IMG/VR virus record: IMGVR_UViG_3300035698_028461
Location: 1 to 34,237 of that record
DNA length: 34,237 nucleotides
Strand: one strand, 5' to 3'
DNA from: a virus
In this document: piece by piece, positions 1-34,237 of the stretch
Numbering within the stretch: position 1 is the stretch's first letter
Layout: each line of letters begins with the position of its first letter
Notes under the pieces: model-generated
What the model saw: the letters and a program-made list of their open reading frames with translations, nothing else
What the model was told of the DNA's origin: nothing
Databases searched by the model: none
Translations under genes and position numbers: made by a program

Positions 1-160
1 CTAGAAGATGAACTATTGCTAGAAGATGAACTAGAAGATGAACTATTGCTAGAAGAACTAGAAGATGAACTATTGCTAGAAGATGAACTTGAAGATGAAC
101 TATTGCTAGAAGATGAACTTGAAGATGAACTATTGCTAGAAGATGAACTTGAAGATGAAT
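1..160 (-). repeat. 30-bp tandem repeat encoding a Ser/Asn linker
   Basis: The heptamer TATTGCT (plus strand) recurs at 14, 44, 71, 101 and 131, giving periods of 30, 27, 30 and 30 bases. In the coding strand each 30-base unit gives ten residues, nine Ser and one Asn; the 27-base unit has lost one codon. All periods are multiples of three, so the frame is kept. It is cut by the window edge. Confidence 0.93.
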
Positions 161-1211
161 CTTCATCAAACGTAACCAAAGAATCCCAAAGGCTATTATA
201 TGTGGCTTTGATCCATGCCGCCGAACGAGCAATTGAGGATATGCGTACTTCATCTATAATCGCATCGGCATAAACCGAATAATGATTATAACCCAGCTGT
301 AATGCAGCTGATGAACCTGTATTAATTGATCCACTTGCATTTGATGAACCATCATCAACGCCATCAAGATAAATTCTTCTTTCACTTCCATCATAATACC
401 CAACTACATAATGGAATGCAGCAGTATCAATATCAGTGTCACTATCTGTATAGGTGTCAGTGGTCCCAAAACAAAAAAAGCGATATTTTCCAACTCCGGC
501 ATCATTAGCTAAGATATAGTTATTTTCGGAAACTCCATCTCCATTTTCAACAAGCGGACCCGCCGCCGTATCTCTAATTTTCGCTACCGCTTCAACCGTA
601 ATTGCTGCTGATGGTTTTAAGGTCGCAGATGTGCCGCAATCTATGTAGTCATCAGTTCCATCGAAATCGATTCCTTTGCCAATTTTGCCGTCAACCAAAT
701 CGGCTGTCAGCATGGTGCCATCAGGAGTGCCGTCATTGGCGTTTGATGTGGAATCTTTTATGGCGTCAGCCCCATCCCCATTAGGATCTTGAGCCATATG
801 GTAAACGCCTTTAAAATCACTATCCCAAACATTGTGGGTTACGGCATTGGTGGTATCACCAATATAGGACGTGTTGTCTGATTGTGCGGAGTCGTAGTAC
901 AGGTATATGACAGTATCAGCAGAACTTGAAACAGACGGAACTTTGACATGAAGCCATGCCACTTCACTGGCATCATCCCATTTCTCGATTTCACAATACA
1001 GCTGAGTGGTGCCATCCGAACTTGTGACGGCTATTTTTTTACGGTTGGCATCAGACGTAAGCTCATCAAAGACGGCAGAAACATCCACATCCCCGATTCC
1101 GGAAGCGGTTGACAACTTCACCATAACAGGGAAATCCGTCAAGGTCGCATCGACAACCGTATTTGTGATGGTGAGTTTAAGTCTGTTCGCCCATGTGCCT
1201 AACCAAGCCAT
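1..1211 (-). CDS. DUF2341-LamG adhesin/tail fibre, 3' end off the left edge
   Basis: Open frame of 403 codons starting at an ATG with a good ribosome site (AAGAGGA) inside the end of the upstream gene and running off the window with no stop. Residues about 10-110 resemble DUF2341. Residues about 130-330 form a LamG/concanavalin-like fold: VYHM, then a GKGIDFDGTDDYIDCG strand near 178-193, YLDG near 281-284, and the typical ending DEVRIS..ARS..WI...YN near 320-340. From about 352 onward it is almost pure Ser with regular Asn, encoded by a tandem repeat. DUF2341-LamG pairs are usually extracellular carbohydrate-binding modules. Being last after the tail genes fits a receptor-binding or side fibre. 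The Ser-rich part is probably a flexible linker to a missing C-terminal domain. Confidence 0.8.
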   Translation of the reverse strand, partial: MAWLGTWANRLKLTITNTVVDATLTDFPVMVKLSTASGIGDVDVSAVFDELTSDANRKKIAVTSSDGTTQLYCEIEKWDDASEVAWLHVKVPSVSSSADTVIYLYYDSAQSDNTSYIGDTTNAVTHNVWDSDFKGVYHMAQDPNGDGADAIKDSTSNANDGTPDGTMLTADLVDGKIGKGIDFDGTDDYIDCGTSATLKPSAAITVEAVAKIRDTAAGPLVENGDGVSENNYILANDAGVGKYRFFCFGTTDTYTDSDTDIDTAAFHYVVGYYDGSERRIYLDGVDDGSSNASGSINTGSSAALQLGYNHYSVYADAIIDEVRISSIARSAAWIKATYNSLWDSLVTFDEDSSSSSSSSNSSSSSSSSSNSSSSSSSSSNSSSSSSSSNSSSSSSSSSNSSSS

Positions 1212-1220
1212 GATATCCTC

Positions 1221-1643
1221 TTAAGAAATTCCGTCTTTCCATCCAATAGTAGAAGTTCTTCTCATTCCTTCTTTACCATATGGAAATTTACGAACAGTAA
1301 TATCTCCTACCTTATATTTATTTCCTCGTGAAGCTACTAAGGTTATCCTGTAAGAATTCACCATATCTTTTTTACACCCAAGGCCATACATATGAGCGAG
1401 AAGCAAATTTTGGCTATTTAATGGCTTCTTAGCGCCAATAAAAAAATTGTATTTTTCATAATTTTTAAGTTGAATAATATCATTACTATCAGGTAAGAAT
1501 AATTCAAGAGTTTCAATTCCAGAAGGACATTTTTTCCATCCTGGATATTCAAATGATCCACCATCAAATATAGATCCATCACTAAGATGAGCACGATAGA
1601 TCATCTGATAGTCAATTCTATGTTCAATATTTTGTTTTATCAT
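1221..1643 (-). CDS. Hypothetical phage protein, 140 aa
   Basis: ATG start with AGGAAG about 8 bases upstream. I do not recognise the family. The protein is soluble, with no signal peptide or membrane segment. It has aromatic/Gly stretches (FEYPGWKKCPSG near 32-43) and a basic C-terminal third (GNKYKVGDITVRKFPYGKEG). Its stop lies 9 bases before the adhesin start and supplies that gene's ribosome site, so the two are probably translationally coupled. A fibre-attachment or tail-tip role is only a guess from position. Confidence 0.7.
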   Translation of the reverse strand: MIKQNIEHRIDYQMIYRAHLSDGSIFDGGSFEYPGWKKCPSGIETLELFLPDSNDIIQLKNYEKYNFFIGAKKPLNSQNLLLAHMYGLGCKKDMVNSYRITLVASRGNKYKVGDITVRKFPYGKEGMRRTSTIGWKDGIS

Positions 1644-1671
1644 AATTGACTCTTCCTTTTTAGTTTAGTTC

Positions 1672-2310
1672 CTAAGAATACGTTACATAAACACACAGAA
1701 CTGGATTAACTGACATCGGATTTGCTGTATTTGGTACAAGAAGCCTCATATTCCAATAAACCATTTTCGAAACATGAATTGGCTCTGTGTCAAGTTCAAC
1801 TGAATTATCTACACCATCTCCAGCTAAAGGAGTGCCGTCCCATTCTTCTCCAGGAGCAGAATTTGTAGTGACTATAGCCCTGATCATAGAATTATCAGGA
1901 GTTCCACTCCCTAAACATTCAGAAGTTATTGTGTCCAACGAAACAGAATCCCATGCTTGTAAAATGGGAATACTATCTGATGTTCCATCAATCCACGCTC
2001 CATATGCATACCTATAGTTTCCGCCTGAACCATCATTGGCATTTGAACCTCCCAAATAAATTCTTTTCCAAACGCCTTCATTATAACCTTTAACACATTG
2101 TCTTGGAGCTTCAACATCTCCTGATTCAGGAATTTTAAATACCATTTTGGTTATTACTGAATCTCCATCTTCAACAGTTGAAGCTAAAAAAGCAATTCGA
2201 TCATTAATTGCATCAAGAATCTTCCAATTACTATCGCCAACTTCATTGCCATAGTTATGCTGGTGATTCTCGGAATTATTATAGAGAATGACTATAGTTG
2301 GAGCTGGCAT
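1672..2310 (-). CDS. Putative virion structural protein, 212 aa
   Basis: ATG start with GGAAGTGAG upstream. No family is recognised with certainty. The sequence is rich in Gly, Asn, Thr and Ser with alternating hydrophobic residues, as in beta-rich tail or baseplate-periphery proteins; examples are GGSNANDGSGGNYRYAYG near 89-106 and EEWDGTPLAGDGVDNS near 155-170. There is no membrane segment or catalytic motif. It lies between another beta-rich structural gene and the adhesin gene on the same strand, which supports a tail-tip location. That role is inference. Confidence 0.7.
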   Translation of the reverse strand: MPAPTIVILYNNSENHQHNYGNEVGDSNWKILDAINDRIAFLASTVEDGDSVITKMVFKIPESGDVEAPRQCVKGYNEGVWKRIYLGGSNANDGSGGNYRYAYGAWIDGTSDSIPILQAWDSVSLDTITSECLGSGTPDNSMIRAIVTTNSAPGEEWDGTPLAGDGVDNSVELDTEPIHVSKMVYWNMRLLVPNTANPMSVNPVLCVYVTYS

Positions 2311-2357
2311 AATCTCACTTCCTTCAGTAAAACTTTAAAGCTTTAAAAAACAATAAT

Positions 2358-3341
2358 TTAAGAACCTTCCGCATACAATTTAAATTTGACCGTGTTACTG
2401 GTCTTAGCGGCAGTTCCAGCAGGAACAACTTCTTTAATCCATACGCCAGCAGAACTATGAGTAGTTGTAAAAGTAACTGTTTCTCCGACCTGCCATGTTC
2501 CGCCCCATCCAGCAGAACGAAGAACGAAATAATAAGCCCCTCCGCCAGCACTTGCATTCACTGGAGAAAAATCAGAAGCTGTGGATCCTGTTCCTATTGC
2601 GCCCGTATTTGCTCCAGAAACAGTAAACGTATTGGAAGAAGTAAATGTAAGCGTCCAATCATCACTTACTGATCCAACATTATTTACCTCAACGGGATAA
2701 GTTGTTTCATCGTATGTCCCGGAAGCTGAAACTTCAACCCAAGAACTTGTAGCGGAAATTAAATTCCCAAGATCTATAACTCCAGAAACAAGAGAATTCT
2801 GGCTTGCAGGATAAGTGCTTCTTATTCCCGCAGTTGTGATAATTGTAGCGGTATTACCAAGCCAAGATATTCCTCCGGAAGCTTTGACTGTTAAAAATTC
2901 TTCACCTCCGCTGTTATCTGTTAAGCGAATTATTGATCCATTATAAACTCCAGTTGGAGTATCAAATAGAGCAGTGAGGGTGGTTGCGTCTGTAGCTGCA
3001 ACTGAAGTTAAATATCCAGTACCTAACCAATCAGTATAATCATCTGCTTCTTCTTGAGTATCTGTATCGGTTCCAGCTTTAAGCCGAAAATAATCTCCGC
3101 CAGAAGACTGAAAAGATATCCAAATTCGACTGTTCGCAGCCGTTTCATCTGAAGCATTTTTATTTCGAAAGAAGAATTTTCTATATTTTGTAGTTCCATT
3201 CGTCCTATCTGTTTGTGAAACATTGTTGAACATGTTATTCAGGACATTGCTTGAAACTTGATTATAGCTTTGTCTTCCTCCATTTGCTCCAGCATCACTA
3301 ATCACCATACTCTTATGAAGCACAAGATCACTACCTTCCAT
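2358..3341 (-). CDS. Putative virion structural protein, 327 aa, beta-rich
   Basis: Starts at an ATG one base after the stop of the upstream gene, so it is likely translated by re-initiation. The N-terminal region (about 1-130) is mixed. Residues about 190-327 are rich in Thr, Ser, Gly and Val with several WxVG/GTW strands (WGGTWQVGETVTF, AGVWIKEVVPAGT), which resembles an Ig-like or jelly-roll beta-sandwich near the C terminus. No enzyme motif is seen. Position after the tape measure and tube-like genes suggests a tail-tip or decoration component. The family name is not recognised. Confidence 0.72.
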   Translation of the reverse strand: MEGSDLVLHKSMVISDAGANGGRQSYNQVSSNVLNNMFNNVSQTDRTNGTTKYRKFFFRNKNASDETAANSRIWISFQSSGGDYFRLKAGTDTDTQEEADDYTDWLGTGYLTSVAATDATTLTALFDTPTGVYNGSIIRLTDNSGGEEFLTVKASGGISWLGNTATIITTAGIRSTYPASQNSLVSGVIDLGNLISATSSWVEVSASGTYDETTYPVEVNNVGSVSDDWTLTFTSSNTFTVSGANTGAIGTGSTASDFSPVNASAGGGAYYFVLRSAGWGGTWQVGETVTFTTTHSSAGVWIKEVVPAGTAAKTSNTVKFKLYAEGS

Positions 3342-3342
3342 T

Positions 3343-3765
3343 TTAAGCCTCCTCTCCTACCAATTTGTAATTCAAAATATTGTTTGCATAAGTTGGAACA
3401 AAGTCCATAATCAAAATCTTATATGTAGGAATATAAAGATAAATAATTTCTGAATCAATTGTTTCATTACCAAGATCTTCATAAACAACTCTTGTTTGAG
3501 AATCTCTTTCGGCAATTGGAATAAAATCAATAAAATCAACAATCTTATTTAATGCAGCTCGTTTTTTTATCTCTTCAACCTGAGTTTGCGTAAGTCCTTC
3601 TATATTAATTAAAAGCTTTTTTCCATTTATATCAACATCAACAATTCCTCCGCTAATAGTTCGCTTATAAGATCCATATTTCTGAAATTGCTGAGTATAG
3701 CTTTCTGGATTAACTTCTAAGACTAGATCGGCAATCTTTATGTTTTGTAAATACTGTTCTGCCAT
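3343..3765 (-). CDS. Putative tail protein, 140 aa
   Basis: A small conserved-looking protein between a tube-like gene and a beta-rich structural gene. It starts with a LxIxIADLVLEVNP-type strand, followed by QKYGSYKRTISGGIVDVDINGKK near 28-50, a mix of short strands, and a central helix (QVEEIKKRAAL). The stop is 1 base before the next start. There is no membrane segment or known catalytic motif. The fold and position are compatible with a small tail hub or tail-tip adaptor, but I cannot name the family. Confidence 0.7.
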   Translation of the reverse strand: MAEQYLQNIKIADLVLEVNPESYTQQFQKYGSYKRTISGGIVDVDINGKKLLINIEGLTQTQVEEIKKRAALNKIVDFIDFIPIAERDSQTRVVYEDLGNETIDSEIIYLYIPTYKILIMDFVPTYANNILNYKLVGEEA

Positions 3766-3774
3766 TTTAAGCCT

Positions 3775-4947
3775 CTAATTTTGAATCATCATGAAGAACT
3801 TATCAGGCCCATAAGCATAAAAAGGAACTGAATCAGTAATTAAATCATTATTCCCTCTTAACATATGGAGCATTGTTCCATAACGAATATTATTAAATGA
3901 AAATACATATGCGTTATCAAACTGGCGACCATCAGTCATCGTTATAGAAAGATTTTGCATTGTATCTCCAATATATTTATTATATGCCACTAAACTTTCT
4001 TCCACTAAACTGAATTGCCCATAAGAAGAAAAATTCTGCATAAAAATCTTCTGTGGGGTACTATCCATGAATTTGCCTGATGATATATTAAGAGTATTTG
4101 AAATTTGAAAATAAATCTTCTCAACATCAAGCCAATTATTCATTGAATAGCAATTGACATCCAATAGACTTAATAAAGAATTTGAATCAACAGCAGTGGA
4201 AGGAGAAGCGAGTTCAATCACATCTGTATTGATTGCTGACATTTCAAATGAAGAAGTTATTTCATTTGTTTCAGGTACGCCATTAAACACGAAGTCAGAA
4301 AACGTAACTCCATTAAATTTGAAATAATCATCTGATCTATTAATAAGCATAGTTAAGCTTTCAGTAAGATAATAACAAAAACCATCTCTATACCGATAAA
4401 TAATGTCGATCGTATTGCCTCCACTAGCTACAACCCCATACACTAGGTCCTGCACAACGTGCGAGGACGCTGTAGTGCCCTCCTGGCCCCTAACAGATAC
4501 ACTTACCGCCCCATTACTGATGGTTGTTATGGCTATATATTCCCCGCCAACAATAATTCCATCAACATTATCAAATTCGCCTTCTTTAAATTCTGTAATG
4601 GTAAATGAAGTTTCCGACACGCCTACATTTCCAGCAAGCTGACCAGTTACTATCCTCCAATGTTCAGAACTTTTAGCAAAGGCAAAATCTGTAAGCGTAT
4701 TCTTTTTACCAACAAGAACTTCAAACAAAGTATTCCAGCCATCATTGCCATAAGTCATTTCAAAATTAACTCTACCTCCAGAACTTTTAACTCCTGGATT
4801 CCTAGACTTAGGCGTGGGAGAATTAAATTCTTTAGCTTTATTGTAATTGATGTTTGTGATTATCTCCTCAGAAATTAAATCAACAGTAAAATCCTGAGAA
4901 GTAGCATCCATCCCAAACGAAGGTTCTTTTGAAAAAGTACAATACAT
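3775..4947 (-). CDS. Tail-tube-like or distal tail protein, 390 aa
   Basis: First gene after the tape measure, where siphophages usually encode distal tail proteins. Residues about 43-75 carry the pattern SPTPKSRNPGVKSSGGRV, then acidic and aromatic residues, then LFEVLVG. The 659-residue tail-tube-like protein has the same spacing (HKRTTGVESAGG, then FETWFKHALG), so the two look distantly paralogous. Residues about 128-170 hold a small beta-module (GGEYIAITTI, VRGQEGTTASSHV) of a type often seen grafted onto phage structural proteins. A second tube-like ring protein that adapts the tail tip is the likely role; this is inference from pattern and order. Confidence 0.65.
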   Translation of the reverse strand: MYCTFSKEPSFGMDATSQDFTVDLISEEIITNINYNKAKEFNSPTPKSRNPGVKSSGGRVNFEMTYGNDGWNTLFEVLVGKKNTLTDFAFAKSSEHWRIVTGQLAGNVGVSETSFTITEFKEGEFDNVDGIIVGGEYIAITTISNGAVSVSVRGQEGTTASSHVVQDLVYGVVASGGNTIDIIYRYRDGFCYYLTESLTMLINRSDDYFKFNGVTFSDFVFNGVPETNEITSSFEMSAINTDVIELASPSTAVDSNSLLSLLDVNCYSMNNWLDVEKIYFQISNTLNISSGKFMDSTPQKIFMQNFSSYGQFSLVEESLVAYNKYIGDTMQNLSITMTDGRQFDNAYVFSFNNIRYGTMLHMLRGNNDLITDSVPFYAYGPDKFFMMIQN

Positions 4948-4949
4948 GA

Positions 4950-7900
4950 TTAATGAAGCCTTGTTAGTCTTTCAGTTTCAAGTTCTTTTCTGAGATCTCT
5001 TAAGACAGAAACCTTCCCCTGTATAGGATATTCTTTATTAGATCCTTCTTTTTCAACAACAATAGTTAGTGTTCCAAAACTTTCTTCTTCCCGAACACTG
5101 GCCTGGGGAGAAGTCGTTGCTTCTGCTTCCTGTACTTCGCCACCGCTCTGAAAAGTTTGAGCTCCTTGATCAACTGAACGCTCATACGCTTCCATGCCTT
5201 TTTTAGATAAAATATATGAACCAGCCGGTAAATAAGTGGGAATTCTATCAACACCCTTTGGTCCCTGAAAAGTTCCTATGCCGTTTGGAACAGCAGATGT
5301 TGTACCACCACTATTAAGTCTTGATAGTGCAGCCAGATTTTTTTGAGCAACAGCAGGAGGAATATATCCTTCTCCATGAGAAACTCTTGCGGGAACATAT
5401 CCGCCACTGGCAAATTTCTTTATTAATCCACCACGATAACTTCCACTTGGATTAGGAATTTCTCCTTCTGTTTTTATTTTAATATGTATCGTATGAGGTT
5501 TACTCGTCAATTCATCAATCTTCTTTTTAAATTCATCAACTTCTTCTATTGCGTCTTTAATTGATTCATGATTTAGCTCAATTCCCGAACTTGCAATAGA
5601 TTGCAATTCACCAATAGCTATTTTAGCCTGAGCAACAAGTTTATCTAGTGTTTCTATGTGGGTAGTAATATTGCTTCCCAATTCATTAGCAACTTTTTCT
5701 CTTTCTATATTTAATAAACCAAAATTTTTATTTATCAAATCGAGATTAGCAAGCTGTTCATCTTCAGCTTTTTTCAGAAGACGACTTTCTTTTGTAGCTG
5801 AGGTTTTTCTAGTTACTGCGACAAGTTTAATTTTTTCAATTTCTTTGTTATATCTTTCTTCAGCTTTTTGCTTTGCCCCTTCATATCCAGCTTTTTGTTT
5901 ATCTAATTCCACCATTGCCTCTTCAAGAAGATCAATTCTTGCAGCTTCAGTCAAATTAGTATTTTTTAGAGCAAGTTGAATCTTTTCATATTCTTTTTTT
6001 GCAGTTTCAGCAGAACCTTCATAAGCCTTTTTTACTTCTTCAAGACCTTCTATTTGTTTTGTAATTTCTTTAATTATTTTTCGTTGAGCAGTTTCAACTT
6101 CATAGCCAGAAGTTTTCCCCTGTTCCGCTAAACGACTTAGCCTTCCTTTAAGTATATCCACTTTATCAGATGCAATTTCAACAGATCTTATTGCTGAATC
6201 CATTTTAATGCTAATTTTTAAATCTTTAACTTTTTCAAGGCTAACTCTTAACGAATTAATATATCCTTCTGTAGCTTTAATTGCTGCTCCGCCTTCTTTA
6301 TTTAGTCTAACAGCTTCAGCAATTAAATCATTAAAAAGTTTTGAATTTGATGCTCTATCTAAACTCAACATCCTGGAAGTCAATGCGTACACATCTTTTG
6401 TGAATGACTTTATAGCTTTTGTTTTACTCAAATTCTCTAAAGCAGATGAAATTTTCACAATAGTAATATTCATTGATTGTAAAGATTTTCCATTAGCGTC
6501 AAGAGGTCCTTTGGCTTCTTCCATTACCTTGGCAAATTCAGCATAATTTTCATTTCCCTTTTTCATTGCAGCTTCATTTTTAGCGAGGGCATTTTTATTT
6601 CGCGCTAGAGATGCAGTCAATGAATCATATTTTTTCTGAAGTTTCTCTACATTTTTTATTTCCTTCAATTGTTGTTCAGTTATTTCATATCCCTTGTTCT
6701 TTAAATCTTCCATATTACCAATCATTTCTCCGATAGTAATATTTAAAGTGTCTCCAACTTTCATTTTTTGTTCCATTGTTCTTGTGCCAGCTTCAATTGC
6801 TGCCGAAGCAACTCCTTCTATTGTACTTGATTTTTCAATCAAATTATAATTTTCTTGCAAAACTCGATATCTTTCCTGCAAGACTGGAATCTGACTCTGA
6901 AGTGACTCTTTAAAATTTCTTAAATCATCAGCGAAATTTTTCGGAAGAGCAGGATTCTTTAAAGCTTCGGTTAATGCCTTTACACTGTCTTCTGACTCTT
7001 TAATTCGTCCAGCAACATGAACCATTTCAGATTCTATGATGGAAGCAGTTCCCTGAAACGCCACTTCTAATCGGCGATTAGCTTCTGTAAAATTTGCAAT
7101 ACCTTTCCCTACAGCTTCATATGGGTTAAATCGCTGAGCCAATTCTCCCCAAAAATTGTATTTCGAAACTATATCATCCAATTTATTTTTCATTAATTCA
7201 AATTCTTTTCTTAAAATCTGAACTTTTTTAGCATTTAAAGCTGTTTTTTGAATTTTATTATATTCTTCAAGCTTTAATGATAATTCAGTAATTATTTCAG
7301 TAAAATCACTTGTTGCCTGAATATTAACGCCAAGAATTTGTGCAGTATTTTTCAATTCTTCTTTCCAAGTATCTGATGATTCAGAAACATTATTAATCTT
7401 GTCCCGCATTTGATCAAATGCCACTATTGATTGTTTAATCTGAATAGCTTGGCCTCTTAACGCTTTTATTTGATCACGAGTTTTTTCTTCCCATCTTATT
7501 ATGTTCGTAATTAAAGTAAGGATTGCAATGAACACAGCAGAAAAGGCAATAGCTTTCATTACAGATGAAAGACCAACAAATGCAGATCTTAATCCATTTA
7601 CAGCGGCTCCAGTTTTAGACATTACCTGAGGCATATTTTTAAAATTATCATTAACCGATTTTTGAGTTGCATACCCTTGCTTAAAGGATTTATTAAGACC
7701 AACGACTTCTTTTCCTAAACCCTTTAATCCACCTCTAAATTTACCGGAAGTATTCTCAGTTTCAAGAGCCACTTCTCCAAAATCACGAACACTTCTTCCT
7801 AAATTAACAAAAACACCCTTAGTCCATTTAGCTACTTTCCCAAAATTAAGAAAAGCTAATCCGAGAGCTACTATTGCCCCTAAGTATCCGCCAATTTTAA

Positions 7901-10868
7901 CTAATATTCCAAGAATGCCTCCAGTTGCATCATTGAATGCTATAAATGCTCCAGCGACTTTATTAAAAATAACAATAATTTCTCTAGCAACAGTAGCTAG
8001 AGGAACTAGAGAATTCTTAAGCAATACATCAATTTTAGAACTGGCTATTTTTGCTTGATCAGCTATATTATCTAATCGCATTTTCCTCATGTTTTCAGCA
8101 GCATAATCTGCACTATTAGCTAAATCAAGAGTATTCTTATTCAATTCATCCATATATTGAATGAGTACGAGCATTGGTTCTGCGCCACGCAAGCCTAATC
8201 TAGAAAAGATTTTATTAAGATCATTAACTGTCCAGGCATTTTTCTTCATTTGTGTATTGAGTTGCTTTAAAATATTCATGAAATCAAGAGGCTTAGACAT
8301 GTCGATTTTAATATCAAAAGCTTCTTCCCATTTAGGAGCCTCTTTTGCAATTCTGGAAAGAATAACTCTCATCCCTCGTCCAGCAGCACCGGCCTTAATA
8401 AGATGATCATGAAGCGTAGCAAGAATGCCAAGCTGTTGGGTTAAAGATAGATTCGCAACTTTTGCAGATTGAGCCATAAACTTTAAGCCATCACGAATTT
8501 GAATCATTTCAGCTTGATGAGCATCAAATGTTCTAACAAGTAAATCATTAATGAGTCTGAATTTTTCTGTAAGAGAAGCAGTTTCTACAAGCTGATTATT
8601 ATAGCTTTTAAATGTATTTGAAATGGTTTGAACTTTTCCATCTACCTTAACAATTTGATCGCCAAAATTATTATAAAGACCAGCAACTAAATTTGTGATA
8701 TTTTCCATATCAGCTTCTGTTCCAACAATATTATCCATTGTTGAATCTAAAGCTGCAAGAGATTCATTAAGTAATAATCCAGCAGAACCTAGCTGGTATA
8801 ATGCTTCACCAACTTCCGCAGCACTAACGCCAAGTTTCATTCTCATTTTATCAACAGCATTAGTGAGATATACCTGCATTTCGGCAGCAGTTCTTGTTTC
8901 ATCACGAATAGTTCGCATTGCTCTAGCAACAGCGAGTTCAGTTTCTGAAACAGAAGTGAGAGCTTTCTTAAATCTATCGAGCGTTCCAAAAATTAAAACA
9001 AAGCCAGCCATCCATGCAGCCTGACTAATAATCATATTAGCAAAGCCTTCAGAACTAAGCCGACTCATTGCTCTATTTGCATCACCGGCTTTATGTGAAG
9101 TTTGCTGCAATCTATTCTCCAAAGTTTGAAGATTTCTTGCAGCCATCTTTGCTCCAACAGAAAGACCTTCAAGCCTTTTTTGCATAACTAAAAAAGCTGT
9201 ACTTCCCGATTTCAATACAGCCATTCTATTAGCAATTCTCTGAATTTGAGAATCGAAAGCATTTAATCTAGCTCTTGCAAGTTCAACTTGAGAAGTTATA
9301 CCTGCAACAGTATTTCCCATATACTTAGAAGCAATAGCAAGCTGTTCTTCTTTCATAGTTACAGCAGAAAGTGTTCCTTCTAAGTCTCTCAATTGAGCTT
9401 TAATAAATTTAATCGCATTCTCTTCAATCATAAAGCCTTTAGCTGCATCAAAAGCTGATTGAGCTAAACGATTCATTCCATGTCCAGCAGTAGCAATAAT
9501 AGCACTTGATGATTCAAGAACTTTATTTGCATAATTATTTACTTCTGCAAAAGAAATAACTCCTCTTTTAGCTAGGGCAAGAGCCGCCTGAAATTCACCA
9601 TAGCGTTTATCAAGCTTACCCATTGCTGCACTTGATTTTTCTAAAACAGCTTGCTGTTTTTCTTGTCCACTTACAGATTTAGCCCAAGTCTTTGCATTCA
9701 TTTGCTGGTATGAAAGGAGATGCTTCTCCATGCTCTTAAGAGATTCCTTATGCATGCCTTCAAGCACTTCATATGAAACTCCAGCTTCTTTAAGCTGAGC
9801 TTTAATGGTTTTAATAGTTTCAACAATTGCCTTTTCAATACCACTAAAAGCTCCGCCTGAAACTTTAGATCCAGTAATTTCACTCATTACTTTAGTTATC
9901 TGATCTTGAAGTTTCTTATATTGGTTAGCTAAATTTTTAAGACTAGAATTATTCAGAAGAGAAGTATCTTTGATTGCATCTCGAAGTTTTAAATCAACTT
10001 GTCCGACGGATTTAGCCACTTCATAAAATTGACCACGAACATTCTTCATCTTTTCAAAAGAAGAATTCATAGCTTGAGAACTATTCTTAATCCTATTAAT
10101 CTCTTCAGATATTTTACGAAACTGCAGGATAAGATCTTTAGGAACAGCTATCGAATGGGCAAGTTTATCGCCAGTAATTTGTCTATATGTAACAACAAGC
10201 TTTTCAAGTTCCTTATTGAATTCACGAGAGCTCTGAATCCCTTTTTCGAAATTAGAACCACCTTTTAATTGAGAAAGAGTCTGGATATCACGAAGAGAAC
10301 GTTCTAATTCATTGGTGACTTTTATAGATTTTTTGGCATTAACACTGATATCAAGGTAGGATGCTGCTAATTTTCTTAAAGTAGATACGCTATATTCAAG
10401 TTTAGCAGTTTGATCAATAGATGCTTTCTGACTTGCAACAGTTTGTTTTATGGAAATTTCTGTTTCTTTTAATAATGAATTGTATTGTTCAATGGCGGCA
10501 ATTCCTTTTTTAGTTGCTGCTTCTGAATCTAAACTGCTCCTAGCAAGACCTTTCTGTGTATCTCTTACAAGCTTCACCTGCCGAATAAGATCAACATAAG
10601 CATCGGAAATAGTTTTAATTCCTTTCTTAATTTTAGTCGAAGATTCACCTCCGCCAAGTCCACCCATGGATTTAGCCAAACTATCAAGTTCTTTTCTTAA
10701 GTGATTAGTCGTTTTTGAAACTTCTGCAAATCCAGAATTAATCCCTTTCACACTTTTTTTAGTAGCTGAATATATCTTCTCTATTTGACTCCTTATTTTT
10801 TTGGCTTCAGAAGTATTCGTTTCAGCTCTCAACCGCATGATAAGCTCTAGATATTTATCATCCGCCAT
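4950..10868 (-). CDS. Tail tape measure protein, 1972 aa
   Basis: Start ATG follows AGGAGATTTCCGTA. The N-terminal 600 residues are almost all helical coiled coil. Around 640-900 lies a TP901-type tape measure core (GVSAAEVGEALYQLGSAGL, later LATLHDHLIKAGAAGRGM). Hydrophobic segments occur near 610-630, 985-1005 and 1105-1122. Further coiled coil follows to about 1780. The C-terminal region has the Gly-rich pattern common in tape measures (KKFASGGYVPARVSHGEGYIP near 1820), but no lysozyme or peptidase domain is evident. Known role: it sets tail length and is ejected into the cell envelope. At about 0.15 nm per residue the length predicts a tail near 300 nm. It lies just after the assembly chaperone genes, as usual. 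Confidence 0.96.
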   Translation of the reverse strand: MADDKYLELIMRLRAETNTSEAKKIRSQIEKIYSATKKSVKGINSGFAEVSKTTNHLRKELDSLAKSMGGLGGGESSTKIKKGIKTISDAYVDLIRQVKLVRDTQKGLARSSLDSEAATKKGIAAIEQYNSLLKETEISIKQTVASQKASIDQTAKLEYSVSTLRKLAASYLDISVNAKKSIKVTNELERSLRDIQTLSQLKGGSNFEKGIQSSREFNKELEKLVVTYRQITGDKLAHSIAVPKDLILQFRKISEEINRIKNSSQAMNSSFEKMKNVRGQFYEVAKSVGQVDLKLRDAIKDTSLLNNSSLKNLANQYKKLQDQITKVMSEITGSKVSGGAFSGIEKAIVETIKTIKAQLKEAGVSYEVLEGMHKESLKSMEKHLLSYQQMNAKTWAKSVSGQEKQQAVLEKSSAAMGKLDKRYGEFQAALALAKRGVISFAEVNNYANKVLESSSAIIATAGHGMNRLAQSAFDAAKGFMIEENAIKFIKAQLRDLEGTLSAVTMKEEQLAIASKYMGNTVAGITSQVELARARLNAFDSQIQRIANRMAVLKSGSTAFLVMQKRLEGLSVGAKMAARNLQTLENRLQQTSHKAGDANRAMSRLSSEGFANMIISQAAWMAGFVLIFGTLDRFKKALTSVSETELAVARAMRTIRDETRTAAEMQVYLTNAVDKMRMKLGVSAAEVGEALYQLGSAGLLLNESLAALDSTMDNIVGTEADMENITNLVAGLYNNFGDQIVKVDGKVQTISNTFKSYNNQLVETASLTEKFRLINDLLVRTFDAHQAEMIQIRDGLKFMAQSAKVANLSLTQQLGILATLHDHLIKAGAAGRGMRVILSRIAKEAPKWEEAFDIKIDMSKPLDFMNILKQLNTQMKKNAWTVNDLNKIFSRLGLRGAEPMLVLIQYMDELNKNTLDLANSADYAAENMRKMRLDNIADQAKIASSKIDVLLKNSLVPLATVAREIIVIFNKVAGAFIAFNDATGGILGILVKIGGYLGAIVALGLAFLNFGKVAKWTKGVFVNLGRSVRDFGEVALETENTSGKFRGGLKGLGKEVVGLNKSFKQGYATQKSVNDNFKNMPQVMSKTGAAVNGLRSAFVGLSSVMKAIAFSAVFIAILTLITNIIRWEEKTRDQIKALRGQAIQIKQSIVAFDQMRDKINNVSESSDTWKEELKNTAQILGVNIQATSDFTEIITELSLKLEEYNKIQKTALNAKKVQILRKEFELMKNKLDDIVSKYNFWGELAQRFNPYEAVGKGIANFTEANRRLEVAFQGTASIIESEMVHVAGRIKESEDSVKALTEALKNPALPKNFADDLRNFKESLQSQIPVLQERYRVLQENYNLIEKSSTIEGVASAAIEAGTRTMEQKMKVGDTLNITIGEMIGNMEDLKNKGYEITEQQLKEIKNVEKLQKKYDSLTASLARNKNALAKNEAAMKKGNENYAEFAKVMEEAKGPLDANGKSLQSMNITIVKISSALENLSKTKAIKSFTKDVYALTSRMLSLDRASNSKLFNDLIAEAVRLNKEGGAAIKATEGYINSLRVSLEKVKDLKISIKMDSAIRSVEIASDKVDILKGRLSRLAEQGKTSGYEVETAQRKIIKEITKQIEGLEEVKKAYEGSAETAKKEYEKIQLALKNTNLTEAARIDLLEEAMVELDKQKAGYEGAKQKAEERYNKEIEKIKLVAVTRKTSATKESRLLKKAEDEQLANLDLINKNFGLLNIEREKVANELGSNITTHIETLDKLVAQAKIAIGELQSIASSGIELNHESIKDAIEEVDEFKKKIDELTSKPHTIHIKIKTEGEIPNPSGSYRGGLIKKFASGGYVPARVSHGEGYIPPAVAQKNLAALSRLNSGGTTSAVPNGIGTFQGPKGVDRIPTYLPAGSYILSKKGMEAYERSVDQGAQTFQSGGEVQEAEATTSPQASVREEESFGTLTIVVEKEGSNKEYPIQGKVSVLRDLRKELETERLTRLH

Positions 10869-10880
10869 TACGGAAATCTC

Positions 10881-11345
10881 CTATGACTTTTCTTCTGGTC
10901 GCATCTCATTATCAGCTACATTACGTTCATTAACAACAAAATTTCTTATTTCAAAATAAAACATACTCTCGTCCAATAAAGTTGTTGCAGTAGGTAAAAC
11001 TCCCGTAGTCTCTGACCAATCAACAAGATTAATGTAAAACAATGATCGACTGCTAATTACAGACTTCGGACAACCGGGTGTTCTGTACTTACCAAGGACA
11101 AATTCTGCCTTTTTCGCCCAACGTACCCTACCCCCACATATGGGGCAGACAAAGCGCGAGCCGTCACTAAGCAATTCGACGCTCTCAAATGGTATATCTC
11201 CACATGTTACACACTGCCCAGGCTTACTCCACCCACAATTACGATCCTCTTTTAGAGTTCCAGTCTTTTCACAAATTTCACAATTAAAAGATTTCACTCC
11301 CTTAATGTACTGAAGAGCTACGCCCCACCTTATAGTGAGACGCAA
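10881..11345 (-). CDS. Zinc-ribbon protein in the tail-chaperone T position, 154 aa
   Basis: Probable TTG start 8 bases after the chaperone stop, with a weak GAAGAG ribosome site, so coupled translation is likely. It contains Cys pairs CEIC (22-25), CVTC (about 44-47) and CPIC (about 68-71) plus single Cys residues, suggesting one or two zinc ribbons. The C-terminal part (LLDESMFYFEIRNFVVNER) is helical. Genes between the chaperone and tape measure usually encode the T part of the chaperone or a tape-measure-binding partner. The protein does not look like lambda gpT, and no slippery site links it to the previous gene. The function is inferred from position only. Confidence 0.75.
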   Translation of the reverse strand: MRLTIRWGVALQYIKGVKSFNCEICEKTGTLKEDRNCGWSKPGQCVTCGDIPFESVELLSDGSRFVCPICGGRVRWAKKAEFVLGKYRTPGCPKSVISSRSLFYINLVDWSETTGVLPTATTLLDESMFYFEIRNFVVNERNVADNEMRPEEKS

Positions 11346-11353
11346 CTCTTCAA

Positions 11354-11764
11354 TCAGTCCTGGTCAGGTGTGCTCGATCCACGAATAAAGTCAGCAATCT
11401 CGCCTCGTGTTTCTGGAGCAATCTTGTTAAGATTGCGATCCATAATTCCTTCACGCTTTTGCCTACTCAGATTATGCGGAACTTCTTCCCACTCAACTTC
11501 CGTTTCTTCATCATAAAAAAAATTCTTCCAGCCAACCAACCCTTTTCGAAGGATTTCGACTTCTTGAGTTCCAGCACGGAGAAGTTCTTCTCGCTTGTTC
11601 CCGAATCCTTTTGCGGAATAGACATTGTCCGCAATTTGCGCTGACAATTTAACATCAAGAAATTTACAAAGGAAAGCTGTTCTTTCTTCTGACGGAATAT
11701 CATCTTGCCCTTTAGGTTCAAATTCCTGTACTCTATCTGGTCGCAATCCATGAATCTTTGGCAT
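11354..11764 (-). CDS. Tail assembly chaperone (G-type), 136 aa
   Basis: I chose the internal ATG because AAAGGAG lies 8 bases upstream and the protein from there looks complete. It has the features of many phage tail assembly chaperones: an acidic early segment with ERTAFLCKFLDVKLSAQIAD, the phrase ILRKGLVGWKNF near 72-83, an acidic FYDEETEVEWEE turn, and a closing helix NKIAPETRGEIADFI. It sits between the tail tube and tape measure genes, the standard place. It probably binds and solubilises the tape measure during tail assembly and is absent from the finished virion. A longer frame upstream is described separately. Confidence 0.82.
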   Translation of the reverse strand: MPKIHGLRPDRVQEFEPKGQDDIPSEERTAFLCKFLDVKLSAQIADNVYSAKGFGNKREELLRAGTQEVEILRKGLVGWKNFFYDEETEVEWEEVPHNLSRQKREGIMDRNLNKIAPETRGEIADFIRGSSTPDQD

Positions 11765-12007
11765 CTCAAAATCTCCTTTCAGTTCTATTGAAGAGAATAA
11801 ATAATGCAAAATGCTCATTGCATCTTTTTTCCACGCCCTACCAAGCTTCTTATACATTCGGTAGAGTGATGGAGTTATAAATCCATATTCAAAAATTATC
11901 CATTCCAAAATTAGACTGGCCTTGTATGTATAATTAACTAAGATAACATATGGGGTCCAGAATAATATCACTACACTTCTATAAACTGCATTAACCACAA
12001 TATCCAC
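11765..12007 (-). other. In-frame hydrophobic extension upstream of the chaperone
   Basis: The chaperone frame stays open for 81 more codons up to a GTG at 12007. A second GTG three codons later has AAAGGTGG at good spacing, so this part may be translated. It would add a very hydrophobic, aromatic stretch (VVILFWTPYVILVNYTYKAS) followed by helical KLGRAWKKDAMSILHYL. The strong AAAGGAG before the internal ATG argues that the chaperone is made alone. Options are a longer membrane-prone form of the chaperone, a small upstream protein reading through, or a non-coding leader that happens to be open. Confidence 0.35.
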
Positions 12008-12027
12008 CTTTCTATTTGAAGAGGATG

Positions 12028-12056
12028 GGGAGGAGGGGGTTTTTATACCTCCTCCC
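12028..12056 (-). other. Strong intergenic RNA hairpin after the tail tube gene
   Basis: Perfect 9-bp inverted repeat (GGGAGGAGG and CCTCCTCCC) around an 11-base loop, 25 bases after the tail tube stop. On the transcribed (minus) strand no U-run follows, so it is not a standard intrinsic terminator; a T-run follows only on the plus strand, where I see no genes. It may stabilise the abundant tube mRNA or lower expression of the downstream chaperone. Confidence 0.6.
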
Positions 12057-12081
12057 TTTTAATGGTGGCTTGAACTAACTG

Positions 12082-14061
12082 TTATACATACGGAACGTTC
12101 GAGACAATGGTAATTCTCAGTTCCGGGATATCATTGGTGTCATCCCACAAAGCAGTATAAGGAAAATCTGTAAGGATAATACTCTTATCTGCGTTTACGG
12201 GTGTGGTTCCGTTGAACTCAATATTTGGCTGACGTATTGTTAGCGCATACTGAGTAGAGCTATTTCCAAGTGCTGTGGTTGCAATGTAATCACTGGAAGT
12301 AAAAACCATCGACAAGTCAGCAGCCGTTCCATTGATAAACTTACGATACCAATCCAAGTTATCAAACTCAAGATTGACCGAGCCTTCAATGGTTCTGTCC
12401 TGCTCTGGGAGTTTAGCTCTTGTTCTATAACCAAGATGGTATTTGTCTCCATAGAGGTTATTGTTAAGGGTACAATTCCAGCCCATAATGTCTGAAGCTT
12501 CATCATCAATGGTCAATGCACCTTCAAATCCAGAAAAAGCATCAATAGTCGGATATGTCGCAGTAGTAGAAGCTTTAATGGTTTCAAAGTACCATTCATC
12601 ATCTTGAATCAACTCCGTATCATCCGGGAAGAAAATGGTGAAGCCCGAATCAACATTTGCATCTGTTCGCACTTGAGTGGCAAGCGTAGCAGATGTAGTT
12701 GCATCGTTACCATAAGATCCATCAGCGGTCTTCTTAAACTGAAGCGTAGCAGTTCCAGGAACACCTCCGGCCAAAACCTTCACATAGAACCGGACTGAAT
12801 CTCCTTCATCTGAACCGATATAATCACCCCACGTTACCGGAATAGAAGGAATGCTTGCTTGAGTATAATTGAAAACAACATATGCTGTTGGTGTGATATC
12901 CGTAGCGATAATTGTTTTAAGGTCAGTGGTGTTTGTATTCGGCGAAGCGAAATCATCAATCTGGCAGTCAATGTACGACAAATCATCCAGATAATCAACG
13001 AGACCGCCAAGCTTCTGCAAATTATAAATCGTTCCTGTGGAAGGATCAACGAAAGGTTCATTCAAGTTGTGAAGAATGTCTTCTGAAGTTCCATCAATCG
13101 CAAGAGCAATTGTCTGTGCAGTATTGTCAATTGCTAATGTTGCAACAGATTCCTCTCCGATATACCGAATTTTAAAAGCATTCTTTTCATTGCCGGTATT
13201 CGATGAAGTTGCGACAGGAATTCCCGCAGTTGTGGCACCTTTTGCCATAAAAGCGAAATTGCCCATGAAGAAATCGCCAGTTTCAGCAGTAAGCTCCATA
13301 GTATCAATCTTTGATCCAGAATATGTAAAAGCTGCAATATCTCGGCCCATTTCAATACTGAGGCCAGAAGGCAACCTTGCTCCTCCCTGAATCTGGTGCG
13401 AATAAACGCCCCATTCGGTACTAACTACCCATCGTCTGTTAGGAGTGCTTAACAAATCAATGGTGTCAATTTCTTCCAAACAATTACTGTCATCAGTTGA
13501 TAACAAATAATCGCTAGCATGAATCGTTGTTTGGATTGAACCCTGAGTTAATTGATACGGACTATATGCAGCAAGATTCGCATGTGCGTTAATTGCTGCC
13601 ATCACTTCACCAATAGTATCATATGAACCATCAGTGAGATCCAATGTAAGCGTGGCTCCCACAGCAAGCGTCACCTTGAATTCAGTGGCAACTCCAGCCG
13701 TATGAGTAATGACAAGATCACATTGTGTTTCTGCTGGATTGGTACTTTCCAGGATCAAAGCCGTATCTAGCCTCGTGGTGGTCACATCTCCAAGTGCATG
13801 CTTGAACCATGTTTCAAAACCTCTTGGAGAAACCTCAACTTCAGTAGGACCGCCAGCAGATTCAACCCCAGTTGTTCGCTTATGGGTAGCTCGATCCGCG
13901 CGAAGAGCACCTGAAACCAAAGTTCCAATATCAGAAATGACACCTTCACTATTGATTTCAACAAAGTTATCAGGGATTTGTTGTTGCGAACCCCAACCGC
14001 CCTCTTCGGCAAAACCTAATTGCCCTCTAGCTCCAATGGCGGGACCAACGTAGAGAGTCAT
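12082..14061 (-). CDS. Major tail tube protein with inserted domains, 659 aa
   Basis: Start ATG follows AAAGGAGGTGTTAATAC, the strongest ribosome site type in the window, consistent with a highly expressed virion protein. The N-terminal part (about 1-95) has the tube pattern ATHKRTTGVESAGGPTEVEV then FETWFKHALG. The C-terminal 150 residues (IMGWNCTLNNN, EGSVNLEFDN, DLSMVFTSS, ELRITIVS) look like the closing strands of tail tube proteins. Between them are two or more inserted beta-domains (about 95-200 and 280-480), making it much larger than lambda gpV (about 250 aa). They would decorate the outside of the tube. It lies before the chaperone and tape measure genes, as in other siphophages. Confidence 0.8.
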   Translation of the reverse strand: MTLYVGPAIGARGQLGFAEEGGWGSQQQIPDNFVEINSEGVISDIGTLVSGALRADRATHKRTTGVESAGGPTEVEVSPRGFETWFKHALGDVTTTRLDTALILESTNPAETQCDLVITHTAGVATEFKVTLAVGATLTLDLTDGSYDTIGEVMAAINAHANLAAYSPYQLTQGSIQTTIHASDYLLSTDDSNCLEEIDTIDLLSTPNRRWVVSTEWGVYSHQIQGGARLPSGLSIEMGRDIAAFTYSGSKIDTMELTAETGDFFMGNFAFMAKGATTAGIPVATSSNTGNEKNAFKIRYIGEESVATLAIDNTAQTIALAIDGTSEDILHNLNEPFVDPSTGTIYNLQKLGGLVDYLDDLSYIDCQIDDFASPNTNTTDLKTIIATDITPTAYVVFNYTQASIPSIPVTWGDYIGSDEGDSVRFYVKVLAGGVPGTATLQFKKTADGSYGNDATTSATLATQVRTDANVDSGFTIFFPDDTELIQDDEWYFETIKASTTATYPTIDAFSGFEGALTIDDEASDIMGWNCTLNNNLYGDKYHLGYRTRAKLPEQDRTIEGSVNLEFDNLDWYRKFINGTAADLSMVFTSSDYIATTALGNSSTQYALTIRQPNIEFNGTTPVNADKSIILTDFPYTALWDDTNDIPELRITIVSNVPYV

Positions 14062-14103
14062 GTATTAACACCTCCTTTTGTAAATAGGGGAAGTAAATTT
14101 TTA

Positions 14104-14133
14104 ATTATCAACGTTTCTCATCAGAATTGTAAA
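14104..14133 (-). promoter_or_regulatory. Candidate sigma70-like promoter for the tail tube gene
   Basis: On the minus strand a -35 of TTTACA (14128-14133) and a -10 of GATAAT (14104-14109) are 18 bases apart, each one mismatch from consensus. It lies about 40 bases upstream of the tube start and ribosome site. The -35 overlaps the 3' arm of the hairpin at 14129-14153. In such AT-rich DNA chance matches are possible. Confidence 0.45.
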
Positions 14134-14153
14134 AAGACCTACCATCTTTTTAC
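14129..14153 (-). other. Hairpin after the tail terminator gene
   Basis: Perfect 9-bp inverted repeat (GTAAAAAGA and TCTTTTTAC) with a 7-base loop, 2 bases after the upstream stop codon. The stem is AT-rich and the U-run is within the 3' arm, so it is at best a weak terminator. Combined with the overlapping promoter it may separate connector-gene transcription from tail-tube transcription. Confidence 0.55.
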
Positions 14154-14155
14154 GT

Positions 14156-14632
14156 TCAACTTACAATAGTCGAAGTGTATAACTTCTTGGCTAAAATATT
14201 AATCGCCCCACCAGCTAATACACGAGTTCCCTTTTGTTGAATTCCCCATCTCGTACTGAGAATTTCCATTCCTAACTTAGGAACAAACCCGTTTAAAGTA
14301 ATGTTGCGTTTCAGCAAATCTGAAATTTCCCACAAAATATAAGTAATTTCATTGCGTTTCGTTTCTTCAGTTAAATCAGCATGATAATATCTCACTTCAA
14401 TATTCATATGGATAGTATATCGAATTTTTGACATATTTTGAGAAGTTCTCATTTCATCTTTTGATCCATTTATAACCACAACAAAGCAAGGGCAAATTGG
14501 ATTAATGACATCTTCTGTATAATAATTTTTAATCGTACGATGATTTTCGCTAGTGAATTTTTTAAGAACAACAATAGTATTACCTACTGCATCTCTAAAA
14601 TAATTATTTTCACCACGAAAATCTTCAACCAT
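14156..14632 (-). CDS. Tail terminator-like protein, 158 aa
   Basis: Small alpha/beta protein placed directly before the tail tube gene, the usual position of the tail terminator or tail-completion gene. Alternating strands and helices fit that family: RYTIHMNIEVRYYHADL near 71-87, a helix with EITYILWEISDLLKRNITL near 94-112, then RWGIQQKGTRVLAGGAINI near the end. The ribosome site is AGAGGATAGGG before the ATG. Terminators cap the tail tube and join it to the head. The assignment rests on order and secondary-structure pattern rather than a clear motif. Confidence 0.6.
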   Translation of the reverse strand: MVEDFRGENNYFRDAVGNTIVVLKKFTSENHRTIKNYYTEDVINPICPCFVVVINGSKDEMRTSQNMSKIRYTIHMNIEVRYYHADLTEETKRNEITYILWEISDLLKRNITLNGFVPKLGMEILSTRWGIQQKGTRVLAGGAINILAKKLYTSTIVS

Positions 14633-14636
14633 CGCC

Positions 14637-15314
14637 CTATCCTCTTCTGAAGAACTTCCCTACAAGCTTTCTTACATTAACAATAATTTTATTACCTAAT
14701 GAAGCTGCCCTGCCAACAGCACCAAGTTCTTGCCGAATTTCTCCCCATACAGCTTGCCCTAATGAATTTAGCAATTGTTCTTCTCTGCCTTCATCTAAAG
14801 AAAGAAAGCCGCCACTAGGAATAATTTTTTTAGCAATAAGATAATCCTGAAATATAATCGGATATGTATGTGCAAATTCTCCAGCATTAATCCGATAAGA
14901 AAATGATCCATTCTCTACAACTCCGGGACTTAAATGCGTGCCAACAGAAACAGTAACTCCGGGCTCTTGCGAATTGCTATAATCGCTCATAAATGTCCCA
15001 GTTCGATCACCTAAAGCGTGAGAATCATTTACTTCTTGAAAAGTTCCAGTATATGTTTCAACTAGTCCATCCCATGCACTATTTTCTCTACCGGCACCAG
15101 CAGATCTTTTTCTTGCCGCTTTTCTCCATTTGTATGTAGCTGGAGCAACAGAATGGGAACTTATTTCAGCAGCCCTTGTAGAAGCAAGTTGTCTGAGTTC
15201 TTTTTCAATTTCAAGCCAAATATTAGGAGGAAATCTGCCAAGTTTCTGGAGAATATATTCTCCAACTTTAGCATCATTCGAATTGTAATTAAGTTCTAAA
15301 GTTGCTCCGATCAT
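14637..15314 (-). CDS. Head-tail joining / tail completion protein (gp10- or gpG-like), 225 aa
   Basis: The N-terminal helix IWLEIEKELRQLASTRAAEI (about 32-51), the basic KWRKAARKR segment, a Gly/Thr phrase GDRTGTFMSDYS near 102-113, and a strand with VTVSVGTHL followed by INAGEFAHTYP resemble HK97 gp10-like or Mu gpG-like tail completion proteins. These act at the head-tail interface. The C terminus is basic (VRKLVGKFFRRG). It lies between a connector-like gene and a terminator-like gene with 2- to 4-base gaps, which supports the role. The ribosome site is weak, so coupling to the previous gene is likely. Confidence 0.6.
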   Translation of the reverse strand: MIGATLELNYNSNDAKVGEYILQKLGRFPPNIWLEIEKELRQLASTRAAEISSHSVAPATYKWRKAARKRSAGAGRENSAWDGLVETYTGTFQEVNDSHALGDRTGTFMSDYSNSQEPGVTVSVGTHLSPGVVENGSFSYRINAGEFAHTYPIIFQDYLIAKKIIPSGGFLSLDEGREEQLLNSLGQAVWGEIRQELGAVGRAASLGNKIIVNVRKLVGKFFRRG

Positions 15315-15316
15315 GA

Positions 15317-16081
15317 TTATCTTTCGTATACCTTATTTGTGGCATCAGGTAAATTATCAATTTCAATAAGCCCTTCGCCAACTTTTTCAACTCCAAGAGT
15401 TGTTATTAATGAAATTCTCGATTTCCATCGAGGTCCAGATCCATGCCCAGACGCATAAGAAAATAAAACAGTATCGGCAGTTTCTTTCCACATCGGAACC
15501 ATTTCCTTACCCGCTTCTGCCATTCCTGCATATACTGAATTAAATATATCAAACGCAGTATACCTAATGCAAGCAAAATTTATGCCATCCGGAATGGCCA
15601 CGGATGTATTTGTATAAAATGGAATGTCGTCAAGAGTTCCATATGTTTTTTCCAAATATGCATTTATTCGCTTAGTTGAATCAACAACGAATTGATAGCC
15701 ATCATCGTTACTCATATCAGAAGCGGAAGTAAAATAAACCTTATCTCCTTCAGTCGATCCTCCTGTCCATGCACTGACAGGTATCTTAAATCTATTCGCT
15801 AAATTAAAAGCAGCATCTCTAGTTCCTGAACCAAGAGCGCCAACTACATCTCCAACACAAGAAAACGAAGTAGAATCAGTATATTCAAACGTATAAGTTT
15901 CGTGTTCAACAAACGCATCGCTGAAAGAGATTTCTCCACCATCCAATAGCACAGTTCCAGTATTCCCAGAATCAGCTTTCAATTCCCTATAAGCGCCAGA
16001 AAATCTAATCTTAGATTCACGATTAGCAACTGACCTTAAAAGCCTTTTCACTTCATCTAGAGAACAATAGATTCGTGACAT
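15317..16081 (-). CDS. Head-tail connector (gp6-like) with inserted beta-domain, 254 aa
   Basis: Begins with the connector-like phrase IYCSLDEVKRLLRS. From about residue 25 to 135 a Gly/Ser/Thr-rich beta-domain is inserted (GTVLLDGGEISFSDAF, YTFEYTDSTSFSCVGD, DKVYFTSASDMS). The C-terminal helical part (FACIRYTAFDIFNSVYAG..., VEKVGEGLIEID) looks like the rest of a connector. gp6-type rings bind below the portal. Order after the capsid gene and before joining and tube genes agrees. The insert makes it about twice the usual length (100-120 aa). Confidence 0.6.
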   Translation of the reverse strand: MSRIYCSLDEVKRLLRSVANRESKIRFSGAYRELKADSGNTGTVLLDGGEISFSDAFVEHETYTFEYTDSTSFSCVGDVVGALGSGTRDAAFNLANRFKIPVSAWTGGSTEGDKVYFTSASDMSNDDGYQFVVDSTKRINAYLEKTYGTLDDIPFYTNTSVAIPDGINFACIRYTAFDIFNSVYAGMAEAGKEMVPMWKETADTVLFSYASGHGSGPRWKSRISLITTLGVEKVGEGLIEIDNLPDATNKVYER

Positions 16082-16091
16082 TGATTATCCC

Positions 16092-16331
16092 TTATTTTTC
16101 TTTTTTGGAAATCTTTTTCTTAATTACTTTCTTTTTCTTTTTCTGTCTTTCTTCCGGAAAGAGAGATCGAACATTTCCGGATGCCACTTCTATTTTACCT
16201 ATCTCGGGAGGAAGGCGAATCACCGATCCAACCTTTGGGTCAAATGATTTGCCTTCATTTATTCCCGGGACTCGGTAGCGAAGATTTCGAGTTTTAACAA
16301 CGTACTTCTTGAATATAATTTTTTCATTCAT
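16092..16331 (-). CDS. Small lysine-tailed phage protein, 79 aa
   Basis: ATG start 9 bases after AAGGAG. The first 60 residues form a compact, possibly beta domain (VKTRNLRYRVPGI, VGSVIRLPPEIGKIEVASG), and the last 20 residues are mostly Lys. It lies between capsid-region and connector genes, where small head-closure or DNA-contacting proteins occur. The basic tail could contact packaged DNA; that is inference. No family is recognised. Confidence 0.65.
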   Translation of the reverse strand: MNEKIIFKKYVVKTRNLRYRVPGINEGKSFDPKVGSVIRLPPEIGKIEVASGNVRSLFPEERQKKKKKVIKKKISKKEK

Positions 16332-16375
16332 TATTTTTTTCTCCTTGATTTATCCTATCAGAGAAATAAGGCTTT

Positions 16376-16552
16376 TTAATTGTGCAGAGCGTCACGGATC
16401 ATAAGATAACTCGTGCCATCTGCACAAAATTTAAACCCCTGAGTCGTATTAAAATACATGCGACCAGCTTTAGCTACAGGATTTGTCGCTCGAGGTTTAA
16501 GGGAGATCACATCCATCTTAGAATCTCCCCACAAATATCTCGCTGTTGCCAT
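16376..16552 (-). CDS. Small fibre-like protein, 58 aa
   Basis: A short gene with an excellent ribosome site (AAAGGAG, 7 bases before ATG), 58 codons and a TAA stop. The protein reads MATARYLWGDSKMD, then LKPRATNPVAKAGRMYFNTT and GFKFCADGTSYLM. The phrase GRMYFNTTQGFKFCADGTSY matches the short beta-hairpin (G-x-hydrophobic-Y-x-Thr-Thr...DG..) common at trimerising ends of phage fibres and head decorations. Located directly after the major capsid gene, so a capsid-surface fibre or vertex accessory is plausible. Confidence 0.72.
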   Translation of the reverse strand: MATARYLWGDSKMDVISLKPRATNPVAKAGRMYFNTTQGFKFCADGTSYLMIRDALHN

Positions 16553-16580
16553 AACACTTCTCCTTTCTATGCAAATTTAA

Positions 16581-16597
16581 TCAGAGGTAAACTCTGA
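16581..16597 (-). other. Short hairpin after the capsid gene
   Basis: Inverted repeat TCAGAG/CTCTGA with a 5-base loop, 34 bases after the capsid stop. On the minus strand it is followed by TTAAATTTG, so it could be a weak terminator or an mRNA-stabilising stem. The stem is short, so confidence is low. Confidence 0.3.
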
Positions 16598-16630
16598 ACC
16601 CAAAATGAGGCATTACCGAAAGATTAAAGT

Positions 16631-17572
16631 TTAATCATCCGCCGATTCGCCAGTAGAAACTCGCTTATACATATAGCCAGCGGAACTGTTGGTAATTTTT
16701 GGAGAATAAACCTTATTTACTTTAATAAATTCTCCTTCGCGATCATCATCTCTCCAGCGCACCACCTTAAATCTTCGGGAAACAAATGTGCGCCCCAAAG
16801 TAAGCTGATCGCTGGGATTGATATACGCAATAGGTACACGGTACTTCATGATGTACTCATACGTTGCCGTCTGGCCCTCATCGGCATAGTTCCACAGGCC
16901 ATCTGAAATGATAACTTTCATTTTACGCAGAGTAGAAGGCAGAGCATCGCCAGTAATCAACGTATTTGGCTGGTATTTCAGCAACTCACGAATGACTGGA
17001 TCCTGTGTAATGGCTTCAGAGACTTCTGTGGTAAAAGAAATCTGGTTAGGTCGTTTACCAATAGCTTTGGAAATCAGCACAATGGCAGCCGACAAATCTC
17101 CCAAAATATCAGGATCTGTACCGGAAATCCAGGCGGTTGTTGAAGTGAGATTAGAATACAAACTACCTGACTCAAGTCCGGATGTTCCGAGAATGAGCGC
17201 CCAAATGTCAATTTCTTCGGAAAGCAAAACTTTTTCCGTAAGGAAATTGGTTACATCAATCTTGGGGCGAACAGGAGCATCTGCATTCTGCATTGCCCGA
17301 TCGGTAACGATATCCTTAATAGCTCTTTCATACGTTGAGTATGTCCCCTCATCGTAAGTCAGCGTGGCTTCTTCTGTGATTGCCCCATCAGCTTTCTTGG
17401 GCGCACCCTTGAAGAACCCATCCTTATTAAAAATTCGATACTTATCAGACTCTTTCTTCACAGGATATTCAGGCAGAAACATGTCGCCTGTGAATTCGTT
17501 ATTGGTATAACGAACTGCTAATCCGGTGAGGAACTTATCGTCGCGAACATTACCCTTTTGAACATTATACAT
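16631..17572 (-). CDS. Major capsid protein, 313 aa (HK97 fold)
   Basis: Ribosome site GGAGGTGATAG precedes the ATG. The sequence follows the pattern of Mu-type and gpE-like HK97-fold capsid proteins: an N-terminal arm (DDKFLTGLAVRYTNNEFTGD), a strand with FLPEYPVKKESDKYRIF, a spine helix around 108-125 (NFLTEKVLLSEEIDIW), a P-domain segment PNQISFTTEVSEAITQDPVI near 185-204, and a closing RTFVSRRFKVVRWRDDDREG near 263-282. The gene follows the protease/scaffold and decoration genes, the classic order. About 410 copies would build the shell if T=7; the T number is not known. Confidence 0.9.
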   Translation of the reverse strand: MYNVQKGNVRDDKFLTGLAVRYTNNEFTGDMFLPEYPVKKESDKYRIFNKDGFFKGAPKKADGAITEEATLTYDEGTYSTYERAIKDIVTDRAMQNADAPVRPKIDVTNFLTEKVLLSEEIDIWALILGTSGLESGSLYSNLTSTTAWISGTDPDILGDLSAAIVLISKAIGKRPNQISFTTEVSEAITQDPVIRELLKYQPNTLITGDALPSTLRKMKVIISDGLWNYADEGQTATYEYIMKYRVPIAYINPSDQLTLGRTFVSRRFKVVRWRDDDREGEFIKVNKVYSPKITNSSAGYMYKRVSTGESADD

Positions 17573-17629
17573 GGTTCTATCACCTCCAAATCAAAAGTGT
17601 TAAGACGAGTTACCCATTGGCTTTTTATT

Positions 17630-18109
17630 TTACCCAATAAACGAAAATCCGCCCCCTCTCATCAAGACCGGAATAATATCGCCATCATCTCCATCATTCA
17701 AGGCAATTCCCAATGCACCCTGGAGAGTTCCACCTCCAGTCGGAGTATAAGGTTTGAGAAGACCAGCTTCTCCATCATCAGCCCCAACATACTCACCTCT
17801 GGTAATGGATTCAGCACACTCACATTTAATGACGGGACCACAAGATACAGGAACCGCTTCTCCATCTTTCGCATCGGATAAAGCAACCCCCAATACAACG
17901 ACGGTCATATCTCCGGCAGCATAAACTTTTGCTTCCCGGAAATTAGTTCCAATGGCAACGATATCTCCTTCGAGAAGAGAAAGCGAAGACTCCATTGCTC
18001 CTTTATCTGCCCCCCCTCGATCATCATCTCCTTCTGCCAAAAAATTCTGGATGAAATCATTGGGACTCCAGCCATAAGTAAACCCTGTTGTTTCAGTCGG
18101 CAGTGCCAT
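17630..18109 (-). CDS. Capsid decoration/stabilisation protein (DUF2190-like), 159 aa
   Basis: Starts after TAAAGGAGGTGTTTTAAAC. It is Gly- and Asp-rich and beta-strand-rich: EGDIVAIGTNFREAKVYAAG, VVVLGVALSDAKDGEAVPVS, CAESITRGEYVGAD, and a closing GALGIALNDGDDGDIIPVL. The arrangement of a 'G.AL....DG..V.V' unit occurring twice is typical of DUF2190 or capsid cement proteins. These trimerise on the outer capsid surface. Position between the protease/scaffold and capsid genes is standard. Confidence 0.8.
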   Translation of the reverse strand: MALPTETTGFTYGWSPNDFIQNFLAEGDDDRGGADKGAMESSLSLLEGDIVAIGTNFREAKVYAAGDMTVVVLGVALSDAKDGEAVPVSCGPVIKCECAESITRGEYVGADDGEAGLLKPYTPTGGGTLQGALGIALNDGDDGDIIPVLMRGGGFSFIG

Positions 18110-18134
18110 GTTTAAAACACCTCCTTTATAAAGT

Positions 18135-18146
18135 TTAAAATTTCAT
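18135..18146 (-). other. Three-codon minicistron with ribosome site
   Basis: Between the scaffold and decoration genes, AAGGAGAG is followed at good spacing by ATG AAA TTT TAA. Such a minimal frame could hold ribosomes and tune expression of the decoration gene 26 bases later, or be a relic of a lost start. It is a sequence observation only. Confidence 0.3.
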
Positions 18147-18174
18147 TTTATTCTCTCCTTATATAAAGAAGAGA

Positions 18175-18918
18175 TTATTCGCCGAGCTTACCTTCCGTAG
18201 AAAATACAACCAATGCTTCTTCGAATGTAATTTTATGTTCGTCAGCATAAGCTTCAACATCTTCAATGGAAGCTTCCTGCAAAGTGCCGGTAGGAGTGCG
18301 AACTGATTCTGAAGTTTCGCCATCATCAAACCGATGCTCTTTAGGAATGGATGTAAGAATATCCTCAACAACATCCAGAAAAGATTTGGTTACATCTTTA
18401 GCCGCATCGCCTTCTCCTTCAGACAAGGTAATGTTGAAGCTCTTTACGGGTTCAGTCAAGGCGATTTTTTCAATGACTTTCAAAGTTGCCGGAAAAGCTC
18501 CGAGATCTTTGAAATCCGCCAGCTTTTTTTCAGTAAAAATCTTCAGCTTACCATCCTGGAGTTCTTTATTTGACCCCATTAAGCTTTTTACTGAATCGGT
18601 CAACGATGTCACATTTTCAGACAACTGAGTGACTGTCGCATTTGATGCTTCCAATGCATTCTGGGCATCCTGCAACGCTTTATTGGTAGCTTCAAATTCT
18701 TCCAGAGAAACTGTCGTCGCCGAAGTTTTCTTTTCTTTTTTCTCAGGCGATTCCTCAGAGAGTTTTACAATTGCACCCTTTACTTCTTCCAAGCTGGTAG
18801 TTAGAGTCTCTAACTCTTCCTTACTTTCTTTTTTGTCGGAAGCAGCTTCCTCTAATGCAGTAATTTTTACATTAATATCCGCCTGTTCTGTTTTCAATTC
18901 TTCAAGAGTTCTTTTCAT
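18175..18918 (-). CDS. Nested scaffolding protein, 247 aa (internal in-frame start)
   Basis: Inside the protease gene, AAGGAGGTG (18928-18936), nearly a full anti-Shine-Dalgarno match, lies 9 bases before an in-frame ATG at codon 207, exactly where the protease domain ends and the coiled coil begins. Translation from here gives a separate scaffold, as in lambda C/Nu3 and the Mu I/Z pair. The product starts MKRTLEELKTEQAD and ends with a conserved-looking globular tail (EDVEAYADEHKITFEEALVVF), which may bind the capsid protein. A site this strong in the middle of a gene is unlikely to be chance. Confidence 0.85.
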   Translation of the reverse strand: MKRTLEELKTEQADINVKITALEEAASDKKESKEELETLTTSLEEVKGAIVKLSEESPEKKEKKTSATTVSLEEFEATNKALQDAQNALEASNATVTQLSENVTSLTDSVKSLMGSNKELQDGKLKIFTEKKLADFKDLGAFPATLKVIEKIALTEPVKSFNITLSEGEGDAAKDVTKSFLDVVEDILTSIPKEHRFDDGETSESVRTPTGTLQEASIEDVEAYADEHKITFEEALVVFSTEGKLGE

Positions 18919-19536
18919 TGACTTATTCACCTCCTTGTTAGATTCTGAATTATCGTTAGTAATCTCTATGAGTTCTAGTATGTCTCCGTCCTCGCTGAGC
19001 GAAACCGGAAGCATTCCTTTAATAAATGGCCTATTGGTAAGTCCACCTCCTAACACCGTAGGGCCATGAGAAAGCTTAGTCTCTTTATCTATAGTTTTTT
19101 CATCGTCATCTACATCTGATTCGAATTGATATTCGGTATAATCATCTGTATATTCAATCGAAAAATATTTGAATTCCTTATCTTCAATGGATTTCTTTCC
19201 CTTGGCAGTTAATGTAACATCAGCCATAAGCTGGTCTTTTTCTCTGAATAGCCGATTGACCCAAGCAGCAGCACCATAATCAGGCTGATGCTTAAAATCA
19301 AAGGCAATTTCAGGATTAGGCAGATCAGCTTCAAAGTTTCTTATCATATTATCAAAAAACTTTTCATCAAAACTCATTATGCCCCACCACGGATGGCGAA
19401 ATTTACCTTCTTTAAGGCATTGAATTTGGATTGGTTTATCTTCGACAAAAGTCTTAGAATCAAAAAAGGAACTCGGGATGGAAGAAACAAACTTACGAAA
19501 AGGCTCCTCGTGCTTTCTGTTTCCTGTTTTTTTCAT
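18175..19536 (-). CDS. Mu I-like capsid maturation protease with C-terminal scaffold, 453 aa
   Basis: Residues 1-205 match the Mu I protease family: IAFDFKHQPDYGAAAWV (78-93), LMADVTLTAKGKKSIEDKEFKYFSIEY (103-129), and GGGLTNRPFIKGM (163-175). His83 and Ser126 are candidate active-site residues by position; this is inference. Residues 207-453 are a highly charged coiled coil (EELKTEQADINVKITALEE...), typical of a scaffold. The protease cleaves the scaffold and often capsid arms during maturation. Its ATG overlaps the stop of a truncated upstream gene (ATGA). A nested internal start is described separately. Confidence 0.9.
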   Translation of the reverse strand: MKKTGNRKHEEPFRKFVSSIPSSFFDSKTFVEDKPIQIQCLKEGKFRHPWWGIMSFDEKFFDNMIRNFEADLPNPEIAFDFKHQPDYGAAAWVNRLFREKDQLMADVTLTAKGKKSIEDKEFKYFSIEYTDDYTEYQFESDVDDDEKTIDKETKLSHGPTVLGGGLTNRPFIKGMLPVSLSEDGDILELIEITNDNSESNKEVNKSMKRTLEELKTEQADINVKITALEEAASDKKESKEELETLTTSLEEVKGAIVKLSEESPEKKEKKTSATTVSLEEFEATNKALQDAQNALEASNATVTQLSENVTSLTDSVKSLMGSNKELQDGKLKIFTEKKLADFKDLGAFPATLKVIEKIALTEPVKSFNITLSEGEGDAAKDVTKSFLDVVEDILTSIPKEHRFDDGETSESVRTPTGTLQEASIEDVEAYADEHKITFEEALVVFSTEGKLGE

Positions 19537-19673
19537 GCTAACAATCCTATCTTGCTTTGTTTTGAAAGAGTATTATTTTGAAGGTAGGGTTCAAACTCTT
19601 TCGGATTAAATAAATCACGAACATAGCCTAAATCACTTTCTACCTCCTTTCGAAATCTTCTTTCATTAATATT
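19533..19673 (-). pseudogene. Orphan C-terminal end of a lost upstream head gene
   Basis: A 46-codon frame that reads as protein (ESDLGYVRDLFNPKEFEPYL near the middle) and whose TGA stop overlaps the protease ATG as ATGA, the usual sign of a coupled upstream gene. It has no ATG, GTG or TTG start and is closed upstream by an in-frame TAG at 19674-19676. In related head operons the gene before the protease is the portal or a Mu F/gp29-like head gene, so this may be its remnant. The identity is inference. The candidate promoter at 19671-19699 now covers its upstream edge. Confidence 0.6.
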
Positions 19674-19699
19674 CTAGATAAGAAACAAGTAAATGGCAA
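19671..19699 (-). promoter_or_regulatory. Candidate sigma70-like promoter for the capsid operon
   Basis: On the minus strand TTGCCA (19694-19699), a 17-base spacer, and TAGAAT (19671-19676), each one mismatch from consensus with ideal spacing. Transcription would start near 19664, about 130 bases before the protease start. It separates the glycan cassette from the head genes and is the best promoter match I found in the window. Confidence 0.6.
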
Positions 19700-19708
19700 T
19701 TTAACATA

Positions 19709-19751
19709 AGACACCTAAACCACAAAGCTTTTTTTTTATCTCAGACACCTA
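19709..19751 (-). repeat. Paired direct repeat upstream of the capsid promoter
   Basis: AGACACCTA (plus strand) occurs at 19709-19717 and again at 19743-19751, 34 bases apart, just upstream of the candidate promoter. The spacing is about three helical turns, so both could be bound on the same DNA face by an activator. The intergenic stretch around it (19674-19816) is otherwise AT-rich with no convincing ORF. Confidence 0.5.
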
Positions 19752-19816
19752 TTCTAAAAACTAAAAAACTCTTCTTGTGAAAAATTCTTTTAATAAAGTT
19801 TTTTTCAGTCCAATCT

Positions 19817-20740
19817 TTAAGTTTTTTCAAGATGATTTTTCCACCATCCTTTTATAGCATCATACTCTTGTTTGTTCATATACTTTTCATCAATATATTT
19901 CAATTCAGGCGGAACTCTGTTTTCTTTATCCCTCCACCAGATATTATTCTCCGCATGTATATGACGAAAGCCTGCTATCTTACAAAAATCTCCATAACCT
20001 TTTTCATGTAATTGTTCATTTTTAGGATTTTCTAACTGAACCACTTTCAGCCCTAAATCTTTTATAGCTCTTCCCATTCTTCCTTCGCAGTTACCAAATT
20101 CTTGACAAGTGGATTCATAAGCTTTAAGAGGAATAAAGCCATCAGTAAAATGTTTCATCATAGCCTGTATAGCTTCTGTCCTCCCAATAAAACCAGTAGA
20201 ATTAAATACAGGTCTCGCCCCTTCTTCATCCCACCATCCACAAGAAATAAGATCTGCATCCTCTTTCTTTAATCTTTCAAATAATTCGAAAATGCCTTCT
20301 GGAGATTCTACAATACAATCGCCATTAGCAGAATAAATATATTTAAAATCCTTCATAGCAGAAAGTCCAAGCTTAAGAAGCCAGAAATATGGATACAATA
20401 CTCCTCCCCACTTTTGATAAGGACTCATTATGAAACAATTCACTTGGTCAATTACTTCACGAGAAGGCATTATATGATCCCATGTTGTTTCTGGTCTATC
20501 TGGGTCAAAATAGTTATCATAAGCTAAAGTGATCCACAACTTAGTCTTTTTGTGAGACTCAACCGAAGCCCTTAAAAAAGCTCTCCCTCCAGGATGTGCT
20601 GTCAGCAATATTCCCATTTCTTTACGATATGGGAAAGCAATATTGTGATCGCACCAAGAAAATCTTCTTGATAATGTCACATAATCATCCCTATCCCGCT
20701 TATTGGCTAAAGTTGGAATATCTATTCTGCGAAATGACAA
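19817..20740 (-). CDS. Glycosyltransferase-like protein (GT-A), 307 aa, paralogue A
   Basis: TTG start with AGGGAGG at a 7-base distance. Early strand and nucleotide-type loop: GILLTAHPGGRAFLRASVES (43-62), then WITLAYDNYFDP. The phrase YIYSANGDCIVESPEG (134-149) takes the place of the DxD metal motif of GT-A enzymes. The next gene has almost the same phrase, so the two are paralogues from a duplication. It likely transfers a sugar in the neighbouring glycan pathway. Soluble, no membrane segment. Acceptor and donor are unknown. It is the last gene of the cassette before the capsid promoter. Confidence 0.7.
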   Translation of the reverse strand: MSFRRIDIPTLANKRDRDDYVTLSRRFSWCDHNIAFPYRKEMGILLTAHPGGRAFLRASVESHKKTKLWITLAYDNYFDPDRPETTWDHIMPSREVIDQVNCFIMSPYQKWGGVLYPYFWLLKLGLSAMKDFKYIYSANGDCIVESPEGIFELFERLKKEDADLISCGWWDEEGARPVFNSTGFIGRTEAIQAMMKHFTDGFIPLKAYESTCQEFGNCEGRMGRAIKDLGLKVVQLENPKNEQLHEKGYGDFCKIAGFRHIHAENNIWWRDKENRVPPELKYIDEKYMNKQEYDAIKGWWKNHLEKT

Positions 20741-20775
20741 TTTACTACCTCCCTATGATTTATTCATAAAACTTT

Positions 20776-21825
20776 TTATCCCGGAATCATCTTACAAATT
20801 TCCATTATTCCTTCAAACCTATTATCTGCACCAATTTCATAAACAGGTTCTTTCCCATAATATTCTATAGGGTAATACACACGGTCATACCAACTCGTTT
20901 CATTATGATCAAACGCTTGATACAAATATCTTCTATCTTTTGTTTCATAAAACGTATATAAAGAATCACTACATCCCTTACAAACCACTTTCATTTTCTC
21001 CACATCTATGTATTCAAGATTAACAGGCTCTCTTCTTTCAATCAAACAAGTTAAAAACTCAGAACCTAAATTTCTATATCCAACTAATCTCTTCCATGTA
21101 GAATCCTGGTTATATCTGGAATAGTGATCAACGCTTGAACCGTCTAACTCCATTGGCTGTATCGGGGCAACTTTTTCTTTTAATTTATTATGTCTAACTG
21201 CAAGAGTCAATAACTCTTCAGGGCTAAAAGAACCCATAATAGCAGGAGAAATGAACTCCCACATAAAATCCATAACATCATGAAAGATTCTAGCTTTATA
21301 AATAACAGCACAAGTATGAATATTATTTTTCTGGGAAGAAATCGACAGAAGATCATTATCGCCCAATTCATCTTTTAAGGCTTGCAAGCCTTCTGGAGAT
21401 TCCCAAATACAATCTCCATTTACATGAATTATGTATTCAAAGTTTACATGTTGTCTTACGATACCCTGAGCATAATTCATAAGCCACAACCAGCCATCTC
21501 TCTTGTCGCTATCATAAGTTATATGCTTAAATACCCAGGCATGAGGAATGGACCATATTTCCCTATCGGGCATATAATTGCGATATGTGTTTTCATCTTT
21601 CTCCCAAGGCTTTAAATTATTATCAAAAGCGCATAAAACAAAAGCTCCTGATTTGACATATTGCTTTAGAGTAGCTTCTAAGAAATGAAGATGTCCCCAC
21701 CAAGAAGTGACTATAATAGCAGTATCTTTTTGTTTTGGCATATCGTTATGGTCGAAAGATAAATCAAACCAATTAGGTCTAGATGAATATAGATACCCAG
21801 ATGGATTCACTTTACTTAGATCCAT
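20776..21825 (-). CDS. Glycosyltransferase-like protein (GT-A), 349 aa, paralogue B
   Basis: I prefer the ATG at 21825 because GGGAG lies 5 bases upstream; an earlier ATG at 21858 would add 11 residues but has no good ribosome site. Early strand AIIVTSWWGHLHFLEATLKQ (37-56), AFDNN (66-70), then YIIHVNGDCIWESPEG (131-146), closely like the neighbour's YIYSANGDCIVESPEG. The C-terminal part has Tyr-rich segments (YTFYETKDRRYLYQAF). It overlaps the upstream methyltransferase gene by 14 bases. A sugar-transfer role is inferred from fold pattern and company; the donor is unknown. Confidence 0.68.
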   Translation of the reverse strand: MDLSKVNPSGYLYSSRPNWFDLSFDHNDMPKQKDTAIIVTSWWGHLHFLEATLKQYVKSGAFVLCAFDNNLKPWEKDENTYRNYMPDREIWSIPHAWVFKHITYDSDKRDGWLWLMNYAQGIVRQHVNFEYIIHVNGDCIWESPEGLQALKDELGDNDLLSISSQKNNIHTCAVIYKARIFHDVMDFMWEFISPAIMGSFSPEELLTLAVRHNKLKEKVAPIQPMELDGSSVDHYSRYNQDSTWKRLVGYRNLGSEFLTCLIERREPVNLEYIDVEKMKVVCKGCSDSLYTFYETKDRRYLYQAFDHNETSWYDRVYYPIEYYGKEPVYEIGADNRFEGIMEICKMIPG

Positions 21826-22498
21826 GGAGTCTCCCGTTTTGTCTATATATAGATTCATCAGGCATATTTTTTCTAACCATTGTTAAGCCAGCATCCCAAG
21901 AACCATATGGAAAAGTAAACACATCCCAAGGCCAAATTTCTAATTTTTTTCTAAACTTATAACCATCGCCACTTCTATTTTCGGCAGTCTCACATTCGTC
22001 TTTGGGATAAAGATCGTGAAAAAATATAAATCCGCCTGGGACTAACACTTCCATCATATTTACAAAATCTTTTTCGACTTGATCCGTCATGTGATCGCCA
22101 TCTATGAACCCAAGAGCAATCGGAGAAATATTAGTAGTAGAAAAGAACTCATCAGAAGTGCCATTAAACATAAAATTGCTATCGTCAAAAAAATCGCCAA
22201 CGGTACAAAGATTTTCATAATCAGATCTCTGTAAATCAACGTGATAAACTTTTCTGTTATACTTTCTCGCTAACCAAGTAAATAAATGCGAGCTCTCACC
22301 TATGCCTATTTCTATAATATCACCCTGTACCCAATAGAGAACGTAATCAGCGAGAACATTAAGTGCCCCCCATTTATCCCACTGATATTTACTAGAAAAT
22401 GGAATAGGACAATTAGAATCAAATTTTATTTCTTTTTTTAATTCAACAGACCCTGGGTGTTTGGTTTTATTCACAGAGTTTTTTGCATGAATGAACAT
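21812..22498 (-). CDS. Class I SAM-dependent methyltransferase, 228 aa
   Basis: Start ATG has AGGAG 6 bases upstream, within a duplicated 15-bp element. Motif I is EIGIGESSHL (63-72), the acidic end of strand 2 is VYHVDLQ (84-90), and FIDGDH (131-136) is the motif IV/metal-type site typical of Methyltransf_24 O-methyltransferases acting on sugars. It ends with PWDVFTFPYGSWDAGLTMV. It overlaps the preceding gene by 32 bases and the following by 14, a tight operon. Likely O- or N-methylates a sugar made or attached by its neighbours. Confidence 0.82.
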   Translation of the reverse strand: MFIHAKNSVNKTKHPGSVELKKEIKFDSNCPIPFSSKYQWDKWGALNVLADYVLYWVQGDIIEIGIGESSHLFTWLARKYNRKVYHVDLQRSDYENLCTVGDFFDDSNFMFNGTSDEFFSTTNISPIALGFIDGDHMTDQVEKDFVNMMEVLVPGGFIFFHDLYPKDECETAENRSGDGYKFRKKLEIWPWDVFTFPYGSWDAGLTMVRKNMPDESIYRQNGRLHGSK

Positions 22499-22973
22499 AT
22501 TCTTCTCCTTTTGACTCTTCTCCTTTTGACTCTTCTGATGTTGATCTCAGTTCAGGAAAGAATGATAAGTAATTATAATATCTAATATCTTCATCTTCTA
22601 CTGTTACATGGTTCCAATTACTTAATTTTAAGAGAAGTAACAGGTCAAGCCCTCTGCCACAATGTAACACGCACAAATTATTCCGAAGATCCATAAGAGA
22701 TGTGAAATCAATGAGTTTTTGTTCGAGCTGTTGGCCCTCATTTATGATTATCTCCTTATTGAATGATGGAGTGCAGACTAATCTTCTTGGAATTGAATCA
22801 TTGCGATAGCTTTCTTCTCCTATATAAAAATATTTAGCCATTTCTATCGTAAAAAGATCTTCAAAAAATAAATGTTCTTTATCTCCAAAGCATCTTTGAT
22901 TATCTAATGGAAATGGCTGATACATGATATGCTTAATAAAATTACCAAGTCTTTCATCCTTGATTAAGTCCAT
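22467..22973 (-). CDS. Truncated methyltransferase-like protein, 168 aa
   Basis: Starts 3 bases after the HNH endonuclease stop, with GAGG in that gene's end. The first 95 residues are not recognised. Residues about 97-140 read NLCVLHCGRGLDLLLLLKL...HVTVED, which resembles motif I and strand 2 of a Rossmann-fold methyltransferase. The fold stops there: the remaining strands are absent, and the end is the low-complexity SEESKGEESKGEE followed by a short Cys-rich tail. It may be a 3'-truncated gene whose end was lost when the next gene was joined, or a small accessory subunit. Confidence 0.6.
   Translation of the reverse strand: MDLIKDERLGNFIKHIMYQPFPLDNQRCFGDKEHLFFEDLFTIEMAKYFYIGEESYRNDSIPRRLVCTPSFNKEIIINEGQQLEQKLIDFTSLMDLRNNLCVLHCGRGLDLLLLLKLSNWNHVTVEDEDIRYYNYLSFFPELRSTSEESKGEESKGEEYVHSCKKLCE
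22503..22532 (-). repeat. Duplicated 15-bp unit carrying a ribosome site
   Basis: TTCTCCTTTTGACTC (plus strand) is repeated head-to-tail at 22503-22517 and 22518-22532, followed by a partial third copy. In the upstream gene it encodes EESKGEESKG. Each copy carries AGGAG on the coding strand; the one nearer the start serves the downstream methyltransferase. Confidence 0.85.
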
Positions 22974-22976
22974 TGT

Positions 22977-23894
22977 TTACCTCGTTGTTTTTTTCATAAC
23001 TGCTTTAGCTCTATGAATAACTCCACAAATACAGTTTTGAGAACAATTATATTCAATAGCTAATTTATCTTGTGAAATATTTTCATTTTTATATCTTTTT
23101 AAAATTAACAAACATTCATTATTTGAAAATTTAAAATTTCCAAAATTAGGATGTTTATTCCCAGACCTATCTTCACTCATTTTATTTTTTGTTTCCTGCG
23201 AATGCCTATAGCCAAGAGCATACGAATTACCTAAAGATGCTTTTCCTATTTTTCTTCTAGTTTCTTCTGTAAATTTTCTATTCTTGGCAGCGAAACTTAA
23301 TTTATTTCTAGTCTCAATTGATAAATTTTCTCTCTTATGAGCAACACTCATCTTTCTTTTAGATTCAATGGACATCTTCTTTCCAGTCTGTGCTACTCTC
23401 ATTTTTTCTCTAGTTTCTAAGGAAACAATTTTTCCCGTATGTGCTCTTATTACAGCTTTTCTATGTTCTTCTGTCCAAATTAATCCATTTTCTTTAGCAT
23501 GTTTCATATTTTCTTTATGGGTGACGCATTCTAATTTAGAAAGATTATTTAAAGCTTTATCTCCTTCTGGATTATCATGATTAATTTCATAACCCTTTGG
23601 AATTCTTTTAATCCATGTTTCCCATAATAATCGATGTAAATAAATTCTAGTATATTTTTTTTTATTTAGTGATAAACTAACTGTTATATATCCGGATGGC
23701 ATTTTAAATCCATTAATCGACATCACAGCATCATGACCTCTTGCACCCAGACTTCTAATGATGATTCCATCATAAGAAATTAAATAATCACTAAATAATA
23801 GTTTTTCGCCTTTTTTCCATAATCTAGGAATTCTCCATTTTCTTTTTTTAATTTCTTCATAATTTAGATCACCTACAAGTTCTGAAATTCTCAT
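22977..23894 (-). CDS. HNH homing endonuclease with NUMOD3 repeats and HTH, 305 aa
   Basis: Ribosome site GGGGAG before the ATG. The N-terminal half has an HNH_3-type site: YLHRLLWE (His87), EINHDNPEGDKALNNLSKLE (Asn105, His106, Asn117) and THKENMKHA. Residues about 142-245 are four to five NUMOD3-like DNA-binding repeats (SLETREKMRVAQTGK, SIESKRKMSVAH, and so on). The C-terminal 55 residues form a helix-turn-helix (NISQDKLAIEYNCSQNCICGVI). Free-standing enzymes like this cut a homing site in related phages and copy themselves in. It splits the methyltransferase genes and is preceded by a folded RNA element. Confidence 0.92.
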   Translation of the reverse strand: MRISELVGDLNYEEIKKRKWRIPRLWKKGEKLLFSDYLISYDGIIIRSLGARGHDAVMSINGFKMPSGYITVSLSLNKKKYTRIYLHRLLWETWIKRIPKGYEINHDNPEGDKALNNLSKLECVTHKENMKHAKENGLIWTEEHRKAVIRAHTGKIVSLETREKMRVAQTGKKMSIESKRKMSVAHKRENLSIETRNKLSFAAKNRKFTEETRRKIGKASLGNSYALGYRHSQETKNKMSEDRSGNKHPNFGNFKFSNNECLLILKRYKNENISQDKLAIEYNCSQNCICGVIHRAKAVMKKTTR

Positions 23895-23929
23895 AATAAC
23901 TCCCCTTACTTCATTCTCCCTTGAAATAA

Positions 23930-23988
23930 TCTTGTAGCAGAAAAGAGGGAGAGCTCTTTCTTTTCGAACCGTCGTTCTAGCTACAAGA
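23930..23988 (-). other. Folded RNA element upstream of the HNH gene
   Basis: Outer perfect 9-bp stem (TCTTGTAGC/GCTACAAGA) encloses a 7-bp hairpin (GAAAAGA/TCTTTTC, 23940-23946 with 23959-23965) and a 4-bp hairpin (GAAC/GTTC, 23966-23977), giving a three-way junction. It starts 12 bases after the methyltransferase stop and ends about 35 bases before the HNH start. No U-run follows, so it is not an intrinsic terminator. A similar element precedes the GIY-YIG gene. Confidence 0.6.
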
Positions 23989-24000
23989 ATTGAAAAACTC

Positions 24001-24588
24001 TTATTTAGTGATGCGTTTCATGATTGTGAGACTGGGAAATTGAGAATATGTTCCATAGATATAGTTTTCGTTAATTATTTTATTAAAATTAATTTCAGGC
24101 CTGATTGGCTTCTTTTTATATTTTGTCATCCATCCTACTTGATCCCTTTCTTCTGACCCTCCTTCAAACAAAAACAAGCCACAATGTCTTAGTTTAGGAG
24201 TCCAGTTCTCAACCATTTTTTTAATGATCTCTCCATCATTGCTTATATCAATATGAAGAAAATCAACAGTATCATCTTCATATTTTTCATGAACCACAAA
24301 TGCATTAGCTTTATGTAATGTGATATATTTATCGACCCTAGCTGCCTCTAATATTAACTTCACATCTTCCATACTGCCATGCTTAAATTTATAATCTTCC
24401 CATAAATCATAAGCATCTAAGTGGCATTCTGAACCTTTAAGTTCTTCAACTTTCTTCATACCATTTCCTATATAGCCAGCACTATATCCATCAAGAACTC
24501 CAATCTCAACAGCTATACCAGGAGGAAAGGCAAATATGGTATTTTCAAAAACTTTACCAAAATTATTTAAAAGATAAGAAGACCTCAT
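24001..24588 (-). CDS. Class I SAM-dependent methyltransferase, 195 aa
   Basis: Two ATGs compete: one at 24597 touches the AAAAAGGG ribosome site and cannot use it; the one at 24588 is 9 bases from it and is preferred. Motif I is AVEIGVLDGYSAGYI (26-40). The acidic strand-2 position is LDAYDLWED, and DFLHIDISNDGEII is the motif IV region, as in Methyltransf_24 proteins. The following GLFLFEGGSEERD would be the strand after the catalytic loop. It is coupled to the DegT aminotransferase gene, so a methylated amino sugar is a reasonable product. The substrate is not known. Confidence 0.78.
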   Translation of the reverse strand: MRSSYLLNNFGKVFENTIFAFPPGIAVEIGVLDGYSAGYIGNGMKKVEELKGSECHLDAYDLWEDYKFKHGSMEDVKLILEAARVDKYITLHKANAFVVHEKYEDDTVDFLHIDISNDGEIIKKMVENWTPKLRHCGLFLFEGGSEERDQVGWMTKYKKKPIRPEINFNKIINENYIYGTYSQFPSLTIMKRITK

Positions 24589-24590
24589 GA

Positions 24591-25721
24591 TCACCATCCC
24601 TTTTTTATTGTTTCAATTATATATTCCCTATCTTCTTTCGTCACCCACCATCCGCAAGGAAAACAAATCCTTTTATTTTCAACATAATCAAGATTATGCA
24701 GATTATCACTTCTATATTTTTTAACACAACTATTTAAATCTAATCTCCCATGAACTTTCGAGACTGCAATTCCTTTTTCTCCCATCATTCTAGAAAAGCC
24801 AATCACATCTTTAACTAAGATTGTAAAAATCCAATTAGATGATTTTCTATCTGTTCCATTTTGCAATAAAGTTATTTCTGTAAAATCACTTAATTCTTTT
24901 TTATAAAATTCAACATTTTTTTGTGCAAGCTTAATATTTTGATTAACTTCTGTGAGATTACATAGTCCAATTGTTGCATTGATATCGTTCATTTGCATTT
25001 TATATCCTGGATAAACGATATCCTCAGCACATCTCATATCTTGGAGTTTACTTTCTCTTGAAATTCCAAACCATCTAAGTAATTTCCCTAGCTCATAATC
25101 TGTTTGATCTTTGGTTAATAAGCATCCACCATCTGCACATGTTAAATGTTTTATTGCCTGAAATGAAATCATGCAGAAATCACTATAGGTACAATCTCCA
25201 ATTGTTGAATCTTTATATGTTGAGTTTAAACAATGAGCTCCATCTTCAATGATTGGAATATTATATTCTAAAGATATTTCTCTTATTTCTTCGAGATCAG
25301 CGGGATATCCACCCCAATGAACAAATGAAATAGCAACCGTATTTTCGTTTATCGTTTTTCTTATTGATTTTGGATCAATATTTAAAGTATCCTTTTGAAT
25401 ATCCACCCATCTAATACCATAACCTTCAGTTAAAATTGGAGCGATTGTTGCAAAACATGATAGAGGAGAAGTCACAATGTTTTTACCCATACTTTGCCCT
25501 TTGTTTTTTATTTTGAGCAGCGCAAGGGCTAACTGGAGGCCTGCTGTGCCACTGTTTAGGTTTAAGCAGTATGGGTTTTTAAATATGCTTTTTAATTTAT
25601 TCTCAAATTCAATAACCTTCGGACCTTCGCCAACATATCCAGAATGTATAGTTTCAAGTAACGGCTTATCTATTGATTTTGACATAAAGACTTTAAAAAG
25701 CGGTATAATTGGTGTGTTCAT
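24591..25721 (-). CDS. DegT/DnrJ/EryC1/StrS sugar aminotransferase, 376 aa
   Basis: Full-length PLP-dependent aminotransferase of this family. SGTAGLQLAL (57-66) binds the cofactor phosphate, EDGAHC (159-164) provides the Asp160/His163 pair at the pyridine ring, and SFQAIKHLTCADGG (186-199) holds the Schiff-base lysine Lys191. The C-terminal part has the typical IFTILVKD strand. These enzymes convert a nucleotide-linked keto-sugar to an amino sugar. No dehydratase or nucleotidyltransferase is encoded here, so the keto-sugar would come from the host or from genes outside the window. Ribosome site AAGGAGATAAGATT. Confidence 0.93.
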   Translation of the reverse strand: MNTPIIPLFKVFMSKSIDKPLLETIHSGYVGEGPKVIEFENKLKSIFKNPYCLNLNSGTAGLQLALALLKIKNKGQSMGKNIVTSPLSCFATIAPILTEGYGIRWVDIQKDTLNIDPKSIRKTINENTVAISFVHWGGYPADLEEIREISLEYNIPIIEDGAHCLNSTYKDSTIGDCTYSDFCMISFQAIKHLTCADGGCLLTKDQTDYELGKLLRWFGISRESKLQDMRCAEDIVYPGYKMQMNDINATIGLCNLTEVNQNIKLAQKNVEFYKKELSDFTEITLLQNGTDRKSSNWIFTILVKDVIGFSRMMGEKGIAVSKVHGRLDLNSCVKKYRSDNLHNLDYVENKRICFPCGWWVTKEDREYIIETIKKGW

Positions 25722-25737
25722 AATCTTATCTCCTTAA

Positions 25738-26379
25738 TTAATAATCCCGACGTAAATATCCGCCCGAATTAAAAGTGAAAATTAACTTCTCTCTTGCATA
25801 ATCAACAGAAAATTCGGGATGTCTTATTCTAAATTCTTCAACAGCTTTACCAGGACCTGGATCATCATACTTCCATTTTACAGGATTACCTTCTTTGGAA
25901 ACGTGGGTATCTTCAACAATTAAATAAGATCCAACAGAAACAAATGGATGATATAACTCAAGTTCCCTAGTCACATGATTATAGCTATGCCAGGAATCTA
26001 ATATAACAATATTCTTAAGGCCCATGCATTCTCTTCTTACTTGATCTATAATCCAATCATCAGTGCTATCTCCAATTAAAGGAATTATCCTGTTCCTAGC
26101 TGGAAGATGTGAAATCTCTCTGGGATTAAACTTGGACTCCTTATCAATGGTGATAACCTCACCATGCCCAAGCTGATCCAAGATAGTTGCAAAAAATAAA
26201 GCTGATCCTCCATAGTTAGTTCCAGTTTCTATAATATAGTCTGGACCAACAGTATAGATAATCTCTTGCAGTATAAGAAGATCGTTAGGGTTTTTCCATA
26301 TTGGCAAGCCTAGCCAATAAGTCTTTTGCCAAAGCCTATTCTCTTCATAGTAAACATGGTATGGATCAGATACTTTCAT
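25738..26379 (-). CDS. CmcI-like (cephalosporin hydroxylase/rhamnosyl O-methyltransferase) protein, 213 aa
   Basis: The characteristic motifs of the CmcI family are all present: KNPNDLLILQEIIYTVGPDYIIETGTNYGGSA is spread over 29-60, GEVITIDK (73-80), VILDSWHSYNHVTRELELY (125-143), VEDTHV (155-160) and PGPGKAVEEF near 174-183. Despite the name, members related to rhamnosyl O-methyltransferase methylate sugar hydroxyls. The start overlaps the stop of the NUMOD3 gene (ATGA). It lies next to the DegT gene and probably acts in the same glycan pathway. Confidence 0.88.
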   Translation of the reverse strand: MKVSDPYHVYYEENRLWQKTYWLGLPIWKNPNDLLILQEIIYTVGPDYIIETGTNYGGSALFFATILDQLGHGEVITIDKESKFNPREISHLPARNRIIPLIGDSTDDWIIDQVRRECMGLKNIVILDSWHSYNHVTRELELYHPFVSVGSYLIVEDTHVSKEGNPVKWKYDDPGPGKAVEEFRIRHPEFSVDYAREKLIFTFNSGGYLRRDY

Positions 26380-26906
26380 GATGAATACTCCCTTATGGTT
26401 TGGTCTATTAATTCTTGTTTAGTGAGATGATTTGGATTGTAAGAATACCCCTGGAGAATTCTATTGGCGCAACTCACAGAGCTTACGAGCTTATTAGCTA
26501 TTTCTTTTTGGGTCCAATGCTCCACATAAGAAAGCCTTCTCACTTCTTTTGCCTGATTATCAGTAAGCTTTGAATTGACATGCTTTTCTCCAGAAACTCT
26601 TTTGCCCATCATTTCTTTTGATTTTTTTGAGTGATGCTTTCCATGCATGGGATTATTCTTTCCAGATTTAGCTATGCTCAGTTTCTTTAAAGTTTCTTCT
26701 GAAGGTGATTTTCCATAATTAGGGTGATTTTTTCCAGAATTACATATTTTAAGAATTTCCACCGTTTCTTTGGAATGTTTTTTACCATAAAATGGATTAT
26801 TTTCACCTTTGCGAGTTTCTGATTGATTCTTCCTATATTCTTCATCTTTCCACATTTCTTTCCTCTTAGTGGAAATATGATTTCTGTACTCTTCGCTTTC
26901 CCACAT
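26376..26906 (-). CDS. NUMOD3-HTH part of a split homing endonuclease, 176 aa
   Basis: Three to four NUMOD3 repeats (GENNPFYGKKHSKETVEILK, GKNHPNYGKSPSEETLKKL, GKNNPMHGKHHSKKSKEMM) followed by a helix-turn-helix with KLTDNQAKEVRRLSYVEHWTQKEIANKL. There is no nuclease active site of its own. In GIY-YIG homing enzymes such repeats follow the nuclease domain in one protein. Here the nuclease domain is the gene just upstream in another frame. It may be a DNA-binding remnant, or be joined to it by a frame change (see the findings). Confidence 0.8.
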   Translation of the reverse strand: MWESEEYRNHISTKRKEMWKDEEYRKNQSETRKGENNPFYGKKHSKETVEILKICNSGKNHPNYGKSPSEETLKKLSIAKSGKNNPMHGKHHSKKSKEMMGKRVSGEKHVNSKLTDNQAKEVRRLSYVEHWTQKEIANKLVSSVSCANRILQGYSYNPNHLTKQELIDQTIREYSS

Positions 26907-26910
26907 TTCT

Positions 26911-27339
26911 TCACTTTTTTATCTTACATTTTTTAACCATCTTATCATGCCTTTTCTTTGATAAGTTTCGATTTCCATCAAGTAAATTCAATAAAGGGCC
27001 TGTTTTTAAATCTTTTCTTCCAATTCCAATTATTAAATTTTCTTCTAGCTTAAAAGCTGATTTTTTTTCCATCAATGAAAATTCTTTCAAGACTTTAAAA
27101 ACAGGCTCAAGCCCACATTTCCTTATATTCTTAATTCTCTTCTTTAATCTTTTATTTTTTGGATTAATTTTTAAATGACGTTTGCATCTCCCTATGGTTT
27201 TTGCACAACCTACATAGAATGGTTTATATTTCACCTTCATTCTGCCTTTATTTCCAAAGAAATATTCATATCCTTTTTTCTTATTCATAAACCTGGGATC
27301 ACAATATATGTAAACCTTTTGAATTTTTTCTTCTTCCAT
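26911..27339 (-). CDS. GIY-YIG nuclease part of a split homing endonuclease, 142 aa
   Basis: Ribosome site TTGGAGGTAAGCT before the ATG. The core reads VYIYCDP (9-15), KPFYVGCAKT (39-48), R51 in IGRCKRH, and the metal-binding glutamate in KLEENLIIGIGRKD (E99/E100), followed by TGPLLNLLDG. All elements of a GIY-YIG nuclease are present. The usual DNA-binding tail is missing: the frame stops after MVKKCKIKK in an A-rich stretch, and NUMOD3 repeats start 4 bases later in another frame. The domain may be cleavage-competent but poorly targeted alone. Confidence 0.88.
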   Translation of the reverse strand: MEEEKIQKVYIYCDPRFMNKKKGYEYFFGNKGRMKVKYKPFYVGCAKTIGRCKRHLKINPKNKRLKKRIKNIRKCGLEPVFKVLKEFSLMEKKSAFKLEENLIIGIGRKDLKTGPLLNLLDGNRNLSKKRHDKMVKKCKIKK

Positions 27340-27366
27340 AGCTTACCTCCAAGCTCCTCTTTAATT

Positions 27367-27430
27367 TTTGGGGAAGAAAAGAAGTGAGGTTATCTTCTCT
27401 TTCAGGTCTAGATTCCCTATCTTCCCCAAA
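27367..27430 (-). other. Folded RNA element upstream of the GIY-YIG gene
   Basis: Perfect 11-bp outer stem (27367-27377 with 27420-27430, TTTGGGGAAGA/TCTTCCCCAAA) around 42 bases holding an inner AGAAG/CTTCT hairpin. It begins 3 bases after the stop of the triple-fusion gene and ends about 27 bases before the GIY-YIG start. No U-run follows. It resembles the element at 23930-23988 in interior length and layout, but the outer stem sequence is different. Confidence 0.6.
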
Positions 27431-27433
27431 CAT

Positions 27434-30220
27434 TTATTCACCTTCTCCTATAATGGATTTTATCCATAATTGAGGATCATATTTTTCTTGTGCATGTTTT
27501 TTAGCTGCCTTCCCCATTTTTTCTCTTATCGCAGGATCATTTAATTTCTCAAACATAGGCAGGGCTTCTTCAAAATTATTATAAAGAAACCCTGTTCCTT
27601 CTATTACTCGATCTGCCGGACCACTATGATTGTTCGCAATAACAGGAAGCCCTGCTGCTTGGCTCTCCATTACAGTCTTTGGCCCTTGATCATGGTATCC
27701 ATCTGGCAAATCGTACCAGTAAACTGATCCTAATGCAAGAAAATCTTTCACTTGAGGAACGTTCTTTTTATGAACAATTACTCTTTCTCTATGATCTTCC
27801 AAGAAACTGGGACCAGGCATTAATCTAATAGTAGCTTCCGGAAATGCTTCTAATATGGCTGAAATCTTTTCGTTAAAATCCTTTGCATATTTGGCATCAT
27901 TTTGTGAAGAATGCCTAACGATTCTCATAGGCCCACTGTAATCAGCATTAATACTTTCGTATTCACTAAGATCAGTCGGAGGAGGCAAAACTTTAGGATC
28001 AAAAGAATAATACTGATCTTTCATTGTCTCCATATAGGCGATAGAAAAAGCTTCAGACAATCCGCTATTCAAGAATATATACCTATCCCAGCCGAGAGTC
28101 CAAGGAATTTGTCCAATCTTTCCAAGTCTAAAATTAACAGCCATAACTTTACGTTTAGCCTGAGAAGCCTCTAGTGCCTTGACTACGTCCTCGTTGCCCA
28201 AAGACCATACCCAGTCATTAGTGTATAGCACGAAGACGTCACACGGGCTGCTCAGGCTGTCGAGACCCTGTATTACCCTGACAGCAGGATTACCAAATTC
28301 CCTAAAAGTGCCAGATGGGGTTGGTCCTGGATGAATATAATCAACATTCCAACCTTTTTGAATAAACTGGTCCATTATCCAAGTTGTACTTTTTTCTGCT
28401 CCACCTGATCCACGACCGTTGAACAATATTCTTATAGTTTTCTTTCCATCATCTACGGCTTTAATCGGAGGAGCTGATTCTTCTTTTACTATTTTAGAGT
28501 TCTTCTTTATCCACAAATGCCATCGATGCCCTCCTTTGCCAGGGCCATCAAATCCTTTCTTAAGAAATTTATCTTGCCATTTTCGTTCCCATTCTCTCCC
28601 TGCATCATGAATTAAAACAATGTCTGCTTGTTCGGAAGCAGTCTTCGTAGAAAATTCTCTAGGCTTTCCGCCTGGAGGACCATCAACTACTGCAAGATCA
28701 AATTTCGGAATTTCTTGAGGAATGACAACCCCATTCCACTGATGAAGATCGATTCTTTTATCTATTCCCTTTTCTCTCAATGATTTCATCCATACTTCAC
28801 TTGTTTCAAGGGAAACAATGTTTAGCCCTTTATCTGCCATTAAAAAAGTGGAAAGACCAGGACCAAATTCAAGAACTGTTTTTATTTTATAATCTTCAAT
28901 CACTTTCTTAAGAAATGCCCAATCTAAATCTGTTATACAAGCTCCACCCCATTTAAAGCCATGCATATCTATATCTTCGTTATTGCAATCAATAATGTCC
29001 GGCTTAACAATTGGAACCATAGTTTTCTGAATTGGAATCTCAATCTTATTTGAAACAGGATTAGGCAACGTAGGAATTCTAGGATGATCAAATGACAATC
29101 TGCCGCCTTCATAAAATTGATCAAATGCTCTAATGACATCTTGTGTCTTTATTATATCAACACATTTAGGGAATCGTTGTCCATCTTCTTCTATAATGGT
29201 TGGGCAAGTTTTTTCTAAATCACAATGCCAACAAGCGTTCGTAGCTGCGCAAGGCAAGCAACCGTCAGTACATAGATACTGATGACCAGGATAACGGGTA
29301 AAGCGAGCCGGCTCCCTTGCTCCAGCAATAGTCAGGCATGGCATTCCAAAAGCAGCGGCAAGATGCATCTGAAAACTTACAAGACCCATAGAACCTTCTG
29401 CAAAATAAAATAATTTAAACAGATCTCTTATTCCAGTATTTTTATCTTGAGTTTTCCCAATCATATTGATAACATTTTTATTAGGAAGATCAGGATGACG
29501 ATGTTCTTTGGCTCCAATTTGAACAAATTTCATATCTGGATAATGATCAACAACTTCTTTCCAACGACTAAATGGATATGTTTTTGCTGTCCAATCACCC
29601 TTTTCGCCAGCCACGATAATCCAATAAGGAGGTTTAATTATAGGTGTAGAGAGTTCTTCTTTCGTCATCCAAATATCAGGCTTAATTGCACCTTGAGGAA
29701 ACTCAATTCCAAGTTTATCCTGAATGCTAATTCTAAAAGCATTAGCAAAATGACGATCATCTCTATTGCTCGCATTAGTAAGGGCACTTGGACCAATTTC
29801 TATAATTTCAGCGTTATCTTTATTCAAAGACCTATCAAGATAAGGGTTATGATCCCAAATATGCATAGCTGTAGATTGAACATTAATGGGCCAATCCGGA
29901 AAAGCACTGCGGAAGTCTCGAATTGCACAACTAAACATTAAAATATCGCCTATAGCTTGACGATTTTTAAAAATGATAGGCTTATGTTTTGCAGGAGCTT
30001 TAGATTTAGAAAGATTAATTCCAAGAACTGAAATTAAGTCTTCAATAAGTTCCGTAGTGAGTTCTTTATCGACAGGATGTCTATGATGAATATGTCCATC
30101 TTTAAATTTTATAGAAAGAAGTGAATCTGCAGGATCTCTAAAGGAACATTCCGAATGCTTCTTGATATCAGAACGAACCTTGTTCATATATTTTCCAATT
30201 CTGCTATGTTTATCATTCAT
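27434..30220 (-). CDS. Triple fusion: GT9-like, SAM methyltransferase, GT4-like, 928 aa
   Basis: Residues about 80-370 resemble GT9 (heptosyltransferase-type, GT-B): KNRQAIGDILMFSCAIRDFR (85-104), a GEKGDWTAKTYPFSRWKEVV stretch (205-224), LVSFQMHLAAAFGMPCLTIAG (280-300), then a Cys cluster (317, 321, 324, 330, 333, 339, 353) that may bind metal. Residues about 420-575 are a methyltransferase: VLEFGPGLSTF (449-459), LETSE, and VVDGPPGG (511-518). Residues about 595-928 are a GT4-like GT-B enzyme: NGRGSGGAEKST (601-612) and, near 860-885, PKTVMESQAAGLPVIANNHSG. All three would modify one glycan in a single chain. There is no membrane segment. Confidence 0.85.
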   Translation of the reverse strand: MNDKHSRIGKYMNKVRSDIKKHSECSFRDPADSLLSIKFKDGHIHHRHPVDKELTTELIEDLISVLGINLSKSKAPAKHKPIIFKNRQAIGDILMFSCAIRDFRSAFPDWPINVQSTAMHIWDHNPYLDRSLNKDNAEIIEIGPSALTNASNRDDRHFANAFRISIQDKLGIEFPQGAIKPDIWMTKEELSTPIIKPPYWIIVAGEKGDWTAKTYPFSRWKEVVDHYPDMKFVQIGAKEHRHPDLPNKNVINMIGKTQDKNTGIRDLFKLFYFAEGSMGLVSFQMHLAAAFGMPCLTIAGAREPARFTRYPGHQYLCTDGCLPCAATNACWHCDLEKTCPTIIEEDGQRFPKCVDIIKTQDVIRAFDQFYEGGRLSFDHPRIPTLPNPVSNKIEIPIQKTMVPIVKPDIIDCNNEDIDMHGFKWGGACITDLDWAFLKKVIEDYKIKTVLEFGPGLSTFLMADKGLNIVSLETSEVWMKSLREKGIDKRIDLHQWNGVVIPQEIPKFDLAVVDGPPGGKPREFSTKTASEQADIVLIHDAGREWERKWQDKFLKKGFDGPGKGGHRWHLWIKKNSKIVKEESAPPIKAVDDGKKTIRILFNGRGSGGAEKSTTWIMDQFIQKGWNVDYIHPGPTPSGTFREFGNPAVRVIQGLDSLSSPCDVFVLYTNDWVWSLGNEDVVKALEASQAKRKVMAVNFRLGKIGQIPWTLGWDRYIFLNSGLSEAFSIAYMETMKDQYYSFDPKVLPPPTDLSEYESINADYSGPMRIVRHSSQNDAKYAKDFNEKISAILEAFPEATIRLMPGPSFLEDHRERVIVHKKNVPQVKDFLALGSVYWYDLPDGYHDQGPKTVMESQAAGLPVIANNHSGPADRVIEGTGFLYNNFEEALPMFEKLNDPAIREKMGKAAKKHAQEKYDPQLWIKSIIGEGE

Positions 30221-30255
30221 CAGAATTCTCCACTTTATTCAATTGTATTTCTTCT

Positions 30256-30477
30256 TTAATCCACAGAACCCTCTATATCTGTATCGGTATTCTCAGGCAT
30301 AACAATTTCAGCCTTCCACCCAAACACCCTACAGATTCCCTCCGCAAGATTAGCCAATTCATCCATTGTAATTCTCACCAGTCCATCGCTGTCGGGCTGT
30401 AACGATTCTTGCGCCCAGGATCCAATGAAACTCAAAAATTGAAAGATCTTCCAAAAACTCACTTTGATATTAGCCAT
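30256..30477 (-). CDS. Small phage protein of unknown function, 73 aa
   Basis: AGGAGG 7 bases before ATG, overlapping the end of the peptidase gene by 8 bases. It starts MANIKVSFWKIFQFLSFI, a short amphipathic or hydrophobic stretch, then ITMDELANLAEGICRVFGW and an acidic tail. It resembles small proteins that follow lysis genes in many phages. It could be membrane-associated and modulate the lysis genes, but this is not shown by the sequence. Confidence 0.65.
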   Translation of the reverse strand: MANIKVSFWKIFQFLSFIGSWAQESLQPDSDGLVRITMDELANLAEGICRVFGWKAEIVMPENTDTDIEGSVD

Positions 30478-30661
30478 TCGGTTTTCCTCCTTGTTTTGTT
30501 ATTGCCATTCTTACTCCTACGCCAGCCAACACTGCACCAATCGCAATTAGCCCATCGCCAATTGCGATAAATGATGGATCTATTATTCCCAATGCCTTTG
30601 CAATGTATCCCAGGCCAAACAAGATACTGCCAGTTATAGTTTTCCAGCCATACTTCTTCAT
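30470..30661 (-). CDS. Nested holin-like membrane protein, 63 aa (internal in-frame start)
   Basis: CAGGGAGG lies about 8 bases before an in-frame ATG at codon 192 of the peptidase gene. The product, MKKYGWKTITGSILFGLGYI..., has two hydrophobic segments (about 9-25 and 31-50) around a Pro/Asp turn (GIIDPSF), followed by a basic tail. Small phage proteins of this form are often called holin-like. The peptidase domain appears complete before this point, so the gene may give a fusion, a free holin, or both. Confidence 0.7.
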   Translation of the reverse strand: MKKYGWKTITGSILFGLGYIAKALGIIDPSFIAIGDGLIAIGAVLAGVGVRMAITKQGGKPNG

Positions 30662-31234
30662 ATTTAAAGCCTCCCTGTAATTGATTGTTAATAGTATATT
30701 TACTGTATCACTTTTAAACATGCCATCTGGAGTTAAAATATGATTACCTTTTATCATCTGATAATCATCTTTGAACAAATGATCATTCATTACATCCACT
30801 GCTTCAGTACAATAGTAATCGTCATTTGCGGAATTGAAATCGTAATCATATGGTACATGTATCCCTGCTAACATTAATGCTTTTGATGTCTGCGATGTAA
30901 CCCCGTCTTTTCGCCGCAAAACAGCTATCGCATCAGCTCTACAAAAATTAAGTATATCTTCTTTAATACACCCTTGACTTACAGAATGGACGATTTGATT
31001 ATTGCCAACATATTGTCCGGCATGACCCCAAAAACCAGGAGTACAAATTGTATTAACATATCCATCAAATCGTCTAAGCAAAATGTCTCCAGGCTGTATG
31101 GAACGCAAAACATTCCTAACATCCGCTCCTCTGACTCGATGTATATCTGGACGATAAACGACCCACATGGGATATTTATGGAGATATATATGTCCGCTTG
31201 CTTCTATGAGAAATTTTGGTAATTTTAGTTTCAT
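30470..31234 (-). CDS. YiiX-like permuted-papain peptidase/amidase, C-terminal holin-like fusion, 254 aa
   Basis: Residues about 40-175 have the permuted NlpC/P60-papain layout: QPGDILLRRFDGYVN (47-61), FWGHAGQYVG (68-77) with His71, IVHSVSQG (81-88), and YDYDFNSANDDYYCTEAV (129-146) with Cys142. That His-then-Cys order is typical of YiiX-type cysteine peptidases, which cleave peptide or amide bonds of cell-wall material. Residues 192-254 are hydrophobic and holin-like, with an internal start (see the next entry). Its ATG overlaps the stop of the 40-residue gene (ATGA). Location after the transglycosylase points to lysis. Confidence 0.8.
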   Translation of the reverse strand: MKLKLPKFLIEASGHIYLHKYPMWVVYRPDIHRVRGADVRNVLRSIQPGDILLRRFDGYVNTICTPGFWGHAGQYVGNNQIVHSVSQGCIKEDILNFCRADAIAVLRRKDGVTSQTSKALMLAGIHVPYDYDFNSANDDYYCTEAVDVMNDHLFKDDYQMIKGNHILTPDGMFKSDTVNILLTINYREALNMKKYGWKTITGSILFGLGYIAKALGIIDPSFIAIGDGLIAIGAVLAGVGVRMAITKQGGKPNG

Positions 31235-31353
31235 TTCTTTTTTCCAAAAATGTTTTGAAAAACTCTTGATAGAGTTTTTGCCGAGACAACGGCTTCAAAG
31301 CGAGAATGTCCTGTTTGCTTATCCACGTCCTTCCAGGCCTTTTCCAGGATCAT
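31231..31353 (-). CDS. Small basic protein, 40 aa
   Basis: Overlaps the end of the transglycosylase gene by 35 bases in another frame and has GGAGG 6 bases before its ATG. The stop TGA shares bases with the peptidase ATG (ATGA). The product begins MILEKAWKDVDKQTGHSRFE and ends FQNIFGKKK. Strong ribosome site and coupling at both ends support a real gene. No function is known; it might be a regulator or chaperone of the lysis enzymes. Confidence 0.62.
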   Translation of the reverse strand: MILEKAWKDVDKQTGHSRFEAVVSAKTLSRVFQNIFGKKK

Positions 31354-31912
31354 TAAAATCCTCCACTAATTTTGGCAGCACGTTATCGCCTGATGCTATA
31401 CGGTTCTCATTAGATCGGCATGTCTTATTTTTGACCTTTTCCCGTTTTTTGCGTTGAGCTACACCCACCTCTGCCCTGGTTAGCTCGTCCGCCTTTACCG
31501 CTTCCATCTTTTTTCGGAACACCTTTCTTTGCCATGTTTCATCCTCCTTTATCCTATCACGAATTTTATTTACTTTGTCTATGTAAAAAACCCTGTCGTT
31601 CGGATCACAAAAATGTACTGTTGCCTCTTCTTCTGACCCACACCGTTTTTGTAACAATCTAAGAAACAGGAGGATGCCACGTGAGATATCCACCACATCA
31701 TCATCATATTGCTCCATTTCCCAAAGTAGGTCTTTCATCGCTATGCTAGACATCTGGAAGACCCCACGGCATCCTGTAGATGATTTCTGGTGGAGTCCTA
31801 ATGATGATTCAACCATTGCAACAGCAACCGCCCAATTTGGATCAATTCCAAAGACCTTCGCCAGAGTTTCAATCTTCTCTTTTGTCTCAGTCTGCTTTAC
31901 GTTTAATTCCAT
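31319..31912 (-). CDS. SLT/lysozyme-like lytic transglycosylase, 197 aa
   Basis: Helical N-terminal lysozyme-like domain: FGIDPNWAVAVAMVESSLG (21-39) with catalytic Glu35, followed by GCRGVFQMSS (47-56) and ISRGILLFLRLLQKRCG near 76-92, which are the usual three elements of SLT transglycosylases. The C-terminal third is charged and basic (QRKKREKVKNKTC), perhaps cell-wall binding. GGAG lies 8 bases before the ATG. There is no signal peptide, so export would need a holin. It lies next to a peptidase and membrane proteins: a likely lysis module, although a virion role in entry is possible. Confidence 0.82.
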   Translation of the reverse strand: MELNVKQTETKEKIETLAKVFGIDPNWAVAVAMVESSLGLHQKSSTGCRGVFQMSSIAMKDLLWEMEQYDDDVVDISRGILLFLRLLQKRCGSEEEATVHFCDPNDRVFYIDKVNKIRDRIKEDETWQRKVFRKKMEAVKADELTRAEVGVAQRKKREKVKNKTCRSNENRIASGDNVLPKLVEDFNDPGKGLEGRG

Positions 31913-32052
31913 TCAGGTTCTCCAAGGTACAAATCATAACCTTATGCCTTTGAACCATATTATATAAATGCTCTATTCTTTCAAGCTCCATATGGAAAAA
32001 ATGGCACTAAGTTTCCAACACTACAATTCTAATCTTTAACTCCTCAATCGAT
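31913..32052 (-). other. Intergenic region before the transglycosylase
   Basis: The stretch between the receiver and transglycosylase genes has no well-supported gene. It holds a perfect TATAAT (31959-31964, minus strand), but the nearest TTGAAA is 14 bases upstream, too short for a standard promoter. A 34-codon frame (31887-31991) lacks a ribosome site. A role as a lysis-gene promoter is possible but weak. Confidence 0.3.
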
Positions 32053-32448
32053 TCAGTGTCCATTAAGCGAATCCCATCTTATCCGTTTTTCCCATGCATA
32101 GTCAACAATTCGCTTTAATGTCTCGGGCCGAAATGGCTTCAGTAACACATCAGTAAACACAGCTCCCAAGAGATACCCAAGATCAAATGACGATACAAAC
32201 CCAGACAAGGCAATAAAAATACACAGAGGATCTAGTCTGTGAAGCCTGTCAGCAAGCGTCACACCATCAATATGATTGGATAGCCGCAAATCAGTAATGA
32301 CCAAAAAAGGCTGGATCGCTTCGAACATCTCGATGGCTTCATCTACTCCAGAGGAACATTGAATATTATAGCCCCACACGCTGCACATGCTGATTAATAC
32401 ATCCCGCATTGCTGTATCATCATCAACACATAAAATTCTTTTATCCAT
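32053..32448 (-). CDS. Stand-alone CheY-like receiver domain, 131 aa
   Basis: Start at ATG 32448 because GGGAG lies about 8 bases upstream; the frame extends 7 codons further without a better site. All receiver residues are in place: acidic pocket Asp9-Asp10-Asp11 in LCVDDD, phospho-acceptor Asp53 in VITDLRL, Ser82 in ALSGF at the Thr/Ser switch position, and Lys104 in LLKPF. Their spacing matches CheY. No output domain follows (ends WDSLNGH). A host histidine kinase would be needed to phosphorylate it. It overlaps the membrane-protein gene by 8 bases, so it is expressed with the lysis genes. Confidence 0.93.
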   Translation of the reverse strand: MDKRILCVDDDTAMRDVLISMCSVWGYNIQCSSGVDEAIEMFEAIQPFLVITDLRLSNHIDGVTLADRLHRLDPLCIFIALSGFVSSFDLGYLLGAVFTDVLLKPFRPETLKRIVDYAWEKRIRWDSLNGH

Positions 32449-32773
32449 TTTGCTGCTCCCATCGATCATAAATTACGTCTATTCGACTGACCAATCTCCC
32501 CATTCTCCTATCTGCATCCTTACGATCTTCTTGCATGTCTTTCAGCATTGTTTCGATATTATCTAATTTAACATCAGACAATTCTTGACGTACTCCATGT
32601 AAGACTTTACATTTTTCTTCAGTCATAAGATCACCTAATTTACAAGCCTCAATTACTTTCTGATGCGACATTATTTGATGCTTCAAATACCCCCACGCAA
32701 CACCGCCGCCAAAGACCACAACAATCCATCCAATTAAATATGCCCATAATTTAAGATCAGTTTCTGGTGTCAT
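32441..32773 (-). CDS. Membrane-anchored coiled-coil protein (holin/spanin-like), 110 aa
   Basis: I chose ATG 32773 because AGGAG lies 8 bases upstream and a membrane segment follows directly: LKLWAYLIGWIVVVFGGGVAWGYL (about 7-30 of this form). The remainder is charged and helical (VRQELSDVKLDNIETMLKDMQEDRKD). A longer form starting at ATG 32854 has GGGGGAG in front and adds 27 residues, so two forms may be made. Single-TM proteins with a coiled-coil tail accompany lysis genes in many phages. It is coupled to the receiver gene. Confidence 0.7.
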   Translation of the reverse strand: MTPETDLKLWAYLIGWIVVVFGGGVAWGYLKHQIMSHQKVIEACKLGDLMTEEKCKVLHGVRQELSDVKLDNIETMLKDMQEDRKDADRRMGRLVSRIDVIYDRWEQQNG

Positions 32774-32856
32774 CAGATGGCTCCTACTTGCTTGAACATT
32801 ATCTACTATGGAGAGGTTTATGTCAACCTGGAGACAGACCCTCCCAGGCAACATAA

Positions 32857-33003
32857 TCAACTCCCCCGGTACGGTAAAAGCGTGACCGGTTTATTGCATC
32901 TCACAAAAAGCGTTCTCATTTTAAAAATACCAACACAAGAAAAAACAACACAAGCGATTATTGAATAAACTAGCCCAATTACCAACCCTCTTGCTGATTC
33001 CAT
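32857..33003 (-). CDS. Small membrane protein, 48 aa
   Basis: ATG one base after the fibre gene stop. It encodes MESARGLVIGLVYSIIACVV followed by FSCVGIF, one hydrophobic segment of about 20 residues, then a basic tail (MRTLFVRCNKPVT). It ends within the ribosome site of the next gene. The ribosome site before it is weak, so translation would rely on coupling to the fibre gene. It may be a holin subunit; the role is inferred from size and location only. Confidence 0.55.
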   Translation of the reverse strand: MESARGLVIGLVYSIIACVVFSCVGIFKMRTLFVRCNKPVTLLPYRGS

Positions 33004-33004
33004 T

Positions 33005-34237
33005 TTATTTTTCCAACTCTTCAATCCGGGCCATTAATATCAGGAGAGATTCTTTTAACTGATCAATCTCCGCTTGTTGCTTATCATCTTGAGCTATAGC
33101 CTGTTGATGTGCAACAGTATGTAAGCTGATCATGGCCCCTAAATTCCGCCCCGGTTTTTGCTCAACTATTTCTTCAATCGTTTGGGTTTGAGTATAAAGT
33201 TCTCCTGTTTCAGAATCGTACTTGACACCAGCTTTCAGCTTCTTTTCAGAACCAATGACAATTTCTTCAGTTTCATACTCATAAACTGCAACGATTTTCC
33301 CTTTATCAACTTTATACTTTGTATCTTTCACTATCAGTTCGCCTTTTTCGTCTTTCTTCTGTACGACTTCTTTTATTTCTACATCTTCAAAAGCATTCGC
33401 TTCAGCAACCGAAACACGTTCACCGAGAATAATGTTCTGTGTCACTCCGCCCGTATTGATTTGAGCGAATTCTGGAAGGGATGAATGGTCAATATGGCCT
33501 TGTTTACCTCTTATCTTTTTAATCGCTTCCAATGCATCCCCATCATAAAACGGAGTATTATCAGCATAACTGGCGGCTGTTAAAGCCCCAGTGAAATTGC
33601 CAGTTCCAGCCACTTCCAATTTATACGATGGTGTTACGTCTCCGATGCCGAGATTACCGTTTTTTAATGTCATCCAATTAACATTATTCCCTCTCCATCC
33701 ATATGCACTATCAGCACCAGTTCCAGTATAATAATATCGAAACATTGCACCGCCATTAGTCGTATCCTCATTAAAAATTATACCACGATAGGATGAATTC
33801 GGAGCCAACATGGCAATATAATGTGAGCCATCATCTTCTATGATCAAAGATGAGCTCGTAGGTGCCGTCACAGCTACACCATCAGCGGCTTTGACAACAT
33901 GCAGATTTTGAGATGGCGTCGTAGTCCCGATGCCGACGAAACCATTATTTTTAACCGTTACCCGCTCCACTTGGGTGCTGCTGCCATCAGGACTGGTCCA
34001 AATAGATACGCGACTAGGCCGATCACCAGAGCCAACGACTGCGCCGTCGATATAGCCTCGCACCGAAGCGAATTCATAGATATTAGTAGCGTCGGGTGTA
34101 AGTGCGAAAGTTAGTTGTCCAAGAGCATCATCAAGACCTGGGCTGGTATGATAACCCGCCAAATCTAGAACAATTGGGTTCGTGTCGGTTGTAATGGCAA
34201 AAATAGGAGAGGCATCACTAGTTGAAGAACTCGAAAG
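33005..34237 (-). CDS. Tail fibre C-terminal part with chaperone-like end, 5' end off the right edge
   Basis: The frame is open to the window edge (LSSSSTSDASPIFAITTD at the start of what is visible), so the internal TTG at 34162 is not needed as a start. Two fibre repeats contain GIGTTTP (FVGIGTTTPSQNLHV) and GIGDVTPSYKLEVAGTG. The end, from about GDALEAIKKIRGKQG to GRNLGAMISLHTVAHQQ and a final heptad coiled coil, resembles intramolecular chaperone tails (peptidase S74-like), though the canonical S-D..lK site is not clear. The protein is likely a trimeric fibre. Confidence 0.8.
   Translation of the reverse strand, partial: LSSSSTSDASPIFAITTDTNPIVLDLAGYHTSPGLDDALGQLTFALTPDATNIYEFASVRGYIDGAVVGSGDRPSRVSIWTSPDGSSTQVERVTVKNNGFVGIGTTTPSQNLHVVKAADGVAVTAPTSSSLIIEDDGSHYIAMLAPNSSYRGIIFNEDTTNGGAMFRYYYTGTGADSAYGWRGNNVNWMTLKNGNLGIGDVTPSYKLEVAGTGNFTGALTAASYADNTPFYDGDALEAIKKIRGKQGHIDHSSLPEFAQINTGGVTQNIILGERVSVAEANAFEDVEIKEVVQKKDEKGELIVKDTKYKVDKGKIVAVYEYETEEIVIGSEKKLKAGVKYDSETGELYTQTQTIEEIVEQKPGRNLGAMISLHTVAHQQAIAQDDKQQAEIDQLKESLLILMARIEELEK

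Follow-up and report, generated by a model that had tools for sequence, protein, structure and literature searches.

A conserved and exchanged glycan-modification cassette directly upstream of a phage head protease, a probable virion-glycosylation island

Introduction

Genes for glycan-modifying enzymes lying amid the virion genes of a phage raise the question of what they modify: the particle itself, the surface of the host, the phage DNA or a soluble metabolite. Virion glycosylation is known experimentally in mycobacteriophages, according to PMC11600133 (citing Freeman 2023). We address the question for an IMG/VR virus record of 34,237 bases, here called the window, in which a preliminary description had placed a cassette of aminotransferase, methyltransferase and glycosyltransferase genes at 19817-30220. 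Our analysis confirms the cassette, with several corrections, and shows that it is real, conserved and exchanged between phages.

Organization of the cassette

The interval contains eight glycan-related families and three homing-endonuclease ORFs (Table 1). The whole cassette is on the minus strand and is thus transcribed towards lower coordinates. As originally described, it lies between lysis and capsid genes, with the SLT/C92 genes on one side and the protease, decoration protein and major capsid protein (MCP) on the other. This arrangement is not due to chance, since the identical gene order was seen again in independent contigs (see below). Two side observations concern its borders and content: the SLT/C92 flank is not kept beside the cassette in most relatives, and the three homing endonucleases were absent from the preliminary description. 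In relatives, the HNH/NUMOD3 endonuclease is located elsewhere in the cassette.

Table 1. Features of the cassette and its surroundings in the window
Feature	Coordinates	Strand	Evidence
Upstream flank: C92 peptidase-like and SLT transglycosylase-like genes	30470..31912	-	beside cassette in few relatives
GMG928, GT9-like + class I methyltransferase + GT4-like, 928 aa	27434..30220	-	VIA, profile match, homologues
Homing-endonuclease-like ORF directly upstream of NUMOD3 ORF	26911..27339	-	phrog_314 E 2e-5
NUMOD3 part of homing endonuclease	26376..26906	-	PF07460
CmcI/rhamnosyl O-methyltransferase family protein	25738..26379	-	PF04989 E 4e-54
DegT/StrS nucleotide-sugar aminotransferase, AtmS13/CalS13-like	24591..25721	-	PF01041 E 9e-66; PLP lysine K191
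MT198, class I methyltransferase	24001..24597	-	PF13578 E 3e-11
HNH homing endonuclease with NUMOD3, insertion outside glycan pathway	22977..23894	-	PF07460, PF13392
u168, conserved cassette protein, fold not recognised, 168 aa	22467..22973	-	kept in relatives
MT228, class I methyltransferase	21812..22498	-	PF13578 E 4e-12; DGDH motif at 133, HD at 161
GT360, predicted GT-A fold glycosyltransferase	20776..21858	-	AlphaFold2 model and VIA comparison
GT307, GT-A-like glycosyltransferase, GT360 paralogue, anchor gene adjoining head protease	19817..20740	-	paralogy, NGD motif, invariant residues, homologues by protease
Gap before head protease, 280 bp, leader conserved in relatives	19537..19816	-	seven-contig alignment
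Head module: maturation protease, decoration protein, MCP	16631..19536	-	PF10123, PF09956, phrog_1005
Head maturation protease	18175-19536	-	head module
MCP	16631-17572	-	head module

The cassette genes overlap or are tightly spaced, except for gaps of 94-106 bp beside two of the endonuclease ORFs. Between the cassette and the protease are 280 bp with a leader which is conserved in an alignment of seven contigs. The cassette had been described as read together with the capsid genes. A single strand is indeed used throughout, but the gap and its conserved leader precede the protease, and co-transcription with the head genes is therefore not established. The gap possibly marks a separate start of the head transcript; late timing and co-transcription would be suggested by position. 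The leader motif TTTCTTATCTAGAA was considered as a phage promoter and rejected: the window holds one exact copy, and mismatched copies occur at chance level. Sigma-70 promoters and terminators showed no excess.

Aminotransferase and methyltransferases

DegT and CmcI, both named in the preliminary description, are clear family members. DegT matched PF01041 with 222.9 bits over residues 16-372 and CmcI matched PF04989 with 183.9 bits, in both cases above cut-off. DegT K191 aligns with the PLP lysine of 4zwv, and D128, E156 and D157 of CmcI are invariant among four relatives.

The solved structures nearest to DegT are AtmS13 (4zwv/4xau) and CalS13 (4zas), against which it scored 256 and 229 bits, respectively, compared with 119 bits for ArnB. 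In the AT2433 pathway, AtmS13 is the postulated aminator of a keto-pentose; AtmS10 then N-methylates and AtmG1 then transfers (PMC10951976). Amination, methylation and transfer are found together there, as is proposed for the window, but this is an antibiotic pathway with nucleotide-sugar synthesis genes of its own (PMC10951976), and none of these was found in the window. Judged by its sequence affinity, DegT may share the 4-keto-pentose substrate that has been proposed for AtmS13. The same affinity to AtmS13/CalS13 strengthens the earlier idea of a methylated amino sugar (PMC10951976).

The claim that no enzyme of the cassette makes the nucleotide sugar also held: the window yielded no gene for nucleotide-sugar synthesis, and a search for the epimerase and NTP-transferase families gave none in the window or in G001, an 84-kb contig of the same lineage. 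One epimerase was found by the same search in another contig, G002. Since the window and G001 are devoid of these families, we infer that a nucleotide keto-sugar would be supplied by the host.

Up to four further methyltransferase domains had been proposed, of which three are supported: MT228, MT198 and the middle domain of GMG928. The fourth candidate, u168, gave no Pfam, PHROG or profile match. It is conserved in G001, G004 and L008, with one additional match in G005. Its assignment as a methyltransferase was not retained, having no support from Pfam, PHROG or hhalign; the hhalign test was insensitive, since it also missed the link between MT228 and MT198. Two G006 proteins of 238 and 211 aa were likewise unsupported as equivalents of u168 and MT228.

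Glycosyltransferases

The four glycosyltransferase domains of the preliminary description were all recovered, two in GMG928 and one each in the paralogous GT360 and GT307 (E 5e-15). Neither GT360 nor GT307 had Pfam matches. An AlphaFold2 model of GT360 (pLDDT 74) adopts a GT-A fold, with VIA Z about 14 over 165-206 residues against many GT-A enzymes. The DxD-type motif is NGD, at position 147 in GT360 and 139 in GT307, and its Asp is invariant in 17 sequences. With this modelled fold and motif, both proteins are assigned as putative GT-A enzymes, and no CAZy family is given.

GMG928 combines three domains. Residues 75-375 compare with a solved GT9 protein (VIA Z 21, 270 residues) and residues 594-927 with GT4 enzymes (VIA Z 23.7). 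The middle domain shows the invariant class I methyltransferase pattern and a profile match to the solved methyltransferase 3ntv (E 3e-4). Homologues of GMG928 are 40-68% identical, and the divergent ones touch Pfam GT9. Serine heptosylation of the TibC type was considered because Foldseek returned TibC among the structural matches of GMG928, whose GT9 domain ends in a Cys-rich insert. Neither the cysteine spacing nor the profile search upheld it: the spacing of the insert differs from that of the TibC iron-finger cysteines Cys339/342/358/370, and the matches of the GT9-domain profile were to GT9 enzymes of the LPS type and not to TibC. Cysteines are also present at the place of the insert in two standalone GT9 proteins of G001.

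A variable slot before the head protease

A search with the MCP gave 31 viral loci. An attempt at host assignment, by MCP matches in genome contigs, yielded a single match of 32 residues and was not usable. The window order, GMG928-CmcI-DegT-MT198-u168-MT228-GT360-GT307-protease-decoration-MCP, is kept in G001, in G004 and, up to the contig end, in L008. Identity between the window and G001 is 97% for the MCP, 89% for the tube-like protein and 48-74% for the cassette enzymes.

In 11 other contigs of the lineage, a GT-A homologue is found a few genes or less away from the protease; one of these homologues is a 62-aa fragment. None was seen in L023, L031 or L027, and the gene is thus not lineage-universal. 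In G002, G003, G007, G008, L009 and L033, the GT-A homologue is near the protease amid other genes. Radical SAM/SPASM genes occupy the slot of G002, G007, G008 and L033, and that of G008 also carries GT-D-like, DUF2334, GT2 and LicD genes. The cassette recurs on contigs with other structural genes: none of the window structural proteins had a match in G005 or G006, yet G005 has eight of the eight cassette families and G006 six. In G005 the cassette is located between terminase/portal and baseplate/virion structural genes.

Exchange of the cassette between phages

In the protease tree, G008 and L009 group with the window, G001, G004, L008 and G010 (100/99); in the GT-A tree they group instead with G007, G002 and G003 (100/100). 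For the AU test, the seven members of the protease group were constrained to hold together in the GT-A tree, and this topology was rejected (p-AU 1.2e-5). The MCPs of L008 and L009 are equally near the window (91%), whereas GT307 identity is 70% versus 29%. The variable slot and the conflicting histories of cassette and backbone fit the expectation for an exchanged surface trait.

What do the enzymes modify?

We consider it probable that the cassette is a modular virion-glycosylation island, placed directly upstream of the head maturation protease. In such a pathway, DegT would aminate a host nucleotide 4-keto-sugar, which would most likely be a keto-pentose or a 6-deoxy-keto-hexose, and CmcI, MT198, MT228 and the methyltransferase domain of GMG928 would add O- or N-methyl groups. 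The GT9 and GT4 domains of GMG928, with GT360 and GT307, would then assemble a short methyl-capped glycan as soluble cytosolic enzymes. Virion proteins would receive this glycan on their side chains, either ahead of assembly or in its course. Possible acceptors are the Ser/Asn-rich tails of the last tail-module protein that is visible in the window and in G004. The benefit could be, for example, shielding, adsorption or the avoidance of receptor-based binding to debris.

The preliminary description favoured a virion or host-surface target over DNA. This is the best-supported reading, given that the corresponding slot of Corndogvirus carries enzymes reported to glycosylate the virion, and given the recurrence in a virion operon of G005 and the lack of membrane proteins. 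Between these two targets, a late modification of the host surface (LPS core, capsule or another envelope glycan), masking receptors so that binding of progeny to debris or entry of a second phage is blocked, seems unlikely to us, although several observations speak for it. Enzymes of the GT9 and GT4 families are frequent in LPS assembly, and the GMG928 GT9 domain has its best solved sequence matches among LPS heptosyltransferases. The slot of G008 has LicD together with a GT2-like gene, and G001 has many further glycosyltransferases elsewhere; location near late genes can also accommodate it. Against it, the cassette contains no recognisable flippase, polymerase or membrane glycosyltransferase. 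Transmembrane-grade segments are likewise absent from its proteins (maximum KD19 1.43), which fits soluble acceptors, and the position immediately ahead of the head protease corresponds to that of a virion-glycosylation locus. The 280-bp gap tells against modification of the virion in so far as head transcription may be separate.

The earlier claim overstated the exclusion of DNA. G001, the closest long relative, and G002 encode a thymidylate synthase (TS)-superfamily protein (PF00303) resembling dUMP hydroxymethylase, and for this reason decoration of hydroxymethyl-deoxyuridine, or of another modified base in phage DNA, survives as an alternative, which we rate slightly below modification of the host surface. 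The G001 protein scored best against the CMP hydroxymethylase MilA. In alignments it has Met in place of the Trp80 equivalent of thymidylate synthases and keeps the equivalent of Asn177, the uracil-recognising Asn; the G002 protein is alike at both positions. Virus-encoded glycosyltransferases that hypermodify DNA are known, according to PMC12619734 (citing Pyle 2024). However, the cassette of the window lineage sits with head genes and not with replication genes, and the hydroxymethylase-like gene of G001 neighbours a separate glycosyltransferase/methyltransferase set by DNA polymerase III, which is a better candidate for such a role. The window fragment gave no match to the TS-family gene, and G005 and G006, both of them fragments, have the cassette and no TS-family match. 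HMUDK_hel was not found either, in a search whose control also gave no match. Synthesis or modification of a soluble metabolite, such as an aminoglycoside-like compound, would agree with the antibiotic pathways of the nearest solved DegT relatives (PMC10951976). It appears very improbable, as the cassette has no recognisable enzyme that would form an aglycone, and a place in virion operons would have no obvious reason.

Extending the virion-glycosylation reading, we tentatively propose, at somewhat less than even confidence, that the slot before the protease is a virion-glycan "serotype" locus common to unrelated tailed phages. Sets for a methylated amino sugar, or linked to LicD or radical SAM, would be swapped there like bacterial O-antigen clusters, and the set of the window would give the particle a methylated amino-sugar coat. 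A larger and different enzyme set in the same slot as in mycobacteriophages, in an uncultured lineage, exchanged and present on contigs whose structural genes are unrelated, would suggest widespread particle decoration under diversifying selection. The cassette also points to an aminotransferase-methyltransferase-glycosyltransferase pathway which is testable in a cell-free system.

Comparison with known systems

Flavobacterium phage immuto (MW353176) carries a relative of DegT (39% identity) with glycosyltransferases and a methyltransferase; its glycan cluster has an epimerase of its own, and no head genes are annotated within about 12 kb.

GMG928, a three-domain enzyme, has a plan comparable to that of A064R of chlorovirus PBCV-1, a soluble protein with two glycosyltransferases and a methyltransferase which finishes the capsid glycan (PMC9614988). 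PBCV-1 resembles the window in this multi-domain fusion and in a separate sugar O-methyltransferase, A061L, and its MCP glycan is methyl-capped (PMC9614988). The domain order is, however, GT-GT-MT with GT-A first in A064R and GT9-MT-GT4 in GMG928, and PBCV-1 is a eukaryotic virus; the likeness is functional and homology is not implied (PMC9614988).

The closest parallel in position is the Corndogvirus/cluster O locus, whose O-methyltransferase and glycosyltransferases act on the proteins of the capsid and the tail tube to modify them, according to PMC11600133 (citing Freeman 2023). In Corndogvirus Idergollasper (ON260829), the genes run terminase, HNH endonuclease, portal, O-methyltransferase, hypothetical, two annotated glycosyltransferases, capsid maturation protease and MCP. 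Glycosyltransferases and an O-methyltransferase are thus directly upstream of the capsid maturation protease, as in the window, and the O-methyltransferase belongs to the PF13578/TylF superfamily shared with the window methyltransferases; in a seven-protein search, MT228 gave a weak match to it (E 2e-5). The Idergollasper glycosyltransferases had no significant match to profiles A1 and A2 or to window proteins. As they are unrelated by sequence, the comparison rests on position and on the methyltransferase superfamily, and suggests a locus that would work alike and is not orthologous. The Corndogvirus locus, from a phage of an actinobacterial host, has four genes compared with eight families in the window and is devoid of DegT, a CmcI-family protein and the three-domain protein.

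The statement that no described phage system has this exact set must accordingly be narrowed. The general kind has already been described in mycobacteriophage virion glycosylation, as that source reports, while no relatives of GMG928, GT360, GT307 or CmcI were found among 50,697 sequenced phages. Most of the cassette enzymes and the mode of swapping between phages are new, and the slot matches that of the proven mycobacteriophage locus.

Inteins and homing endonucleases in the cassette

The cassette sugar aminotransferase (DegT) carries a 371-aa intein, with Intein_splicing and LAGLIDADG domains, in each of two related viral contigs, G001 and G004. Insertion occurs at an identical point in both, before the Cys equivalent to Cys231 of window DegT, which has no intein and retains the insertion site. 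In G002, a 379-aa intein carrying a LAGLIDADG endonuclease lies within the GT9 domain of the homologue of GMG928 (a 928-aa GT9-like, methyltransferase and GT4-like protein), its position being given relative to Cys98 of window GMG928. Free-standing homing endonuclease genes are also present, and their location within the cassette differs from phage to phage (window, G001 and G004).

Genes preceding the head protease and other late genes

Radical SAM proteins, mostly with SPASM, adjoin or lie near the head protease, in the cassette slot, in G002, G007, G008, L033 and L027; this is predicted to be modification chemistry of another kind. No GT-A gene (the glycosyltransferase homologue near the protease in 11 other contigs of the lineage, one holding a fragment of it) was seen in L023, where an asparagine-synthase-like gene lies immediately upstream of the protease.

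Elsewhere in the late region, the window encodes a protein with a response-regulator receiver domain. In the window and in G004, the last visible tail-module protein has a poly-Ser/Asn tail with SSSSSSSSN repeats; both contigs terminate in it or close by.

A second glycan region and hydroxymethylase-like genes

G001 contains another large glycan region, mixed among replication genes and including GT1-like, GT2, GT4, GT9, methyltransferase and CDP-glycerol glycerophosphotransferase-like genes. G001 and G002 also encode thymidylate synthase superfamily proteins, the G001 gene adjoining DNA polymerase III alpha. Their resemblance to dUMP hydroxymethylases suggests that hydroxymethyl-deoxyuridine genomes are possible in the window's lineage.

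Coordinates of features in the window and related contigs
Feature	Contig or locus	Position
Intein-containing DegT	L006 (G001)	1031-3262
Intein-containing DegT	L024 (G004)	881-3094
Intein-containing GMG928 homologue	L020 (G002)	1219-5136
Free-standing homing endonuclease	window	22977-23894
Free-standing homing endonuclease	window	26376-27339 (two ORFs)
Asparagine-synthase-like	L023	4053-4748
Receiver-domain protein	window	32053-32469
Poly-Ser/Asn-tailed protein (tail in its C-terminal part)	window	3-1211
Poly-Ser/Asn-tailed protein	G004	2-1504
Second glycan region	G001 (L045, L046)	11-36 kb
Thymidylate synthase superfamily	L045 (G001)	9301-10497
Thymidylate synthase superfamily	G002	62758-63984
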